Assembly (NCBI GenBank): GCA_937859595.1
Contig: CALMAH010000001.1
Coordinates: 62,001 to 126,000 of the forward strand
DNA length: 64,000 nucleotides
Reading direction: 5' to 3'
Source of the DNA: an uncultured Acidobacteriota bacterium
GTDB lineage: Bacteria > Acidobacteriota > Blastocatellia > Pyrinomonadales > Pyrinomonadaceae
Shown: positions 1-64,000 of the stretch, in pieces
How the letters are laid out: the number at the start of each line of letters is the position of its first letter
Numbering within the stretch: position 1 is the first letter of the stretch
Notes under the pieces: model-generated
Seen by the model: only the letters and a program-made list of their open reading frames with translations
What the model was told of the DNA's origin: nothing
Databases searched by the model: none
Program-made: the position numbers and the translations under genes

Positions 1-2017
1 CTGTAACCGCCGATCTGTGGTCGTCCGCGGCAATCGAAAGCCGGGACCCGGCCTCCGTCAGATCGTCACGAGCCCTCTCGAATGCCGCCTGTCGTTCGGG
101 AAGATCTTTTGCTGCCTGCTCAAGCGCAATGAACCTTCGGTGATCGTCGGCTGTTGCGTTGCGTTTGTCTACCGCCGCCGCAAGTTGTTCGTCAAGATGA
201 GCGTATCTCTCCATCTGTTCGACCAAGATATTCCGTTCGGATCCCAGTCTCTCCGTATTACTCTCTGCATTGGTCACACGCTCTCTCAACTCCGCCTCGC
301 GCACGAGTTTTTCTCTCAGAACGGCTGATCGCCCCTTTGGGTCGTCCAACCGGGCCAGCGCTTGTTCAAGAGCGCGGAGCTCATTTTCGGTTTCAGCCCG
401 CGTCGCAGATCGGCGGTCCAATTCGTCCCGTTCGGCGCGAATTCGTGTCCCCTCAGCCTCTATTTCGGCACAGTTCTTTTCGAGCATGGGAACTTTGCCT
501 GACGCTATCTCGGCAATGCGCGCCATCTCAAGTTCTCGCCGGATCCCGGCATGTTCGCGTTCCAGCAGGTTTATTTCGGAACGAAGTTCGTCAAATTGTC
601 CCTTCAAAAAGCTCTCAAGAGTCTGCCCCTCCTTTAAATTGAGGCACCTTTCGCTGAGGATCGGGCAGAGTCCATTTCGTATCTCCTCCTGAAACCGCTC
701 GTCGCGCTCCAGTTGTGCCTTTTTCCGCGCCAGTTGGTTCATTAGATCATGTTCGCGATATTCAAGGTCACTTAGTTTTTCTGCCCCGGCAGACCGTTTA
801 CGTGCGTCTTTAAGTTCGGTCTTGCTCTGGGAAAAGCTTTGCCTTAACGTCTCCAGCCTTGAATCAAGCTCGGCGACCCGTTTCAGATGCCCCCGGCCCT
901 CGGCGAGTGTCTCCTTAAGTTCACCGATCTTCTTTTCGATTCGCGTTTGCTCTTCGACCGCGGGCTCCAAGGCCGCCATTTCACCACGGGCCCTTTCGAT
1001 CTCGTCGAGCCCCTCTTTTATATGCTTCAATTCAACGTTGATGGCGTTCTCGGCAGCCGCGATCTTTGCGAGTTCCTCTTTCAGCCGATCTCGCTCGGTG
1101 CGTTCCCTTTCCAACTCAACGAGCCTTGCATTTGCCGCGATGTGACGCTCGGCAGGGATACGCAGCGGGCCGATCTTCTCTGCTGCGCTCCGGGATCTTT
1201 CGAACTCAGCCTCAGCTTGATCGCAAAGCAGTCTGGCACGTGATAACTCAGCCTCCAGCCGTTCTTTTTCTTTTCTAGCGGCGTCGGCCACCTTCTCCTT
1301 TCTCTCAAACTCATCTAGCCGGGATCGCTCGGCGACCTCGCTTTCACGAAGAGAACCAAGTTCGGCTGACAAACTGGCGAGCAACTCTCTTGTTTGTCGA
1401 AGCTCCGCCGCAACCTCGTCGTATCGAACCAATTCCCCCTCGCCCCGGTGAGCCAAATTATTCAGTTCGGCGACTGATGATTCGACGAACCTTTGTGTCT
1501 TAAGTAACTCTTCAGCCGCGGCCCGATACTCCTCGACCTTAAGCAGTACATCGAACGTACGTTTTCTCTCCGCCGGGGCGCTCAGAAATATAGCGGTCAG
1601 CGTGCCTTGCGGAACGCCGACGGCATGGCGAAAAAGCGATTCAAGATCCGTTCCCGACCCAACGCCCAGATGCTGCCTCAGAAACCTCCCTACATCTTCT
1701 TTTTTGTCAGCGACTCGCTCCCCTATCGCCGAATCGAACACGTGATAACCGGTCCCCGTGTCGCGTTGAACAGTATATTCCCGTTCGTCCAGTCCGCTTA
1801 TGAAAGAGACCCGGGCATAACCTTTCTTCGCCCCCCTCCGACAAAATTCGTCCTTCTTATAGTCCAGGAGATCGAACATCGTCCACGCGATCGCTTCGAT
1901 GATGGTGGTCTTTCCGGATCCGTTCGGACCGGTGATCGCCGTGGTTCCGCGGGTGAATTCGAATGTGGAATCGGCGTGAGATTTGATATTCTCAAGCGCG
2001 ACCTTTGTGATATGCAT
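1..2017 (-). CDS. sbcC: SbcC/Rad50-type exonuclease ATPase subunit (3' end off window)
   Basis: This is an SMC-like DNA repair ATPase that normally works with the SbcD nuclease on DNA ends and hairpins. The start MHITKVALENIKSH leads into a Walker A motif GPNGSGKTT (residues 30-38), followed by the VPQGTLTAIFL-type segment and then hundreds of Glu/Arg/Lys/Leu-rich residues typical of long coiled coil. In mid-coil there are two cysteines, C451 and C458 (CPILSERC), where Rad50 proteins carry the zinc hook; the usual motif is CPxC, so the spacing here is unusual. The frame stays open for 672 codons to the left edge, so the C-terminal ATPase half is missing. The upstream neighbour is divergent, so any sbcD partner must lie beyond the edge or elsewhere. 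The SbcC/Rad50 family call is firm; the exact subfamily is less so. Confidence 0.85.
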   Translation of the reverse strand, partial: MHITKVALENIKSHADSTFEFTRGTTAITGPNGSGKTTIIEAIAWTMFDLLDYKKDEFCRRGAKKGYARVSFISGLDEREYTVQRDTGTGYHVFDSAIGERVADKKEDVGRFLRQHLGVGSGTDLESLFRHAVGVPQGTLTAIFLSAPAERKRTFDVLLKVEEYRAAAEELLKTQRFVESSVAELNNLAHRGEGELVRYDEVAAELRQTRELLASLSAELGSLRESEVAERSRLDEFERKEKVADAARKEKERLEAELSRARLLCDQAEAEFERSRSAAEKIGPLRIPAERHIAANARLVELERERTERDRLKEELAKIAAAENAINVELKHIKEGLDEIERARGEMAALEPAVEEQTRIEKKIGELKETLAEGRGHLKRVAELDSRLETLRQSFSQSKTELKDARKRSAGAEKLSDLEYREHDLMNQLARKKAQLERDERFQEEIRNGLCPILSERCLNLKEGQTLESFLKGQFDELRSEINLLEREHAGIRRELEMARIAEIASGKVPMLEKNCAEIEAEGTRIRAERDELDRRSATRAETENELRALEQALARLDDPKGRSAVLREKLVREAELRERVTNAESNTERLGSERNILVEQMERYAHLDEQLAAAVDKRNATADDHRRFIALEQAAKDLPERQAAFERARDDLTEAGSRLSIAADDHRSAVT

Positions 2018-2154
2018 CAGGCCAGTTGCCAGCTCCCTTGCTTAGCGGACACCCCAGTGAAGTTCCGTTAGCACTATATTTATTAGATTCTAAGGCATGG
2101 CGGGACCAAACTCTAGATGCGTCCAGACGGTCGAAATTTAACGGAACGAGAAAT

Positions 2155-2451
2155 ATGAAGATATCTGCCAGAGAAAGCGTGATCTTGATCCTTCATACCC
2201 CGCGTGAAAAGTTGCTTGGGATCCTGGATGGGATCGACAGCGCCGGTGTTTTCCTCCGGGCTATCGATCTCGGCTATTTTGATGACTGGTGCCACTCCAT
2301 CGCGCAGGGCGAACCGTATTTGCCGATGAGCGATTACTTTATCCCGATGTGGAGGGTTGAAAGGGTCGTTCGCGACTCGGGCACAGCTGAAACACCGTCG
2401 ATGGCCGAGGAGTTTGAGCGCAGAACCGGAAAGAATCTGGGAGAATTTTAG
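2155..2451 (+). CDS. conserved-looking small protein of unknown function (98 aa)
   Basis: I do not recognise a named family. The protein starts MKISARESVILILHT, predicted to form beta strands, followed by a segment ending in a Trp/Cys pair (DDWCHSIAQGEP) and an acidic C-terminus; it has no signal peptide or membrane segment. An earlier ATG at 2026 exists, but the stretch from there reads as low-quality coding. The ATG at 2155 is preceded by GGAACGAG, a plausible ribosome site, so this start was preferred. It is divergent from the sbcC-type gene and its stop overlaps the 3' end of the convergent DUF4097 gene by 4 bases. It is probably cytosolic; function unknown. Confidence 0.6.
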   Translation: MKISARESVILILHTPREKLLGILDGIDSAGVFLRAIDLGYFDDWCHSIAQGEPYLPMSDYFIPMWRVERVVRDSGTAETPSMAEEFERRTGKNLGEF

Positions 2452-3488
2452 TCTTGTTTCCTGATCCCGATCCGCCCGCTGGTGGTGGTTACGTTCACGT
2501 TGGTGGTCCCCGCACCTATGGTTCCGACAATGCTCTTGCCGCCGGGGAACTCGTTTTCGGTGAGGATCTCGATCGGCAGATCTGAGTCAAACGAACCGAA
2601 ACCAAAAGATGCAGCGATCTTGGCCGAGACCGACTCAGGCAATGCCAGCTCAATAGCCCCGTTGCTTGTCTTAAAGCTGTAGATCCCGCCTTCAAGTAGC
2701 GCCCCGGAGAAGAGGACGGATCCGGAGATCGAACTCGCGTCGATCTGTCGGTGGATCGATTGTTGGACCGAGATACTGCCGCTGTTCGTCTTTGCCCGGA
2801 AAGCATCGCCGATCTGGCCAGGCTTCACACCAAAAACGGCGATGTTGCCGGTGGTGCTGTCAAGCGAGATCGCTCCGGACGAATTTTCGATCACAAGATC
2901 ACCTTGCAGCGCGGAAGCCGTTATTCCATCAGTTACGTTTCTAATTGCGATGCTCCCCTCTACGATCTTTATACCGACCTTTCGCACCGAATCAACGACC
3001 GTATCCGTCGACCGTCCCTCGATCGAAAGAACCGCGCCGATCGGGACATCCATTTCAATGGTGTCGCCGGAGAGGCAAGCCGGGGCTGGCCCCTGGCCGG
3101 CGCCCTGCGGCTGAGGCGGCCTTATCCATACCCAATGGGCACGGTCTGTGCCGTTCTCGCGTTCAAGTACACGCATTTCGAATCGAAGCCCGGACCTGAC
3201 ATAAACCCGAACCTCGTTCCTTTCCCAGCCGTTGATCTTGAGATCCGCCTCGGCGACGCAAAACTTGAGGTTCACCCCTGAGCTGGAAGCGATGCGCATC
3301 TCTGAATCAATGGATTCGCCTCGACGCGGAGGCCTGGGCAAACGGACCGTCGGCACACGTACATCCACTCTTGGAACTGCCGGCGGCCTTGGCGGCGTTG
3401 GAACAGGCCTTTCTTGCCCGAAGGCAGCACTTATCCCGCCTACCAAAAACATGACCGACAATGTAACTTTTACGAAACGGATCTTCAA
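2448..3488 (-). CDS. secreted DUF4097-type beta-repeat protein
   Basis: A 346-aa exported protein. Residues 1-25 form a signal peptide ending in AAFGQ, followed by a proline/arginine-rich stretch (about 26-60) and then a long region of short repeated beta strands (e.g. GSIAIRN, GDLVIENSSG, GNIAVFG, GSISVQQ, GSVLFSG) typical of the DUF4097 putative adhesin-like family. These form right-handed beta structures in the periplasm or at the cell surface; biochemical function is unknown. It lies immediately downstream of an ECF sigma/anti-sigma pair on the same strand (25 bases after the anti-sigma stop), a common arrangement, so it is probably co-transcribed and may be an output or modulator of that envelope-response unit. 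Confidence 0.7.
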   Translation of the reverse strand: MKIRFVKVTLSVMFLVGGISAAFGQERPVPTPPRPPAVPRVDVRVPTVRLPRPPRRGESIDSEMRIASSSGVNLKFCVAEADLKINGWERNEVRVYVRSGLRFEMRVLERENGTDRAHWVWIRPPQPQGAGQGPAPACLSGDTIEMDVPIGAVLSIEGRSTDTVVDSVRKVGIKIVEGSIAIRNVTDGITASALQGDLVIENSSGAISLDSTTGNIAVFGVKPGQIGDAFRAKTNSGSISVQQSIHRQIDASSISGSVLFSGALLEGGIYSFKTSNGAIELALPESVSAKIAASFGFGSFDSDLPIEILTENEFPGGKSIVGTIGAGTTNVNVTTTSGRIGIRKQD

Positions 3489-3513
3489 AATATCCTCTCA
3501 CCCGCCGCCCTGA

Positions 3514-4428
3514 CTACCTTAGGCTGGCCAACAATTCTTCCCTTTGGCCGACCGAACTTAGAAGGTCGATCTTGTCCTGATACGCGGCATAAAGCACCTG
3601 ACGTGCCGCCTGATTCTGCGGATCTTTTCTAACAACGTCCTGCATCCTATTGATGGCGTCATTGACCAATGCCAGATCGCGCTCGAACGCCACTCGAGAG
3701 GCTGGCGGGAGAACACGATCTTTTTGCTCATCAACCGAAGCTTTGAGTCCGTCGATGGTCTTGAGATAGCTTTCCTCCCCGGGTAAATATTGCAGGGTTA
3801 TCGGTCTGACCTCCGGCTGGCCCGTGCTAACTTCCCGGGTTCTACGGTGCTGGGTCGTTCTATCCGATGTCGCAACCACACGTTGCACAGAACCGGCGTC
3901 GTTCGGACCAATCGTTGTTGAAGGGCGAAGCTCAGGTTCAGCGGCGGGCGGCAGTTCATTCATAACAGCATCGCCACCTGTCCCATGAAGGCCAGATTCA
4001 ATGGATCGCATTGGCCTTGCCGCTTCAGAGCTTGCGACCAAAGGTGTGTCTTCGCTACCCGAATTGAGCGACCAGATGCCCGCAAGAACGGCAATGAGCA
4101 GAATGACGCCTGCGGCAGACGAAAACGACGGGTCAAGAAGCCGCACCGAAAGGAACCCAAAGACGCGCTGCCAGAATGGGACCGTCGCGCGGCCGGAATC
4201 GATCGAATCGTTGATCCTTGACCAGAGACGCTGGGTCGGAACCATCGCATTCATCTCACGATCCAGAGCACCAAAAACAAGGGCATTTTCTTCTTCGGAG
4301 ACGGAAAGCAAATGGGCGCAATTGTCGCACCCGGCAATGTGTTCTGAGATCATCGCCGAATGCTCCGGCGTTGTCTCTCCATCGAGAAACGCCTGAATGG
4401 CCCCTATATCAAAACAATCTTGCCTCAT
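3514..4428 (-). CDS. membrane anti-sigma factor with zinc-finger domain
   Basis: A 304-aa protein. The N-terminus carries the anti-sigma zinc-binding pattern H30-x3-C34-x2-C37 (HIAGCDNC). After about 110 residues of linker there is one membrane helix (AAGVILLIAVLAGIW), and then a 190-residue C-terminal part rich in Pro/Thr and ending in helical repeats. This is the layout of anti-sigma factors that hold an ECF sigma factor at the membrane. The ATG at 4428 was chosen because it forms an ATGA overlap with the stop of the upstream sigma gene; an open stretch of 48 further codons upstream only duplicates the sigma gene's 3' end. Partner: the sigma factor just upstream. Confidence 0.82.
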   Translation of the reverse strand: MRQDCFDIGAIQAFLDGETTPEHSAMISEHIAGCDNCAHLLSVSEEENALVFGALDREMNAMVPTQRLWSRINDSIDSGRATVPFWQRVFGFLSVRLLDPSFSSAAGVILLIAVLAGIWSLNSGSEDTPLVASSEAARPMRSIESGLHGTGGDAVMNELPPAAEPELRPSTTIGPNDAGSVQRVVATSDRTTQHRRTREVSTGQPEVRPITLQYLPGEESYLKTIDGLKASVDEQKDRVLPPASRVAFERDLALVNDAINRMQDVVRKDPQNQAARQVLYAAYQDKIDLLSSVGQREELLASLR

Positions 4429-5009
4429 AATGTCTCCCTGTTCGCCTTCCCATAGAACTTCGTGAATTCCTGCCGTGCCCTCGCCACATACTGCCCGATA
4501 CTGTTCTCGTTCAATTCCAGGCTCTCGGCTATTTCCCGATACGAAAGCCCCTGCTGCTTTAGGATCAAACAACTCCTGAGCGGTTCGCGTATCTTTTCGA
4601 ATGCCCGCCGGATCTCGCTGATCTCGCTCTTCTGTTCATACTCGACCTCGACCGAAATCACGCTGTTCTCAACTGTTTCTTTGACGTAATTCTCGTCCCT
4701 TGTGTTCGCCCTTACATTGCCGCGGACCGTATTCTTTGCGAGATTCATCGCGACCCGTATAAGCCAGGGACGAAGCATTTCGCTGCAGGTGATCGAACCA
4801 ATATTCTTAAATAGCCGGACAAACGTCTCCTGAGTCACGTCTTCGGCAAGTCCGGGATCTCGCAGGATCGATCTCGCTGCACGAAAGACGGTTCGATGGT
4901 GAAGCGCAAATGCCTCCTCGAATTCGATGGTTTCTTTCGCCGCTGCGGCCGCTGCTTGCTCGGACATTGAGTCCACAAATATTTCCGTCGCCCTACCCAT
5001 TTTTAGCAT
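4425..5009 (-). CDS. ECF-type RNA polymerase sigma factor
   Basis: About 194 aa. Region 2 is clear (FALHHRTVFRAARSILRD, then AEDVTQETFVRLFKN), followed by a region 4 helix-turn-helix (LKQQGLSYREIAESLELNENSIGQYVARAR). It should direct RNA polymerase to a small envelope-related regulon and be restrained by the membrane anti-sigma encoded immediately downstream, with which it shares ATGA. The start is uncertain: ATG codons lie at 5060, 5009, 5000 and 4967. The one at 5009 has a weak upstream ACAGG, and conserved sequence begins only after residue 40 or so. Upstream on the same strand are DUF58 and MoxR genes, so a five-gene transcription unit is possible. Confidence 0.83.
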   Translation of the reverse strand: MLKMGRATEIFVDSMSEQAAAAAAKETIEFEEAFALHHRTVFRAARSILRDPGLAEDVTQETFVRLFKNIGSITCSEMLRPWLIRVAMNLAKNTVRGNVRANTRDENYVKETVENSVISVEVEYEQKSEISEIRRAFEKIREPLRSCLILKQQGLSYREIAESLELNENSIGQYVARARQEFTKFYGKANRETL

Positions 5010-5069
5010 CGAAAAATGCCTGTCAGCTAAGATACACCACACGGCAGGCTTTTGTGACATCGGGAAAGG

Positions 5070-6506
5070 CTAAAAATTACTTATCGAAGCACGGTTTTTC
5101 AGTGCTTCAGGCAATTCAGCGGCGGGAATTGTGGTGAGTACTATCAAGGACGTTTCTGCAACTATTTCGTCTTCGGCAATTTCCGGATCAAAAATACTCG
5201 CGGCGGCCGCTTTTGGTGACCAGCTCGGCTCAGCAACGGCAAGTCGCCTAAGACACTCGTGAAGATGTGCGGCCCCGATCCCCTTAGGCCCTTTCTCGCT
5301 GCCGATTATCAGACAGATCTCTGCCTGCAGATCGGTGTAATACGACAGAAGTGAGGCCGTCATGCGAACACCTTCTTCAAAACGCTCGGAACGAAGCGGC
5401 GAAAGCCCTTTTTGTTCCTGCTCCATTATTTCTCTTGCTGTCAGAGCCGGCCGTTCACTTAACGGGATGCGGTCGTCAAGAATGACCGTCACTTTAAGGT
5501 CATCCTCGGCAAGAAACTCGCGGACGATCAGGTTCCGTGCCCGTGCGGTCGCCTTCCAATCAACCCGACGGAGATCATCGTTCGGCTGATAATCCCTTAA
5601 GGCCAAGAGGTCCTGACCCGAACCTTTTTTCTGGGTAACGGTATTGCCGGTATCAAGGACAATTTTTTCCAAGCCCTCCTTGAGCGGCTCGAGCCGTGGA
5701 AAGACGATCAACTCCGTTTCCTTGGCAGGAAGCCGTCGGCGATGGCGAAAAAAGGCAAAAGGGAAACGAGTCGATATCTCGAAATCGCGGATCATCAATC
5801 TCCCACGTTCAGGAAACACATGCACTGTGCGGTTTTCGGCCTTGCAACCGGACGGAATATAGGCAAAGTAATCAAGTGTTCGGCGAATAACCGGTGCTCG
5901 CGAAAGACGAGACGCGATAAAGGCTGGTAAGACTTTTCGTAAGTCCTCGGCCGCGGCCGATTCCTCACGCTGAACACCCCTCACCTCGGCAACTACGGAA
6001 TAACTTGCAAAGAGCCGCTTCCTATTGTCGAGCCCAACGAATATGGGGGTCTCCTCACCTGCAAAGATGGTGTCCGGAAAACGCATCTTGACGTCAACCT
6101 TTTTGAGCATTATCCCACCGGCTGCAAAACCGATCACCATTGCGGCGGTCAGGAACGACAGCACAAGGAAAAGTAGGTTGTTGCCCGTGTTCCACGCGGA
6201 GAACCCAACGATCACTAGAAGCCCGAGCATGATCGCCCCTCCCATTGTGAATTCAAAAGGGAGGTTCAGTTGGGAAGCTTCTTTGCTGGCGTTGCGGGCA
6301 AGCGGGGGGACAACGAATACCAAGATAAGCAAGACGAAGACAAGCGAGACCGCTGCTGCGGCACCGGCTACCCGGGTGTCGCCGGCCCGATGCGCGTAAA
6401 GGGTCACGGCGGAAAGCACTGCACCACCGAGGATGGCAGCCACGGCGAGTAGGCCATTGCGCAGATCGCGAAGGCTGAAAAGCTGTCGAATTATTCCTTG
6501 CTTCAC
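5070..6506 (-). CDS. DUF58 domain membrane protein
   Basis: A 478-aa protein. The N-terminal third holds several membrane helices (about residues 15-40, 45-68 and 85-135). The C-terminal part has the DUF58 signature, with DLLALRDYQPNDDLRRVDW followed by KATARARNLIVREF. DUF58 proteins nearly always occur beside MoxR AAA+ ATPases, as here (MoxR ends 38 bases upstream). They are thought to work with VWA-type proteins as chaperone-like assemblies for envelope or metal-cofactor maturation; the substrate is unknown in this case. No VWA gene is visible downstream; the sigma/anti-sigma pair follows instead. Confidence 0.85.
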   Translation of the reverse strand: MKQGIIRQLFSLRDLRNGLLAVAAILGGAVLSAVTLYAHRAGDTRVAGAAAAVSLVFVLLILVFVVPPLARNASKEASQLNLPFEFTMGGAIMLGLLVIVGFSAWNTGNNLLFLVLSFLTAAMVIGFAAGGIMLKKVDVKMRFPDTIFAGEETPIFVGLDNRKRLFASYSVVAEVRGVQREESAAAEDLRKVLPAFIASRLSRAPVIRRTLDYFAYIPSGCKAENRTVHVFPERGRLMIRDFEISTRFPFAFFRHRRRLPAKETELIVFPRLEPLKEGLEKIVLDTGNTVTQKKGSGQDLLALRDYQPNDDLRRVDWKATARARNLIVREFLAEDDLKVTVILDDRIPLSERPALTAREIMEQEQKGLSPLRSERFEEGVRMTASLLSYYTDLQAEICLIIGSEKGPKGIGAAHLHECLRRLAVAEPSWSPKAAAASIFDPEIAEDEIVAETSLIVLTTIPAAELPEALKNRASISNF

Positions 6507-6544
6507 CGTTGAGGGAAACTAAACTCAAACCGTTCGAGACGGCG

Positions 6545-7543
6545 CTAGACCGGCACCTCGATACGTTGAAGTATTTCGTGCAAGATCTGTTCGGCCTCAC
6601 GGGTTTTTTGCCGCAATCCTGAAGGCCGTGCGCCGATGATCATCCTGTGTGCGAAGCATGGCACCACGAGACGCTTTATGTCGTCGGCGATGCAATAGTC
6701 TCTTCCTTCTACAAGCGCAAGTGACTGTGCCGAGCGGAAAAGTGCCAGCGAACCACGCGGGCTTATGCCAAGCTCGACGGTGTCGTTCTGCCGCGTTGCT
6801 TCGACGATCTTGAGGAGGTAGTCAACCAGCACGTCGTCTACGCGAACGTTCGACACATTTTCCTGCAAGGAGATCAGCTCCGCTTGTGACAACACCGGTT
6901 CCACCAGATCAAGCGGATCGAGGGTTTCACGGTCGCGAAGGATCGCCATCTCGTCAACGGGGCTCGGATAACCGATATGAAGCCGCAGGGTAAAGCGGTC
7001 GAGTTGAGATTCGGGCAGTGGATAGGTCCCGTGATGTTCGGTCGGGTTCTGCGTGGCGATCACCATGAACGGGAGCGGGAGCCTGCGGGATATGCCTTCC
7101 ACGGTCACTTGCTCCTCGGCCATCGCTTCGAGTAAGGCCGATTGGGTTTTCGGAGTGGCCCGGTTGATCTCGTCGGCGACAACAATGTTCGAAAAGATCG
7201 GACCCGGTTTCCATTCAAAATCGCCCGATCGCTGATTGAATATTGAAATGCCCAAGACGTCGGACGGGAGAAGATCGGAGGTAAACTGGATACGCTGGAT
7301 AGTCAGGTCTAACGACCTTGCGACCGCATTTGCAAGGGTCGTTTTCCCAATGCCCGGAACATCCTCGATCAACAAATGTCCGCCGGCGAACAGCGTGACC
7401 AGGGCGAGTTTCACGGTCTCAGGCTTTCCGCGAATTACAGATCCTATCGCCTTTCGCAGTTCATCGATCTTTGCGTTCGGGTCTTTGATCCTTCCCGCCG
7501 CCACTGTCGAAGTTTCCGATTCAGTCGTTATCCAATCTCGCAT
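6545..7543 (-). CDS. MoxR-family AAA+ ATPase
   Basis: A 332-aa AAA+ protein. The Walker A is EDVPGIGKTTLA (K67), the Walker B/sensor region is VADEINRATPKTQSALLEAM, and EEQVTVEG and ATQNPTEHHGTYPLPESQLDRF are diagnostic MoxR stretches. C-terminal lid sequences (SPRGSLALFRSAQ) are also present. MoxR ATPases act as chaperones that activate or assemble partner complexes, usually with a DUF58 protein, encoded here immediately downstream. Length matches the family (about 310-340 aa). The start at 7543 (MRDWITTESE) adds a short non-conserved N-terminal tail before the conserved IDELRKAIGSVIRGK, so a later start cannot be excluded. Confidence 0.9.
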   Translation of the reverse strand: MRDWITTESETSTVAAGRIKDPNAKIDELRKAIGSVIRGKPETVKLALVTLFAGGHLLIEDVPGIGKTTLANAVARSLDLTIQRIQFTSDLLPSDVLGISIFNQRSGDFEWKPGPIFSNIVVADEINRATPKTQSALLEAMAEEQVTVEGISRRLPLPFMVIATQNPTEHHGTYPLPESQLDRFTLRLHIGYPSPVDEMAILRDRETLDPLDLVEPVLSQAELISLQENVSNVRVDDVLVDYLLKIVEATRQNDTVELGISPRGSLALFRSAQSLALVEGRDYCIADDIKRLVVPCFAHRMIIGARPSGLRQKTREAEQILHEILQRIEVPV

Positions 7544-7680
7544 TTGTTTAGCTGTCTCAAAATAACCGCCGGAATCCCGGCTAGACCTATTCTACCCGAT
7601 TATGACCGAAGGATGTATCATAAAGTTGCACGGGACCCTTCATCTATGACAACGGGAATACCTTTCGCAACATCGAAAGT

Positions 7681-7710
7681 TTGCAATTACATTGTAAAAA
7701 CATCTAAACT
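7681..7710 (+). promoter_or_regulatory. possible sigma-70-like promoter for the pilin-like gene
   Basis: TTGCAA (7681-7686), an 18-base spacer and TAAACT (7705-7710) lie 55 bases before the ATG of the pilin-like gene in an AT-rich stretch. Match quality is moderate only. Confidence 0.25.
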
Positions 7711-7764
7711 TTTGGAACTTCGTCTGTTTGGCATCGTGTTTGGATGCGGAGAAACTGTGAGCTT

Positions 7765-8244
7765 ATGCTTAATAAGAAACACCGGATAATCGATCAGCGT
7801 GGCTTTAATTTGATCGAACTGATGATCGTGATCGCCATAATCGGGCTTCTGATCGGGGTAGGAGCAATAGCGTGGGGCGCCATGATCCGCGCAGGCAACG
7901 AGGCGGCGGCGGCAGGCACTATTGACCGCATCAGGACCTACCAGGCTCAGTTCGCGGCACGTAACCGCGGCAGATTTGGCACTTTCGACGACCTTATTCG
8001 TGCGTCCGGTTTAGACGAACAGTTCGCAGGCGAAAGACCGGTGGTCAATGGCTATGTTTTTTCGATGACCGTAGAAGACCCCTCTGACACTCGGCCCGGG
8101 TTTTATTCGATAAATGCCGATCCTCAGGTCCCCGAGGGTGTAACAGCCACCGGAACCAGGCATTTTTATACCGATTCGTCCATTGGCACAATAAAGGCGA
8201 CCGACGAGAACCGCCCAGCCACAGCCGAAGACAACTCGATTTAA
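7765..8244 (+). CDS. type IV pilin-like / pseudopilin protein
   Basis: A 159-aa prepilin. It has a short basic leader, then the type III signal sequence QRGFNLIELMIVIAIIGLL, with the cleavage Gly followed by Phe and the conserved Glu five residues on, leading into the long hydrophobic N-terminal helix. The rest is a small globular domain without recognisable pilus-class motifs (QAQFAARNRGRFGTFDDLI resembles many minor pilins and pseudopilins). Processing by a PilD-type peptidase and assembly into a type IV pilus or type II secretion pseudopilus would be expected. The ATG at 7765 is preferred over the one at 7744 because it gives a normal-length leader. tRNA-Val follows 16 bases downstream. 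No other pilus gene is present in the window. Confidence 0.85.
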   Translation: MLNKKHRIIDQRGFNLIELMIVIAIIGLLIGVGAIAWGAMIRAGNEAAAAGTIDRIRTYQAQFAARNRGRFGTFDDLIRASGLDEQFAGERPVVNGYVFSMTVEDPSDTRPGFYSINADPQVPEGVTATGTRHFYTDSSIGTIKATDENRPATAEDNSI

Positions 8245-8260
8245 TGAGTTCAACATTCAG

Positions 8261-8335
8261 GCCGTCTTAGCTCAGTGGTAGAGCACACGCTTCACACGCG
8301 TGGGGCCACAAGTTCAAATCTTGTAGACGGCACCA
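8261..8335 (+). tRNA. tRNA-Val (anticodon CAC)
   Basis: The acceptor stem GCCGTCT/AGACGGC pairs fully. The D arm is TAGCTCAGTGGTAGAGCA, the anticodon stem is CACGC/GCGTG around loop TTCACAC (anticodon CAC), and the T arm is ACAAG-TTCAAAT-CTTGT. Discriminator A and an encoded CCA end at 8335. A hairpin terminator follows within 10 bases. Confidence 0.96.
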
Positions 8336-8341
8336 ACGTAG

Positions 8342-8373
8342 AAAAGGCACCTGTCTTAACAGGCGCCTTTTTT
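8342..8373 (+). terminator. rho-independent terminator after tRNA-Val
   Basis: The hairpin arms AAGGCaCCTGT and ACAGGcGCCTT pair around a CTTA loop with one A/C mismatch and are followed by a run of T. Its position directly after the tRNA fits termination of the pilin/tRNA transcript. Confidence 0.85.
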
Positions 8374-8405
8374 ATGAACTAAATGAAAGTTCAGCTACGC
8401 TATTT

Positions 8406-8654
8406 CTAAGCTATTTCCTTGCGTGTCCTGTCAATGTGGATGACAAAAGCCATCTCATCGGGCCGCTGCGGACGACGATCGCGGTCACGCGGCGTATCCC
8501 GAGGCGGCTTCTGTTCGCCCGGACGAACGACCGGGGGCCGCTCCTTTGGCGGCGGGGTCGGCCTGGGCTTCGGATCCTGACGCTGAGCAAATGCGCTCAG
8601 TGACAAGATCGCCACAGTAAAAAAAATAAAAGTTATCTGCTTCAGTATCCTCAT
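8406..8654 (-). CDS. small secreted proline/arginine-rich protein (82 aa)
   Basis: It starts MRILKQITFIFFTVAILS with a clear signal peptide ending in SAFAQ, then a disordered tail dominated by Pro, Arg, Lys and Asp (DPKPRPTPPPKERPP) and a short C-terminal segment (EMAFVIHIDRTRKEIA) that may be the only folded part. The internal ATG at 8654 was chosen over 8678 because it begins the signal sequence directly. No family recognised. It is isolated between the tRNA terminator and a divergent membrane protein gene. An exported, intrinsically disordered protein is all that can be inferred. Confidence 0.5.
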   Translation of the reverse strand: MRILKQITFIFFTVAILSLSAFAQRQDPKPRPTPPPKERPPVVRPGEQKPPRDTPRDRDRRPQRPDEMAFVIHIDRTRKEIA

Positions 8655-8909
8655 CGGTCTATGTCTTCCTCCTCCCATTTTCTAAACGCATCCGGGAAAG
8701 AGGGAAAGTGCGTCGCTGCTCCCACCCTGCTATCACGCAACCGTGGTGCCAAACAGTTGTTTTTGACGTTTCAGCCTTCTATTTGGTTGTAATAAATGAC
8801 TTACGTTCTACATTGGGCTTTACAAAACTTTACGATTTGGGTAATTGTCATACGAAAACGTGAATTTAGCAAGTATTTCCCTTGGAAATCCTGATACAAT
8901 CCCCTCAAT

Positions 8910-9680
8910 ATGACCGAACAGGCGACCGCTACCGACCGTTTTCGTGCAATTCTTGTGTTGGCCGCAACCGCGGCGACCATTATATTCAACTGGCTGGCCG
9001 CGATCGGACGGGTCGGCGGCGTAACCCCGGCAGAGATATCCGCAATGTATCCAACGTTGATCACTCCGGCCGGCTACGCTTTTTCGATCTGGAGCCTTAT
9101 CTATCTTGGGCTGGTCGCTTTCAGCATCTATCAATTGACCCCCTTGGCTCTGTCCAGGTTTCGAGGCATACGCTCTTTATATATTCTCAGCTATGCCCTA
9201 AATTGTGCCTGGATCTACATGTGGCACCACAACCGCATCGCCATATGCATGATCATCATCACAGGCCTGCTTGGAACCCTTTTCGTGATAAACCTTCGGC
9301 TTCGTTCGTTGGCCGGTAATCGAGATTTTTGGCTTGCAAAGGCCCCGTTCAGCATTTATTTCGGATGGGTAACGGCAGCAACACTGGTTAATTTTGCGAT
9401 CCTCCTTGTGTATCTGGATATCCAGATCACCCCGGCGACGAACACGGCAATTGCCGTAGGGCTGATATTGATCGCGGGCATCCTTGCCGTCGCCGTTCGG
9501 AAATTTATGGGAAACTACCTTTATCCATTGGCGGTTGGCTGGGCGGTGGCGGCGATCGGCGTGAAACAGAGCGGACAGACGGCCATAGTACTAACTACAG
9601 CGATCGTGCTCATAGTGTGCCTGGTAGCTGCACTGAGTTTTGTCGTCAACCTCCCGTCATCTTCGGATAGTACATCATGA
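8910..9680 (+). CDS. TspO/MBR-like tryptophan-rich membrane protein
   Basis: A 256-aa membrane protein with about seven predicted helices. Segments such as YAFSIWSLIYLGL and PFSIYFGWVTAATLVNF are typical of the tryptophan-rich sensory/TspO-related family as found in larger bacterial and eukaryotic versions. TspO proteins bind porphyrins and related ligands and act in tetrapyrrole or stress signalling; the larger homologues are functionally unassigned. No operon partner: the neighbour upstream is divergent, and aroDE follows 54 bases downstream on the same strand. Family call is good, role unknown. Confidence 0.75.
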   Translation: MTEQATATDRFRAILVLAATAATIIFNWLAAIGRVGGVTPAEISAMYPTLITPAGYAFSIWSLIYLGLVAFSIYQLTPLALSRFRGIRSLYILSYALNCAWIYMWHHNRIAICMIIITGLLGTLFVINLRLRSLAGNRDFWLAKAPFSIYFGWVTAATLVNFAILLVYLDIQITPATNTAIAVGLILIAGILAVAVRKFMGNYLYPLAVGWAVAAIGVKQSGQTAIVLTTAIVLIVCLVAALSFVVNLPSSSDSTS

Positions 9681-9734
9681 CATCTGCGTTGGTACTTAGA
9701 ACCGGCCGTTTTCGGACACAATAAGAAGAACCAG

Positions 9735-11249
9735 ATGACCAAAGGCAAGCTCTGCATTTCGATCTGTGCCCGCTCCGCCGAAGAGTTGATCGACGAGATA
9801 AGCCGTGCGGTAACGCTCGCGGATATGATCGAGGTGCGCTTTGACTGCCTGGATCCGAGCGAGATCGGCGAGGCTATCGACAGACTAGATCATAACTGGA
9901 AGCTAAATTCAGAGCGCCTGCTTGCAACCTTCCGCACGCCAGACCAAGGCGGGTGCCGCGACATCTCAGAAAAGGAAAGGTCTGAGTTTTGGCTTTCGGG
10001 AAACGAGAGGCCCTTTTGGGGAGCAGATCTTGAAGAGGACATCAGAGAGGGCCTTTTTGGTTCGCGGTGGCGTAACCGGATCGTGTCGTTTCACGATCAT
10101 TTGGGCGATCAGATAGAGGTCGGCAAGGTGTATGACCGGCTATCGAGATCAGGTGCGAGTGTTATAAAGATAGCGACCACAGCGAATCGTATAACGGATG
10201 CGATCCCCCTCTGGAGGCTGCTTGAGCGTGCCAAAAGCGATAATACAAGTCTGATACCGATCGCAATGGGCGAGCCAGGTAAGTGGACGCGAATACTGGG
10301 ACTTGCCCACGGTGCATATATGACCTACGCTTCGCTAAGCGAAGGCGGCGAAACGGCACCGGGACAGTTAACAGCCGAAGACCTTCTTGAAGTTTACAAA
10401 ATAAAGGAGCTTAGCCCGAAAACAGAGGTTTATGGCGTTATCGCCGGCGACACTAGCTACTCAATGTCGCCATACATTCAGAATGCGGCCTTCAGATCGG
10501 CCGGCATGAACCGCGTTTTTGTTCCGTTACAGGTGGAAGATGTCGGCGAGTTCATCAAACTCATGGTCCGAAACGACACTCGCGAGGTGAACCTGAATTT
10601 CCGCGGCTTTGCCGTTACAAATCCCCACAAGCAGGCGATAATTGAACATCTCGACACCATAGACGATACCGCTCAAGCGATCGGTGCGGTGAACACTGTA
10701 ACGATCGAGGGTGGAAGGTTGTTTGGAACAAACACCGACGCCGACGGTTTTATCAAGCCTTTAGAAGAAAGCTTTGGAGACCTTCGAGATGCTTCAGTAG
10801 CGGTTATCGGAGCAGGCGGAGCGGCGCGTGCATGCATCTACGCGCTGAAGCGCGCCGGAGCGGAGGTGAGCATTCTTGTCAGAGATCTATCAAAGGCAAA
10901 GCCCTTGGCCGATGAATTCAAGCTGGAATGCCTCTCGCTGTCAGATGACGCTATCCGATCAGACTTCGAAATCCTGGTGAATGCGACCCCGCTTGGCACT
11001 CTCGGAGCATTGGAGAACGAAACGCCTATGCGGGCGAAAGGGCTTAAAGGTGTGAAACTGGTCTATGACATGACATATAATCCACGAGAGTCCCGTTTGC
11101 TGCGGGAGGCTCGTGAAAGCGGCTGCGAGACGCTGGACGGCCTGGAGATGCTGCTCGCTCAGGGGGCTGTGCAATTCGAAATATGGACGGGCAAGCCGCC
11201 CGATCTCGACGCAATGCGGGCCGCGGCGATCAAGAAACTCACTCGATGA
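9735..11249 (+). CDS. aroDE: bifunctional 3-dehydroquinate dehydratase / shikimate dehydrogenase (AroD-AroE fusion)
   Basis: A 504-aa fused enzyme for steps 3 and 4 of the shikimate pathway. Residues 1-225 are a type I dehydroquinase: EVRFDCLD strand, catalytic His in VSFHDHLG (H120/H122) and Schiff-base lysine in GASVIKIATT (K145). Residues 231-504 are shikimate dehydrogenase: substrate-binding SYSMSPYIQN, catalytic lysine in VTNPHKQA (K299), NTDADGF (D335) and the NADP-binding loop VIGAGGAARA. Both halves look complete and active. Such fusions are known from plants, Chlamydiae, Planctomycetes and several soil phyla. The stop overlaps the next gene in an ATGA, implying translational coupling to a zinc-ribbon protein of unknown role. 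Confidence 0.95.
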   Translation: MTKGKLCISICARSAEELIDEISRAVTLADMIEVRFDCLDPSEIGEAIDRLDHNWKLNSERLLATFRTPDQGGCRDISEKERSEFWLSGNERPFWGADLEEDIREGLFGSRWRNRIVSFHDHLGDQIEVGKVYDRLSRSGASVIKIATTANRITDAIPLWRLLERAKSDNTSLIPIAMGEPGKWTRILGLAHGAYMTYASLSEGGETAPGQLTAEDLLEVYKIKELSPKTEVYGVIAGDTSYSMSPYIQNAAFRSAGMNRVFVPLQVEDVGEFIKLMVRNDTREVNLNFRGFAVTNPHKQAIIEHLDTIDDTAQAIGAVNTVTIEGGRLFGTNTDADGFIKPLEESFGDLRDASVAVIGAGGAARACIYALKRAGAEVSILVRDLSKAKPLADEFKLECLSLSDDAIRSDFEILVNATPLGTLGALENETPMRAKGLKGVKLVYDMTYNPRESRLLREARESGCETLDGLEMLLAQGAVQFEIWTGKPPDLDAMRAAAIKKLTR

Positions 11250-11980
11250 AACGACCCATACAACCAAGAGCGCTGAATTGTCCGAACTGTGGCGGAGCCG
11301 TAATGAGCGACCGCACGCAATGCGAATTCTGTCGGTCACGGCTCAAGACCGTGGGCTGTGCAGCCTGCCTGGGCCTGATGTTCCTCGGTGCAAAGTTTTG
11401 CACGAACTGCGGTGCGAAAGCGACCGCCGCTGTCGTCATAGAGGAAAAGGACGCTGGAGACTGTCCTCGCTGCAAGATCCCGCTTCAGCTGCTAGAGATC
11501 GATACGGTCTCTATTCGCGAATGTAACAGATGCGGCGGTTTTTGGTCTGATACCGCAACATTTGAGGCACTCTGTGCAAACAACGAAAAGCAATCATCGG
11601 TACTGGGGTTTATCGGCAGCGATGCACATCCTCAAAACCATCCCGACGCGATCTCATACGTTCCCTGCCCTGATTGCTCGCAACTAATGAACCGAAGCAA
11701 TTTTGCACGATCGTCGGGGATCATAATTGATATCTGCCGAGATCACGGCGTTTGGTTTGATGCAGATGAACTGCCCAAGATATTCGCCTTTATCAGATCG
11801 GGGGGAATGTCACGCCAACGCGAGAAGGAGAGGATATCGATCGAAGAGCAGCGTGCTCGTCTAAAAGACGAACAGCGGCGGATGTCCGCGCTCAGTCGCC
11901 GCACAGGAACCGCCGGTTACGAAGACGCACCCGAGAATACACCTATCGGCGGCATTATTGGACGGCTGCTCGGGCTTTAG
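11246..11980 (+). CDS. zinc-ribbon protein with TFIIB-type zinc finger (244 aa)
   Basis: The start at 11246 overlaps the aroDE stop (ATGA). Several Cys pairs are visible: NCPNCGG and CEFC near the N-terminus, CAACLG and CTNCG, then CPRCKIPL with ECNRCGGFW, and CPDC later with a final ICRDHGVWFD. The CPRC...CNRCGGFW and CPDC...DHGVWFD pairs resemble zf-TFIIB (PF13453-like) zinc ribbons, present as two copies. The C-terminus is a charged helix (REKERISIEEQRARLKDEQR) ending in a short glycine/hydrophobic tail. It probably binds nucleic acid or protein. Coupling to aroDE may only reflect genome compaction. Confidence 0.72.
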   Translation: MKRPIQPRALNCPNCGGAVMSDRTQCEFCRSRLKTVGCAACLGLMFLGAKFCTNCGAKATAAVVIEEKDAGDCPRCKIPLQLLEIDTVSIRECNRCGGFWSDTATFEALCANNEKQSSVLGFIGSDAHPQNHPDAISYVPCPDCSQLMNRSNFARSSGIIIDICRDHGVWFDADELPKIFAFIRSGGMSRQREKERISIEEQRARLKDEQRRMSALSRRTGTAGYEDAPENTPIGGIIGRLLGL

Positions 11981-11999
11981 GAGCAAAGGGCCAGTAGAT

Positions 12000-12392
12000 C
12001 TATTTTAGGCGCTCAAGGCGACCGCGGCGCTTGATCAGATTCTTATAATCCCACTGGATCTCTTCAGATTTTTTCAGCCAACGTTTTAGGTCTTTTTTGT
12101 TGATCTCGGAAACAGAATTGTAGAAGACGGAGGCGTCCTTGAACTTAGCTCCGCGCACAGCCAATTCCCCCTCGTCAAAGCTGGCCCCGCTCCAGAACAT
12201 CAGCCGGATACCTGGCTTCTGTTTGCTGTACCCAACGATCGGGTTTCCGTCAATGAACCAAACCGGATGCCTGTGCCAGATCTTGTTCTCGGCATTTTTC
12301 AGCACACTCGCGATCTCAGCCGCGAGTGCGTCACAAATGGCCTTATCCTGCTCGGAAAGCGAATCGTTGTAAGTCTGAGTGTCTTTGCTCAT
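12000..12392 (-). CDS. DUF1801-family small protein (130 aa)
   Basis: The sequence runs from an N-terminal helix (AICDALAAEIASVLKNAENKIWHRHPVWFIDGNPIVGY) into a compact alpha/beta fold (KPGIRLMFWSGASFDEGEL), which matches the DUF1801/YdhG-like group of frataxin-related fold. No enzymatic role is established for most members. The ATG at 12392 is chosen because it forms an ATGA overlap with the stop of the upstream DUF6624-like gene; two earlier in-frame ATGs lie inside that gene. Both genes are probably one transcript. Confidence 0.72.
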   Translation of the reverse strand: MSKDTQTYNDSLSEQDKAICDALAAEIASVLKNAENKIWHRHPVWFIDGNPIVGYSKQKPGIRLMFWSGASFDEGELAVRGAKFKDASVFYNSVSEINKKDLKRWLKKSEEIQWDYKNLIKRRGRLERLK

Positions 12393-12952
12393 ATCCATCC
12401 TGCCTGTTTTCTCCATTCGTTCAGTTCCGGATCATTCTGATGAAGATCGCCGTCTGTATCAACTTGCCGAGCTTTCTTCAGGACATCGCCGGGATGAGGC
12501 TTCATTCCGACGCTATTGCGCAACTCGTTGACCCTATTCAGATCCTCGACAGGATAAAGCACATCGTCGAACTGTGTGCCGTATCTTTGCGGCCTGCCTT
12601 CAAAATAGCAGATCCTGTCATAAAGATAGGCCAGGTTCTGCGGGTTTATCTCACCAGCCGCATCTTCTATGAGGCCGTAGCACTCGCGAACAAATTCCGG
12701 CTCTCCTATGGAATGCTGCACGATCAGCCACGCTGCATCGCTCGCTTCCGCGCCTACCATCGAGATCGTCGGCCAGCCGATCTCAGCAATTATCTCTCTA
12801 AGCCGAGCCGCATTCCGCCTATGCACACTTTCCATCTCCGGATGATAGCCACCCTCAAGCTCACCCGCCTTTAACAGCCTTTCTCTTACTGAAAGGTCAT
12901 ATTCAGCCATCTCCGTGAGTTCCTTCGCGATCTCTTCGGTCGTCTTAGACAT
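12389..12952 (-). CDS. DUF6624-like protein (187 aa)
   Basis: It carries the motif spread that I associate with DUF6624: a helical N-terminus, then VHRRNAARLREIIAEIGWPT, VGAEASDAAWLIVQHS, and near the end QRYGTQFDD and LNRVNELRNSVGMKP. There is no signal peptide, so it is cytosolic. The biochemical role is unknown. It is followed by a DUF1801 gene in an ATGA overlap. It is divergent from the ThiF/MoeB-type gene 53 bases away, so a shared bidirectional promoter is likely there, but no clean boxes were seen. Confidence 0.7.
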   Translation of the reverse strand: MSKTTEEIAKELTEMAEYDLSVRERLLKAGELEGGYHPEMESVHRRNAARLREIIAEIGWPTISMVGAEASDAAWLIVQHSIGEPEFVRECYGLIEDAAGEINPQNLAYLYDRICYFEGRPQRYGTQFDDVLYPVEDLNRVNELRNSVGMKPHPGDVLKKARQVDTDGDLHQNDPELNEWRKQAGWI

Positions 12953-13005
12953 ATGTCTTGTAAACTAGAATATAAGCAACCGAACATGATTTTGCTATTC
13001 TGATT

Positions 13006-14031
13006 ATGAAGATGAACGAACGATACAGCCGACAGATCTTGTTTCAAGAGATCGGCCGCGAGGGACAGGAAAAACTCTTGAATTCCCGCGTGCTGATAGT
13101 CGGCTGCGGCGCCCTTGGGGCTTCGCACGCGGAGATGCTTTCGCGTGCCGGGGTGGGCAAGCTCAGGATCGTTGACCGCGATTTTGTCGAGTTCACAAAC
13201 TTACAGCGGCAGACTCTCTTCAAGGAATCCGACGCCGCCGAACGCTTGCCGAAAGCGATCGCCGCAAAAAACCGTATCCGCGAGATAAATTCCGATATCG
13301 AGATAGAGTCGATCGTGGCTGACGTAAACAATTCGAACGTTGAATCGCTCATTGATGGCTGCGATCTTATTCTCGACGGCACCGACAACTTCCAGATCCG
13401 TTACCTGCTCAATGATGCCTGCGTAAAGCACGAAAAAACATGGATCTACGGTGCGGCCGTCTCAAGCTACGGCACGACGATGACCATCCGCCCCGGCGAA
13501 ACGCCCTGTCTCCGCTGCATCTTTGAAGAAATGCCGGATGCCGGAAGCGCCCCAACCTGCGACACGGCCGGAGTTATAATGCCGATCATCTCAAGCATCT
13601 CCGCTATTCAGGTAGCCGAAGCAATAAAGCTGCTTGTCGGCGACATCGCCTCCCTCCATCGATCGCTCGTACAGATCGATGTCTGGGCTAACGATTGGCG
13701 GAAGATAAAGCTCGCCGCCCCAAACGAGGACTGCGTCTGCTGTGTAAAAAAGCGTTTTGAGTTCCTCGATGCCGAAGCCCGGGAGTTCGCAGCGGTTCTC
13801 TGCGGCCGCGACGCCGTCCAGATCGCCCCGCCGACCAAGTCCTCGATCGATCTTCGAACACTCGCGGTTAGGTTGCGTGATCTCGGAGAGGTTAAACAGA
13901 ACGAATTCCTTGTGCGATTTACAGCAGACGAAAAAGAGATAACCGTCTTCGTTGACGGGCGGGCTATAATCAAAGGAACAGACGACATTTCCGCCGCCCG
14001 ATCAGTGTATGCAAAGTATGTTGGCGTTTAG
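13006..14031 (+). CDS. MoeB/ThiF-family adenylyltransferase
   Basis: A 341-aa E1-like enzyme that adenylates the C-terminal glycine of a sulfur-carrier protein (ThiS or MoaD type) in thiamine or molybdopterin synthesis. Visible: NERYSRQILFQEIG opening, nucleotide-binding VLIVGCGALGA (G33-G38), VDRDFVEFTNLQRQ with the conserved Asp and Arg, DGTDNFQIRYLLND, and two zinc Cys pairs (CLRC near residue 170, CVCC later). The last 80 residues replace the rhodanese domain found in some MoeB proteins with a small region (QNEFLVRFTADEKEITVF) resembling a degraded or minimal C-terminal domain. ATG at 13006. No ThiS/MoaD partner is nearby. Confidence 0.88.
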   Translation: MKMNERYSRQILFQEIGREGQEKLLNSRVLIVGCGALGASHAEMLSRAGVGKLRIVDRDFVEFTNLQRQTLFKESDAAERLPKAIAAKNRIREINSDIEIESIVADVNNSNVESLIDGCDLILDGTDNFQIRYLLNDACVKHEKTWIYGAAVSSYGTTMTIRPGETPCLRCIFEEMPDAGSAPTCDTAGVIMPIISSISAIQVAEAIKLLVGDIASLHRSLVQIDVWANDWRKIKLAAPNEDCVCCVKKRFEFLDAEAREFAAVLCGRDAVQIAPPTKSSIDLRTLAVRLRDLGEVKQNEFLVRFTADEKEITVFVDGRAIIKGTDDISAARSVYAKYVGV

Positions 14032-14617
14032 AATTTTCATTGGTCTATTTTTCCGGTTTGGTTGTCCTGCGATCTTCTTGCTAGGATGTTTCCTCCCTGT
14101 TGCTGCGCAGAACCGGGCTGACATTCAAAATATAGTGAACCGGGACTACTGGACAAGATCGGTTCTTGCCACACGCGGCAGCTGTGAGATCCGCATAACA
14201 TCTACCGATCTTGCTCCGGTGCGATCCGATTGTACATTCACCGATCATCTCGGGATCGGAACTAAGGTACGAGTCACACAAATTGTTAAGAACAAGAATT
14301 GGACAAAGGTCGAGATCGAACATTGGGAAGGAGCGACAAGCATTTATTTATCGAATCGGTCACGCTCTGAATTTCGCCGAGCCTTTAACCAATTCTTCAG
14401 TCGTGTGGAAATCGATTTGGATATGGCAGCCTGCGAAGTTGTTACAAAAAGGGACGTGATAAGACAGTTAGGATTTCCGTCGAGAATTTCTCGTAGTGGA
14501 CACAATGAGATCTGGACGTTGGATTTTACGTGGATAGGCGGGTATCCATGCGGTTTCGACGAAACGTATATTGAGATCTCTAAGAATAGAGTAATTCAAA
14601 TAACAGGATCGGTTTGA
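14009..14617 (+). CDS. secreted protein of unknown function (about 202 aa)
   Basis: An exported protein: a hydrophobic signal sequence (FRIFIGLFFRFGCPAIFLLGCFLPVAAQ) then a mature part with two disulfide-capable cysteines near GSCEIRI and SDCTF and a short region (RVTQIVKNKNWTKVEIEHW) reminiscent of SH3b-like beta strands. No family assigned. The first ATG (14009) overlaps the end of the MoeB-type gene by 23 bases; ATG 14018 is an equally good start. Its stop overlaps the TTG start of the NADH dehydrogenase gene. Base composition is visibly more AT-rich than its neighbours, so recent gain is possible. Confidence 0.55.
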   Translation: MQSMLAFRIFIGLFFRFGCPAIFLLGCFLPVAAQNRADIQNIVNRDYWTRSVLATRGSCEIRITSTDLAPVRSDCTFTDHLGIGTKVRVTQIVKNKNWTKVEIEHWEGATSIYLSNRSRSEFRRAFNQFFSRVEIDLDMAACEVVTKRDVIRQLGFPSRISRSGHNEIWTLDFTWIGGYPCGFDETYIEISKNRVIQITGSV

Positions 14618-15987
14618 AAGATCAGAACACATCTACGAAAGTTGTCATCATCGGCGGCGGGTTTGGCGGGCTTTGGGCGGCAAAGGCTCTGGCGAATAAG
14701 CCAGTCGATGTTACGCTGATCGACCGCAAGAACCACCACGTTTTCCAGCCGCTGCTCTATCAGGTTGCCACCGCCGTGCTTTCGCCCGGCGAGATCGCTT
14801 CACCGATAAGGCGGATACTCCACAATGCGAAGAATATCGAGGTAATTCTCGGCGAGGTTGTTGATGTCGATCAGGAAGGAACTCTGGTCCGTCTGGATGA
14901 CGGTTCCGAGGTGCCTTTTAACTATCTGATCGTCGCTGCCGGCGCGCGCCACGCCTATTTTGGACGCGACGAGTGGGAAACATGGGCACCGGGCCTGAAG
15001 ACCCTTGAAGACGCCGTCGAGATCCGCCGCAGAGTGTTGCTCGCTTTTGAGATCGCAGAGCGTAAGGCCGCCATCTCCGGTATAGAAGATCAGCTCACGT
15101 TTGCGGTGGTCGGTGCGGGCCCAACGGGAGTTGAGCTTGCCGGCGCCATCGCCGGGATCGCCCGCCAGGCGCTTGCAAAGGATTTTAAGGCTATCGATAC
15201 GACAAAAGCCCGCGTCGTGCTTTTCGAAGGTTCCGACCGGGTACTGGGAACCTTTGCCAGCGATCTGTCAGATAGTGCGAAAGAGCAACTCGAAGGATTG
15301 GGTGTTGAGGTCCGCCTGAACAGCTTTGTTACTGAGATCGAACCGGGCCGCCTTAAGGTAGGCGAAGAGTGGTTCGAATGTGATGTCGTTCTTTGGGCGA
15401 GCGGCGTTGCGGCCTCGCCACTGGGCGTTCGGCTTGGAGCTGAGGTAGACCGCGCCGGCCGCGTGAAAGTTGAGCCGGATCTTTCGCTGCCCAGAGATCC
15501 GAATATCTTCGTGGTCGGGGATATGACACATATAACGCAAAAGAACGGCGAACTGGTTCCGGGTGTAAGCCCGGCCGCAATGCAGATGGGAACAGCCGCA
15601 GCAAGAAACATAATCAACGACCTTAAAGGGCGAGAACGAAAGGCCTTTGAGTATGTCGACAAAGGCTCGATGGCCACCATCGGACGTAAACGGGCGATCG
15701 CACAGGTTTTCGGGATGAAGTTCAAGGGCTTTCTGGCATGGCTGATGTGGCTGTTTCTGCACGTTGTGTTCCTGATAGGTTTTCGCAATCGGCTTTTTGT
15801 CCTGATGGGGTGGTTCTGGGCCTATCTTACTCGCGAACGCAGTGCACGGCTCATCACGGGTGACGCGCAAGACCTTCGCAATGCGCTGATGTTCATGGAA
15901 GGTGAGGAGGCGCTACGGCTGCTTTCTGCACTTTCTTCGGAGAAGGAAAAGGAGCAACGAACTTACGCTTCGCGGCGCAATTCCTAA
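14614..15987 (+). CDS. ndh: type II NADH:quinone oxidoreductase (NDH-2)
   Basis: A 457-aa flavoenzyme that oxidises NADH at the inner face of the membrane and reduces quinone without pumping protons. FAD-binding VVIIGGGFGGLWAAK opens the protein; RKNHHVFQPLLYQVAT is the NDH-2 signature; the NAD-binding Rossmann is FAVVGAGPTGVELAG; FVVGDMTH and GVSPAAMQMGTAAARN contact FAD and quinone. A C-terminal hydrophobic stretch (GFLAWLMWLFLHVVFLIGF) is the membrane anchor seen in many NDH-2. Initiation is at TTG (14614), overlapping the upstream stop as TTGA; no other start precedes the FAD motif. Confidence 0.93.
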   Translation: MKDQNTSTKVVIIGGGFGGLWAAKALANKPVDVTLIDRKNHHVFQPLLYQVATAVLSPGEIASPIRRILHNAKNIEVILGEVVDVDQEGTLVRLDDGSEVPFNYLIVAAGARHAYFGRDEWETWAPGLKTLEDAVEIRRRVLLAFEIAERKAAISGIEDQLTFAVVGAGPTGVELAGAIAGIARQALAKDFKAIDTTKARVVLFEGSDRVLGTFASDLSDSAKEQLEGLGVEVRLNSFVTEIEPGRLKVGEEWFECDVVLWASGVAASPLGVRLGAEVDRAGRVKVEPDLSLPRDPNIFVVGDMTHITQKNGELVPGVSPAAMQMGTAAARNIINDLKGRERKAFEYVDKGSMATIGRKRAIAQVFGMKFKGFLAWLMWLFLHVVFLIGFRNRLFVLMGWFWAYLTRERSARLITGDAQDLRNALMFMEGEEALRLLSALSSEKEKEQRTYASRRNS

Positions 15988-16066
15988 ATGATGCCGTGCA
16001 AAACTCGTCCTTATCTGGATATACTTAGCTTACTTCTTTGATCAAACAGACCGCACAATATCGCTG

Positions 16067-18208
16067 ATGAGAACTATTGCATTTTTCTGCACCCTAATTG
16101 TTTTTCCGTTCACTGACCTTTCGGCGTCCGAATCCACGATTTGGACAATAGCGTCTCGTTCCGATGTGCTCGCGGGCGAATCGCGGGGAGTCTCCGTCAA
16201 TGACAATGGCTCCATCACGCCTGCGCCTCGCTTCACCGAACTTTTCCGGACCGAGCAACCGTTCATTTGGTCGGCCGTTGCTGATGCACAGGGAAACATC
16301 TTCCTGGGGACCGGCGGGGAAGGCCGCATTTACCGGGTTACCCCAGGCGGCCAGGGCAGTCTCTTTGCTGATCTGGCTGAGATGAATGTATCGGCCATGG
16401 CGCCGGGCAGGAACGGCGAACTCTATGCGGCAACCTCGCCGGACGGCAAGGTCTATCGCATAAACCCGTCTGGCTCGGCCGAAGTCTATTTCGATCCGAA
16501 GGAAAAGTATATATGGTCGCTCGCGATGATGGCTGACGGAAGCCTGGCCATAGGCACCGGCGAGAATGGCAAGATCTTTCGGGTCCGCTCCGCCAATGCG
16601 GATCTAACCTCATCGCTCTTGTTTGACACCAGTGAGACACACATCATTACTCTGGCTGTTGACCGTTCTGGGACGCTTTATGCAGGCACTGACCCGGGAG
16701 GTCTTGTCCTGCGATTCGGATCGGACGGGCGTCCGTTCGCTCTGCTGGACTCACCGCTGCGCGAGCTTCACGATATTTCGTTTGGCCCGGACGGCTCAGT
16801 TTATGCATTAGCTCTTAATGAATCGATCTCGTCCGCAGCCCCGACGGCATCGCCGACACCTGCCAGCAGAACTGTCACCATTGAGCGTCCATCCCCAAAC
16901 GTTCAGCCGACTCCTCCAAAGAGCCGATACGACCTAACGGGAGCAAGGACCGCCGTTTATCGGATCTTGCCCGATGGCGGAAACGATATTATATGGTCCT
17001 CCGCCTCGGTGACCGGTTTTTCACTTTTTGCGGACGGAAATGGGGTCATGCTTGGCACTTCGGACAAAGGCCGCATCTATCGCATCAGCAACGAAGGCCT
17101 AGAAACGCTCTTGCTTCAGTCAGATGTCGGGCAGATATCAAGGATCTTTGCTTCGGGTCAGAACGTACTCGCATCTTCCAGCAGTCCGGGATCGCTCTTC
17201 CGAATCGGCCCGGAACGCGTCGCAAGTGCAGAGTATCTTTCGCCGGTTCTTGATACAAAGGTTTCGGCGGCATGGGGCAGGCTTTGGTGGCGGTCGACAG
17301 GTTCTGTGACTCTTGAAACGCGAAGCGGCAATACGGAGGAACCCGGAGAGACTTGGAGCGGGTGGGAGGCAATAAAGGGCGATGGGCTCAGCGGACGGAT
17401 CCTGAGCCCTGGGGCACGATTTCTTCAGTGGCGGGCTGTCTTTCAAGGGCCGCGGCCGGACTCACTTCTCAATGAGGTCAACGTCGCATTTCTAACACGC
17501 AACATTGCACCGGAGGTCTTGAGCATAAGCGTCTTGCCCGTAAATATCGGCCTGCTCGCGAACCCTCCAATTCAGATCGATCCGAATATAGAACTCTCAG
17601 GCATGGATCCGGCACTTTTCGGTATCCCGCAGCAGGCGACCCCCCCGCGTCGCGTCTATCAGCGAGGCTCGATATCGTTTCAATGGAATTCCGAGGATCG
17701 GAACGGTGACAAACTGGTTTATGACGTCTATTACAAGGAGGTTGGCGATAGTGTATTCAAGCCACTTTCGGTGGACCTATCGGAGAACTTTTTTACTCTG
17801 GACGGGCTTTCCTTACCTGACGGCCGATACATGGTGAAAGTGGTCGCCCGCGATTCGCCCTCCAACCCTGCCCAGAGAGCGTTGAAGGGTGAATTGATCT
17901 CGGAACCGTTCGATATCGACAATACTCAACCGATCGTTTCGCTCGTCGGACAGCCGCAGATCGACGGTAACATTGCGCGTGTCGCTTTTATTGCCCGTGA
18001 TTCATCCAGCTATCTTGTTCGGGCAGAATTCAGTGTTAATGGAGGCCCGTGGAGCCCGGTCTATGCGGACGACGGACTTTCTGACGGCCCCGAAGAGCGT
18101 TATACGGTCGTGATACCGATAGATCGGCCGGGGGAATATTCGGTCACACTAAGAGTTTTTGATGCGGCCGGCAATATCGGCAATGAGCGGGCTATCGTCA
18201 GACGCTGA
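16067..18208 (+). CDS. large secreted beta-propeller protein with C-terminal Ig/Fn3-like region
   Basis: 713 aa. A signal peptide (residues 1-21, ending DLSAS) is followed by repeated blades with the pattern GNIFLGTGGEGRIYRV, GELYAATSPDGKVYRI, GSLAIGTGENGKIFRV and GTLYAGTDPGGLVLRF, that is, GxxYxGTxxxGxxxRx repeated about every 45 residues, a six- to eight-blade propeller. A Pro/Thr/Ser linker (TASPTPASRTVTIERPSP) interrupts it. The C-terminal 250 residues look like beta-sandwich domains (SISFQWNSEDRNGDKLVYDVYYK, DGRYMVKVVARDSPS, YSVTLRVFDAAGN). It is probably periplasmic or cell-surface, binding or sensing. No catalytic site seen. Stands alone between ndh and a tiny zinc protein. Confidence 0.72.
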   Translation: MRTIAFFCTLIVFPFTDLSASESTIWTIASRSDVLAGESRGVSVNDNGSITPAPRFTELFRTEQPFIWSAVADAQGNIFLGTGGEGRIYRVTPGGQGSLFADLAEMNVSAMAPGRNGELYAATSPDGKVYRINPSGSAEVYFDPKEKYIWSLAMMADGSLAIGTGENGKIFRVRSANADLTSSLLFDTSETHIITLAVDRSGTLYAGTDPGGLVLRFGSDGRPFALLDSPLRELHDISFGPDGSVYALALNESISSAAPTASPTPASRTVTIERPSPNVQPTPPKSRYDLTGARTAVYRILPDGGNDIIWSSASVTGFSLFADGNGVMLGTSDKGRIYRISNEGLETLLLQSDVGQISRIFASGQNVLASSSSPGSLFRIGPERVASAEYLSPVLDTKVSAAWGRLWWRSTGSVTLETRSGNTEEPGETWSGWEAIKGDGLSGRILSPGARFLQWRAVFQGPRPDSLLNEVNVAFLTRNIAPEVLSISVLPVNIGLLANPPIQIDPNIELSGMDPALFGIPQQATPPRRVYQRGSISFQWNSEDRNGDKLVYDVYYKEVGDSVFKPLSVDLSENFFTLDGLSLPDGRYMVKVVARDSPSNPAQRALKGELISEPFDIDNTQPIVSLVGQPQIDGNIARVAFIARDSSSYLVRAEFSVNGGPWSPVYADDGLSDGPEERYTVVIPIDRPGEYSVTLRVFDAAGNIGNERAIVRR

Positions 18209-18242
18209 TGGTATTTGCTTGCTGCTTAAAGGAGATCATGAA

Positions 18243-18485
18243 ATGAAAACACTCGAAGTCGGGGCCGCTGTCAGATGCGGTATTTGCCGAAAGGAGACCT
18301 CGGTCAGCCTGGTCTCGGAACGACAGGGTGTACAGGCCTACGACCTGAAATGCTGGCACCGCAACGTATTTTGTCCGAATTGTGGAGATCTGGTACGGGA
18401 CGCGAGCGAGACTGTGCAGGAGGTACATCCTCACTGTGAAAAATGTGACGGGCCGTTCTATTCCGATGAGGACGGGGACGAATGA
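18243..18485 (+). CDS. small double zinc-ribbon protein (80 aa)
   Basis: Four Cys pairs fit zinc binding: CGIC near the start, a Cys-Trp-His element, CPNC in the middle and CEKC at the end, with a strongly acidic tail (SDEDGDE). AAGGAG ends 8 bases before the ATG at 18243, one of the few strong ribosome sites here, and it fixes this start; an ATG at 18238 hits a stop after two codons. It begins just after the propeller gene. Family not recognised; could be an anti-sigma-like or nucleic-acid-binding ribbon. Confidence 0.6.
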   Translation: MKTLEVGAAVRCGICRKETSVSLVSERQGVQAYDLKCWHRNVFCPNCGDLVRDASETVQEVHPHCEKCDGPFYSDEDGDE

Positions 18486-18495
18486 TCTGTTAGCT

Positions 18496-19083
18496 CTACC
18501 GTTTCGGAAGTGTTATGGTCTCGCCTTCCTGGTTGATTTCCAGATGTCTCGTTGTATTGTCGGTCACACTGGGCGGAACGAGATCCCCGGTGCGATACTT
18601 GCTTTCCGGTGCCGAAAAGTTGGCCGGCTGAGGTGACAACTCCGGAACTGACGGAGCCGGCTGTACCATGTTGCCCGATCCACCTGTCCTGCCGCCCCTA
18701 AGAGTGCGCTCCATTCGCCGCGACTTCATAAGATCCCCTGCACCCTTCGCAAGTGACCAAATGGCAGGAAACAGCATCGCCCACCACCAAGCCTTTCCAC
18801 CTGCCACACCTGTGGTTAGGAGAGCTATTGAGACGACAACAAAACCGATGCCGGTGATAATGCTCTTTATCGCGTCGCCGAAAACCTCGTTTGGGTCGTT
18901 TCGACGCCGAGTTTCTGCGGGCGAGGAAGTCTCGCAGCCAAAACCGAGGTCCCGCTCAAGACCAGAGAGCATTGTTGAGCCCGAATTGCTGATCGCCGCG
19001 TTGACATTACCTATGTCTATGCCGCAACTTCGACAGAATTTGCCGTCATCAGGATTTTTGGTTCCACATTTCGGACAAAACAT
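18496..19083 (-). CDS. zinc-ribbon membrane protein (195 aa)
   Basis: It opens with a classic zinc ribbon (FCPKCGTKNPDDGKFCRSCG), followed by a low-complexity linker, two adjacent membrane helices (IITGIGFVVVSIALLTTGV and WWWAMLFPAIWSLAKG) and a Pro/Ser-rich C-terminal tail ending in a short strand. Both hydrophobic segments are about 20 residues, so a hairpin topology with ribbon and tail on the same side is likely. This ribbon-plus-membrane layout is common in Acidobacteriota-type genomes, function unknown. It lies 9 bases downstream of the RlmB-type gene and probably shares its transcript. Confidence 0.68.
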   Translation of the reverse strand: MFCPKCGTKNPDDGKFCRSCGIDIGNVNAAISNSGSTMLSGLERDLGFGCETSSPAETRRRNDPNEVFGDAIKSIITGIGFVVVSIALLTTGVAGGKAWWWAMLFPAIWSLAKGAGDLMKSRRMERTLRGGRTGGSGNMVQPAPSVPELSPQPANFSAPESKYRTGDLVPPSVTDNTTRHLEINQEGETITLPKR

Positions 19084-19092
19084 ATTCTTGCT

Positions 19093-19950
19093 CTATTTGT
19101 TCTTACTTGCTTCTCGCTGACGTCTGGCTTCGAAGAGCATTACGCCGGCTGCGACGGAAACGTTCAGCGAATCTATTCTTCCATACATTGGAATTTTGAC
19201 CAAAACGTCGCAATTCTCAGCCACCAACCGATGCAGTCCGTCTGCCTCATTTCCCATGATCAGCGCAGTTGGCCTGGTCCAGTCCCATTCAAGATAGGAG
19301 ATCTGAGCATGGCCCGCGGCACCGACGACCCACAATCCGCGGGTCTTCAGTTCTTCGATCAGCCTGTTCAGGTTCTGCACCCGGGCGACGGGCAAATGCT
19401 CCGAAGCCCCGGCGGAAGCTTTCGCCGCGGCCTCCGTGAGTCCCGCCGATCGCCGGTCGGGCAGAACTACGCCGTCAACACCTGCACACTCGGCGACACG
19501 CAAGATCGCCCCCAGATTCCCGGTGTCCTGAATAGAGTCCAGTACTAGAAGAAATGCATCGACGCCCAGCGAATCTAGCAACTCGTCCGGATCCGTATAA
19601 CTTGCGCCTGCCGCGAAAGCGACAACACCCTGGTGGTTCGCCCCCGGCGGAGCCACACGCTCTATCTCATCGCGACTGACCCGATCGATCCGTATCCGCG
19701 AGCCCCGGGCAAGTTCATAAAGCTCATTTAGACGGTGTTCGCGGATGCCGGTGGCGACCAGGATCCGTTCCACCCGCCCCGGATCTGCCTTTACGGCCTC
19801 AAGCACGGGTATCGCGCCGAACAGCATCCGGCCGACATTTTTCTGTCGGGACCCCTCGCCAGAGCCCTTTTCGGCGATTACAGGCCGTCCGGAGCGCACG
19901 GAGCGCTCTTGTTTTCCAGCCGTTCGTTTGGATGTTCTTGTTCGTTTCAA
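19093..19950 (-). CDS. rlmB: 23S rRNA 2'-O-ribose methyltransferase, RlmB/TrmH (SPOUT) family
   Basis: A 285-aa SPOUT enzyme that transfers a methyl group from SAM to a ribose 2'-OH, most likely G2251 of 23S rRNA. N-terminal basic extension, then the substrate-binding domain starting MLFGAIPVLEAVKAD. The three SpoU motifs are clear: DSIQDTGNLGAILRVAEC (N and R), ALIMGNEADGLHRLV, and IPMYGRIDSLNVSVAAGVML. The 40-residue Arg/Lys-rich leader is longer than usual; a start near residue 42 is possible, but the ATG at 19950 overlaps the upstream stop as ATGA, which supports it. Confidence 0.9.
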   Translation of the reverse strand: MKRTRTSKRTAGKQERSVRSGRPVIAEKGSGEGSRQKNVGRMLFGAIPVLEAVKADPGRVERILVATGIREHRLNELYELARGSRIRIDRVSRDEIERVAPPGANHQGVVAFAAGASYTDPDELLDSLGVDAFLLVLDSIQDTGNLGAILRVAECAGVDGVVLPDRRSAGLTEAAAKASAGASEHLPVARVQNLNRLIEELKTRGLWVVGAAGHAQISYLEWDWTRPTALIMGNEADGLHRLVAENCDVLVKIPMYGRIDSLNVSVAAGVMLFEARRQREASKNK

Positions 19951-20954
19951 AACAGGCTTTGAAGACGTGAGTACCTGGTGAATTGCAGCAGATTATCGCT
20001 AGATCGAACGCTTGAAAGATCCAGCCGCCCAAGCCCGGACCTTTTTACCCCTTTCGCATCCTTCTTATCTTCCGGAGGCCAAACATTGCCAAGCAGATGC
20101 CGAATGTCATTATAGCCATTGCAATTGGCGATCTGCGGAGCGAAAGCCACGATCTTCTCAACTAGTCTCCCCATATTCTTATGTGCGAGCAGATCCCTGT
20201 CATCTCCTAGCACAGAGAAGTCGAACCCGTGCTGCATCACCCTAAATCCAAGGCGATCATTGTTAGTATAAATGTCGACAACCGCCTCATCTTCGGACGT
20301 TTGAGCTTCATCCAGCTGCCTTCGTTCGCGACGGCTGTGTTTTTCCAGCACCTGTGTCTGGGAACGGTACAGCGAACCGGAAACAAGATGGCTTATTTGA
20401 TCAGTGGCCACTCGAACACTCTTTCCAGTATTAAAAGCGACAAATTCTACGTAGCCATCAAGAAACTTGATCCCCCTGAGCCGTAGCGGCCCTGCGGTGC
20501 AGTTCAACTCTCGATCCGTCACCAAACGGCACTCGAACCCCAACGAGGCAAGTATTTTCTCGACTGGCTCCGAGGCCGCGGACTCGACGCGGGCGATCGG
20601 AAGGTGCCTGCCGGTTTCGATGACGGCCCGCAGCCATTGCGCGTCCGTCCCCAGTATATTCGCGGCCTGCTTGACCGCCTCTTCACCGGCATTTCCAAGT
20701 ACAACAAAGTTCACGCCGTGTTCCCAAGGTTCCAACACCCGAAGCACCAGCTTTTTTCGATGTACTGCGTCAGTCGAAACCCTGAGCGATGCGGCACAAT
20801 AGAGACATGCAAACCGAGTTGGGGGATTACTTTTGCCGCACTTGTCGCAACCGACCATCTGATCAGGCGTAAAGCCGACGGGTTCGGTCGTAAGTGGTAT
20901 TTCGTCGGCAATGCCGGCAGTTGGTTGTTTGATATCGTTCGGGGCCATAGTCAC
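19947..20954 (-). CDS. zinc-ribbon protein of unknown function (335 aa)
   Basis: A ribbon with CDKCGKSN and CLYCAASL pairs sits at about residues 36-56, followed by a soluble alpha/beta body with no known motif. A two-part repeat may exist (LRVLEPWEHGVNFVVLGNAGEEAV and the C-terminal VVDIYTNNDRLGFRVMQHG). It has no membrane segments. It is translationally coupled (ATGA) to the RlmB-type gene, which makes a role around RNA or ribosomes conceivable, but that is inference only. Upstream is a 277-base gap shared with the divergent NYN gene. Confidence 0.58.
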   Translation of the reverse strand: MTMAPNDIKQPTAGIADEIPLTTEPVGFTPDQMVGCDKCGKSNPPTRFACLYCAASLRVSTDAVHRKKLVLRVLEPWEHGVNFVVLGNAGEEAVKQAANILGTDAQWLRAVIETGRHLPIARVESAASEPVEKILASLGFECRLVTDRELNCTAGPLRLRGIKFLDGYVEFVAFNTGKSVRVATDQISHLVSGSLYRSQTQVLEKHSRRERRQLDEAQTSEDEAVVDIYTNNDRLGFRVMQHGFDFSVLGDDRDLLAHKNMGRLVEKIVAFAPQIANCNGYNDIRHLLGNVWPPEDKKDAKGVKRSGLGRLDLSSVRSSDNLLQFTRYSRLQSLF

Positions 20955-21231
20955 AACCCTCTCAGAGGGCCGATCTACCTAATTTTACCACTTACGAAAC
21001 GATTTTGCTTGACCGGACATTTCTTTAGTTGCAAACTATAGGGTAGTTATCTTTAGGGCAGCCTGGCGTTTTGAAAGCGGTATTTTACAGAACTATTTTC
21101 GGTTAGATTTTCCAAAAGTTATTCGAAAAGCCGTTTTTGCGGATCACACACTTTTTCGTAATCCCCGCTTCAATTCCTAGCTAACCTGCCTGTTTGGATG
21201 GCCGTGACCCGGTTTCTGGAGGGGCAAGTAA

Positions 21232-21945
21232 ATGCAGTTTGACACTACCGCGAGTTCTTCGTGGAAATTTGGCCATCGCGGACGTGTTGCCGTTTTCATT
21301 GACGGCAACAATCTGTTCCATGCGGCCCGTTTTCACGCCATCGATATTGACTACAACAAATTACTACGCGTTTTGCTCGGCGATGGTCGCCTTTTGAGGG
21401 CGTTCTTTTACACCGGTGTGGACGCCGGGGCCGAGCGCCAGCAGGGGTTCCTGCTATGGATGCGGCGGAACGGCTTCCGTGTTGTGCAAAAAGAGCTAAA
21501 GACCTTCTATGACGGAACGCGTAAGGCGAACCTGGATGTTGAGATCGCCGTGGACATGCTAAGCCTGGCAGGAAGGTATGACACGGCGGTACTGGTCTCC
21601 GGCGATGAGGATTTTGTTTACGCGATCAACGCCGTTGCCTACAAGGGCTGCCGTGTCGAGGTAGCAGGCTTTCGCTCAAATACCGCTCCCAGGCTTATCG
21701 ACGTTGCGGATTTCTTCATCGATCTCGGGGAGATCTCAGAAATGATAAGGAAGGACGTGGATCAACCTCAGGACTACGAGATGCCTTCGTTCATTCGATC
21801 TGAGGACATGCCAATACCCGAGGTGCTCAGGGGACACACGCCGGAAATAGCGAGACAGCAACCTAAGTCTCCCGGGCTGTCGGATCCCTATTCTGACGAT
21901 GACAATGGCGATACGCCGAACCGGTATGTGAGAATAACCGACTAA
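21232..21945 (+). CDS. NYN/PIN-like domain putative ribonuclease (LabA/DUF88 type)
   Basis: 237 aa. Metal-binding acidic residues of the NYN fold are visible: VAVFIDGNNLFHAAR (first Asp), LDVEIAVDMLSLAG (mid Asp) and VLVSGDEDFVYAIN (last Asp pair). NYN-domain proteins are PIN-like nucleases acting on RNA. The C-terminal 70 residues are a disordered acidic tail, longer than in minimal LabA proteins. GGAGGGG lies 9 bases before the ATG. It is followed by the DUF2203 gene after 2 bases, so the two are co-transcribed. Confidence 0.82.
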   Translation: MQFDTTASSSWKFGHRGRVAVFIDGNNLFHAARFHAIDIDYNKLLRVLLGDGRLLRAFFYTGVDAGAERQQGFLLWMRRNGFRVVQKELKTFYDGTRKANLDVEIAVDMLSLAGRYDTAVLVSGDEDFVYAINAVAYKGCRVEVAGFRSNTAPRLIDVADFFIDLGEISEMIRKDVDQPQDYEMPSFIRSEDMPIPEVLRGHTPEIARQQPKSPGLSDPYSDDDNGDTPNRYVRITD

Positions 21946-21947
21946 GG

Positions 21948-22322
21948 ATGAAGCTCTTTACCGTACAAGAGGCAAATGCCGAATTGCCCCGGGTTAGACT
22001 TAAATTGGAAATGATCAGGCGGCTTTACGAAAGGGTCTCTGGTCTCAAAGCATCGGCAAAAGCGGCCGCAGAGGCCTCCGAATTCGGTGGGGGGATGCGG
22101 GGCGGCTCAGGCTATGTAAAGGCGCTTTACGACATCGGTAAACTGACCACTGAGATCGCCGAACAGGGCATTCAGATCAAGGACTACAAACGCGGGCTGA
22201 TCGATTTTCCCGCGATCCGTAATAGTCGTACCGTCCTACTGTGCTGGCAGTTGGGTGAACCCGACGAGATCCGATGGTGGCATGAGGTTGACGAAGGTTT
22301 TGCCGGGCGGCGGCCGCTCTAG
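21948..22322 (+). CDS. DUF2203 family protein (124 aa)
   Basis: It matches DUF2203 by the opening KLFTVQEANAELPRVRLKLE, the central helix (IAEQGIQIKDYKRGLIDFPAI) and the closing LCWQLGEPDEIRWWHEVDEGFAGRRPL, which is nearly the family signature. Length is normal (110-140 aa). The function of the family is unknown; it is a small cytosolic helical protein. It follows the NYN gene in a 2-base gap. Confidence 0.85.
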   Translation: MKLFTVQEANAELPRVRLKLEMIRRLYERVSGLKASAKAAAEASEFGGGMRGGSGYVKALYDIGKLTTEIAEQGIQIKDYKRGLIDFPAIRNSRTVLLCWQLGEPDEIRWWHEVDEGFAGRRPL

Positions 22323-22502
22323 GCGGCAGAAGTCGTTGTAAACTGTGAGTTTTAAACAGGTTACCACTCAGGTTTGTGGAAAACACGAAAAGTGTAGTTA
22401 TTTCTACGCTTTAGTGTTGACTGGTTAAAGTGATTTCTGATAGAATTCGCAATTAATTTCTGAGCCGCGCTCAATACCTTCGAAAAAGTCATCTGCTGTC
22501 CT

Positions 22503-23840
22503 ATGATGTGTCCCGTTTGCAAACGTGAACTCGCTCCAACTCTATCAATTTGTTTCACATGCGGAGCAATGGTCAATGACACAGTGCGCGAAGAGTTGGA
22601 AACCAAGATCGAACGGATCTCTGGACCGCTAAGGAAACCGCCAGTGACAGAATTAAGCGACGATCGGATAATAGATAACGGTCTCCCGCAGGAAAATAGC
22701 CGTTTGGACGCCGACGATCGAAATCTGCCTGCGCCCAATGCCGTTTCCGTGCCGCGTTCTCGGACAATGGAATTCCCGACAAAGCCAACCAGCCCGACGC
22801 TGGTTGATTTTCAGCCAAAAAACTCGACCCTCCCCGATTGGCGGCTTCAGATCCAGAATTCGGTACGCAAACGAACGGACAAGGCATCTGCGGAACGTAT
22901 GCAGTCGCCGGAACCCATTCGGATCCAGGCGGGGCCTGAGATCGCGGGCGACAATAGTATAGAAAACGACGCCTCGGTATCAGATGGCCGGCCGCAAAAC
23001 CCAATGATCGCGAATGCTCTTCGACGGATCGAGGCATCAAGACGGACATTTCTTCCCGAGGTGGCGGTGGCGTACACGAACTCGTCCCCGAAATCCTATC
23101 CTTTTAATGTGGTTGGCCGAAACCGGGCGGCAGCAGCCGCAACGGCTCCGGCCCCAACGCTATCTCCCAGCCCTAAACCCCGCTTGATCTCATCCTTAAA
23201 GATCGAGAAAAAGAAATACGATACCAATCGCCTTCCGCAACTTCCTGACCCCTTGGGTGAAGGAGAGGGATCAACTCCCGATACCAGCCTAGATCAGGAC
23301 GTATCCCAGGAAATTCTTACTTCGGCAACGGTTCCGGCTCCGGAACCTGTGGCCCAAAGGCCGCTATTTGTGCCGACGGAAAACGGATCGGGCGAGATCG
23401 TATCTGCCGAACCCGAAGAGGAGTATGATGACCTCGCTTCGTTTTCTATGCGGTTTGGCGCGGGCCTATTTGATATGGCACTTGGAACCGTAGGCACGCT
23501 TCTGATACTGTCCCCGTTTTTGAGCGGATCCGAAAGATGGCTTTCGTGGTTCGGCGGCATGGCTTTCGTCGCATCGTTGGCGATGATCGTGTTTCTCTAT
23601 TTGACCGCCTCTATCACGCTTTGGGGGAGATCTTTCGGCATGCGGCTTTTTTCGCTTGAACTGATCGACGCTGAGCAGTCTGCATATCCAACCTTGCACC
23701 AGGCGGCAGTTAATTCTGCCGTATATCTGCTTTCGCTGGCCTTTTTCGGTTTGGGTTTCCTGACGATAATTTTCAATGAAGAAAAACGCGCCTTTCACGA
23801 CATCGTCTCGGGCACGATCCTGATCCGGGACGTCACATAA
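22503..23840 (+). CDS. RDD-family membrane protein with N-terminal zinc ribbon
   Basis: 445 aa. The N-terminal ribbon (CPVCKRELAPTLSICFTCG) is followed by about 290 residues of low-complexity, Pro/Ser/Thr-rich sequence, then an RDD domain from about residue 310: SMRFGAGLFDMALGTVG (the Arg-Asp pair), three hydrophobic helices, WGRSFGMRLFSLELID and NEEKRAFHDIVSGT. RDD proteins are membrane proteins often linked to ion or osmotic stress transport. Ribbon and long linker suggest a regulatory or scaffolding variant. It stands alone, 180 bases downstream of DUF2203. Confidence 0.8.
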   Translation: MMCPVCKRELAPTLSICFTCGAMVNDTVREELETKIERISGPLRKPPVTELSDDRIIDNGLPQENSRLDADDRNLPAPNAVSVPRSRTMEFPTKPTSPTLVDFQPKNSTLPDWRLQIQNSVRKRTDKASAERMQSPEPIRIQAGPEIAGDNSIENDASVSDGRPQNPMIANALRRIEASRRTFLPEVAVAYTNSSPKSYPFNVVGRNRAAAAATAPAPTLSPSPKPRLISSLKIEKKKYDTNRLPQLPDPLGEGEGSTPDTSLDQDVSQEILTSATVPAPEPVAQRPLFVPTENGSGEIVSAEPEEEYDDLASFSMRFGAGLFDMALGTVGTLLILSPFLSGSERWLSWFGGMAFVASLAMIVFLYLTASITLWGRSFGMRLFSLELIDAEQSAYPTLHQAAVNSAVYLLSLAFFGLGFLTIIFNEEKRAFHDIVSGTILIRDVT

Positions 23841-23941
23841 AAGTCAATAGCTCTGAAAATCTGTTTTTTGTTCGTTCTTTTTGCCGGACATCGAATAAGC
23901 TGCGTGTGAAGATGTGTCAGGCGACCATTACTCTTTGAGAA

Positions 23942-24313
23942 CTATCTCCAGATTATCTCCAATTGGTAGTCGCGCGCGCCCGAAGCTCGGTCATAAACCT
24001 CAACGATTGCCTGGTACCCATTTTCAGCCGAAGGCTGCTGTATTACGGACGCGGTGCCGCGGCCCTCGATTTTGACCACACGCACCGTTGCATCGGCCCT
24101 TGGAAGGGGCATCGTGAAGCTGTAAGAGACATCCGTCGTTTCGCGGCCAGACACGGTCCGAAGCTCGATGCTGGTTCCGGAGATGACAAGATGGACCCGG
24201 TCGTCGACAATTCCCCGCCAGAAGACCCTCCCTTCGTCTTCACTAACCTGTCCAATTGCAGGTAGGGCGAGCAAAAGGATACAAAGCGCTGCCGGGAAGA
24301 TAAGAGACCGCAT
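23942..24313 (-). CDS. small secreted protein of unknown function (123 aa)
   Basis: A signal peptide (MRSLIFPAALCILLLALPAIGQ) is followed by about 100 residues rich in beta strand (GRVFWRGIVDDRVHLVISG, ELRTVSGRETTDVSYSF, ATVRVVKIEGRGTASV, YQAIVEVYDRASG). The mature part has no cysteines, so it is a stable small beta fold in the periplasm. I do not recognise the family; similar short exported proteins are common in Acidobacteriota. Transcribed alone, about 100 bases from the neighbouring gene. Confidence 0.55.
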   Translation of the reverse strand: MRSLIFPAALCILLLALPAIGQVSEDEGRVFWRGIVDDRVHLVISGTSIELRTVSGRETTDVSYSFTMPLPRADATVRVVKIEGRGTASVIQQPSAENGYQAIVEVYDRASGARDYQLEIIWR

Positions 24314-24401
24314 ATCACACCTCCGAATAATGATCTTGTTTTACCGAAAAGTTATAGGGTGAAGGCATTGTAGCGCCGTTGAGAACATCGATGCAACGCA
24401 T

Positions 24402-25415
24402 TTACAACACGTTAACTTCAAGCCCAGTCGAATTTAGCTGCCAATTAAGCACTTCGACCCCGTCGATCCGTGATATCGCAGCCTCGACATCAGCTCGTCT
24501 CCCCTCCTCACAATAGAAGGCAATGCACCCGCCGCCGCCCGCACCGCAAACCTTCGGAGCAATTGCCCCATTATCAAGGGCACTTTCAATGACTTCGTCC
24601 ATGTGCTCGGTCGTTATTTGAGATGACAGTCGTTTTCTGATCTCATAGCCTTTGCGGAGAACATCGCCGACGCGATTCCAGTTCGATTCAAGGAGTGCCT
24701 CGCGGAGCTCAAGTGAACCATCACGGATCCCCTCAAATATCTCAAAAATGTCATTGTCGCCGTCAATGTGGCGTTTGGTTATCTCCCAGTTGTTGATGCC
24801 GGAATTTCGCGGCTCTCCGGTGTAGCAGACCGCGATGCGATTCGTCAGCGTATCGGTATCGATCGCCAGGACCTCGCGCCTTATACCGTCTACACCAAAG
24901 TGGATGCACGCCGCCCCGCCATACTGTGCCGAATAGTAGTCCTGGTAACCGGTGGGTACACGAATGACCTGGCACTCGACCGCTGCGGCTATTTGAATGA
25001 ACCGTTCGGGCGTGTAGGGACGGCCTACCAACTCGTTCAACGCTCCGATACATGCAATATTCAAGGTGGACGAGCCGGCAAGCCCGGCACCGGCCGGGGC
25101 CTGCGACTCGGTGATCATCTCGATCCCGGTCTGCGGCCGAAAGAAATAGACAAGCTTGGAAAGAAGCTCCAAACGCGGTTCTCTCCGCAATTCCGCCAAT
25201 CGATCCAGCGTTGTCTCGAAGCGAACTCCGCGATCAATTGAATTCAGAATGATCCGATCATCACCTCGGCTTTCTATTCGGCACTTCGCAAGCAGGCTGA
25301 TGGCAAAATTCACAGTCGCGGCCCCCTCGTGAAAGAGGAAGAGAGGCGGGATGTCAATGGTACCGCCCGCAAGATCGACCCGTGTCGGTGCGGAGGATTC
25401 AACTATCACAGGCAA
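24402..25415 (-). CDS. GHMP-family sugar kinase (heptose/galacto-kinase-like)
   Basis: 337 aa. GHMP motif 1 APTRVDLAGGTIDIPP, motif 2 ESQAPAGAGLAGSSTLNIA (the phosphate-binding loop) and motif 3 KVCGAGGGGCIAFYCE are intact. The AGGTID start and GLAGSST loop place it near D-glycero-alpha-D-manno-heptose-7-phosphate kinase and related sugar kinases rather than homoserine or mevalonate kinases. A role in nucleotide-sugar or LPS heptose supply is likely but the substrate cannot be read from sequence. No heptose-pathway neighbours are present. Confidence 0.85.
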   Translation of the reverse strand: MPVIVESSAPTRVDLAGGTIDIPPLFLFHEGAATVNFAISLLAKCRIESRGDDRIILNSIDRGVRFETTLDRLAELRREPRLELLSKLVYFFRPQTGIEMITESQAPAGAGLAGSSTLNIACIGALNELVGRPYTPERFIQIAAAVECQVIRVPTGYQDYYSAQYGGAACIHFGVDGIRREVLAIDTDTLTNRIAVCYTGEPRNSGINNWEITKRHIDGDNDIFEIFEGIRDGSLELREALLESNWNRVGDVLRKGYEIRKRLSSQITTEHMDEVIESALDNGAIAPKVCGAGGGGCIAFYCEEGRRADVEAAISRIDGVEVLNWQLNSTGLEVNVL

Positions 25416-25498
25416 ATGTACCTCGGGAAAAAAGTAAGAAAACTAAAGGGTGTCGGGATATATTACCGCAATTCATAATAAAGTGAATAACTGGCGGG

Positions 25499-26251
25499 TT
25501 ATTTTTTTGCGGTTTCGGTCTTGGAGGGTGGTGTTTTTTTCGATTCCTTACCACTGTTATCCGATGATGGGTCGCGAGTGAGATGTAAACGCTCGGTAAT
25601 GTCGTGAAAGGTCTCATGAGCTACCTCTTCGACATGATGTAATTTTTCTTCGATCTTGTGAATGGTCTCGGGGTCGGCTTCCTCCACCTTTTCCGAGATC
25701 CAATACCGTTGAAGAAGATAAACGAAGGCAATACCGAACAGAATAATGAAGAGCAGTGCGATGCCGATCTGTTGGAAATCGCCGATTATCGTCGTGATCG
25801 CGCCGCTGAAGAAATATCCGACACCTGAGAGCAAAAGGACCCAAAGGAAGCAACTTATGAAGTCAAGGAGAAGAAAACGTCCGAAAGGCATCTTCCCAAT
25901 TCCGTAGAAAACACATATAGCAGCACGGATGCCGTAAATATATTTTGAGATTATTATGGCGAACGTGCCGAACTTATCTATGAGCTTCTCCACCCTCGGC
26001 TGGGCGATCTGATAAAACCGGTAATGCTTTGCCTTTTCGTGAAAGATCCGCCCGAGACCGTAGCCGATATGATCGCCGAGCATACCGCCCAGGGTGCCGA
26101 AGAGTAGCACCTTAAAGAAGCTATAATCGCCAAAAAAACCGGACTGGGCCAATGCGCCTGAGACCAGGAGTGTAATGTCGCCTTCGATCATGCATAGAGC
26201 GAAAACGGCGTAGATACCGTACGTCGCGATCAGCTGTAAAAACCACTCCAT
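25499..26251 (-). CDS. DedA-family membrane protein with C-terminal cytosolic tail
   Basis: 250 aa. It has DedA core features: an acidic residue in an early helix (MIEGDITLLVSGALAQSGFFG), the GGMLGDHIGYGLGR motif, and the KYIYGIRAAICVFYGIGKMPFGRF segment with conserved Arg and Gly. DedA proteins are envelope flippases or transporters acting on undecaprenyl phosphate or lipids. Here the conserved part ends near residue 190 and a basic/acidic tail (EEADPETIHKIEEKLHHVEEVAHETFHD and a KTPPSKTETAKK end) follows. ATG at 26251 begins the first membrane segment; an earlier ATG would add 42 residues without family character. The tRNA-Leu gene lies 143 bases upstream on the same strand. Confidence 0.85.
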   Translation of the reverse strand: MEWFLQLIATYGIYAVFALCMIEGDITLLVSGALAQSGFFGDYSFFKVLLFGTLGGMLGDHIGYGLGRIFHEKAKHYRFYQIAQPRVEKLIDKFGTFAIIISKYIYGIRAAICVFYGIGKMPFGRFLLLDFISCFLWVLLLSGVGYFFSGAITTIIGDFQQIGIALLFIILFGIAFVYLLQRYWISEKVEEADPETIHKIEEKLHHVEEVAHETFHDITERLHLTRDPSSDNSGKESKKTPPSKTETAKK

Positions 26252-26393
26252 AAATTGCCAGCGGGATGCCAAGTGCAGGAAATTGCAGGCAACGAACAGG
26301 TTAACTGTCCGTACGCCACCAGTCAAACATTTGACTGAAGGTGCAATTGACGTGGCGACCCAAAGATCGCGACACACGGCCCTGTGCGATTAT

Positions 26394-26480
26394 TGGTGCT
26401 GAGGGCGGGAGTCGAACCCGCACGCCCCTAAGGACACAGGATTTTAAGTCCTGGGCGTCTACCAATTCCGCCACCCCAGC
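26394..26480 (-). tRNA. tRNA-Leu (anticodon UAA)
   Basis: Reading the minus strand: acceptor GCTGGGG pairs with CCTCAGC, discriminator A and CCA are encoded, D arm GCGGAATTGGTAGACGC, anticodon stem CAGGA/TCCTG around loop CTTAAAA (anticodon TAA), a long variable arm as expected for leucine tRNA, and T arm GCGGG-TTCGACT-CCCGC. The integrase of the accessory island starts 149 bases from its 5' end. Confidence 0.96.
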
Positions 26481-26575
26481 TTGACACATTGTAGCTCTGT
26501 AACATACTATAAATAAAGGAGTTACGGAGGACACATTCGGACACCACCAGACGCATCCGGACGGCCGAAGACGCT

Positions 26576-26624
26576 AAATTCCCCCCCGAATACAGGAAAT
26601 TCCCCCCCGAATTCCCCCCCCGAA
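26576..26624. repeat. tandem C-tract repeats before the integrase gene
   Basis: Two identical 15-base copies of AAATTCCCCCCCGAA start at 26576 and 26597, exactly 21 bases apart. A third copy with eight C starts at 26610 and overlaps the second copy's end. They end 5 bases before the integrase ATG. They could be arm-type recombinase sites or a regulatory element; nothing else in the window resembles them. Confidence 0.7.
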
Positions 26625-26629
26625 ATGAT

Positions 26630-27865
26630 ATGAAGCTGTACATCGCCGAAAGCCATAAAGAAAGAGGTTATTTTATCACCGCGCAGAAGGATGGGAAAAA
26701 AGGCGCGATACAAAGGTACCGCGGCATATTTGCCATCTATGACGAGAAGTCCGAAAAGTGGCATTTTAGAAGTCAGAGAGGCTTCACGGCAAAAAGAGAC
26801 GCGAAAAGCTGGGCCGAGGAAGAATATGCAGACTTTAACGAAAAAGGACAAACCGCGACGATCGCGTCGGTGAAAGGGCGAACCAACTTTGCGGCATTTG
26901 TTGAGAAGCATTACCGAGACTACCTAGAAAATGACCGGCAATTGAAAGGTGCCAAGCAAGAGTTTCAAAAGCTAGATGTTCTTGTGGAGTTTTTCGGCAA
27001 CGACCGGATCGAAGACATCGATCTGCTCCGCGTGAAGGAGTTTAAGAAATGGCTTTTGAATAGACCTTATACGCGAAAAGAGGGCGGGCAAGAGTTCTTT
27101 GTTTCCAAAACGACGTCTCACCGTTATCTTGCTCGACTTAAGCATCTACTTAGATACGCCGCCGATACTCTCGGAACCCGAGTTCCGCCGTTTCGAGACC
27201 TGATCAAGAAGTCCGATGAAAAGCCGAAGGGCATCAAGTTCACGTTCGACGAGTTTCAAAGAATGCTTGCCGCCTGTGATCGCCTGTTCCCACGCAAGCC
27301 GGAAAACCGAAGACGCTGGCGGCTGGTGCTCGTCGCTGCGTATACCTTAGGCTGCCGCGTAGATGAACTCTTTCACATTACGGGCGCCCATATTAAATAT
27401 CTTGATGGAGAAAAACGGGTTGGGCTGATTGAGCTAACCATGCCCGATAGCCGGAACAAGATCCATACAAAAAAGATGCCAATAACAACTTGGCTATTTG
27501 ATGAAATGGAGGCGGGAGGAATTTTCAACAAGGCTTCCAACGAACGATTGTTCATGTGGACAAAGGCGTATCGGAAACCCTTCGACTCGATCAAGGAAGA
27601 AGCTAAAGTAAACCCGCAAGGGACATTTCATACTTTGAGGGCAACTTCGGCAACTGATAAGGCCGCAAGCGGTCAAGAATTAGAGACGATACAGCAGGAA
27701 GTCGGGCACAGGAAGGGATCAGGAGTGACATCGAAGCACTATATTCATTTCGAACACCTTCAAATAATTGAAGCCGCATCATTATTTAACGAGCGACTAG
27801 AGCGAATGAGGAAGTCTGATGATGATCCGCTTCAGATGGTGAACGTCTTACATCGGCCGCGATAG
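26630..27865 (+). CDS. int: tyrosine recombinase / integrase (411 aa)
   Basis: A site-specific recombinase of the lambda-integrase type. The catalytic set is present: R243 in LGCRVDEL, H334-x2-R337 in FHTLRATS, H360 in EVGHRKGSG and the nucleophile Y371 in SKHYIHFE. The N-terminal 80 residues form an arm-type DNA-binding region (GIFAIYDEKSEKWHFRSQRGF), followed by a SAM-like core-binding domain (ENDRQLKGAKQEFQKLD). It likely inserted the neighbouring island. No ribosome site precedes the ATG; a C-rich repeat lies there instead. It faces away from tRNA-Leu and towards the XRE gene 110 bases downstream. Confidence 0.92.
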   Translation: MKLYIAESHKERGYFITAQKDGKKGAIQRYRGIFAIYDEKSEKWHFRSQRGFTAKRDAKSWAEEEYADFNEKGQTATIASVKGRTNFAAFVEKHYRDYLENDRQLKGAKQEFQKLDVLVEFFGNDRIEDIDLLRVKEFKKWLLNRPYTRKEGGQEFFVSKTTSHRYLARLKHLLRYAADTLGTRVPPFRDLIKKSDEKPKGIKFTFDEFQRMLAACDRLFPRKPENRRRWRLVLVAAYTLGCRVDELFHITGAHIKYLDGEKRVGLIELTMPDSRNKIHTKKMPITTWLFDEMEAGGIFNKASNERLFMWTKAYRKPFDSIKEEAKVNPQGTFHTLRATSATDKAASGQELETIQQEVGHRKGSGVTSKHYIHFEHLQIIEAASLFNERLERMRKSDDDPLQMVNVLHRPR

Positions 27866-27975
27866 TCTTTCGGGGGCTCTGAGTTCAAGGGCTCTTTCCG
27901 CGAACTTCCGCCGGAACTAGCCCGTTAATTTATTGCTTGACTTCACGGCGTTCGCATAGTAAGCTGACAGTGCTT

Positions 27976-28329
27976 ATGGAGAAAACCTTAGGTCAGAGAA
28001 TCAGAGAACTTCGGGAAGAGCTTGACCTTTCGTTGCGGGAACTTGCCAAGAAAGTCGAGGGGCAAGCGGTTTCAGCAACACACCTTTCCGATATCGAGCA
28101 GGGTCATCGCTTTCCGTCCGATGAACTTCTTGCCAAGATAGCGAAAGCGCTGAATACGACGGTCGATCACTTGAAGAGTTTCGATACGCGGCCTCCTCTG
28201 GAGGAGATCAAAAGAATTTCCGAGTCCGATCCGAACTATGGATTCGCGCTGCGGAAGATGGTCGACAAGAAGATCTCTGGCGAGGAACTCCTTAAGTTTA
28301 TCGATAAACAGAGAAAGAACCGTTCGTGA
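27976..28329 (+). CDS. XRE-family transcriptional regulator (117 aa)
   Basis: The helix-turn-helix of the Cro/CI type spans about residues 5-65 (LGQRIRELREELDLSLRELAKKV, AVSATHLSDIEQGHRFPSDELLAKIAKALN). A short C-terminal helix region follows. ATG at 27976 was preferred over 27937 because that upstream start only adds poorly coding residues. TTGACT at 27937-27942 with TAAGCT 17 bases on is a weak promoter candidate. The ImmA/IrrE protease gene starts 7 bases after the stop. In such pairs the protease cleaves the repressor to switch the linked genes on. Confidence 0.87.
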   Translation: MEKTLGQRIRELREELDLSLRELAKKVEGQAVSATHLSDIEQGHRFPSDELLAKIAKALNTTVDHLKSFDTRPPLEEIKRISESDPNYGFALRKMVDKKISGEELLKFIDKQRKNRS

Positions 28330-28336
28330 TTATTTA

Positions 28337-29041
28337 ATGAAGAGCTACCGTTCAACCAAAGGACAGTTTAAGGAACGACCGTACTTCAAGGATGAAGAGA
28401 TCGAAATGATCTGTCTTGACGCATTGCGTGGCGTGAACCTTCTGCCGGGAGAGCCGGGGCCGGTCCGTGTGGACAGGTTCATTGAAAAGCATTTTAAGGT
28501 CACGCCGAAGTACGAGTTGCTGGAGGACGGCGTTCTCGGCTTGACGGTTTTCGGAAAGGCCGGCGTTAAGGACGTCGTAGTCTCGAGCGAGATCGATGAA
28601 GGCGGTTCAGTGGCGTCTGAACGACTCGTCCGCTCCACACTTGCCCACGAGGCTGGTCACGGGCTTTTCCATACGCACCTTTTTGCATTCGCCGAATTGT
28701 CGAAACCGCTCTTTGGTGATCACTCCGATCCGGCCATGCCAAAGGTGCTGTGTCGTGACGTGAATGCCGGTCGCGGAGGGAAGGGATACAACGGTGCCTG
28801 GTGGGAGTTTCAGGCGAACAAAGCGATCGGGGCCTTGCTTATGCCGAAGCCTCTTGTCGAGGCAGCGGTCGAGGACTTTACAACAGCGTCCGGCCTCCTC
28901 GGGCTTAGGGAGTTTGATCACGCTCGAACGCCGGAGGCGATAAGGCTGTTGATGGAGACATTCAACGTGAACGCACCGGTAGCAGAGATCCGGCTTGAGC
29001 AGTTTTTCCCGGCAAGCAGCAGCGGACAGCCGATGCTATAA
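28337..29041 (+). CDS. ImmA/IrrE-family metallopeptidase (234 aa)
   Basis: A zinc protease with HEAGH at H104-H108 and the third ligand in WWEFQANKAIGALLMP (E157), the IrrE-type pattern. Residues around VVSSEIDEGG resemble the IrrE N-terminal segment. Families of this type cleave XRE repressors after DNA damage or phage signals. Here it follows the XRE gene and precedes the ubiquitin-like gene by 113 bases in the same direction, so it may control the Ubl operon. ATG at 28337; the frame extends upstream inside the XRE gene without family character. Confidence 0.87.
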   Translation: MKSYRSTKGQFKERPYFKDEEIEMICLDALRGVNLLPGEPGPVRVDRFIEKHFKVTPKYELLEDGVLGLTVFGKAGVKDVVVSSEIDEGGSVASERLVRSTLAHEAGHGLFHTHLFAFAELSKPLFGDHSDPAMPKVLCRDVNAGRGGKGYNGAWWEFQANKAIGALLMPKPLVEAAVEDFTTASGLLGLREFDHARTPEAIRLLMETFNVNAPVAEIRLEQFFPASSSGQPML

Positions 29042-29154
29042 AAATTTTGCCCTAGGTGTTCGCACCGCACGCGGACAACGCGAATACTGCGAACGACATC
29101 TACTTACTAAGTTTCTTAATCGGCAGAGGCCGGAGGAAGAGGAGAAAGAAAACT

Positions 29155-29472
29155 ATGAAAGACGAAAAAGACGAAAAAGAACAGCCCGAAAACGGGGATG
29201 AAGCGACAGACCGAAACTTCGCTGAAGCTGCGGTCGTCACGACCAGTGGCTCATATCCGAAAAACGGATTTGAACGCACACCGATCCGTCAAAAGATCAG
29301 TGTCATTCTGAAGAAAGCGGCAAACAAACTTGAGATCACCGACACGACCGATTGGGTTGCCACGGTCGGGGAGCAGGAAGTAAACCCGGACTCCAGCTAC
29401 CTCGACTGCGGTCTGAGCGGGGAGGTCGAGATTGACTACGGGCCGCGGGAAGGAGGCGGAGGACATGCATAA
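29155..29472 (+). CDS. ubiquitin-like modifier with C-terminal Gly4 tail (105 aa)
   Basis: A disordered acidic N-terminus (KDEKDEKEQPENGDE) is followed by a beta-grasp-like segment (RQKISVILKKAANKLEITD, DWVATVGEQEVNPDSSYLD, LSGEVEIDYG) and ends REGGGGHA. The Gly run two residues before the stop fits a modifier whose tail is trimmed to a diglycine. GGAG sits 9 bases before the ATG. The stop overlaps the start of the next gene by 8 bases. The following three genes encode a CEHH/E2-position protein, a JAB peptidase and an E1, which supports a conjugation role. The fold is read from pattern only. Confidence 0.72.
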   Translation: MKDEKDEKEQPENGDEATDRNFAEAAVVTTSGSYPKNGFERTPIRQKISVILKKAANKLEITDTTDWVATVGEQEVNPDSSYLDCGLSGEVEIDYGPREGGGGHA

Positions 29473-29905
29473 GGCTGCCTCCAAGATCCTATTCGATGCT
29501 GCCGTCGCGAAGCTTTCGGGCAGGTTGCTCGAGCTTCGCGACTGGAAGCTCAATTCGTCGGAATTCCCGGTACTCGACATTACTTTCGGGACGAGCGCTC
29601 CGGATAGGGCATTCCGGGCGCGATTTACCTTTGATGAGTGGGATGACCTTCCGCCTTCCGTTTGTTTCCTGACGACGGCTGGTGATCCTGCACGGTCGGT
29701 GCCACGGGATCCAAAAGGTGTGATCAATACTGGCAACCATCCGGTGACCGGATTGCCTTTCGTATGCTCGATAGGGTTCCGCGAGTATCACACGCACACC
29801 AGCCATGTGACGGATCACTGGTCGAACTATCGTGGGAAGCCGGGATACGACATTGGCGATTTGGTCACAAAGCTGTGGCAGGCATGGAAAAAGGCGGTGA
29901 AATGA
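29465..29905 (+). CDS. CEHH-motif protein in the E2 position of the Ubl operon (146 aa)
   Basis: The conserved cluster is PFVCSIGFREYHTHTSH: C101, E107, H109, H111 and H114, matching the Cys-Glu-His-His pattern of the predicted metal-binding CEHH family found beside prokaryotic Ubl/E1/JAB genes. The same family occupies the E2 slot in such operons, so C101 could be a transfer cysteine. Whether it binds metal, carries the modifier or both cannot be read from sequence. It overlaps the Ubl stop by 8 bases and the JAB start by 4 (ATGA). A second cysteine, C67, is not in the motif. Confidence 0.68.
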   Translation: MHKAASKILFDAAVAKLSGRLLELRDWKLNSSEFPVLDITFGTSAPDRAFRARFTFDEWDDLPPSVCFLTTAGDPARSVPRDPKGVINTGNHPVTGLPFVCSIGFREYHTHTSHVTDHWSNYRGKPGYDIGDLVTKLWQAWKKAVK

Positions 29906-30372
29906 AAACAACGATCATTAACAAAAATTTTATAACCGAGACGCTTGAACATCTGCAGAAGGACGGCAGGCGCGGTGTGGAAGGTGTCGTATTGTGGCTT
30001 GCTGGAAGTGACTCCGATCAGATCCGGATCAACCAGGTCTACCGCCCTGAACAACATGCCTCCTGGGGAAACTTCAGGATTCCTCGCAGTTCGATGATGG
30101 GATTGCTGCGGCATCTGCGTGCGACCGGGTCGAGTATAGCGGCACAAGTGCATTCGCATCCGGAGGAAGCATTTCACTCCCCGATCGATGACGAATGGGC
30201 GATCATCCGTCACACCGGGGCTCTTTCACTGGTGCTTCCCGATTATGCTCTCAGGACCTCCTTGGACACCTTCATTGCCCACACCGCGGTATACGAATTA
30301 TCTGCGGTGAATAAATGGGAGGAAGTCGCACCCGACTACGTCATCAATAAGTACCGGATCGTGAGTGAATGA
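29902..30372 (+). CDS. JAB/MPN isopeptidase (deubiquitinase-like, 156 aa)
   Basis: A JAMM motif is intact: H84-S-H86 (VHSHPEEAFHSP), then S93-x2-D96, with a candidate catalytic Glu at E27 (GVEGVVLW). The His-to-Ser gap is 6 residues, one fewer than in Rpn11-type enzymes but seen in bacterial JAB proteins. Substrates are expected to be the Ubl precursor tail (Gly4-His-Ala) or Ubl conjugates. ATGA overlaps join it to both neighbours. The ATG at 29902 was chosen over 29764, which lies within the CEHH gene. Confidence 0.85.
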   Translation: MKTTIINKNFITETLEHLQKDGRRGVEGVVLWLAGSDSDQIRINQVYRPEQHASWGNFRIPRSSMMGLLRHLRATGSSIAAQVHSHPEEAFHSPIDDEWAIIRHTGALSLVLPDYALRTSLDTFIAHTAVYELSAVNKWEEVAPDYVINKYRIVSE

Positions 30373-31868
30373 TGAATGAACAAGCTTTCAAAGAGAACAT
30401 AAAAACGCTGGCCCAGCTCGTCGGCTTGGAAGAAAGAGAGGCAGCCTCGCTGCTCGACAGTAAGATCGCCGTTTTCGCTAACGAAAGCGACAGGCTAAGC
30501 TGCGAACTCGCTGACTTCCTCGTTCTACTGCTAAGGCGAACGGTCACCGGCGTTTACCGGAATCCGGCCGCGAGCGATGACTTTGATGTCTCGGTTAAGA
30601 TCGGCGGAATCGCTCGCGAACAAAGGGCGGACGTTTTTGTCGCCATTAGCGATACGTGCCTTATCATCGGGCGCGATGAACTTGAAGCCTCCGGAGGGTC
30701 AGCCGGTTCGAGTCCGATCTGGGCGCTGACGGGGGCATGCTACTCTGCAGCCCAAGTCATGAAATTCCTAGTCGGTGAGGCGCTTCCGGTCCCAGCAGAC
30801 GGAAGCCTGACCGTCCGCGCCGCCGATATTTTCGGTAATTCTTTCGACGCTGGCGAACCATTCGACATCGGAACCACATGGCTTGCAGGGGCCGGTGCGA
30901 TCGGCAACGCATTCGTCTATGCGTTAAGCCTCCTGAATCCGTACGGGGTGCTTCATATCGCCGATCCGGACCGCGTCGATGGCGGCAACCTGAACCGCTG
31001 CATTTGCTTCTGTGACGATGACCTGCTCCATAACAAAGCTGAGCGATTAGCCGAATGGGCGGCGCCGCGAATGCCATCTGTAAAACTCATCCCACATTCG
31101 AAAGTGCTTGCAAAAGTACCGGAGTGCACGGACGGAGCCTGGCTCCAACGGATGGTCGTAGCGGTAGATAGCAGACTCGCTCGCCGCAACCTTCAGAATG
31201 AGCTCCCGGGCGAAGTGTTCGATGCGTCTACGACCGACATCCGAGAGTTCGTACTGCATTTCAACCGTCAACCGCTGAAAGGTTCAGCGTGTTTGAGTTG
31301 TATCTATTTCAACGATGCGGCTGAGGATGCTCACTCGATTCATGTCGCCGAAGCCCTTGGAGTAGATATAAAGGACATACGCCAGCAGTTTGTGTCTGCT
31401 AGTGCCGCAGCGAAGATCGCGGCAAAGTATGCGTACGTTACTGTGGAAGAGATCAAAGGCCTTGCATACGATACTTTGTTCAAGCAAATGTGCGGTGAGG
31501 GAAAACTCGTCGCCTCGGAAGACCGACAGGTATTTGCTCCATTTGCATTCGTCTCGGTGCTTGCAGGCGTTTTTCTGGCGATTGAATTCAAGCGACGCCT
31601 AACAAACCCGGCGGGCGAGAACACATATAATTACTGGAAGGTGAGCCCATGGTCCGCACCAGTTTCTCGCGGAAAACGTATGAGACGTGCTCGACCCGGT
31701 TGTCAGCACTGTTCCGACCCGGTGCTCGGGAAATTGGGACCTGCTCTATGGGATGAAACCAACCGAATTTCCGCGCAGACTTTCTCTAGATCCGTTCCCA
31801 TAATGCGAGAAGTGCGCGGTGTTTCTGCATCGCGGATGACCGAGGTTCACCCCGAAGACCTGAAATGA
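30369..31868 (+). CDS. E1/ThiF-like adenylyltransferase of the Ubl operon (499 aa)
   Basis: The N-terminal 165 residues are a helical/alpha-beta extension not seen in ThiF. The Rossmann core begins WLAGAGAIGNAFVYAL (G174-G179), with ADPDRVDGGNLNR as the conserved Asp/Asn/Arg element, K223 and AVDSRLARRN. Zinc pairs are C308-x2-C311 and C445-x2-C448. It should adenylate the Ubl C-terminus and pass it to a cysteine, by established E1 chemistry. Starts at 30369 in an ATGA overlap with the JAB gene; it is the last gene of the rightward operon, facing the HNH gene 31 bases away. Confidence 0.87.
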   Translation: MMNEQAFKENIKTLAQLVGLEEREAASLLDSKIAVFANESDRLSCELADFLVLLLRRTVTGVYRNPAASDDFDVSVKIGGIAREQRADVFVAISDTCLIIGRDELEASGGSAGSSPIWALTGACYSAAQVMKFLVGEALPVPADGSLTVRAADIFGNSFDAGEPFDIGTTWLAGAGAIGNAFVYALSLLNPYGVLHIADPDRVDGGNLNRCICFCDDDLLHNKAERLAEWAAPRMPSVKLIPHSKVLAKVPECTDGAWLQRMVVAVDSRLARRNLQNELPGEVFDASTTDIREFVLHFNRQPLKGSACLSCIYFNDAAEDAHSIHVAEALGVDIKDIRQQFVSASAAAKIAAKYAYVTVEEIKGLAYDTLFKQMCGEGKLVASEDRQVFAPFAFVSVLAGVFLAIEFKRRLTNPAGENTYNYWKVSPWSAPVSRGKRMRRARPGCQHCSDPVLGKLGPALWDETNRISAQTFSRSVPIMREVRGVSASRMTEVHPEDLK

Positions 31869-31899
31869 ACGGAACATTTCGGTAACCAAGCCTGAAGCT

Positions 31900-32862
31900 C
31901 TACCAATTCGCTTCAACCGTACCGCTTAGTTTGACTTCTTTCGTCGCTCCTCGTTCGGCTGCTCCTTTCTCGAATTTCTCCGACCAATATTGAACAAGGA
32001 TCGCAGAAGTCTTTGCGGGCGGATACTGAATGCCGATCGGATCGACTTCTGCGAACGATTCTTTGTCATCGATCGGATCGAGAAAACCCACCTTGGCGGC
32101 AGCGTGAATTGTCGGATCGCAGCGGCCGAGTAGGCAGACGAGCTGGATGACCCCGAAAAACTGGACGACGCCGACTATCTTTCCGTCTCTGCGCTCGACG
32201 TAGACCGTGTGCGAAAGGGCGGGCCGAAGATTGTCGAGGTCGTCATAATTCTCAAAGGACACATGTACGTCCCGGAAAGGCTCACGACTTTCCTCGAGCA
32301 CCATTCTCCCGAGAAGCGTTTCGACATAATCGTGTTCGGGCAAGGTCGATGCGAGAGCTACACTCATCTTGACGGCGAGCCTGGCCATGTCTTTGTCTAC
32401 GTAGTAGTCAAGCGGCACGTCCTTCATCGGTACCTCTACCTGAATCTTTTCGACGCTCCGAAGCCGATTTGCCAGTTTCGGATCTTTCAGGCGTTCGTTG
32501 AGTTCGTCGAGGTCGCGGTAGGTCACACCGATCGTGTTGCCTTGGGTATCCTTCTCGACGATCGGCTTCGATAGTCGCGGGACTACCTCTCCATCATTTA
32601 GCTCTAAGTTGAACTCCAGATCGTCTTGGCGCAAGGCCTTCTTCCAGGCGGGAATGTTCTGCTTGAGCTTCAGTCCCCAGCTCGCGATCGAAATGTGCAG
32701 CCGATGAAGATTGCCGGCCACGCGCGCCTCGAAATCGTGGCTGAACTTGTTATTGCAGTCGTAGCAGGCTGCCACGCACCGCCGGCCGCCGAGGAACTCG
32801 TTGAAAATGTGGTCGCGAGAAGGAGTGGTAATCTCTGCAATACAGTATGGACAGATCTTCAT
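31900..32862 (-). CDS. HNH endonuclease-like protein (320 aa)
   Basis: Starts MKICPYCIAEITTPSRDHIF: zinc cysteines C4 and C7, then the DHIFNEFLGG helix start and a second Cys pair (CYDCNN) ahead of KFSHDFE, the HNH/HNN finger layout. The following 240 residues are an unassigned domain (e.g. DKDMARLAVKMSVALA, SHTVYVERRDGKIVGVVQF) that may bind DNA ends or a partner. ATG at 32862 is preferred to 32892. It is the last leftward gene after the pAgo operon's protease (75-base gap), so it may be read from the same promoter or its own; linkage is uncertain. Confidence 0.78.
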   Translation of the reverse strand: MKICPYCIAEITTPSRDHIFNEFLGGRRCVAACYDCNNKFSHDFEARVAGNLHRLHISIASWGLKLKQNIPAWKKALRQDDLEFNLELNDGEVVPRLSKPIVEKDTQGNTIGVTYRDLDELNERLKDPKLANRLRSVEKIQVEVPMKDVPLDYYVDKDMARLAVKMSVALASTLPEHDYVETLLGRMVLEESREPFRDVHVSFENYDDLDNLRPALSHTVYVERRDGKIVGVVQFFGVIQLVCLLGRCDPTIHAAAKVGFLDPIDDKESFAEVDPIGIQYPPAKTSAILVQYWSEKFEKGAAERGATKEVKLSGTVEANW

Positions 32863-32937
32863 TCGTTGATTTGAGGATAGAAACGGGTTCACTCGACTAC
32901 CCAGGCTTAGACTTCTTAATAGCCAAGCAAGAGGTGG

Positions 32938-34083
32938 TTATGCAGCTTCCGCTGCCGAAAGAGTTGTAATCCCTAGCAGTTCATCGATAGCGGCATTCTC
33001 CCACTCACTAAAGGCCGTGGGGTCATTTAGGAATGTTTCCCACGCCCTATTCAGAAGGCTCACGGGTAAGGTCATTCCATTGGCATCGTCGAAACCCAAA
33101 GGATTGCTCTCGACTAACATATCGTCGATCGTCGCATTCACTATAGGAAGGAAGGCATCGCTAAAAAACCCGAAATATTCCTCGGTGATTTTCGAACAGG
33201 CGGCGATGTCGGACCACGCTTCCAAAAGTTCGGCCGCCAATTTCGGGAACCCCATTGCATCGGCGCGACTCGCAAGTAATTTAACTCTGATCCAGCTTAC
33301 TGGATGAACGCGGAATGCGAGCGATTCTTCTGGAACATGAAACTCTTCGTGACCCAGCATCCGGCAGTACATCGAAAAGGCATGTATGAACGAAGGCCCT
33401 CCTATCTTTAGTCCCACCGCGTCGCAGAATAGTTCCTGGGTCCACTCGAACCACGTGATCGCTATCTTGTCGAGCTTCCGATTTGCCTCCAGCGAGAACC
33501 GGTCATTCCGCACAACGCTCGGCTGGAGTCGGATCGCAATCTTTTGCTGAAGCTCTTTTACCAGAGCTTCCATTTCAACCTTGTGGAAAGCGTAAAGTAC
33601 GTGACCGAATTCGTGAAAGAGAAGCGGAAGATACAGGATCTGTCCATGGGCGGATGATGGAAAGAAATAGATCGTCGGCATTCCTGGGTAGGGCAGACAT
33701 GCAAACATTCCTGCACTAATCGCAAATGGATTGTCCCGAGTTGCACGGTGCGATTCGTGGAGCCATGAAACAAGACGAAGTGCGGGAAGGTCGGAACGTT
33801 TTGAACGCAGTACCGGTACGATATATCTCGAGTTGAGAATGGTCACGTTACGGGCAATGATATTCGTGTCGCTCACAATATCGATAAGGATCGAATCATC
33901 CGGTTTCGCGAGATTTTCGAAGTTAGTCTCGATAGCGTCGAGGATCGAACCGCATACCGAGACTAGCCAGTCACGATACGGCTCGAGTTCTCGCGGCAAA
34001 TGCTGGTCGTAATCGATTTCCCGGCGGATCTTTTCAACTTCGTTTCGGAAGTCAAGGTTATTTTGAGCGATAATTGTTCGCAC
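32938..34083 (-). CDS. HEXXH zinc metallopeptidase, last core gene of the pAgo operon (381 aa)
   Basis: The zinc-binding helix is LLFHEFGHVLYAF (H157, E158, H161). About 55 residues on, WTQELFCDAVG provides E217 and D221 as third-ligand candidates, and HPVSWIRVK (H260) follows, a layout I have seen in unassigned bacterial proteins (HExxH, then EhFxDAxGL, then HPxxxxR). A peptidase role is inferred from the motif only. It begins with GTG, overlapping the upstream stop by one base (TAGTG), so translation is coupled. Substrate unknown; proteases are common effectors or regulators in defence operons. Confidence 0.72.
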   Translation of the reverse strand: MRTIIAQNNLDFRNEVEKIRREIDYDQHLPRELEPYRDWLVSVCGSILDAIETNFENLAKPDDSILIDIVSDTNIIARNVTILNSRYIVPVLRSKRSDLPALRLVSWLHESHRATRDNPFAISAGMFACLPYPGMPTIYFFPSSAHGQILYLPLLFHEFGHVLYAFHKVEMEALVKELQQKIAIRLQPSVVRNDRFSLEANRKLDKIAITWFEWTQELFCDAVGLKIGGPSFIHAFSMYCRMLGHEEFHVPEESLAFRVHPVSWIRVKLLASRADAMGFPKLAAELLEAWSDIAACSKITEEYFGFFSDAFLPIVNATIDDMLVESNPLGFDDANGMTLPVSLLNRAWETFLNDPTAFSEWENAAIDELLGITTLSAAEAA

Positions 34084-34535
34084 TAGTTTTCCCCGATAAC
34101 CTCCGAGATGTCTTCGTTAAAATGCTCCTCGATCAGCGACCTCACGTCTTCGAGCCCTGCGATCAATGCATGTCGGTCATCAACCTCTGCAGCGCGAAGT
34201 GCGTCGCGAAAGTCGTTTATCGATCTAGCCAACAGATCCGAGCGAAATTTTCTCGTGCTTCGCCGAGCCTTGATATAACGCGTTCCGAGCTGGCGCATTC
34301 GCATGCTCGTCCCGAGTGCGGGCCCTCCGTCCGGCTGTTCGGCCCGTGAGACAACCAAATCGAAAGCCTCCAGGAACGCGTCGACCTCCGAGAAGGCTTT
34401 TATTACTTTCAGTGAATGTTCCCCCGACAGATTTCCTGACTCGCGAAGCTTCAGGTCGATTAGTATCGCATTCAGTGCGGATATCAGCTGCTGGCTGTAC
34501 TGAAAGCTCTGGTAGGACAACCATTTTACGCTCAT
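34083..34535 (-). CDS. helical protein between pAgo and the metallopeptidase (150 aa)
   Basis: Almost entirely alpha-helical (QQLISALNAILIDLKLRES, EHSLKVIKAFSEVDAFLEAF, FRSDLLARSINDFRDALRAAE), without cysteines or membrane segments and with an acidic end. No family recognised. GGAGGAAACG precedes the ATG. It starts 25 bases after the pAgo stop and overlaps the next gene by one base. Likely an adaptor or inhibitor for its neighbours, but this is inference. Confidence 0.6.
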   Translation of the reverse strand: MSVKWLSYQSFQYSQQLISALNAILIDLKLRESGNLSGEHSLKVIKAFSEVDAFLEAFDLVVSRAEQPDGGPALGTSMRMRQLGTRYIKARRSTRKFRSDLLARSINDFRDALRAAEVDDRHALIAGLEDVRSLIEEHFNEDISEVIGEN

Positions 34536-34560
34536 CGTTTCCTCCTCGGTGCAGATGGGT

Positions 34561-36855
34561 TCATTTTATTCGTCGCACCTCCTGCGCGGTCCTGCTGGTC
34601 AATTCCTCGTCAGTCCGTTTGATCTCCATAGGCAACCTCTGAGCCATTCGCGGGTTCGACCAGTTCAAATGACAAGACTGGTGGAGGTCGTTGGCAGGGT
34701 CAAGAATGTTTTCAATAGCACTCGTCGCTTTGATTAGGACGGGCTCTGCCGTTCCCTGATTCAACGTAGCGGCTCCAGTGTTTGCAAGCAGAACCGAGCG
34801 CTTTGAAAAGCGGATCATCGTACCTTCAAGTGCGTTTGTCACGCGGCCATCCCGCAGAACCTCCCACAGGCGAATGTTCTTCACGCTTTGCTTGTGAAAG
34901 TCGACAACGTCTACAGGGGCATCTCGTCGCAAGAAGCCAATATCTCTGAGGCGGCCGGCGGCCGCACGGATCGCATCGAGTTCCTTCCCGTATTGGCGCC
35001 CATCCCGAACGACCAGCATCGGGCCGAGATCCGAAAAACCGCTCGCGACCGCCCGATCAGCAAGCTCGACGACCTTGTCTTGAAGAATAATCTCGTTGAT
35101 CGTTTCTTTCTGCGAGTCGTTCTTACTTTCAACGTCGGTTTCCATTCTGAATGGGGTGGAGGAGCCGGGTTGGAAAATCAGCAATGAGACCGCGAAGTAT
35201 CTGTGACCCTGACTGACATCGATACCTAGCCGAACTTGATATTTCGGTTGATTCTTGATCGTCCAAGGCACGCCGTCGATCTGCTGTACAAGATCCATGA
35301 CGTTAAGCTCGATGAAGCGGTTCCAGTGGCGCGGGATCTTGACCGGTGTAGGGAGTCCATCCCTTTGTTCAAATTCGAACTCGCCTGCGTACCTTTCAAG
35401 CGTGGATCTTTTAATTCGTTTTACTCGCCAACCTTTTAGTTCGAACTCGACGTTGAAGTAGGATGACGGGCTCTCGTCTTCGAAAACGAAAAGGACCATT
35501 CCTCCGGGGCTTTCGGACTGCAGTTTCGCTATGGCGTCTTCCTGAGACTTGTAACGAATGCACTCAGCCACAGTATTGCTTCGGGTGAGTTCTGAATATA
35601 GCTCTTCTATTGAATCGGAAAGAGCTTTTGTGACGCCGACCTCAAACTTCTCCGGGATCGATATATACAAGGTTCGAGGGGCCGCTGTAGGATACGAAAA
35701 GCAACCGAATTTCGAAAGATGCGGCAGCCTTTGAGCGTAGAAGTCCTTGTGCTCCCTAAAATTGCCATTCTTTGGGGCTCTCAATACGTTGCCGTCGCCA
35801 AATTCCAGGTCGGGAGCCTCTGCTCTGAACACATGGGTATCCTTTGGACGCCAGAACCCGGTTTCCAACCCGGGAACCTCACTCCCGAGACTGTCATCTC
35901 CCACTCTGCTCCAGAATGATTCAACAAGGGGCTTTCGTTCATCGGGAGCGATCTTGTCGAGCGAGTTGAGCGATCGCGGGAGCGCGTCGTTCATCACCCT
36001 GAGACGCAAGTGTGACGCCGCGACCATCACCGACCCTGAAATTCCCCCGAAGGAGACGAGGGCAACAGATTCATCGTCGGCGAGTTCGACCCCGTGCTCA
36101 AGCTTGTAGTACTCCTGAAGCGAAGAGAAGTTCTTACCCTTAAACCTAATCGGATCGGTGTTCGCAGCCGTCACACCGCGAAGCATCTTGTCGAAGTAAC
36201 ACTTGGAATATTGATTCGGTTTCGACCTGTAGAGAAGGGTCCCCTTATTTCCGTGTTGCCGTTGAGAGAGCCGGTTAAAGAGTCTCTCGTTAGACTTCTG
36301 GAGGTGAGGCGGCTGATTCAAATCGAAAAAATCTGCCACAGTCATCTCGGTAAAGAATGCGGTGCTCACATCGATCACGACGCCGATGCCCACATCTTCT
36401 ATTGGAAGCGTCGCTACCTCAAATCTCCGTGCGACCATTATTCCGTCGCGTTCGACGATCGGCTGCCGTTCATAAAATATCCGGTAGCTGTCCAAGGTCC
36501 AGAATATTCGGCTGTTGTATATCTTTCTGATTAAACTGCGTTCGACGAGAGCAGCCATCAACTCCCGTTCAGATTCGTTCGCGAACGACAGGCGTCGTGG
36601 GCCGATATCATTTACTTCCAGCCGCCAGTTCTCATCCTCGACGATAGTCGGCGGGACAGGTCGATCCGACAGTACTAGTATTTCGGACTTGTTGCTGGAA
36701 TCGATCACCGCTGAAAGTCCGTGCTTAGTTGAAAGTCGGTTGCATACTTTTTCCGAATTCTCTGCGGTCGTCGAGTGCCCCTTTATCGTGGCCCGCCTTA
36801 CGTTAAGCCGAAGATCTTTCCCGTACCGCAGAATCCGAATGTTTGTCTCGATCAT
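34561..36855 (-). CDS. long prokaryotic Argonaute (pAgo), PIWI domain with complete DEDD-like site
   Basis: A 764-aa guide-directed nuclease candidate. The C-terminal PIWI domain carries D546 (VRLGIDVSQG), a likely glutamate finger near E584 (SQKETINEI), D618 (VVRDGRQYG) and D749 (EIKRTDEEL); spacings match TtAgo-like enzymes (about 35 residues between the first three), so cleavage activity is predicted. A K/H-containing MID-PIWI element (VDFHKQSVKN) lies nearby. Residues 380-500 look like the MID domain; the N-terminal 300 residues hold N and possibly PAZ regions, unverified. It begins 2 bases after the nuclease gene's stop, so the two are coupled. Guide type (DNA or RNA) cannot be told. Confidence 0.85.
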   Translation of the reverse strand: MIETNIRILRYGKDLRLNVRRATIKGHSTTAENSEKVCNRLSTKHGLSAVIDSSNKSEILVLSDRPVPPTIVEDENWRLEVNDIGPRRLSFANESERELMAALVERSLIRKIYNSRIFWTLDSYRIFYERQPIVERDGIMVARRFEVATLPIEDVGIGVVIDVSTAFFTEMTVADFFDLNQPPHLQKSNERLFNRLSQRQHGNKGTLLYRSKPNQYSKCYFDKMLRGVTAANTDPIRFKGKNFSSLQEYYKLEHGVELADDESVALVSFGGISGSVMVAASHLRLRVMNDALPRSLNSLDKIAPDERKPLVESFWSRVGDDSLGSEVPGLETGFWRPKDTHVFRAEAPDLEFGDGNVLRAPKNGNFREHKDFYAQRLPHLSKFGCFSYPTAAPRTLYISIPEKFEVGVTKALSDSIEELYSELTRSNTVAECIRYKSQEDAIAKLQSESPGGMVLFVFEDESPSSYFNVEFELKGWRVKRIKRSTLERYAGEFEFEQRDGLPTPVKIPRHWNRFIELNVMDLVQQIDGVPWTIKNQPKYQVRLGIDVSQGHRYFAVSLLIFQPGSSTPFRMETDVESKNDSQKETINEIILQDKVVELADRAVASGFSDLGPMLVVRDGRQYGKELDAIRAAAGRLRDIGFLRRDAPVDVVDFHKQSVKNIRLWEVLRDGRVTNALEGTMIRFSKRSVLLANTGAATLNQGTAEPVLIKATSAIENILDPANDLHQSCHLNWSNPRMAQRLPMEIKRTDEELTSRTAQEVRRIK

Positions 36856-36857
36856 TA

Positions 36858-37835
36858 CTAATTACTCCGCTGAAACTCCGGACAAACTGTCCTGAAGGGG
36901 CACATCCTGCAAATCTTCGGGTGTTCTGAAGCCGTGAAGGCCCCCGATACCCCAGTCGCTCCGTACCGATCCATAGCCTCCATTCTGCCGATGTCTTGGA
37001 TGATCCGAGCCTTGGCCCGAAGAATTTCCTGAACCGAAGCCCGGTCCTCCGTAACAGAGTCAAGTTCGAGATAGGCTTTAAAGATTCTGATCCTTTCCGG
37101 GTCGATGCCGAGCTTGTTTGAAACAAGCAACGCGTAAGAGAGTAGCTGCAGGCTGTCGTCCGCACTCGTTGAGGTTCCGGTCTTCCAGTCGACAATGCTT
37201 ATCCCGTCTTCGGTTGGAAATGCGAGGTCGATCTTCCCGCTCGCGGAACTCTCTCCGAATTTGATCGATAGTCTTGCCTCGAGGATCGCGTCGGAATGAA
37301 GCCCTCCGTAACGGAACGTTTCGAACTGACGTGACAGAAGAAAATTCGAGACGGCGGTGCCGAGACTTTCGTTCGCGCTATTCCATCTTTCCATCGCCGC
37401 GTCATCGCCGAGGACGAAGTCTGAAAGAAGAACTGCGTATTGAGAACTCGACGGCTGTCTCGTTCGCTGATACTCGAGCGAAGCTTCCAGGTCATTTCGA
37501 AACATGTCTCTCGCCCACGAATCGATACCGGTGTTCGTGATCCCAGGGTTTTCGCGGAGCCGCTTGAAATGCCTGTCGATCACAAAATGAACAATTTCGC
37601 CCATTCTGAGTGGGATAGATTTCAACCCCTTTAGGTGCTTCAACTGTTCCTTTAGCGGTTCATTCGGAGCCGACCGCGCACTCGAGCCGTAATATTGGTA
37701 GTAATACTTGAGCAGGCACGTTTCAAAATTGCCGCGTCTGGAGTATGACCACTTCACCGGGCGGCTCTTCGCCGCGGCGCCCGAATGTCCGGGGTCAAAT
37801 AGATCGAACAGCGATGTTTGCGCCGGATCGGCCAT
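36858..37835 (-). CDS. PD-(D/E)XK nuclease with Cas4/AddB-type Fe-S cysteines (325 aa)
   Basis: The nuclease core has GKIDLAF (D203), IVDWKTG (D216, K218) and a QLLSYAL helix (Q230), the RecB-like motif set. A single cysteine upstream (C40 in FETCLLKY) and three at the C-terminus (C309-x2-C312-x5-C318) reproduce the iron-sulfur arrangement of Cas4 and AddB. Such enzymes trim DNA ends, so it could make pAgo guides or degrade targeted DNA. It lies between the XRE gene (10-base gap) and pAgo (2-base gap) and is clearly cotranscribed with both. Confidence 0.85.
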   Translation of the reverse strand: MADPAQTSLFDLFDPGHSGAAAKSRPVKWSYSRRGNFETCLLKYYYQYYGSSARSAPNEPLKEQLKHLKGLKSIPLRMGEIVHFVIDRHFKRLRENPGITNTGIDSWARDMFRNDLEASLEYQRTRQPSSSQYAVLLSDFVLGDDAAMERWNSANESLGTAVSNFLLSRQFETFRYGGLHSDAILEARLSIKFGESSASGKIDLAFPTEDGISIVDWKTGTSTSADDSLQLLSYALLVSNKLGIDPERIRIFKAYLELDSVTEDRASVQEILRAKARIIQDIGRMEAMDRYGATGVSGAFTASEHPKICRMCPFRTVCPEFQRSN

Positions 37836-37845
37836 ACGTGAGTAC

Positions 37846-38190
37846 CTACTTTCGCAGCGACTTCAAGCGTCTGGTTAGCCTCTGCCATTCGTCGTCCGTC
37901 AGGTTCATGGTCTGAGCATGCTTGACGAACTTTTGAGCCGCCTCACTTGTGCTCAGCATCTGCTTTGCTTCCGAGGTGATCTTGCCCGTAAGACTTAGAA
38001 GAATCTCGGAGGGAACTCCGAGTACCGTACAAATCCTCTCGACCGTATCCGCCGACGGGGTGGGAATCCGATCATTCTCGACCTTGCTTATGTAAGAAAA
38101 ATCCACGGAAACTTTCTCGGCCAGTTCCCGCTGACTGATATTTCTCGCCCGCCGGATCTCGCGTAATGTTTCGCCAAATGTTTGCCCCAT
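37846..38190 (-). CDS. XRE-family regulator heading the pAgo operon (114 aa)
   Basis: A Cro/CI helix-turn-helix (FGETLREIRRARNISQRELAEKV, DFSYISKVENDRI) occupies the first 65 residues; a helical tail (SEAAQKFVKHAQTMNLTDDEWQRL) follows. ATG 38190 is chosen because GGAG stands 9 bases upstream and the promoter's predicted start (about 38208) leaves room for a short leader; an ATG at 38205 sits at the transcription start. A near-perfect inverted repeat over the -35 is a likely binding site, so it probably represses its own operon (nuclease, pAgo, helical protein, protease). Confidence 0.85.
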   Translation of the reverse strand: MGQTFGETLREIRRARNISQRELAEKVSVDFSYISKVENDRIPTPSADTVERICTVLGVPSEILLSLTGKITSEAKQMLSTSEAAQKFVKHAQTMNLTDDEWQRLTRRLKSLRK

Positions 38191-38214
38191 ATTTGCATGC
38201 TCCATTTCACTATA

Positions 38215-38244
38215 ATCATATCAAAATGTTGAGTTGTTAGTCAA
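38215..38244 (-). promoter_or_regulatory. promoter of the pAgo operon
   Basis: Reading leftwards, TTGACT (38244-38239), an 18-base spacer and TATGAT (38220-38215) make a near-consensus sigma-70 promoter, 25 bases before the XRE ATG. Confidence 0.7.
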
Positions 38245-38252
38245 CACAACAC
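38228..38252. promoter_or_regulatory. palindromic operator overlapping the -35 box
   Basis: Arms TGTTGAGTTG and CAACACAACA pair with one mismatch around a 5-base TTAGT centre. It covers the -35 of the pAgo promoter and part of the spacer, so XRE binding would block RNA polymerase. Confidence 0.65.
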
Positions 38253-38562
38253 TGGGATTCTAACGGCAGAGAGGTAAATACAAATCCGATGGCAATTCTG
38301 ACACAATCAAAATGCGAGGATCCGATCAAGTTAGAGACGAACGATATGTCCTCCAACATCTTCGCGCCGCAGTCCCAATCGCCGCTTATAAGGAAGATTG
38401 AGGTCGTCGGACTTTGGTCAATGATTAATAAATAGTCTCTGAACTCTTAATAGGGCGGCGTCGCTCATTTTCCCGCTTTTAATATATTTTGTCATGCGTG
38501 TCGGGATTTTCCGAGATGTTACAATATCGGCCTATACCCGACTAGTGAAAGAGGAAGGCAGA
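38253..38562. other. 310 bases without a gene
   Basis: No supported coding frame, RNA gene or repeat was seen. The stretch separates the pAgo operon promoter from the 3' end of the leftward DUF4365 gene, so it must end that transcript, but no strong hairpin-plus-T-run was found. Confidence 0.5.
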
Positions 38563-39045
38563 TTATGAATTCCTCTGTCGCCATGCGTTAAGTTTTCCTT
38601 CCGATACCTGTCGTACGTATTCAGCTATCTCATTCCAATCAATCCGCGAGAGCCGGTTTCTACGAGGAATGTGAATTGTAAAGCTGTCATTCGCTTGGGA
38701 AGGAGCAGGCACATCTTTCATCAGAATCCAATATGCCTCATCCTCAGATTCGACATACTTAACTATCATTACCACGCGCAGATTCGCCCAAAGATAGTTG
38801 TACGTAGACACCTTGAAAACCTGTCGTTCCGCATGATCAATTGCGTTGGACTGAGCTGACGCCTTTAACTGAACTACAAGATCCAGGCCCTTGTACTGGC
38901 CTTCCTCGGCGATCTCAAGATTCAGATCCTGCCCGTAGTCATGATCGATGGAATTTGGATTCCAGTCACAGGGGAGGAGATTCTTGAAAAACCTTACAGA
39001 GTTCTCTTCCAATGTATGATTTTCGTGTCTTTGGGGAAATTTCAT
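38563..39045 (-). CDS. DUF4365 domain protein, PD-(D/E)XK-like (160 aa)
   Basis: Sequence fits DUF4365: HTLEENSVRFFKNLLPCDW, then the core DHDYGQDLNLEI and LDLVVQLKAS, which supply the acidic and Q-x-K residues of a restriction-nuclease-like fold, then YLWANLRVVMIVKYVES. Members sit in defence neighbourhoods and probably act on nucleic acid. It lies 132 bases downstream of the DUF2779 gene on the same strand and could be part of that transcript. Length is at the low end for the family, which often carries extra domains. Confidence 0.75.
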   Translation of the reverse strand: MKFPQRHENHTLEENSVRFFKNLLPCDWNPNSIDHDYGQDLNLEIAEEGQYKGLDLVVQLKASAQSNAIDHAERQVFKVSTYNYLWANLRVVMIVKYVESEDEAYWILMKDVPAPSQANDSFTIHIPRRNRLSRIDWNEIAEYVRQVSEGKLNAWRQRNS

Positions 39046-39177
39046 ACGGGCTACAAATAAAAAACTGGGTGCCTAAGAATATCTTGAAATTCGTGATAAA
39101 TCATCTTAGGGGCTGTCACACTGCTTTCTTGCCAGAGGAAGACGTAATGGTTCGCCTGATCTATTCGTTATTGATTA

Positions 39178-41046
39178 TTATGGGTTCGAAATCAGCTCTT
39201 TCCATCCCTCATAGATCATGACCATCGCAAAGGTGTCCAGTTCACAATATTTGAGAAGGGCTTTTTCAATTTCCGAACGCTCATATTCAGACATATCCTC
39301 GAATTGCAGCCGAGCGTAGGCGGTCATTGCCGCTCCGCCTTCGTTCAACTCATCCTCATCGCTGAGTAGTTCAAGGTCATGATCCGAAATGTCCTGAAAT
39401 AGCTTGGGCAATAGTGTGTATGGATCAATTACATTGCCATCGTTGAATTGGATCCATTTCCAGTTCTGAAAGTTTTTACTTGAAATGCCTTGCGGGTTGC
39501 CGTAAATCGGTTGCGAGTATTTGTCCTTAAGAAACTCAGAAGAATTCATCAATGCCGGTAACACCTTTTTGATAGAATTAGAGCTTTTTGTGAAAGGATC
39601 GTAATGATACCGTTTTACGAGGCGGCACATATCGACCATGTTTCTGGGACCTTCCCACTGTTCTGCCGAATCCTTTGCAGACTTGGTGATAGAACGAATG
39701 AACTTAGCCAGTTCCTGCCGATCCGCGACGTCATCGGGGTCACTCAACATTTGGCGATAGACCATGTTTAGGTAGCTGTTCTCGTGATCGGCATAGCAGA
39801 ATATAGTTCCGCCATCGATTTCGAGTTCACGCTTCAACGCACGGACGAAATCATAATTCGGGAAGCGTCCCGGTTGTGCATTAAGATACTCGCCCTGGTG
39901 TGCGATACGCCCGTCTTCGTAAACCACGTGGTGCGAAAACTGGAAGGCTATACCCTCATATGGACGACGTCCTTTGTTGAAGGGTATAGCAGCCATGGAT
40001 GTCTCAAAATCGATAAAATGTAAGGGAAATTTCCAGGAGCGCATTTCCGTTTCGAGGCCATCTTTATCAACCCAGGCTGAAGAATCCTTGTTTATCGCTT
40101 TTTTTACTTGTATCCACTGTCGTTCCGATTGCGAAACACCAGGCCTACCGTCCGGTTTTGGTGAGATATCGTCCTCTAAAAGCTCCGAGATTTTTAGACG
40201 ATTCTCGGCGAAGCGTGACTCCAATCGCTTTGCGTGATAATTCCAGACGTCAAACACTAGGGGCTCAACGAAGTCTGAGTCTGCCCACCCTCTCTGGGTT
40301 GACCAACATTCGCGAAATCCGCTGCGCATGCCCATACGTATTTCGTCGGCCGAAGCGTGGAATTCACATTTCTTGCAGCCTTGATGAGGAGGTGTTGGAA
40401 TTTGTTCGTCACGGGCGTAATAATCAGCATAGAGCGTGGCCCGCTCAGTAAAACTGCGGCCCTCGTCATCTTGTCCATCGGCAGTGCTGTATATCTGATC
40501 ACAGAGATCATCGACGTTGACCTTGCAAAGAATTGGTGGCTTCAGGTCTTCTTCGCTAACAGGTACGGCGATCTCGGCGCGGCGGCGACCATCGGGACCC
40601 TTGCGGACCCTGAATTTCTGATTTAACCCGTCGGTCGGGCAGTTAACGGACCTGTCAACAAGCATGAAGTACCCAGCCACACTCTTGCTAGGATAGGCTA
40701 TTTGGACGACATGTTTTTGGAAGGCGATGTCGTACAGGTACGGCATCCACCCAGCCATTATCGTTCCGTTCTTGTTTCTGAAGGAGATATTTGAACTACC
40801 GACCGACTTGGATTTCACTTCGATCACGTCCAGGTGGTCACCTGACTTGACCAGGACATCCACCTTTATGAAGTAGTTTTCAAATGCGATTGCCGCTTCG
40901 TAAATTATGACATTGTCAGCTGCGAGCAATGCGTTCGTCTGCCGAAGAGCTTGCTTGTAATCAAGGGTTTCGACCTCAATTCCGCCTGGAAAATAACATT
41001 TTGCCAACTCACCAACCTGAAATCCGCCTCTAGCCAGCGCAAGCAA
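39178..41046 (-). CDS. DUF2779 nuclease-like protein; N-terminus lost to a frameshift
   Basis: 622 aa as read. It has the DUF2779 parts: an N-terminal PD-(D/E)XK-like region (KVDVLVKSGDHLDVIEVKSKS), a Cys cluster (CKKCEFHAS) and a C-terminal DEDD-exonuclease-like block beginning HFIDFETSMAAIP, ending KYCELDTFAMVMIYEGW. The family's usual start (KSRFKLATDCP then KLYYTKKDAYP...FLLALARGGF) is present on the minus strand but in two frames, broken at a G5 run (plus strand 41107-41111) by one extra base. The intended gene starts near 41164 and would be 661 aa. This may be sequencing error or real inactivation. Confidence 0.75.
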   Translation of the reverse strand: MLALARGGFQVGELAKCYFPGGIEVETLDYKQALRQTNALLAADNVIIYEAAIAFENYFIKVDVLVKSGDHLDVIEVKSKSVGSSNISFRNKNGTIMAGWMPYLYDIAFQKHVVQIAYPSKSVAGYFMLVDRSVNCPTDGLNQKFRVRKGPDGRRRAEIAVPVSEEDLKPPILCKVNVDDLCDQIYSTADGQDDEGRSFTERATLYADYYARDEQIPTPPHQGCKKCEFHASADEIRMGMRSGFRECWSTQRGWADSDFVEPLVFDVWNYHAKRLESRFAENRLKISELLEDDISPKPDGRPGVSQSERQWIQVKKAINKDSSAWVDKDGLETEMRSWKFPLHFIDFETSMAAIPFNKGRRPYEGIAFQFSHHVVYEDGRIAHQGEYLNAQPGRFPNYDFVRALKRELEIDGGTIFCYADHENSYLNMVYRQMLSDPDDVADRQELAKFIRSITKSAKDSAEQWEGPRNMVDMCRLVKRYHYDPFTKSSNSIKKVLPALMNSSEFLKDKYSQPIYGNPQGISSKNFQNWKWIQFNDGNVIDPYTLLPKLFQDISDHDLELLSDEDELNEGGAAMTAYARLQFEDMSEYERSEIEKALLKYCELDTFAMVMIYEGWKELISNP

Positions 41047-41345
41047 AAAGCTGTCGTTTATGGTGCGGTCGGGATAAGCATCTTTTTTCGTGTAATAAAG
41101 CTTAGCGGGGGCAATCGGTCGCCAGTTTAAATCGTGATTTTGTAAGGCATCTCGGAGTGTTCATACAGTTTGATTGATCGTCATCTATTTGTGGGCCGCC
41201 AGATCTGTGAGACTTTTCGAAACGTGCCTTGGAGTCAGAGGACAGTTGGACGTAGGTATTGCAGAGTCCGCCCCGCAGTACTGGGTCAATCAAAATATGA
41301 CTATCTTACATCCTCAACACTGGTCCTCAAATTCGTATTGAACCT

Positions 41346-42314
41346 TCAGGAACGGAGCCCGGAGAAGGCATCCTTCAATACACCAACCTGCTGTTCGAGG
41401 CCATCGGCCATCTTCCGAACTTCGTCGAGAATTTTGCCGCTGTTGGACTTGATTGTTTCGGTCCACTTTCGCATTTCCTCGAGCCTCCGAGCTTCTTTCT
41501 CGATAGCCAGGATGGATTTATCTATCTTTTCGAAATCCGCAACTTCTTCGCTCCGAGCGGTACTTTCGCGTACGCACAGCGCCTTTGCCAGGCTTAATGC
41601 AGCTTTGAGAATTACGTCGCTTGCAGTATCATCGGCGTCCCATACGACGAAGACGTCGTTACCGAGTCGGACTATTGCATCCTGCATTGGCGGAGCGGTC
41701 TTTCTGGAAAATACGAACAGACCGACAGCAGCACCCCGGTTCTGGCGTGCCATCTCGATTTCAAGCCTGGCTTTATTAAGGTCGAAGGAAGCAGACTCTT
41801 TCGCCTCAACGACGAATTTAACGCCGCGAGCTATGCAGTCAGGCCCTAGTTCGACCACCGCATCGCCGACTTTGCAACTCTTGATGAGCCCCGTGGTGGT
41901 GCCGGTCGCCGTGACAATATCACCCGCTTTCGCGACTTCCTGCGAAAGGACTTCTAACAATGAACACTCAAAATCTTTACCATGCGTCGTCGACCTCAAA
42001 GACTCTTCTCGTCTGGCCTTCATAGCTTCCAACGCAGAAGTGACATCCCTTTGAAAGGCGGCATTTTGTTCGTTCTGCTGCGTAAAGATTGTGACCAGTT
42101 CTTTCTTGAGTCTGGCTAGTGCTGATTCCGAATTATCGAGCGAAAATTCGTTAGATATGGTGCGTTGTGCCGATTCGACCTTCCCAACTAGACGGCTCAG
42201 AGCCGAATCCGATTTATCGAGCGAGAATTCCTTTACGACCTCATCGATCTTGTTTGTCAGGTCACCGGTGAATTGCCCGTTCTGCTGTGTCAGCTCCGCA
42301 ATCATTCGGCACAT
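41346..42314 (-). CDS. coiled-coil PD-(D/E)XK-like protein, C-terminal part (split gene)
   Basis: A helical region with EFSLDKSDSALSRL and EFSLDNSESALARL repeats (a third copy, EFSLDNKNGAMCRM, lies just upstream in frame) precedes a nuclease-like core (GDAVVELGPD, FVVEAKESASFDLNKA, RQNRGAAVGLFVFS) and a closing coiled coil (EKEARRLEEMRKW). It resembles RmuC-type arrangements. The start shown is an internal ATG; reading continues upstream into the 207-residue product once one base is restored near 42380, giving about 526 aa in all. Confidence 0.62.
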   Translation of the reverse strand: MCRMIAELTQQNGQFTGDLTNKIDEVVKEFSLDKSDSALSRLVGKVESAQRTISNEFSLDNSESALARLKKELVTIFTQQNEQNAAFQRDVTSALEAMKARREESLRSTTHGKDFECSLLEVLSQEVAKAGDIVTATGTTTGLIKSCKVGDAVVELGPDCIARGVKFVVEAKESASFDLNKARLEIEMARQNRGAAVGLFVFSRKTAPPMQDAIVRLGNDVFVVWDADDTASDVILKAALSLAKALCVRESTARSEEVADFEKIDKSILAIEKEARRLEEMRKWTETIKSNSGKILDEVRKMADGLEQQVGVLKDAFSGLRS

Positions 42315-42925
42315 TGCTCCGTTCTTGTTATCGAGCGAAAACTCTGTGAGGATCCGTTCGGACTCAGCCTGCAGGACTGCTCCGCCGAAAGACGAATTGC
42401 ATTAACGACCCCTCCGGATTGTTCGGGGTCAAGGACGTTCATTATCGGACTGTTCTCACCTACATGTTGGGCCAGGGCCAGAGCCATTTCTGAGCCGTCT
42501 GTCCCAACCTGACGGCGGAGTAACTGTTCAAGCTCGCCGTCCTTCCGGATAAGGCGCTCGACCCGCTCCTGAAACCGGCCGTTGGTCGGATCAAAATAGT
42601 CTTTCAATACATTCGTTACGCCCTCAGTAAGCTGGGTTCGGTAACTTTCCAGAGTTGACCCCATGTCGTCCAGGATCCGGTCTCCCTCGCGCCTTACTGC
42701 ATCGGCATCGACCTGGCCTCGTGCGTGTTTTAATGACAGTAGGCCGATGCGAAGGGCGCCAAGTGCGTATTCGTCACGTTCGCGGCCTGCCGTTCGGACT
42801 TCCACTTCTTTGACCGAATCAGGATCGGTGACGTTCAGTTCCAGAAAGATGCTGGCAGGCGCTTCTCTCATTGAAACGGCACTATTTATCTCAAAATCGA
42901 CGACGGTTTGCGTGGCGGTATTCAT
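42302..42925 (-). CDS. coiled-coil PD-(D/E)XK-like protein, N-terminal part (split gene)
   Basis: 207 aa as read. It starts MNTATQTVVDFEINS, has a beta-rich first 60 residues and then coiled coil (TLESYRTQLTEGVTNVLKDY, RFQERVERLIRKDGELEQLL). The last 23 residues (after LSAEQ) belong to a wrong frame; restoring one base near 42380 joins the downstream product directly (VLQAESERILTEFSLD). So this and the next gene to the left are one interrupted gene. It begins 24 bases after the 63-aa gene, in the same leftward cassette as the DUF499 gene. Confidence 0.62.
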   Translation of the reverse strand: MNTATQTVVDFEINSAVSMREAPASIFLELNVTDPDSVKEVEVRTAGRERDEYALGALRIGLLSLKHARGQVDADAVRREGDRILDDMGSTLESYRTQLTEGVTNVLKDYFDPTNGRFQERVERLIRKDGELEQLLRRQVGTDGSEMALALAQHVGENSPIMNVLDPEQSGGVVNAIRLSAEQSCRLSPNGSSQSFRSITRTEQCAE

Positions 42926-42949
42926 CTCTGTGCTCCTGATCCTTTTTGC

Positions 42950-43141
42950 TTAAACGGTGGCGTATCGGACTCCAAGGCGGGCAAGACGCACTTGCTCTCG
43001 ACGGCGGCTTTCGGTGTAGGTTAGGGAGGACGCCTCAGGCCTTTCCAAACGGCCTCGCAATTCCCAATCGGCTGAAAGAGCATTGCCTACGGCCACTGCA
43101 TCGCGTCGTCCAATAATTTCGGTAAGATCTCGTCGTTTCAT
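42950..43141 (-). CDS. small basic protein (63 aa), cassette member
   Basis: MKRRDLTEIIGRRDAVAVGNALSADWELRGRLERPEASSLTYTESRRREQVRLARLGVRYATV: a basic, helical, cysteine-free small protein, quoted here only by its short parts: RRDLTEIIG, WELRGRLERPE and RREQVRLARLG. AAGGAG lies 7 bases upstream, so it is translated. No family recognised. It follows a strong hairpin after the DUF499 gene and precedes the split coiled-coil gene by 24 bases. Perhaps an adaptor or small inhibitor. Confidence 0.55.
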   Translation of the reverse strand: MKRRDLTEIIGRRDAVAVGNALSADWELRGRLERPEASSLTYTESRRREQVRLARLGVRYATV

Positions 43142-43165
43142 TTTTTTTCTCCTTTAAAAATCAAT

Positions 43166-43207
43166 CGGCTTTTCGCCTTCCACCACTAGGTGAGATACGA
43201 AAAGCCG
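43166..43207 (-). promoter_or_regulatory. strong hairpin between DUF499 and the 63-aa gene
   Basis: On the leftward transcript, CGGCTTTTCG and CGAAAAGCCG pair fully, with a nested CACC/GGTG stem around a TAGT loop, followed 4 bases on by TTTTT. It may be a weak terminator, an attenuator or an RNA-processing site that lowers expression of the downstream genes. Confidence 0.6.
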
Positions 43208-43251
43208 TTTGTTCAAAAAATAGAGAAAAAATGAAAAAACTTTTGACGGGG

Positions 43252-46038
43252 CTATTCAGTAGATATATCGTCCGAAAGTCCGAGCTCCCGCAAAGCAATT
43301 CGCGTGTCTTCGGCGTGCTGCTTCGAAACACCGTCGGGGCTTGTGGTCTCAAATGACACATTTATCCTCAAACCGGAGTTAGCCAATTTCATAAGCACCT
43401 TATAGAAGATCGAGAACTTGTTGTATGGGATCTCGCCGGACCATCTGACAACGGGTACGACCTCGGCGGACGGGGATGGTGGGAATAATATTCCTCCACC
43501 TTGAGTACCTGGTATCGTTCCTGTGTCTGTGCCGCCTGACCCGTCTCCCCCATTCCCAGGAATATCGATCGGGGGAATTGGTGGTTCGATACGCCCTAAC
43601 TCCTTGTATATCTCTGCGTCTTCTTTTTTGAGAATGAACACGTCGTCAGCGATCTCGATCTGCTCGCGAGTGATGCTTTCGTTAAAGATGAACGGGTCGT
43701 AGCCACCAGCGGTTTTAGCGACATAGGCAAACTGCCCGCTGCTGACGCCGCTTGCAATGGTTTCCTTGATGGCGTCACCGGATAGCAGACGGGGAAACTG
43801 CGGTGAAGCGAAGAATGCATCGCGAATGGATTTCGTACTCCATTCTTTGTAGACGGGCGACCAGTGGCGGGTTAGGTAACTCGAATTGATCGATGGTGTA
43901 ACGTCGCCGTCCTGCGTTAGGCGGTTTAGTATGTACGCGATCATCGAGTCGGCAGCGCTCGAATGTACGAGGCCAAGATCGATCTTGCGAAGGCTATTGT
44001 CCTTGTCGAGCAGCACAATGGTCTTGTACGTACGCCAGACGCTCTCCTTAACATCACGCCGAGCCTTTTGAAGGTTTTCGGAAAGCTGTTTCTTTTGACT
44101 CTCGTCGAGACGTAACGCCGTTGCTTCGGACTCGATCGCTTCCCAGGCGAGCACCTTTTTCGCATCTTCTCGTAGGGCCGAGTGTAGATCCGGAATGATC
44201 CAGATCAGTGCGCTCTTGAAAGTTCGGGCTGACGAACCGCTTTCCCGCGTCATCTGCTCGACCATCTGCAATGTCCGTTCGTCCTGGATCCCGGACGACG
44301 GATCCCCAACAGCGATGGTTAACACCGGTCGATCGGAGATTTGGCCGCTTTTCTCCGGAAAGTAAACACGCTCGACGCCGCTGCCCTTTTTGAAAACTTC
44401 GGTCACCTCAGCCTTAACCCGCTCCTCGGTTTCCTTCGCTTGGACGGTGGCTCGTCGGTCGGATAGGATCTTATTGAGGTTTGCTGCAATACCGAAACGG
44501 TACTTGTTCTTCTCGACCGACAGGTAATAGGCGTTCGTCGTGAGGGCCTCAAGCGCGGTCTCGACATTTCCGATATCAAGGTCCGGTTCAGCCACCGCAG
44601 CTCGGATCTCCGGCAAAGTTGTTTCTCCCTTCGCCTGTCCTCCATTCGACTCAAAAAAGATCGTTGTCGCGATCTTTCGATGTAACCGAGCTTTCTTGAT
44701 TGCATTGATGGCTTCTTTGTCGAGCTGAATCGCGTGAGAGTCGGGCTTACCGCAGATGTCTGCAATAATGGCCGTTTCGAGCTTATCCTCTCCAAGCTGT
44801 TCAAAGACTGCACGGCGAAAATCCTGATCCTCTAGCGGAGCGGTTCCAAGCGAGATCAAATGATCTTTATGTGCTCCCTTGAATCCGTCTGTGTAGGCCT
44901 TAGACGTCCATAGTGCGAGCATTCTCAGTACGCCGCGCGTTCGCTGAAACCGAGGCAACGCCTGCCATTTGCGTTCAAATACTGAGAGGACCATCGGGTG
45001 AAATGGATAGGCGTCGATGAATGCCTGCCGCGCGTTGTCTGTATCGAAGACCTTCGGTAGCTGGTCCTTATGGTTAGTGATCCAGTCACCGTACTCGTGG
45101 CAGGTTTGGATCGCCTCTTTCGTCAACAGAACACGGCCCTGCTGGTCGATCGCGTTTGCGTCCCACTCGAACAGCCGACGTCGGATTATCTCGGACGTCT
45201 CATTTTCGGATGACATGGCGACGGCCTTACCGAGCCGGTCCAGCACCTTCTTTAGACGCTGATAGTCCGCCTGGTCCTCGACGGACATTTCAAGTTCTGA
45301 CGCCGGTATCGAGACCGCAAGAACAGCGCCCGACCGTCCGCGCATTTCCTCAGAAAGATTGTGGAGAAATGTATACATCTGGCCCGACGCGCCTGACTTG
45401 CGGGAGCGATTGATGTAGTTCATCAACTCGTCCATTAGAATGAGGCACGGCTTGTCGGCAGGAAGAAACTTTCGAATATCGTCGCCGCCAGGGGCAGTCA
45501 GCTCGGCATCCAGGTTTGCAATCGAAGCAAAGCCTTCATCGCCGCCCAATTGGTACGCGATCTCACCCCAAGGCGTGCGACGCAAGGGCGTCCCGTCATC
45601 GCCGCCGCGCCCATTGCTTGAAAAATCCGTACCGACAAAAACTGCCGTCCGGGCGGACGGGATCGAGTCGATTCGTGCCGCGTCCAGGATCTTGCTTACA
45701 CCCGACCAGGAATTGGCCTTCGCGCCGGAGGTCGCGAGATGGTAGAGCAGCGTAAGGGCGTGGGTTTTACCGCCGCCGAACTGCGTCGCCATGTTGAACA
45801 CCGCATTGGTTTCAGTTCTCTCGCCTGACAGACGCCGGACCACCTCAGATGCGATCTCGGTGAGGCTCTTGGTCATGTACGTGCGATCAAAGAAGGTCTT
45901 AGGATCGCGGTAATCGACCGCAGTATTTGGATCGGTTATACGCCCAAGATTGACCGCAAATTCTGAAGCGTCGAGAGGTCGGCCTTCTCGAAGATCCTCG
46001 CGGGGTGTAACAACGTTGTACCAGGGTTTTAATGCCAT
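43252..46038 (-). CDS. DUF499 AAA-like ATPase (928 aa)
   Basis: The DUF499 family appears in methylase-plus-helicase defence cassettes. Visible: MALKPWYNVVTPREDLR at the start, Walker A in ATQFGGGKTHALT (K91), a Walker B-like stretch CLILMDELMNYI, and the long helical body. A Gly/Thr-rich linker (GNGGDGSGGTDTGTIPG) separates a C-terminal beta-rich domain. It follows the DUF1156 methylase by 9 bases and would be its ATP-driven partner. Exact mechanism is unknown. Confidence 0.85.
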   Translation of the reverse strand: MALKPWYNVVTPREDLREGRPLDASEFAVNLGRITDPNTAVDYRDPKTFFDRTYMTKSLTEIASEVVRRLSGERTETNAVFNMATQFGGGKTHALTLLYHLATSGAKANSWSGVSKILDAARIDSIPSARTAVFVGTDFSSNGRGGDDGTPLRRTPWGEIAYQLGGDEGFASIANLDAELTAPGGDDIRKFLPADKPCLILMDELMNYINRSRKSGASGQMYTFLHNLSEEMRGRSGAVLAVSIPASELEMSVEDQADYQRLKKVLDRLGKAVAMSSENETSEIIRRRLFEWDANAIDQQGRVLLTKEAIQTCHEYGDWITNHKDQLPKVFDTDNARQAFIDAYPFHPMVLSVFERKWQALPRFQRTRGVLRMLALWTSKAYTDGFKGAHKDHLISLGTAPLEDQDFRRAVFEQLGEDKLETAIIADICGKPDSHAIQLDKEAINAIKKARLHRKIATTIFFESNGGQAKGETTLPEIRAAVAEPDLDIGNVETALEALTTNAYYLSVEKNKYRFGIAANLNKILSDRRATVQAKETEERVKAEVTEVFKKGSGVERVYFPEKSGQISDRPVLTIAVGDPSSGIQDERTLQMVEQMTRESGSSARTFKSALIWIIPDLHSALREDAKKVLAWEAIESEATALRLDESQKKQLSENLQKARRDVKESVWRTYKTIVLLDKDNSLRKIDLGLVHSSAADSMIAYILNRLTQDGDVTPSINSSYLTRHWSPVYKEWSTKSIRDAFFASPQFPRLLSGDAIKETIASGVSSGQFAYVAKTAGGYDPFIFNESITREQIEIADDVFILKKEDAEIYKELGRIEPPIPPIDIPGNGGDGSGGTDTGTIPGTQGGGILFPPSPSAEVVPVVRWSGEIPYNKFSIFYKVLMKLANSGLRINVSFETTSPDGVSKQHAEDTRIALRELGLSDDISTE

Positions 46039-46047
46039 AGTTCCTTC

Positions 46048-49011
46048 CTAGAATCCAAGTCCTTTCTTTCTTGCCAAGACGCCATCGACCCAGCGTTTTT
46101 CGTCCGTGCCGGTGGGATAGAGCGCTGACAGCGCGTTGGCAAGACGCCAGAAGCGTTCATCGTTCCCGACGCCGTCGTCGACGAGGAAGCGGCGGACGGC
46201 TTCGCTGCGGCCGGAGCCAAAGAGGAGCATCGTTTGGTGAATGCGATCGAGCGTCGTCGCTCCGGCTTCGGGGGCTCCGCCGATCCCCGTTGTCGATTCG
46301 TAGTCGAACTCCTCCATTTCCTCGAAGAGCTTCTTCTGTGCCTTTGTCTTTCGCTTCTTTTCGGTCGCCGAGCTGTCGACATATCCAAAAAGGTCGCGGG
46401 CACGCTCGCTGACCGGAAGCAGACGAGCTTTGTCACCCTTCACTTCTATGATCGACGTGAGGTCCTCAAGATGTGCTCCGAGACCCTGAGCGATCTTTCG
46501 CGCGGCGTCGTATTCCAGAATATAACCTTTCGTCTTGGCAGACTTGCCGCTCGACTCATCGTCATCGGACTCGTCTGCCTCGTCTTCAATCTCCGAGCTA
46601 TCGGCAGCGGAAGCACCAGCAAAAAGGGTCCAAAGCCACATCGCTGTTAGTCGAGCGTCTTCTTCGAAACCGCTAGCGTCTGCTCCCTCGAAGATCATAT
46701 TTAGGGCTTCCTTAGCCACCGCCGCCCATACGTATTCCAAATACTCGCGGAGGTTGACCACCTCACCGCTCGGTTTCTCAACAGAGGAATAACGCGAGAA
46801 GATCTCAAGTGCAGGGCCAAGGCATGCGAATATCGCATCGGCGCCGACGACACCTTCCTTGGCCAACCTCGGCATCCACTCGTGAACTCGGTTCGGCAGT
46901 CTTCGTAGAATTTCTCGCCAATCACCAATCTCTTCCGACAGAGTTCCATCACGATTTTCCCGCGGACGGCAAACCAGGTGCACGGACGAGGCTAAGGAAC
47001 TCTGCCTTTGGGCAATCATCCGAGCAGATCTTTCAGTATCGATCGGCCACGATGCGCTTACTAGCCAGCCGGCTGACAAAAGGGCTGTTAGCAGGGCCTC
47101 CCAGGCCTCTGTCTCTGTATGCGCAAAAACTATCGTCCCGATCCCGGTTGGTTTAGTTACACGTCTGCCCGCAGCGAAGGCGGCCGTCATACCCGCTTCG
47201 TAGTACGCCCTATCTTTCTGTTTGTGTGCAACTTCTTTATGAGGGAGGTTTTGAATAATCTCTCCCGCCTTTGGCGACTGTTCATCACCGAATAACGAGG
47301 CGTGGCGGCCATCCACCATTCGCTTGAGCCAGACGAAAAAAAAGTCGGATAGGTTCGAATAAGGTATTGAATAGTAATAGGGGGGGTCCGTGAAGTAGAG
47401 GTCTACGGAATCATCCGGAAGAATCTGCTCTGATGCTGAGGCCTGTTCTACCTGCCCTGCGATGTTAGACACCGCTTGGGTTTCAATCATATTTGCGGTG
47501 TCTTCAATGATGCCTGACCATCCTCCACCGCTTTCCAGCGGGGAACTTTCAGCATAATCCCAGAGCATCGGAAGCGCTTGTCTCCCGAAGGTGTAACCTG
47601 GTGATTCGTTTTGATATATCCACCGACACAAGGAAGAGTTTCGATCAGCGAGCTTACTAGCCGACAACGCCAAGATCGTCTTAATGGCGGATGCAAAATT
47701 CCGATCGGCTTCAGAACTTAGGTCCAAGTCTCTAACTATGCGGCAGAATGTGCCGGTAGCTAGCAATTGCCTGTCGTTGAACAGATCCGACCATCGAGTC
47801 ATACCGTAAATCGGCAGCGGAATCCGCCGAGGTTCCGAGTCTTCTATATTCTCGTTCGGAACAAAAGACAAGCCTTCTCCACGGGATTCCCTCGCAAGGG
47901 CCTGCGAGGTCGTCTGAAGAGCCTCGAAGTCCTTAGAAGTGGGTAGCCGGTAGCTCTTTCCTTTTTGACTCCTGCTCTTTGTAACCACACAGACAAGTCG
48001 AGCATCCTTGGTGCCGCCGCGACGTGCTTTTAATTGCGCACGCACGGATGCTACCGGAGTAATAAAAGAGCAGATCGGACACACTGCTTTTCCTTTGATT
48101 ACAGTAGCGGACGATTCCCCAAGTTTCTTGTCTGTAAGTTCGAACTCTAATGATCGGGTTTGTTGGTTTGGTCTGAGTGCCACAGCAACAGACTTATTCT
48201 TCTTATTGACCAGCTGTCTCGTCCTCATAAGCGGGATTTCAAAGCCGCAGCCAGGGCCCTCGCACTTGACGGTTCGCGCCCATAGGTACGCAATAGGTTT
48301 CTCGTCTCGGGAAATAGCGGGAAAGAACTCCGCCAGTTCTTTCTCGGCTATTTCCTTTACCTTCCCTCCCCACCATCTGACTCGATCTGCAAGTTTCGGC
48401 CCGTATTTTGGTATGTACTCAAGAACTATCGTGTTCAGTAGAATGGGAATCGGATTGAGATCGCTTGCAGTAGCGTCGGCTCCGATTTTCAGTGCTTCGA
48501 GCGGTATCGCCCCACCGCCCGCAAAGGGATCGACAACTAGCGGACGAGTTCCTAGCTCACCGCCATTAGCTATGTGAGCCGCTTGGGTCAGCCTCCGGCT
48601 GGTTTCTATATAAGGCTTACTGGCCGAGTTATCCCAATTCGCGAAATCCGCAATGAAGTCAAGCAAGAGGGAACGCAGATGCTCATTGTTCTCGTATTTT
48701 GTATGCTGCTTATTCGCCGCTTCGAAACGTGTGAAGCTCTCCGCGCTCATAAGATCGCGATGGTGCCTACCCCACTTCTTCATTTCGTCGCGAGCCGCTA
48801 GACGAAAGCTCTCCGGACATTCCTCGTCGGCTGGATCTAACCAAAGCGACGCACAGTTAACGGCGCGGCATGCGGCAAGTGGCCTCCTAGCCCACCAGAT
48901 ATGAAGTGACTTTATGTGTCCAGAGGTGATACTAGTCTCACGCCGCGCATGCGCCGAAATTCTCTTGATCGGTAGATCTACCTCAATAAGTCGTTTGGGA
49001 TATTGGTTCAT
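46048..49011 (-). CDS. DUF1156 DNA methyltransferase-like protein (987 aa)
   Basis: SAM-binding DPFAGGGAIPLEALK is near residue 160 and the catalytic motif is DPPYYYSIPYS at D542-Y545, so an adenine-N6 (or cytosine-N4) methylase is likely. Zinc-type Cys pairs (CEGPGC, CPIC) sit between the two motifs. N-terminal KRISAHARRETSITSGHIKSLHIWWARRPLAACRA is the DUF1156 hallmark. The C-terminal third is acidic in part (EDEADESDDDE). It overlaps the stop of the 425-aa gene (ATGA), with DUF499 9 bases downstream. It probably marks self DNA or, as in phage-defence cassettes, senses methylation. Confidence 0.88.
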   Translation of the reverse strand: MNQYPKRLIEVDLPIKRISAHARRETSITSGHIKSLHIWWARRPLAACRAVNCASLWLDPADEECPESFRLAARDEMKKWGRHHRDLMSAESFTRFEAANKQHTKYENNEHLRSLLLDFIADFANWDNSASKPYIETSRRLTQAAHIANGGELGTRPLVVDPFAGGGAIPLEALKIGADATASDLNPIPILLNTIVLEYIPKYGPKLADRVRWWGGKVKEIAEKELAEFFPAISRDEKPIAYLWARTVKCEGPGCGFEIPLMRTRQLVNKKNKSVAVALRPNQQTRSLEFELTDKKLGESSATVIKGKAVCPICSFITPVASVRAQLKARRGGTKDARLVCVVTKSRSQKGKSYRLPTSKDFEALQTTSQALARESRGEGLSFVPNENIEDSEPRRIPLPIYGMTRWSDLFNDRQLLATGTFCRIVRDLDLSSEADRNFASAIKTILALSASKLADRNSSLCRWIYQNESPGYTFGRQALPMLWDYAESSPLESGGGWSGIIEDTANMIETQAVSNIAGQVEQASASEQILPDDSVDLYFTDPPYYYSIPYSNLSDFFFVWLKRMVDGRHASLFGDEQSPKAGEIIQNLPHKEVAHKQKDRAYYEAGMTAAFAAGRRVTKPTGIGTIVFAHTETEAWEALLTALLSAGWLVSASWPIDTERSARMIAQRQSSLASSVHLVCRPRENRDGTLSEEIGDWREILRRLPNRVHEWMPRLAKEGVVGADAIFACLGPALEIFSRYSSVEKPSGEVVNLREYLEYVWAAVAKEALNMIFEGADASGFEEDARLTAMWLWTLFAGASAADSSEIEDEADESDDDESSGKSAKTKGYILEYDAARKIAQGLGAHLEDLTSIIEVKGDKARLLPVSERARDLFGYVDSSATEKKRKTKAQKKLFEEMEEFDYESTTGIGGAPEAGATTLDRIHQTMLLFGSGRSEAVRRFLVDDGVGNDERFWRLANALSALYPTGTDEKRWVDGVLARKKGLGF

Positions 49012-50285
49012 TCTATTTCTGATCTATCACTGTTTTCGAACTCATCACCTTGTTCCGAAGCCATAGGATCGACTTGCTGTTCATTTGGCTCCGCTATGTC
49101 AGTCTGTAAATGGACAAATCCTGAAAGCTCTGAGGTTTTGAGAAAGCCCGTTTCTAACGCTGCGGCCTTATTAAGAATGTATTGCGAAGCAAATGCGGCG
49201 TTCTTCACCCTACCCTGGCGAGTGATGCCCCAGATCATTTGCTGATCTAATGCAGTCCATTCGAAAGTCTTAACCGTGCTGCGTGTAAATTCCTCGGCGA
49301 GTTCTTTCAGGACTTCTTTGAGCCGATCTTTGCGTCCCGAAGGATAAGCGAAGGTGCCCCAGTCGGTATGGGGGCCGAATTCAGCAAGCAGCCGAGAATA
49401 CATCTTTACGCGCAATTCGTGGGTCCACTTCTGATTCTTATTCGTCTTGGCGATCGCGAAATTGCGCTCTTCGCTGTCTTCCTCTGGAAGCCTGGCCGTA
49501 TTGCCTTCATCCGAGGTGAATTTTCCAACACTGGGCTTTGTCTGAGGCTCCATAACCTCCGCGATCTCCCTCAACCGCTCCACCAGTTTGACCAGATGCC
49601 AGTTCGCCGCGACCGACTCCCAGTGAGTATGGTCGTAGTCCCAATAATCCTGCCGCCAGTGGACGACAACGAGCTTACGCAAGGTTTCGAGATCCGCCTG
49701 AGCAAGTAACTCGTGGTTTTCTTCGAGCTTTCGAGCCTCGTCCATCCAAGGCTGATAGTTGAACGGAAACATGAACCGATGCTGGAAGAGTGCCTTGACA
49801 ACTTTTCGCACTGCAGAGCTAAATGTCTCCGAATACAGTCCCTCGGCTGCGTCGGGATCGCCCGCCCGCGCTTCGACCTGTTCCCGGAGCCGCGGGAGAT
49901 GCAGCAGGACCGCCTCCAGATCTTCGCGGGTGGGCAGCTCGTCTTCCTTGCCCATTTGGATTTTGGGCGACCTTCCCACGACACGCGGAGGTTGGTCGTT
50001 GGAGGCCTTCTTCGTGCCTGACCGCGGACGCCCCCGGTCGGTGATCCGGAGAGAAGTTTCTTCTAGGAACTCGAAATTGCGGGGATCTTTGGCCCATAGA
50101 CAATACGTCGTTTCTTCAAAGACCAAATAGATGTAGTTGGACTTTTCAACATCCCCGAATGCCTCCACAGTGGTACCGTCCAGATCGATCCGAGACGGCG
50201 TTACAATCGAACACCATTTCGCCATGAAGTTGTCCTTGGAACGCTGAAGATAGTATTCGCGTCCCGACGAGTTTTCTACCTTCAT
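49008..50285 (-). CDS. cassette protein with DUF6508-like region (425 aa)
   Basis: The N-terminal 90 residues (MKVENSSGREYYLQRS, IYLVFEETTYCLWAKD) are a small beta domain. The middle (NYQPWMDEARKLEE, ETLRKLVVVHWRQDYW, NWHLVKLVERLREI) resembles DUF6508, a weak match from memory. The C-terminus (KWTHELRVKMYSRLLAEFG) is alpha-helical with an acidic end. ATG 50285 overlaps the helicase stop in an ATGA; an upstream in-frame start lies inside the helicase. Overlapping genes on both sides show it belongs to this cassette. It could be a DNA-target or specificity module. Confidence 0.6.
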   Translation of the reverse strand: MKVENSSGREYYLQRSKDNFMAKWCSIVTPSRIDLDGTTVEAFGDVEKSNYIYLVFEETTYCLWAKDPRNFEFLEETSLRITDRGRPRSGTKKASNDQPPRVVGRSPKIQMGKEDELPTREDLEAVLLHLPRLREQVEARAGDPDAAEGLYSETFSSAVRKVVKALFQHRFMFPFNYQPWMDEARKLEENHELLAQADLETLRKLVVVHWRQDYWDYDHTHWESVAANWHLVKLVERLREIAEVMEPQTKPSVGKFTSDEGNTARLPEEDSEERNFAIAKTNKNQKWTHELRVKMYSRLLAEFGPHTDWGTFAYPSGRKDRLKEVLKELAEEFTRSTVKTFEWTALDQQMIWGITRQGRVKNAAFASQYILNKAAALETGFLKTSELSGFVHLQTDIAEPNEQQVDPMASEQGDEFENSDRSEIE

Positions 50286-53200
50286 AGTTCCGCAACTCCC
50301 GCTTGTCGAATCGTATCGGCGCCGACGTGGTAATGCTCGATCTTTGTAAGGGGTTCCCAGGCAAGTCTGCACGGATCTTGCACGATTTGCAGACTCGGCG
50401 AATCACTGCGGCAATCGAACACCACATAGAGCCAGTAGTCCTCTTTCAGACGAACCGCTGTTTTATACTCATTTGTCGTCAAGGCGATCTCACCAGTCGT
50501 TGCACGACCCTTGACCTCAATGAACCGGACGTCCATCGCGGTCATCGGATCTTCTGGGTGGGGCAGTCTTGAGACCAGGTCAAAGCCTCGATTTTGTGCC
50601 TCGACAGTTTCAACGACACGACCCTCGGCCTCCTCGTGTGCGATGACGAAGTCCACGGCACGTCTCTCGATCTCGTCGTCGCGAACCATCGGAGCGATCT
50701 CCGGCTTGTTTTTGTCCGGATGCGGCAGTATCCATGAACTGCCAACAAAATGTATGTCACCAATGGAACAGTGGCGTTCCTTGTCGATCTCTCGACTACG
50801 CCGATCAAGCCTGTTGTTCAGCTCATCGAGGCGGTCTTCGACAGTTTTGAGGTTTGCAGCTACGAGCTGCGTATCGCCCGATTCATGCTGAGCGAGCAAC
50901 TCCATGTGACGGATCGTCTGGCGAGAAATGAGCTCATTAAGGCTTGTTTGAATATGACGAAGTACGTTTGTTGACTCTCGTTCGCGTTCGGATTGAACTT
51001 CCGCCAATAAGGGCTGAAGTGCTTCTGAATATAGAAACCCTTCGCTCTCTGCCCTTCCGGGGATCCCCGAGTCTACAAGGTTTTGCGGAAGAGGTGTGTT
51101 TTTTTCGGATAACGCTAGATCAAGAAACAACGTCGGCTCCCGCAGCTCCAGTGTCCCCGCCATATCCGTTTTCACCACGAACAAGCGACGATGAACCACA
51201 TTGTCCAAACCATCCTTAACGGCGGCAGTAAAAGTATCCAGCCGATATGGTTGGTCCGTATTAAGATCGTAAAGAACGGCGCCGTGTTGCAGATCGCTTT
51301 TGACCTGTCGGTTTATATCGACTCTGATCGATTCAAACAAGGGGTGTCCGGGAGTTACCCACTCCGATTTAGGATCTTTATCGGCGATCTTCTTATCAAA
51401 AACAACCTGTTTGTACTCGCGACCGAGCTTTCCATATTGGCTCTCTAGTTGATCGCCGATCGCGGTCAGCGTTCGTGGCACACGGCCAATCCGGTAGGTG
51501 TTTTCTTTTCCTGGAATTTCCTTAGGCTGTACACCTGTCACAGGCGCAGCATTCAGGAAGAAATCTTCGATCACTTCGGGTACTAGGCGACGTTCTTTTG
51601 CCTCTGCTCGCCGCTGGGTAAGAGCCGAGATGTTGAGACTACGTTTCGCGAGGCCCTCCAGGGTTGATTCCGAGATGTGCCTTATCTTCTCTACGTCAAC
51701 TTCATCAACGATCCTCGCCGTGACGGCAGCTTCCGTCATATTGTGAGAGTACATTTCCCGGAACATACGCTCGACCATATTTGACGGCAGCATTTCGCCG
51801 ATCACATCGAAGACGTGATCTGTACCCAATTCAGCGCTGATCTCGGCTAACTTGGAAAGCAGTTTTTCAAGTACACGACCTTCGCGGGTATTGGTAGAAA
51901 CAAAGTTGAGAATTAGACAGTCCTTCGTCTGCCCATAACGATGGATCCGGCCCATTCGCTGTTCTAACCGCATGGGATTCCAAGGTAGATCGTAGTTGAT
52001 CATGAACCAGCAGAATTGCAGGTTGATACCCTCACCGGCTGCCTCGGTTGCCACCATGACCTGAGCGGATTGCTTGAATTCGCGTTCGGCATAGATACGG
52101 GTTCCTGGTGTATCCCGGTCACCTACGTGCATGCCGCCGTGGATCTGTGTAACCGAGAGGCCCCATTCCCGTAATTTTTCTACAAGATAATCGAGAGTGT
52201 CTTTATGCTCGGTGAAGATAAGCAACTTTGTGGTCGGATCGTCGAAAATGCCGGTACGAACCAGCTCGTCCTTTAGCCGGGAAAGTTTAGACTCGACCTC
52301 ACGTCTTTCGAGTTCTATTGCGCTGTCGATAAGACTTCCAAGCTCTTGGATCTCTTCCCGAAGCGCCGCAGGGTCAACCGAGGCCACCACGCCTTCGAGT
52401 TCTTCAATGATCTTCGCCTTTTCGGCCTCCGGCAGATCATCGAAATCTTCAGGCTTTTTCTTCTCCATTTGCTCTCGACGATATTTTTCGGGGTCATCGA
52501 GAATCGCTTGGCGTTTATCCTGCATCCTCTGCAGACTTCGCCGGAGCGCGTAGATACTTGAAGCAAAGCGACGCTGGAGCATGGCCATTGTGAAGCCGAG
52601 GGCTCTGCCGCGAGCCGAGTCGAGCTGCGCGGCCTTGATCGACTGATCCTCAACATACCGAGTGAGCTCTTGATACAGGTCAGCTTCATCGAGATCGATC
52701 TGGAAGGTGGTCGTTTTTACGTCTCGTTTGGTGAAGATCTTCTCTGATTTTCCTGTCTCAGGATCTGGGAATGTAACCAGTGCTTCTTTCGTTCGCCGCA
52801 GGTAGAAGGGAGCCTCCTTTCGCTGCATGGCTTCTTGGAGGCTTTTTATGTCGCCGTAAACATCTCGATCAAGCAGTTCAAGGAAAAGGCGGAAGTTCTC
52901 AGGATCACCTTTATGCGGGGTTGCTGTCATCAGCAGAAGGTGGTCCGTCCGGTCGAATAACTCCTCACCGAGTTTATAGGCATAGGTTTTCTTGTCGGAG
53001 CTGTATGCGCTCAACTTATGAGCCTCATCGACGATGATCAAATCCCAGTTGCTGCGCAAGAGGCTCGATTTGGCCGCGTCAACCACTGAGACCCAAGAAA
53101 TCGAAGTAACTACCTGATCCTTATCCTGAAAAGGGTTTGAACCATAGTTTGCCCTAAGCACATCACCCCGTACAACATCGAAAGTTTCTCGGAACTTGTC

Positions 53201-54841
53201 CTTCATTTCCCGCTGCCACTGAAAGGAAAGTGCAGCGGGCGTTATGATCAATACCCTCTTCACCAAGCCGCGAAGCTTCAGCTCCTTTATGAGAAGGCCG
53301 GCCATGATGGTTTTGCCGGCTCCCGGATCATCGGCAAGCAAAAAGCGGATTCGGGGCAGTTTCATAAAGTAGTCGTAAACTGCCTCAAGCTGGTGCGGCA
53401 ACGGATCCACCCGAGCTACCGACAATGCAAAAAATGGGTCGTACTCGTAAGCCAGCCCAAGTCGAAGTGCCTCTATTCCTAGCCGAAACTTAAGCGGATC
53501 TCCGTCGTAAGATGGGACGTCAGCGGTGAGGGTCAGTAGCCTCAACTGCTCGGTCGTAAGTATTGGCTCGTGGGTCATCCTCGTCTCAAGACCCTTCGCG
53601 TAGATCTTGAATGAATTACCCATAGGAACAACCGCAATTACTTGGACTGGTTCGGAAAAGAATGGACCTGTAATAATGGTGCCGGGCTTGAGATCGTCTA
53701 TCATATTTTCCGTTGAGACTTCGGGTACTCGTATTTGGGTCGAATCAAACTCGGCAAACCAGTCGTCGAGCTCCTTTTTTTGGTCCGGATCAGTAATAGG
53801 AGGCGGAATTTCTATCTCCTCCGCAGCCTCGGCACTTATTTGCCGTGTTTTCGCGATCTGAGCTATACGCTTAGGCGACGCGTGTACCTTGCCTTCCGTC
53901 GCGGCGTCAAGAAAAGAACTCATCCGGCGATGCACATCAAACTGGTCGTCAGCCTGGATCAGATGCCGGTAAAGGTTTGCCCGGAGGGCAACGGCAAGCT
54001 CCTCGTCAAAGAACTTTTGGCTTGTTTCCGGAGCGGAAATCTTTTCTTCCTCTCGCTTCGGGTTCGCAAACGCTATAGGACTTTCAGGATGGTTTCGGAT
54101 GGGACTCGGCAGATTAAACTTGTCGGCTAGCTTGTTATAAATTCTCTCGATGCCGACGGGCGGAGCATTCTCTCCATATATTCGAAATATCTCATCGTGA
54201 AGCGCCCCAACCAGCCTTTCGATATGTTCATATTTAAAGGCTTCATCTGCACCTAGTACGTGCTGGAGAGAACGAGTTATCTTGGACGCACGAGCCTGCC
54301 ACTCTGCGTAGGCAAGTTTTTCCTCGTCATTTCCGGTTGCAGGAACTGCCAAACTTTCGGGCAGCATCGACCATGGCAACAGTTCGTCCAACGGTAAAAA
54401 TGCCATCAGGCCGTTTTTGCTCAAACTCGCTTCTTCTAAATCGGTCGTTCTAATAAATCCCAGGACCTCAATGCCGGATAGATTCGCGTTTGTTTTCGCG
54501 GCAATATAAATGTTAGAAACGAAACCGACCACCAGCGGTAGCGTCGGCACGTAAAGGCCATCCTCTTCGACCACAGTCGTAACCCGCACCTCAACTGTTT
54601 TTTCGTCGGACCTAAAGTCGTTGACGTCCAGTAGTTCGGTGAACCTTAGATCGTCGGAACGCCCTTCGGATGTAGTAATCCCAAATTCAGACTCGATGGC
54701 ATCTCGAATGGTGAGGCTTGCGACGCGGCCTACGAAAGCACGCTCGCGGACTCGCCGGGTCGCGCCCGCCCGGGCCGCGTCAGCTGCCTGTTCGAGGACG
54801 TCTCGCTTGATTTCGAAGTAAGTGGACTTGTCTTCTGCCAT
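50282..54841 (-). CDS. large SNF2-type helicase with C-terminal DUF3883-like domain (1519 aa)
   Basis: An ATP-driven DNA translocase. Walker A is LADDPGAGKTIMAGLL (K510), motif II is IIVDEAHKLS (about 601-604), motif III is LLMTATPHKG, and motif VI is MGRIHRYGQT (about 965). The N-terminal 480 residues are variable; a coiled segment (EAEKAKIIEELEGVVAS) separates the RecA lobes. The final 140 residues (VDFVIAHEEAEGRVVE, FIEVKGRA) look like a DUF3883/PD-(D/E)XK-type domain, as in the DISARM DrmD helicase. It follows the 341-aa gene by 8 bases and overlaps the 425-aa gene by 4. Confidence 0.9.
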   Translation of the reverse strand: MAEDKSTYFEIKRDVLEQAADAARAGATRRVRERAFVGRVASLTIRDAIESEFGITTSEGRSDDLRFTELLDVNDFRSDEKTVEVRVTTVVEEDGLYVPTLPLVVGFVSNIYIAAKTNANLSGIEVLGFIRTTDLEEASLSKNGLMAFLPLDELLPWSMLPESLAVPATGNDEEKLAYAEWQARASKITRSLQHVLGADEAFKYEHIERLVGALHDEIFRIYGENAPPVGIERIYNKLADKFNLPSPIRNHPESPIAFANPKREEEKISAPETSQKFFDEELAVALRANLYRHLIQADDQFDVHRRMSSFLDAATEGKVHASPKRIAQIAKTRQISAEAAEEIEIPPPITDPDQKKELDDWFAEFDSTQIRVPEVSTENMIDDLKPGTIITGPFFSEPVQVIAVVPMGNSFKIYAKGLETRMTHEPILTTEQLRLLTLTADVPSYDGDPLKFRLGIEALRLGLAYEYDPFFALSVARVDPLPHQLEAVYDYFMKLPRIRFLLADDPGAGKTIMAGLLIKELKLRGLVKRVLIITPAALSFQWQREMKDKFRETFDVVRGDVLRANYGSNPFQDKDQVVTSISWVSVVDAAKSSLLRSNWDLIIVDEAHKLSAYSSDKKTYAYKLGEELFDRTDHLLLMTATPHKGDPENFRLFLELLDRDVYGDIKSLQEAMQRKEAPFYLRRTKEALVTFPDPETGKSEKIFTKRDVKTTTFQIDLDEADLYQELTRYVEDQSIKAAQLDSARGRALGFTMAMLQRRFASSIYALRRSLQRMQDKRQAILDDPEKYRREQMEKKKPEDFDDLPEAEKAKIIEELEGVVASVDPAALREEIQELGSLIDSAIELERREVESKLSRLKDELVRTGIFDDPTTKLLIFTEHKDTLDYLVEKLREWGLSVTQIHGGMHVGDRDTPGTRIYAEREFKQSAQVMVATEAAGEGINLQFCWFMINYDLPWNPMRLEQRMGRIHRYGQTKDCLILNFVSTNTREGRVLEKLLSKLAEISAELGTDHVFDVIGEMLPSNMVERMFREMYSHNMTEAAVTARIVDEVDVEKIRHISESTLEGLAKRSLNISALTQRRAEAKERRLVPEVIEDFFLNAAPVTGVQPKEIPGKENTYRIGRVPRTLTAIGDQLESQYGKLGREYKQVVFDKKIADKDPKSEWVTPGHPLFESIRVDINRQVKSDLQHGAVLYDLNTDQPYRLDTFTAAVKDGLDNVVHRRLFVVKTDMAGTLELREPTLFLDLALSEKNTPLPQNLVDSGIPGRAESEGFLYSEALQPLLAEVQSERERESTNVLRHIQTSLNELISRQTIRHMELLAQHESGDTQLVAANLKTVEDRLDELNNRLDRRSREIDKERHCSIGDIHFVGSSWILPHPDKNKPEIAPMVRDDEIERRAVDFVIAHEEAEGRVVETVEAQNRGFDLVSRLPHPEDPMTAMDVRFIEVKGRATTGEIALTTNEYKTAVRLKEDYWLYVVFDCRSDSPSLQIVQDPCRLAWEPLTKIEHYHVGADTIRQAGVAEL

Positions 54842-54849
54842 TTAATAGC

Positions 54850-55875
54850 CTATTGATTCAGATAATTCATGACCGCGGTGATTACGGCGCTATCGCACTT
54901 TTCTAATAACTGCGTACGCCGCCTTTGAACGCTGAGCCGGTTAATGCCGAGAAATTCAACGTAATGCTTGAGAATATGATCGGAGAGTAGTTGATCTGTG
55001 TCGCAGCAAGGTTGTTCCAACCTCAATCTCAACGGCATTCCGGAATATTTGTCTGTAAAATGCCACCAGGCATTGTGCCAAGCAATCGGATTGTATGCCG
55101 CCAGAGGTTTTTTCCGACTAAAATCGTCCAAAATACTCTCAAGAATCTCCACTACTCTATTTGCCAAATCACTCATTTCCAACAATTGTTGACCCTCAGG
55201 CAGCGGGTTATAGGACAGCAGTTTCGATTCCGAAATGACGCCGAAGTCGATCGATTCAGCAAACACGTCGTCGGTTGCTTCACTCTCTTGAACGCAAACA
55301 AAGTCGTCGTTGATCTCCTGCTGTTTCCTAAAGGCATTCCAACTCCTTTTAACGTCCCACCTTTTTAATAGTGCGCGTTCTTCAAAACCTAAGACTGGTT
55401 CGACTTCGACGGCTGCCTCTCTTACGGCAACAGATTCAGCAGGTAGCTGAATGCCAATCTGGATCATGGAGCCAAGGTTACGCATGAGCCAATCGATACG
55501 ATCTGGCTTGCTCCTTTTCAGGTTGTTCCAGCCCGTAAAGTTTTCGGCAACATGCTCAATACTCAGATCGGGATTTAGTCTACAAAATGTCACTATATCC
55601 GCTGTTCTTTTGACCTTGTCGATGATTTGATCGGTAATGTAATCAACGAGGTCGTCGGCACGCGTCTCAGCAAATTCCTGTTCGGCTTGTGAGTCCAAAC
55701 TCTTGAGCGCATTTACGACAGCTTTGACAATTGGACCTTCATAAATAGAGAATCCCTTTTGCTCATTCATTACCGGCTGTCTCAGCTCTGACGGAAGGCG
55801 CACGCGCAGATATTCTTCAACTAGCAACTGATTACCGCCAGCGGCGGCCTCTAGAATATCTTTCCACGTAGACAT
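54850..55875 (-). CDS. first gene of the helicase cassette, unknown function (341 aa)
   Basis: No recognisable motif. It is mostly alpha-helical, begins MSTWKDILEAAAGGNQ, has a mid stretch with aromatic and Cys residues (WDVKRSWNAFRKQQEINDDFVCVQE) and ends in an Arg-rich region (NRLSVQRRRTQLLEKC). No membrane segment. It is the upstream-most gene of the leftward cassette, 8 bases from the helicase. The spot is often taken by regulators or sensors, but the sequence does not support a specific one. Confidence 0.55.
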   Translation of the reverse strand: MSTWKDILEAAAGGNQLLVEEYLRVRLPSELRQPVMNEQKGFSIYEGPIVKAVVNALKSLDSQAEQEFAETRADDLVDYITDQIIDKVKRTADIVTFCRLNPDLSIEHVAENFTGWNNLKRSKPDRIDWLMRNLGSMIQIGIQLPAESVAVREAAVEVEPVLGFEERALLKRWDVKRSWNAFRKQQEINDDFVCVQESEATDDVFAESIDFGVISESKLLSYNPLPEGQQLLEMSDLANRVVEILESILDDFSRKKPLAAYNPIAWHNAWWHFTDKYSGMPLRLRLEQPCCDTDQLLSDHILKHYVEFLGINRLSVQRRRTQLLEKCDSAVITAVMNYLNQ

Positions 55876-56026
55876 AATTTAAGCGTCCGGTCGTCTTATA
55901 CCTTCCTAACTTGTTTATTCTCTTAGAAAGGAAGGATAAATCGCCCAAGAAAGTCGAGATTTGACGATAAATAATCTACTTTAGCTTATTGTAAAATGAG
56001 TGTCATCCTGACCTTGAATCAGCAGC

Positions 56027-56314
56027 CTACAAATCAAACATATTACTGGGAGCATGTAGTCCGAAGCCCGCATTCTCAACAGAGATCACTATCATGGTGG
56101 GCGTTTGTCGATCTGAGAATATCTTCACGTCTGACGCGAATTTTGTTGCTAAAGCTTTAAGAGCCATAACTTTTACCTGATAAGACTGCCGCCGACTTTT
56201 ACCCCTAACTGTTTTCGCGAGCCTGTTAGCATCTCTGGCTTTTTGCATTAGAGAGCCGCGATTTTGGAGTGCAGATTCCTGTACGAGCTGGTGGAATGTT
56301 TTTCTTTGGTTCAT
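56027..56314 (-). CDS. small basic protein of unknown function (95 aa)
   Basis: Starts MNQRKTFHQLVQESALQN; a basic helical N-terminus (KARDANRLAKTVRGKSRRQSYQVKVMALKALATKF) and a short beta-like end (TPTMIVISVENAGFGLHAP). It is transcribed leftwards, 150 bases before the 341-aa gene. I see no family. The region around it contains no other gene, so it may be the outermost island gene or an untranslated remnant; moderate coding character only. Confidence 0.4.
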   Translation of the reverse strand: MNQRKTFHQLVQESALQNRGSLMQKARDANRLAKTVRGKSRRQSYQVKVMALKALATKFASDVKIFSDRQTPTMIVISVENAGFGLHAPSNMFDL

Positions 56315-56461
56315 ATCGATTTCGGTACGACATTAGAATTCGTACGCATCTAAGTGTGTTCCGAAATCCGATTTGTTCAGTAAGAGTTTGAACCGAACGA
56401 TTCAACCTCCGGTTCTATTTCGCCGAAAGGATGGAGGCAAGCACTGCTCGAGTTATTTCAC

Positions 56462-56631
56462 GCGAGGGAAATTCTCGCCATCAGGGCTCAAACGCCTCAA
56501 AAGGGATTTTCCACAGCTTTTTGTGGGGGACGATATTAAGGTACGTCGCGGAAATATTTAGCGGCTCTAGCAACTTATCGAACAGTTCTTTCCCGTCTCG
56601 CTTGCAGAAGATTCGGTTTTGATCTTCTGTT
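56462..56631 (-). pseudogene. decayed fragment of a CHAT-domain gene
   Basis: On the minus strand the stretch reads ELFDKLLEPLNISATYLNI then HKKLWKIPFEAF, closely matching the intact CHAT gene nearby (LFDQLLKPLELKSRQLVII, LLWRIPFHALSPDG). After IPFEAF the frame breaks by one base and hits a stop; the next few residues (LSPDGENFP) continue in another frame. No start or catalytic pair remains. The rest of the 440-base gap between the 95-aa gene and the intact CHAT gene holds nothing I can support. Confidence 0.75.
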
Positions 56632-56754
56632 GTGTGATCCCTAAACTGAATTGTTCATTTGTTAGAATATTTTCCAGATTGCCGTAGGCCGACAGTATGC
56701 AGATGACTGTTCGTCAGTGGTCGCCCCGTACACAAAAACCGTAGTTTGAAGGAA

Positions 56755-59313
56755 TTACCGAAAGTCGCCGAGAAGTGAGAATGATGCCCAGTAGAAAGGT
56801 TCGTGGAAGCCTGCTGACTTGTTATGTATTAATGAGATCGCGGCGTTCTGGAGTGCCTGAGCTGTTGAGTGCCCGTTGAGATACTCCCTGTAAAAAGCGA
56901 CGCTGAAGTTTCCCGTGGCTTTATCGCTGGCTTCCCACTGGGAAGAGATTACTGAAGAAGTCCCTGAACCCAACATTGCCCACGGAATACTAACTAGCCC
57001 TTCACCATTGAAAACTTTGCTCGTATCGCACGAGGCCAGAAAAGCTAAGCTATTCGGTTTGAGTCTGATCGATAGGAGATCGGTTACTGTCAACCGACCG
57101 GATTCCGTTGTATTTTGTTGAAAAGCAAGGAATGAGGAAAGTGGGTTGTCACTATCGAGTTGGGCATGCATTGAGAAGTGCAAGATATCGGAACTCCCGG
57201 CCAGTTTCATAAAGTCGGCCTTTGTAGCTCGTAGACGCGGTGCAGCACCGAATAATCGTCCGATGCTGGATGCCTCGGCGTTGACGTACGCGAGTTTCTG
57301 ATTGTTGAAGGTCTCGTTGGCAAATATCTCGATCGTTCTCCTGCGGGGTGGAGGAGTGGATAAAAGCTGCTTCAGAAGATGAACGGAAGGAGAATAGGAG
57401 ATCGTATTGGTTTCGATAAGGTACTCTTGTCCGTCCGGGCTCAACGCATGAAAGGGTATTCGCCATAGTAACTTGTCGGGGATGATAACAAGTTGGCGTG
57501 ATTTCAACTCCAAGGGTTTTAGCAATTGATCGAAAAGTTTTTTCCCGTCGCTCTTGAAGAATATACGGTCCTTTATCTTCGTCTGCGTTTCGGAAGCGAG
57601 TCTCGAGACTTGCTCATCGGTAACGGTAAGCTTTACAACCCGCAATGGTCTCGTTGATTCAAAGACATATGCAAAAAGTTGTCCCGCCGATGTGATTTGA
57701 TATGAAACTACCGCTGTTTCAGCAGGCAGTTTGAGGCCTTTTGTCGAGAAATCAAGAGTTCGCTGCTTTTCAATTTGCCGGTCGCTAATGATGCTCTTTT
57801 CCAGGGTGATTAGCGTCTCAACATTTTCTTTTCCTTCGATGTAATTCTTAGAAGCGGTGAGAAGCCGGTCCCGAACGGTGCCGGAAAGATCGGGGCGCTG
57901 TTTGAGAGTCGACCCTTCGATTCTGTCCCTTAATAGACTCGCCTTCAACTGTTCAGAGTATTCAAATGCCTTCTCCGGATTCTCCTCCATCTCGATTTCA
58001 GACAATAACCGGTAGATCGAGTGATGGACTTCCATCGTCGCGATCGAAAGATTGGTAGATGTTGTGTTTCGAAAAGGCTCGAACAACGAAAGTGCTTTCT
58101 TGGTGTATTCCCGTGCGGATCTCACATCACCAAGGCGCCAGCAACCCAATGCGAGTTTGTAATAAATTCCCGGTAAGTCATCTTGGAAACTGCTCTCTTC
58201 CGTCATTTTGCGGAGCGAGTCAGAATGGCGGACGAGATTTTTCCAGTCTTGGTCTCCCTCTGCAATTATGCTTCTCCAATAAGGGACGATAAATTCGCTC
58301 GTAGCGTCTTCGCCGGCAAGCTTGGAAAAATATTGATCAGAGAGTTGTCGGTCGCCTTTATAATTTGCGACCAGCGCATTCCCGAGAAGTGTTTCGTAAG
58401 TGAATTGCTTCGCAGAATCTATTGACTCTAATTGTCTGAGATATTTTTCTGCAGTTTCAACATTATTTTCGAAAACTGCTTTAAGAAGTAGAGCGGAAAG
58501 GAACTGGCCGATGTGGTAATTGATCTTGGCCGTGACGGAAAGGCCGAGACCCCTTATATACATAGCCTTCGCTGCTTGTTGTTGACCCGTGAGATCAAGC
58601 AAGCCGCCTAACTCGAGATGGGCGACTCTGTTTCTCTGTTCGAATTCTCCCCGAGATGATTTTTCTACGAGCTTCTCGGCGTAGCTTACTGCATTGGCAT
58701 AATAAAACTTTGCGGTCCACGCCAAACTTAGAAATCGAAGTGTGTCGTAATAAATCGCCGTATGCCCGTTTGAAAAGGATTCCTTCTCGGCTTGTTCGAG
58801 CCAAACAATCGCCGCAAAATCGTGACCCGCCGCATACAATGTGCGACCCACTTCAAACTTGAAACCCGCCCCCGTTGCTGAATCATTGGGCGCACCTGCG
58901 AGTCCCTGACGCAATATTTCGTACGTTGCCTGATAATTACGTTTAGCGCGAAGTACGGAGGCTTTACAGAACAGAAGGGAAGCAAATGTTTCGGGAGACT
59001 GTGATCTTAGTTGCGGGTCGATTACCAATGAGTCTACCAATTTTGTCGCATTCTCATATCTCCCATGTTGGATAAATGTCCTGCAAGTAGGAACAGCTAT
59101 TTTCGAGGCCTCTACGATTCGTCCATCCTTTGATAGCCTCGCAATTTCTCCTGGACCGAGAGAAGCAATCCGGTCAAAGTAGCCTTTTGAGTAAAGTACA
59201 GATATTCTCTGTTGCTCGTTTTGGCTAGGAGAAGCAGCCGACATGAGAACTAGAGTGATAACGGTCGAAGTCGCCCGCTTCACTCTAGCCCACACGTTCG
59301 GATAATTCTGCAT
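56755..59313 (-). CDS. TPR protein with C-terminal CHAT protease-like domain (852 aa)
   Basis: A CHAT domain (caspase/separase-like fold) closes the protein: H716 in FSMHAQLD and C762 in LASCDTSK form the dyad, with the end FYWASFSLLGDFR typical of the family. Residues 60-450 hold TPR-like helical repeats (e.g. YHIGQFLSALLLKAVFENN). The N-terminus has a hydrophobic stretch (STVITLVLMSAASPS), probably a signal peptide. AGGAG lies 5 bases before ATG 59313, deciding this start over an upstream one at 59448. It is followed by nothing intact on the left; small Cys-rich and S9 genes lie upstream. Confidence 0.86.
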   Translation of the reverse strand: MQNYPNVWARVKRATSTVITLVLMSAASPSQNEQQRISVLYSKGYFDRIASLGPGEIARLSKDGRIVEASKIAVPTCRTFIQHGRYENATKLVDSLVIDPQLRSQSPETFASLLFCKASVLRAKRNYQATYEILRQGLAGAPNDSATGAGFKFEVGRTLYAAGHDFAAIVWLEQAEKESFSNGHTAIYYDTLRFLSLAWTAKFYYANAVSYAEKLVEKSSRGEFEQRNRVAHLELGGLLDLTGQQQAAKAMYIRGLGLSVTAKINYHIGQFLSALLLKAVFENNVETAEKYLRQLESIDSAKQFTYETLLGNALVANYKGDRQLSDQYFSKLAGEDATSEFIVPYWRSIIAEGDQDWKNLVRHSDSLRKMTEESSFQDDLPGIYYKLALGCWRLGDVRSAREYTKKALSLFEPFRNTTSTNLSIATMEVHHSIYRLLSEIEMEENPEKAFEYSEQLKASLLRDRIEGSTLKQRPDLSGTVRDRLLTASKNYIEGKENVETLITLEKSIISDRQIEKQRTLDFSTKGLKLPAETAVVSYQITSAGQLFAYVFESTRPLRVVKLTVTDEQVSRLASETQTKIKDRIFFKSDGKKLFDQLLKPLELKSRQLVIIPDKLLWRIPFHALSPDGQEYLIETNTISYSPSVHLLKQLLSTPPPRRRTIEIFANETFNNQKLAYVNAEASSIGRLFGAAPRLRATKADFMKLAGSSDILHFSMHAQLDSDNPLSSFLAFQQNTTESGRLTVTDLLSIRLKPNSLAFLASCDTSKVFNGEGLVSIPWAMLGSGTSSVISSQWEASDKATGNFSVAFYREYLNGHSTAQALQNAAISLIHNKSAGFHEPFYWASFSLLGDFR

Positions 59314-59320
59314 GCAACTC

Positions 59321-59560
59321 CTAGTTTGGCGTTGGTCGGCAATCACCGTTTCCGTCACCATCTGCCTCATTATTCGGACGACAATTCTGACACGTTCGCA
59401 ACGGGCAACTGTCTCCTCCTCCGAACATTGAGAGAGTCTGTTCGACAACGAGCGACAGCAGGCCCGGGACTACCGTGGTCACGGGGCCGATCGCGAAGAT
59501 GTTTCCGGCCAGAGATAGTGAAAGGACCAACATCAGACCAAATGTTCTTAATTTCTTCAT
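59321..59560 (-). CDS. tiny secreted cysteine-rich protein (79 aa)
   Basis: A signal peptide (MKKLRTFGLMLVLSLSLAGNIFA) precedes 56 residues with four cysteines (CPLRTCQNC, then a C near the end) and an acidic Gly/Asp/Asn tail (NNEADGDGNGD). AGGAGG lies 9 bases upstream of the ATG, so it is well translated. It fits between the S9 protease gene (12 bases) and the CHAT gene (7 bases) and is clearly part of that operon. Function unknown; it could be a peptide signal or substrate. Confidence 0.6.
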   Translation of the reverse strand: MKKLRTFGLMLVLSLSLAGNIFAIGPVTTVVPGLLSLVVEQTLSMFGGGDSCPLRTCQNCRPNNEADGDGNGDCRPTPN

Positions 59561-59572
59561 CTTATTTTCCTC

Positions 59573-61522
59573 CTATTGTTTTAGTTGTTTTCTCAAAAAC
59601 TCATACATCGCCGCGGTTACGTACCGACCTGCTACGCCGTGACCCGCCTCGCTGGCATATATGAACCACACCTCGTTACCTCGATCCTTGAGTTGGGATT
59701 TGAGGTTGAGCACATCCCTTTCGGGACTCCTGGTGTCGAGCTTGCCCCTTGTCAAAAATAATGGAGCTCCGCTCCATCGTTCAGGGTTGTTAAGGGGGGA
59801 CAACTCGTCTAGCTGTTGCATAAGATCATCATTCTTTGGGTCACCATACTCGGCGATCAAAAACTCATCGACCCAACTCTGGCTAAGGAGGCCTCTTATC
59901 GAGACCATTGGATATTCAGCTATCACCGCCTTAACCCGTTTCGGTTCCCTCAATGCCGCTGCAAGAGCAACAAATCCACCGTAACTTTCCCCCCGGACAA
60001 AGACTCGGTCGGGGTCGAGTTCTGGCTGATTTTCCACCCAGTCGATGAGAGCGCTTAGGTCCTTAACTGCATCGCCGCGTTTTGCCCCATTGTCGGCATC
60101 CATGAATTCAAGTCCAAACCCTTTGGAACCGCGAATATTCGTGTGGATAACGGTGATGCCCAAATGCGTTGCGAATCGTAGGGCTTGCGAATTGAAGACC
60201 GGCCGATCAATGACTTGGGGACCACCGTGGACAAAGATTAGAACCGGCGATTTCTCCTTGATCTTTTGGGGCTTTATCATGTAACCGGAAATTTGCTTCC
60301 CATCGAAAGACTTCCACCTGATTACTTCTGGGGGAGCTACCTTGTTCTCGAACTGTGCGGGTAATTTCTCTTTCGTCCAAGAAGTGTTTCTCTTGGCCGA
60401 TATGTCAAAGACCTCGATTGAAGCCGGTTTTGAGATGTTCTCTGTCGTATAGACGATTTCCTTATCTGATAGCCACCGCGTATTCCAGATCACAAAGTTG
60501 CCGCGCACGAAAGCGGCTACGGTTTCGACGATGCCATCATTCTTAAGTTTCCCCACTCGCAGATTGTCGATCCCGTCCTTCATCTCCTGGATTAGGAAAA
60601 TCTTCTTATTGGGAGAGATCTTGACATCTTGCAGGTTTGAGACGCCGGTCGGCATTCTTACCTTTGTTCTGGTCCCTGTCTTCAGATCGACGGACATCAG
60701 GCACGTCTCTCTACATTTAGAGGTTCCCTCGGAAAGCCAGAACGCACGTCCGTTTCCGAAGAAGCCCTTGGTGGAGTTTCCCTGATCTTCGACCGTGCTC
60801 AGTTTCTTCGTGACGATGTCGTACATGTAGAGGCTCTGATTACTCGATGACTTCCAGTATTTGAGAAGAATCTTGCCATGTTGAGAATCGATCACGTTCC
60901 ATATGCCTTTCAGATCGACGTCATAACATGAGTTTGAGGTAAGATCGTGTTGGCAAAGGCGGGTTATCTTCTTTTCATAATCAACCTGTCCATAAAAAAT
61001 AATTTTGCCCGTTTCGTCCCATTCCAGAGACTCGACTGACTCATCCTTGCCAGCGAACGACGAAAGTTTGCGTATTTGTCCTGCATCGTCTCTTAAGTAA
61101 AGTTGAAAATTGTCACGGTCCTCCTTGTCGTCGATAAAAGCGAAAACGCCACCTTTGGGATTCACGCGAACCATATTCGGAGAACGTCCATCGATCAGGT
61201 TTTGCGGTTTCGCCATTGGCGATTCGAGGCGATAAATGTATGACCTTTCATCCGTTATCAGGATCGATCGATTCTTTCGGTCGACATCCCAAATCAGGTT
61301 GCTCTTAACTTGTGAAGGATCGAAGAACAGATGTCCCACATCGGAGTTCTTTATCGCAGGTACTCCCTCGACCGTGAACGAAGGCGGAATGGGAAACTCA
61401 TCTTTTGACTGGGCATGCGTAAAGAACGCGGCCGCGAACAGAAAGGCAAAAACTAAAGAATGCCTTGTCGAAAAAGCCCATAAAAACCTGTCGACTAACC
61501 TTATAAGAACGCTTCGTTTCAT
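59573..61522 (-). CDS. secreted S9 prolyl-oligopeptidase-like serine peptidase (649 aa)
   Basis: A membrane-proximal signal sequence (about residues 10-38) exports the protein. A beta-propeller-like N-terminal part (e.g. FAFIDDKEDRDNFQLYL) precedes the alpha/beta-hydrolase: nucleophile S513 in RGESYGGF, D596 in LTRGKLDTRSP, H628 in EAGHGVAG, the S9 order. Motif LIFVHGGPQ builds the oxyanion region. Start 61522 begins the signal directly; an earlier start at 61600 overlaps the upstream gene by 19 bases. It probably cleaves peptides in the periplasm or outside. Confidence 0.9.
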   Translation of the reverse strand: MKRSVLIRLVDRFLWAFSTRHSLVFAFLFAAAFFTHAQSKDEFPIPPSFTVEGVPAIKNSDVGHLFFDPSQVKSNLIWDVDRKNRSILITDERSYIYRLESPMAKPQNLIDGRSPNMVRVNPKGGVFAFIDDKEDRDNFQLYLRDDAGQIRKLSSFAGKDESVESLEWDETGKIIFYGQVDYEKKITRLCQHDLTSNSCYDVDLKGIWNVIDSQHGKILLKYWKSSSNQSLYMYDIVTKKLSTVEDQGNSTKGFFGNGRAFWLSEGTSKCRETCLMSVDLKTGTRTKVRMPTGVSNLQDVKISPNKKIFLIQEMKDGIDNLRVGKLKNDGIVETVAAFVRGNFVIWNTRWLSDKEIVYTTENISKPASIEVFDISAKRNTSWTKEKLPAQFENKVAPPEVIRWKSFDGKQISGYMIKPQKIKEKSPVLIFVHGGPQVIDRPVFNSQALRFATHLGITVIHTNIRGSKGFGLEFMDADNGAKRGDAVKDLSALIDWVENQPELDPDRVFVRGESYGGFVALAAALREPKRVKAVIAEYPMVSIRGLLSQSWVDEFLIAEYGDPKNDDLMQQLDELSPLNNPERWSGAPLFLTRGKLDTRSPERDVLNLKSQLKDRGNEVWFIYASEAGHGVAGRYVTAAMYEFLRKQLKQ

Positions 61523-61581
61523 TTTTTCTTCGCCTCTAAAACTTTCCGCACCGAGAGTTCGTGCGAGCCTCAGAATTCCCG

Positions 61582-62508
61582 TCATTTTGCTCCGACACAC
61601 CGAATGGCAAACGTTCCCCGCTGTTTATCGACGGCCACCTTTTTCTGATGACTATTCAGAACGCCACCGGGCTTAAGAGTTTGCGGAGGTCCTACGATCT
61701 TGTTCCCATTTCGCAGGGTGATTATTAATTTCCAGCGATAGGTTCTCTCCGGTTCAAGTTCCACAGTAGAACTGTATTGAGTCTGGGAATCCGATTCAAA
61801 ATGATCGATCAGATTCTCGTCGAGGTCTGATATGTAAATGTCGTATGAAGTCGCACCTTTGACCGGATTCCATTTCAGAAATATCTCTTTTCCATTGGTG
61901 TTCGACTCGAGGCTGACCGTAGTTCCACCGGAACAAGGATTTTCATCTCCGCGAGTTTCCGCGGTTCGCAATGCGGGCGCCCTGCCTACCGGTTTTCGGC
62001 CCGGACTTAGACCAGTTCTTTTCGGTGTTTGTCGAGGTTCAGAGCTGTCGTCTTTCGTCCCCGGTCCATTCGAGACCGGTTGTTGCGATGCGGCGGACGG
62101 CGGTTCCATGACGGATCGTGATTCGGGTGGAACAGATTCTAACTGAACTGGAGTGGACTCGTTTTTCGCTAGCATCGGCTCGGAATCCATCGACCCGCTC
62201 TGGACTCTGACCAAGTAAAGGCCCGCCAATAGCAGGATGGCGAATCCGGCAAAGACTGCTGCTCGTGCAACTGATAAACGTGGGAGCGACACGTTAGGAA
62301 AAAGCCTCGATGTGAACGTTATCTTGGCGTCATTTTCGACTTCGCTATCGAGAACGCAGTTACGGAACTCCTGCGTCGTGACCGAAGGCAGCTTTGCCCG
62401 ACACTCCTTGCAGATCAGAAGATGACGACCTGTCTCGATCGATCTCGAAGAAAGAGATTCCTCCCGAAACATCGCGACCTCAGCAGCTGATAAGTGATTT
62501 TGATTCAT
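61582..62508 (-). CDS. membrane anti-sigma-like protein with Fn3-like C-terminus (308 aa)
   Basis: A CKEC pair near residue 33 (HLLICKECRAK) follows a helical N-terminus, with one membrane helix (VARAAVFAGFAILLLAGLYLV, residues 81-101), a disordered Ser/Pro/Arg stretch (about 105-190), and a C-terminal Fn3-like sandwich (EIFLKWNPVKGATSYDIYIS, RTYRWKLIITLRNG). This is the anti-sigma arrangement with an outside binding domain, although the zinc-type residues are fewer than usual. It shares ATGA with the sigma-like gene upstream. The secreted S9 gene follows downstream. Confidence 0.7.
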   Translation of the reverse strand: MNQNHLSAAEVAMFREESLSSRSIETGRHLLICKECRAKLPSVTTQEFRNCVLDSEVENDAKITFTSRLFPNVSLPRLSVARAAVFAGFAILLLAGLYLVRVQSGSMDSEPMLAKNESTPVQLESVPPESRSVMEPPSAASQQPVSNGPGTKDDSSEPRQTPKRTGLSPGRKPVGRAPALRTAETRGDENPCSGGTTVSLESNTNGKEIFLKWNPVKGATSYDIYISDLDENLIDHFESDSQTQYSSTVELEPERTYRWKLIITLRNGNKIVGPPQTLKPGGVLNSHQKKVAVDKQRGTFAIRCVGAK

Positions 62509-63308
62509 TTATTCATCAACTCCTTTAGTCTCGTGCGGGCATCGAATCTCGCCTTTTTGATCGCCCTGCATGACGCTTCTTGGTCGAGGACATTCTTATT
62601 CGGTCTCGCGATCGCTGCGATCTCGTTATCCGAGAGAGGCATTCTTCCCGCTATCTCCGGCCATTCTTCTTCTGTGATTTCTAGTGAAGCGACAACTGCT
62701 GACTCACCGATTCCGAACTGCAAGAAATAGATCAGGAGTTCTAGTGAACTAAGTAGCAGTGCCCGTCGCTGATACAGACTTAGTCTGCAAATCTCTTGCC
62801 AAACTTCGCGAACAAGCGAAAACATTTCTGAGTCCGCGTCGCCTGCCGGCGCACGGTCCTGTATCAGGCCGGCCTCATCGAGCGGCACTTCTGCGGCTCG
62901 CTTCGAGTTTGCGCTATAACGGTTAACCTCGTTGTGGGCGGTTCTTGCGGTGAAAGAACTCCACTCCGCCGCGGTCATCTCATCGCTTTTCTGTTGGAAT
63001 TTTTCGCTCCACTTCCAGAGGCGCAATGCGGCTTCCTGGGCTACGTCGGGGGCATCGGCTTCGGGAAGGGCGTATCGGCGGCCATATATGACACGCCATA
63101 TCAGAGCGAGGGCCGATACGAACGAAACTTCGTCCCGTCGAGGATTGCTCGGCCTCGACTCGTCGCTGATCGGTAAAGATCCGTGATCTTTTTTGATCGA
63201 TCTCTCCATCTGCTCAAGAGTCTGAAATGCCCTCTCATGAACAAAGCGAGGGATCTCATTTATCCAAACGGCTTGTACTACGGTTGCAGGAATGCCTTTG
63301 AGTGACAC
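62505..63308 (-). CDS. sigma-70-family (ECF-like) sigma factor (267 aa)
   Basis: A GTG start with AAGGA 8 bases upstream. Region 2-like helix: DAPDVAQEAALRLWKWSEKFQ, then WSSFTARTAHNEVNRYS; the C-terminal region 4 is less typical (ITEEEWPEIAGRMPLSDNEIAAIARP, CRAIKKARFDARTRLKEL). Extra residues lie between the two regions (LVREVWQEICRLSLYQRRALLLS). It couples by ATGA to the anti-sigma-like gene. It probably controls the S9/CHAT genes. It is more divergent than the 4.4-5.0 kb sigma factor. Confidence 0.76.
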   Translation of the reverse strand: MSLKGIPATVVQAVWINEIPRFVHERAFQTLEQMERSIKKDHGSLPISDESRPSNPRRDEVSFVSALALIWRVIYGRRYALPEADAPDVAQEAALRLWKWSEKFQQKSDEMTAAEWSSFTARTAHNEVNRYSANSKRAAEVPLDEAGLIQDRAPAGDADSEMFSLVREVWQEICRLSLYQRRALLLSSLELLIYFLQFGIGESAVVASLEITEEEWPEIAGRMPLSDNEIAAIARPNKNVLDQEASCRAIKKARFDARTRLKELMNK

Positions 63309-63491
63309 TCAGTCATTCCTTAATTTTAGCGAAGAATCTTGGTTCAAAATGTAACCACTCCGCTTCCCAGGGGTTTTAGTGTTGAAGGCACAACTTCGGA
63401 CGGTTTGTCGAGCTTTTCCGTGCGGGAAAAGAATGCATTCAACTTCTAGAAACTTTGTTTAAATTTTGCAATCGAAGCAGCAGAACGTCAA

Positions 63492-64000
63492 ATGAAAAAA
63501 AATATTTCCAACATTGCCGGAAACCTCGAAGAGCTCGCCAGCCTGGACTTTCTCGACCTAAGCCCCCTTGGTGAAACTGGTACAGGCAAGACGCATACCG
63601 GGAAGCTGATCCATGACCTCAGCCCGCGATCGGGACGTCCAATGGTATCGGTGCATTGCGCCGAACTGTCGCCTTCTCTCATTGAGTCGGAACTACTCGG
63701 GCACGAGAAGGGGTCACGAGGGGGGGCAGCGTGTTCAAAAGAAGGCAAGTTAAAGGCGGAGCAGGCGGTACTCTGTTTCTCGATGAGGTCGGTGAGCTCG
63801 AGACGACGCTCCGGGCAAAACTGCTAAAGGTCGTTGAAGAAAAATGCGTTACGAGGGTTGGGGGGAATCGGCCGCGACCGGTGGACGTTCGTGTCGTCTA
63901 CGCGACCCACAGGGACCTCAGTGTCTTTCGCGAGGACATACCGTATCGCGTGACCTCTCACTTGATCGAGGGCGGCGTGTTTTCGTGGTGCATTTCTGCG
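63492..64000 (+). pseudogene. broken sigma-54-activator-type AAA+ domain (runs off window)
   Basis: Walker A-like LGETGTGKTHTGKLI and [10 protein letters not shown] come from a sigma-54 activator, but GHEKGS is followed by RGGAAC instead of the sigma-54 contact loop GAFTGA. A one-base shift near 63750 moves the rest into another frame ([46 protein letters not shown]). A residue deletion also shortens the N-terminal lobe. So it is likely a pseudogene or heavily altered regulator; the 3' end lies beyond the window. Confidence 0.65.

What the first reader, a model, noticed from the sequence alone, without database searches (positions are those of the whole stretch)
29155..31868. Compact ubiquitin-like conjugation operon: Ubl, CEHH/E2-slot protein, JAB, E1
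Seen: four genes with overlaps of 8, 4 and 4 bases; Ubl with a Gly4 end; a CEHH cluster (C101, E107, H109, H111); a JAMM motif; an E1 Rossmann with two zinc Cys pairs. Known: prokaryotic Ubl/E1/E2/JAB operons, including Bil-type systems, modify phage proteins. Inference: this is a divergent member with the order Ubl-CEHH-JAB-E1.
Basis: partly seen in the sequence, partly recalled or inferred. Interest (0 to 1): 0.75.

Follow-up and report, generated by a model that had tools for sequence, protein, structure and literature searches.

The report
Bil-type ubiquitin-like antiphage operon
Four overlapping bacterial genes encode a miniature ubiquitin-tagging pathway (tag, loading enzyme, transfer enzyme, tag remover) of the already known Bil antiphage type, here headed by a two-gene switch of the kind that turns immune genes on after DNA damage.

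Summary
Four intact genes overlap by 8, 4 and 4 bases at 29155-31868. They encode a beta-grasp Ubl with a Gly4 tail, a CEHH E2, a JAMM protease and an E1. The nearest solved structures of the E2, JAB and E1 are BilB, BilC and BilD, and the Ubl model also matches BilA.

The gene order is not divergent: Ubl-E2-JAB-E1 is exactly BilABCD. The tested catalytic residues are kept.

In gene trees the operon falls in a sister clade of the structurally solved Bil operon (100/100 split), with a short E2, an E1-N domain instead of Prok-E2_C, and a REGGGGA tail. Members occur in two Dyella genomes and on rhizobial plasmids.

An XRE + ImmA/IrrE pair lies directly upstream on the same strand. Close homologues head Bub-type and CBASS genes in other acidobacteria, so it looks like a swappable CapH/CapP-like, DNA-damage-responsive cassette. 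The operon lies in a defence island beside an integrase and tRNA-Leu.

Verdict: a new member of a known kind, in a divergent clade. No function was tested.

The parts
29155..29472 (+). bilA-type Ubl, 105 aa, C-terminal REGGGG-HA
   Evidence: ORF with purine-rich ribosome-binding sequence; beta-grasp model, pLDDT 76, matches SUMO, ISG15 and Bil Ubl 8tyx_A; tail conserved in relatives
29465..29905 (+). bilB-type CEHH E2, 146 aa; C101, E107, H109, H114
   Evidence: PF14455 1e-6; best PDB sequence match BilB; three best Foldseek matches are BilB chains
29902..30372 (+). bilC-type JAMM protease, 156 aa; E27, H84, H86, S93, D96
   Evidence: best PDB match BilC 1.6e-15; PADLOC BilC 5e-11
30369..31868 (+). 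bilD-type E1, 499 aa; E1-N and ThiF domains; catalytic C375; Cys pairs C308/C311 and C445/C448
   Evidence: best PDB match BilD 3e-12; C375 aligns with BilD C417; PADLOC BilD 2e-6
27976..28329 (+). XRE-type repressor (CapH-like)
   Evidence: HTH_3 2.5e-14; PADLOC capH 1e-10; start codon
28337..29041 (+). ImmA/IrrE-type metallopeptidase (CapP-like), HEAGH motif
   Evidence: PADLOC capP 7e-7; HExxH kept in 8 homologues; same pair heads Bub-type and CBASS genes in L050, L051 and L048
26630..27865 (+). tyrosine integrase at the left end of the defence island
   Evidence: Phage_integrase 7e-11; left flank up to DedA is conserved in the genus
26394..26480 (-). tRNA-Leu(TAA) next to the integrase
   Evidence: absent beside DedA in five same-genus loci

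Best explanation
This is a Bil (bacterial ISG15-like) operon, bilA-bilB-bilC-bilD, under a CapH/CapP-like switch. Shown by homology: a beta-grasp modifier, an E1 with its catalytic Cys, a CEHH E2 and a JAMM protease, with active-site residues intact. Inferred: (1) BilC trims His-Ala to expose the terminal Gly; (2) BilD adenylates that Gly and holds the Ubl as a thioester on C375; (3) the Ubl moves to BilB C101, helped by H114; (4) it is attached to phage virion proteins so that progeny are defective, as for the Collimonas Bil system (PMC11364771); (5) BilC removes stray conjugates. The upstream XRE repressor probably keeps the operon off until the ImmA/IrrE peptidase, activated by damaged or single-stranded DNA, cleaves it.
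For: Gene order equals BilABCD. Best PDB hits are BilD, BilB and BilC. Ubl model is a beta-grasp that matches the Bil Ubl, and the E2 model's three best PDB matches are BilB. C101, H109, H114 and E1 C375 are invariant across both Bil clades. Same operon in six other loci. The regulator pair or its kin adjoin 5 of the 7 clade members, and close homologues head Bub-type and CBASS genes. Defence-island setting with pAgo and Hma.
Against: No function tested. PADLOC BilA and BilB models do not match. E1 N-terminal domain and E2 length differ from the solved Bil. The E2 model is weak around the active site. An integrase precedes the regulators, so they might serve the mobile element. The phage-protein target is carried over from a distant relative.
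Confidence: 0.82

Rival explanations
1. The operon conjugates its Ubl mainly to host proteins as a DNA-damage or stress response, as has been considered for Bub operons, and not to phage proteins.
For: The regulator pair is of a DNA-damage-responsive kind and also heads Bub-type operons, for which protection against phage had not been shown and a stress role was considered (PMC13373217).
Against: The enzymes are Bil, not Bub, a Bil system is known to modify a phage tail fibre, and the operon sits among antiphage genes.
Confidence: 0.12
2. A Bub-type or other multi-ubiquitin system rather than Bil.
For: Some clade members have a Multi_ubiq part in the Ubl, and the regulator pair is shared with Bub-type operons.
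Against: Window genes lack a JAB-E1 fusion, Prok-E2_E and DUF6527, which L050 and L051 have. All three enzymes match Bil structures best.
Confidence: 0.03
3. A sulfur-carrier pathway (ThiS/MoaD-like Ubl with a ThiF/MoeB-like E1 and a JAB) for cofactor biosynthesis.
For: The E1 has weak similarity to ThiF and MoeB models.
Against: No sulfur-metabolism genes nearby, an E2 with a conserved active site is present, and the E1 has a catalytic Cys aligned with BilD C417.
Confidence: 0.01
4. The XRE/ImmA pair regulates the integrase or element transfer (ImmR/ImmA type), and the Bil genes are expressed independently.
For: Integrase lies directly before the pair, and ImmR/ImmA modules commonly control mobile elements (PMC10233336).
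Against: Close homologues head immune operons (Bub-type in L050 and L051, CBASS CD-NTase in L048), and similar pairs adjoin other members of this Bil clade.
Confidence: 0.3

Closest known systems
BilABCD solved in PDB 8tyx-8tz0 (BilC virtually identical to the pNGR234a type; row 6c of Iyer et al. 2006, PMC1779556)
   Same: Gene order Ubl-E2-JAB-E1; single beta-grasp Ubl; CEHH E2; JAMM protease; E1 with catalytic Cys and Cys pairs
   Different: E2 of 146 aa against about 205 aa; E1-N against Prok-E2_C; tail REGGGGHA against KAGVAGA; separate clade in E1 and E2 trees at 100/100
Collimonas sp. OK412 ISG15-like (Bil) system
   Same: Same four components by description
   Different: Described BilA has two Ubl domains; the window Ubl has one. 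Sequences not compared directly, only PADLOC models, which match BilC and BilD here but not BilA or BilB
Bub (bacterial ubiquitination-like) operons
   Same: An XRE + ImmA/IrrE pair directly upstream, on the same strand (L050, L051)
   Different: Different enzymes: JAB-E1 fusion, DUF6527, Prok-E2_E in one; no CEHH E2
CapH/CapP regulators of CBASS
   Same: XRE repressor gene plus HExxH metallopeptidase gene beside an immune operon; PADLOC capH and capP match
   Different: Divergent sequence, longer peptidase, co-directional; cleavage and ssDNA response not tested

Membership tests
Bil (BilABCD) | Four genes in the order Ubl, E2, JAB, E1 | tested here: met
Bil (BilABCD) | BilA: beta-grasp Ubl with processable C-terminal Gly | tested here: met
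   Beta-grasp model matches the Bil Ubl; Gly4 tail with short extension. Processing itself not testable; PADLOC BilA model not matched
Bil (BilABCD) | BilB: UBC-fold E2 with CEHH (C138, E144, H146, H151) | tested here: met
   C101, E107, H109, H114 at the same spacing; Foldseek best match BilB
Bil (BilABCD) | BilC: JAMM protease | tested here: met
   E27, H84, H86, S93, D96; BilC 1.6e-15
Bil (BilABCD) | BilD: E1 with inactive N-terminal domain and catalytic Cys (C417) | tested here: met
   C375 aligns with C417; BilD 3e-12; the N-terminal domain is E1-N, not Prok-E2_C
Bil (BilABCD) | Conjugates the Ubl to proteins and protects against phage | not testable with these tools
Bub | JAB-E1 fusion with DUF6527 / Multi_ubiq components, as seen in L050 and L051 | tested here: not met
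   Window genes lack these, compared with L050 and L051
CapH/CapP regulators | XRE repressor plus HExxH metallopeptidase next to an immune operon | tested here: met
   capH 1e-10, capP 7e-7, HEAGH; kin head Bub-type and CBASS genes
CapH/CapP regulators | ssDNA-activated cleavage of the repressor controls the adjacent operon | not testable with these tools
   needs reporter and cleavage assays

The most novel reading that the evidence does not exclude
The window operon belongs to a distinct, functionally unexplored Bil subtype: short E2, E1-N type E1, REGGGGA tail, interchangeable one-part or two-part Ubl. It would be DNA-damage-inducible through CapH/CapP-like or WYL cassettes that are swapped among Bil, Bub and CBASS operons, and its targets may differ from the tail fibre modified by Collimonas Bil.
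Probability: 0.35. Interest if true: 0.5.

Novelty: new member of a known kind. Interest (0 to 1): 0.36.

Why it matters
Bil is one of the few bacterial pathways with the full E1-E2-Ubl-DUB logic of eukaryotic ubiquitination. A compact, single-Ubl member from Acidobacteriota with its active sites intact gives a small test case for how far the E1 N-terminal domain, the E2 length and the Ubl tail can vary without losing function. The regulator swap (kin of the same XRE/ImmA cassette before Bil, Bub-type and CBASS genes) supports the view that immune operons share a plug-in DNA-damage switch. PADLOC's BilA and BilB models miss this operon, so scans that need all four may under-count Bil.

Tried and rejected
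Viral contigs gave no relative of the E2, and annotated phages gave no relative of the E1. Promoter and terminator scans were at chance level, and no inverted repeat was found before bilA. No duplicated tRNA-Leu end (attL/attR) was found on the contig, and genes right of the island up to the contig end did not match what follows DedA in two relatives, so the island's right end and size stay open. 300 genomes of the Dyella order gave no member beyond the two Dyella. The sulfur-carrier and Bub readings were considered and rejected (see rivals). An ImmR/ImmA mobile-element role for the regulators is weakened but not excluded, because close homologues head immune operons. The JAB tree is poorly resolved, with long branches; only the E1 and E2 trees are used. 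The primary Bil, Bub and Ubl-diversity papers were not in the library, so their content is cited second hand.

Full report
OBSERVATION. The four genes exist as described. Ubl 29155-29472 (105 aa), CEHH protein 29465-29905 (146 aa), JAB 29902-30372 (156 aa) and E1 30369-31868 (499 aa) overlap by 8, 4 and 4 bp. Pfam finds Metal_CEHH, ThiF and E1-N above their curated cut-offs, and Prok-JAB just below. The same four genes in the same order recur in two Dyella genomes and on four rhizobial plasmids, at 31-48% identity per protein. The Bradyrhizobium barranii copy (L009) looks frameshifted near the Ubl end.

WHAT IT IS. The nearest solved structures are all from the Bil system: E1 to BilD 8tyz_A (3e-12), JAB to BilC 8tyx_B (1.6e-15), E2 to BilB 8tyz_C (1.7e-3; alignment over the active site). 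The Ubl has no significant sequence match. Its AlphaFold2 model (pLDDT 76, three-sequence alignment) has the beta-grasp order of strands and helix. Foldseek returns a designed ubiquitin, SUMO, ISG15 and the Bil Ubl 8tyx_A (6e-5). The E2 model (pLDDT 70, weak at 106-115) has BilB chains as its three best matches in the PDB, followed weakly by eukaryotic UBC domains. The E1 cleft itself was not modelled.

ACTIVE SITES. BilB's CEHH is C138, E144, H146, H151 (PMC11354881). By alignment and spacing the window residues are C101, E107, H109 and H114. E107 is Gln in L007. BilD's catalytic C417 aligns with window C375, invariant in all 11 E1s; the first Cys pair C308/C311 is likewise invariant, and C445/C448 is invariant wherever sequence was available. 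The JAMM Glu E27 aligns with the position mutated in the BilC E33A structure. The Ubl tails of this clade end EGGGG plus a short extension (HA, A, AF, ASGAR), against KAGVAGA, KAGAAG or KAGVGGSSV in the DUF2604-type Ubls. BilC-type trimming before activation is therefore expected; this is inference.

GENE ORDER AND FAMILY. BilA-B-C-D is Ubl-E2-JAB-E1, the same order as here, so order is not a novelty. The operon of pNGR234a, the prototype of row 6c in Iyer et al. 2006, has a JAB that matches the solved BilC over the stretch compared, so row 6c and Bil are the same kind. Iyer et al. already noted row 6c members whose E1 carries a different N-terminal domain; that fits the E1-N domain found here, though those sequences were not compared. 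E1 and E2 trees separate the seven window-type operons from the pNGR234a/BilABCD type with 100/100 support. Window-type members have a shorter E2, and the window E1 has E1-N instead of Prok-E2_C. Their Ubl may be about 100 aa (window, Dyella, L010) or 235-239 aa with an extra Multi_ubiq part (L007, L008). PADLOC recognises BilC and BilD in the window but not BilA or BilB. Both kinds are rare: a CEHH match in 2 of 297 Acidobacteriota genomes and 4 of 399 Pseudomonadota genomes.

REGULATION. Directly upstream and on the same strand lie an XRE gene (27976-28329) and an ImmA/IrrE-type peptidase gene (28337-29041, HEAGH). PADLOC calls them capH (1e-10) and capP (7e-7). Other clade members also have such a pair, divergently transcribed (L002, L003, L009, L010; capP down to 2e-37), or a WYL regulator (L007). 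The window's own subtype of pair recurs in 5 of 246 other acidobacterial genomes. In L050 and L051 it is directly upstream and co-directional with Bub-type genes (Multi_ubiq, JAB-ThiF, DUF6527). In L048 it is co-directional with a CD-NTase gene and divergent from an Hma system. CapH/CapP is known to control CBASS and to flank many Bub operons, and CapK/CapS was reported before five Bil operons (PMC13373217). A CapH/CapP-like pair before Bil was not found in the papers that could be read. An ICE-type ImmR/ImmA role (PMC10233336) is not excluded, because an integrase precedes the pair.

SETTING. The left flank is conserved in the genus up to the DedA gene (25499-26251). After it come tRNA-Leu, an integrase and a defence island holding a class II pAgo with a Cas4-like nuclease and HmaABC genes. 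None of the 12 same-genus genomes sampled has a CEHH match. The island's right end was not found.

MECHANISM. The best-supported reading is Bil conjugation: trimming, E1 adenylation and thioester, E2 transfer, attachment to phage virion proteins, reversal by BilC, with expression released by DNA damage. The enzymes and their residues are shown by homology. Targets, protection and induction are inferred from Collimonas Bil (PMC11364771) and from CapH/CapP.

VERDICT. A real, intact operon of a known kind: a new member in a divergent clade, with an informative regulator. Moderate interest.

Noticed in passing
34561-37835: Class II prokaryotic Argonaute (764 aa, PADLOC 7e-33) with a Cas4-like nuclease gene (325 aa) directly upstream of it on the same strand, and an XRE gene at 37846-38205.
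   Followed up: partly
43252-54841: Hma-type defence genes: HmaC (DUF499 ATPase), HmaB (DUF1156 methylase) and HmaA helicase, with a DUF6508 gene between HmaB and HmaA.
   Followed up: partly
31900-34535: Genes convergent with the Bil operon: an HNH_5 protein (330 aa), a 381-aa protein with no family hit that contains an HEFGH metallopeptidase-like motif, and a 150-aa protein without a family hit. They lie between Bil and the Argonaute.
   Followed up: no
L003:11472-15928: In Dyella sp. S184 the Bil operon is followed by genes that look like a Tn7-like transposon (TnsA-, TnsB-, TnsC- and TniQ-like by eye), so Bil may be its cargo.
   Followed up: no
L048:6615-16001: An acidobacterial CD-NTase (CBASS-type) gene and an Hma system share one divergent XRE/ImmA regulator pair.
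   Followed up: partly
L036, L037, L040: Three same-genus genomes have other JAB genes (in L036 with an E1-like gene nearby) that are not of this Bil type.
   Followed up: no
L011:6727-8085: On Rhizobium etli p42a a Bil operon is followed by TIR-domain and caspase-family genes on the same strand.
   Followed up: no
13006-14031: A second, MoeB/ThiF-like E1 gene in the window; by eye it looks like ordinary cofactor biosynthesis.
   Followed up: no
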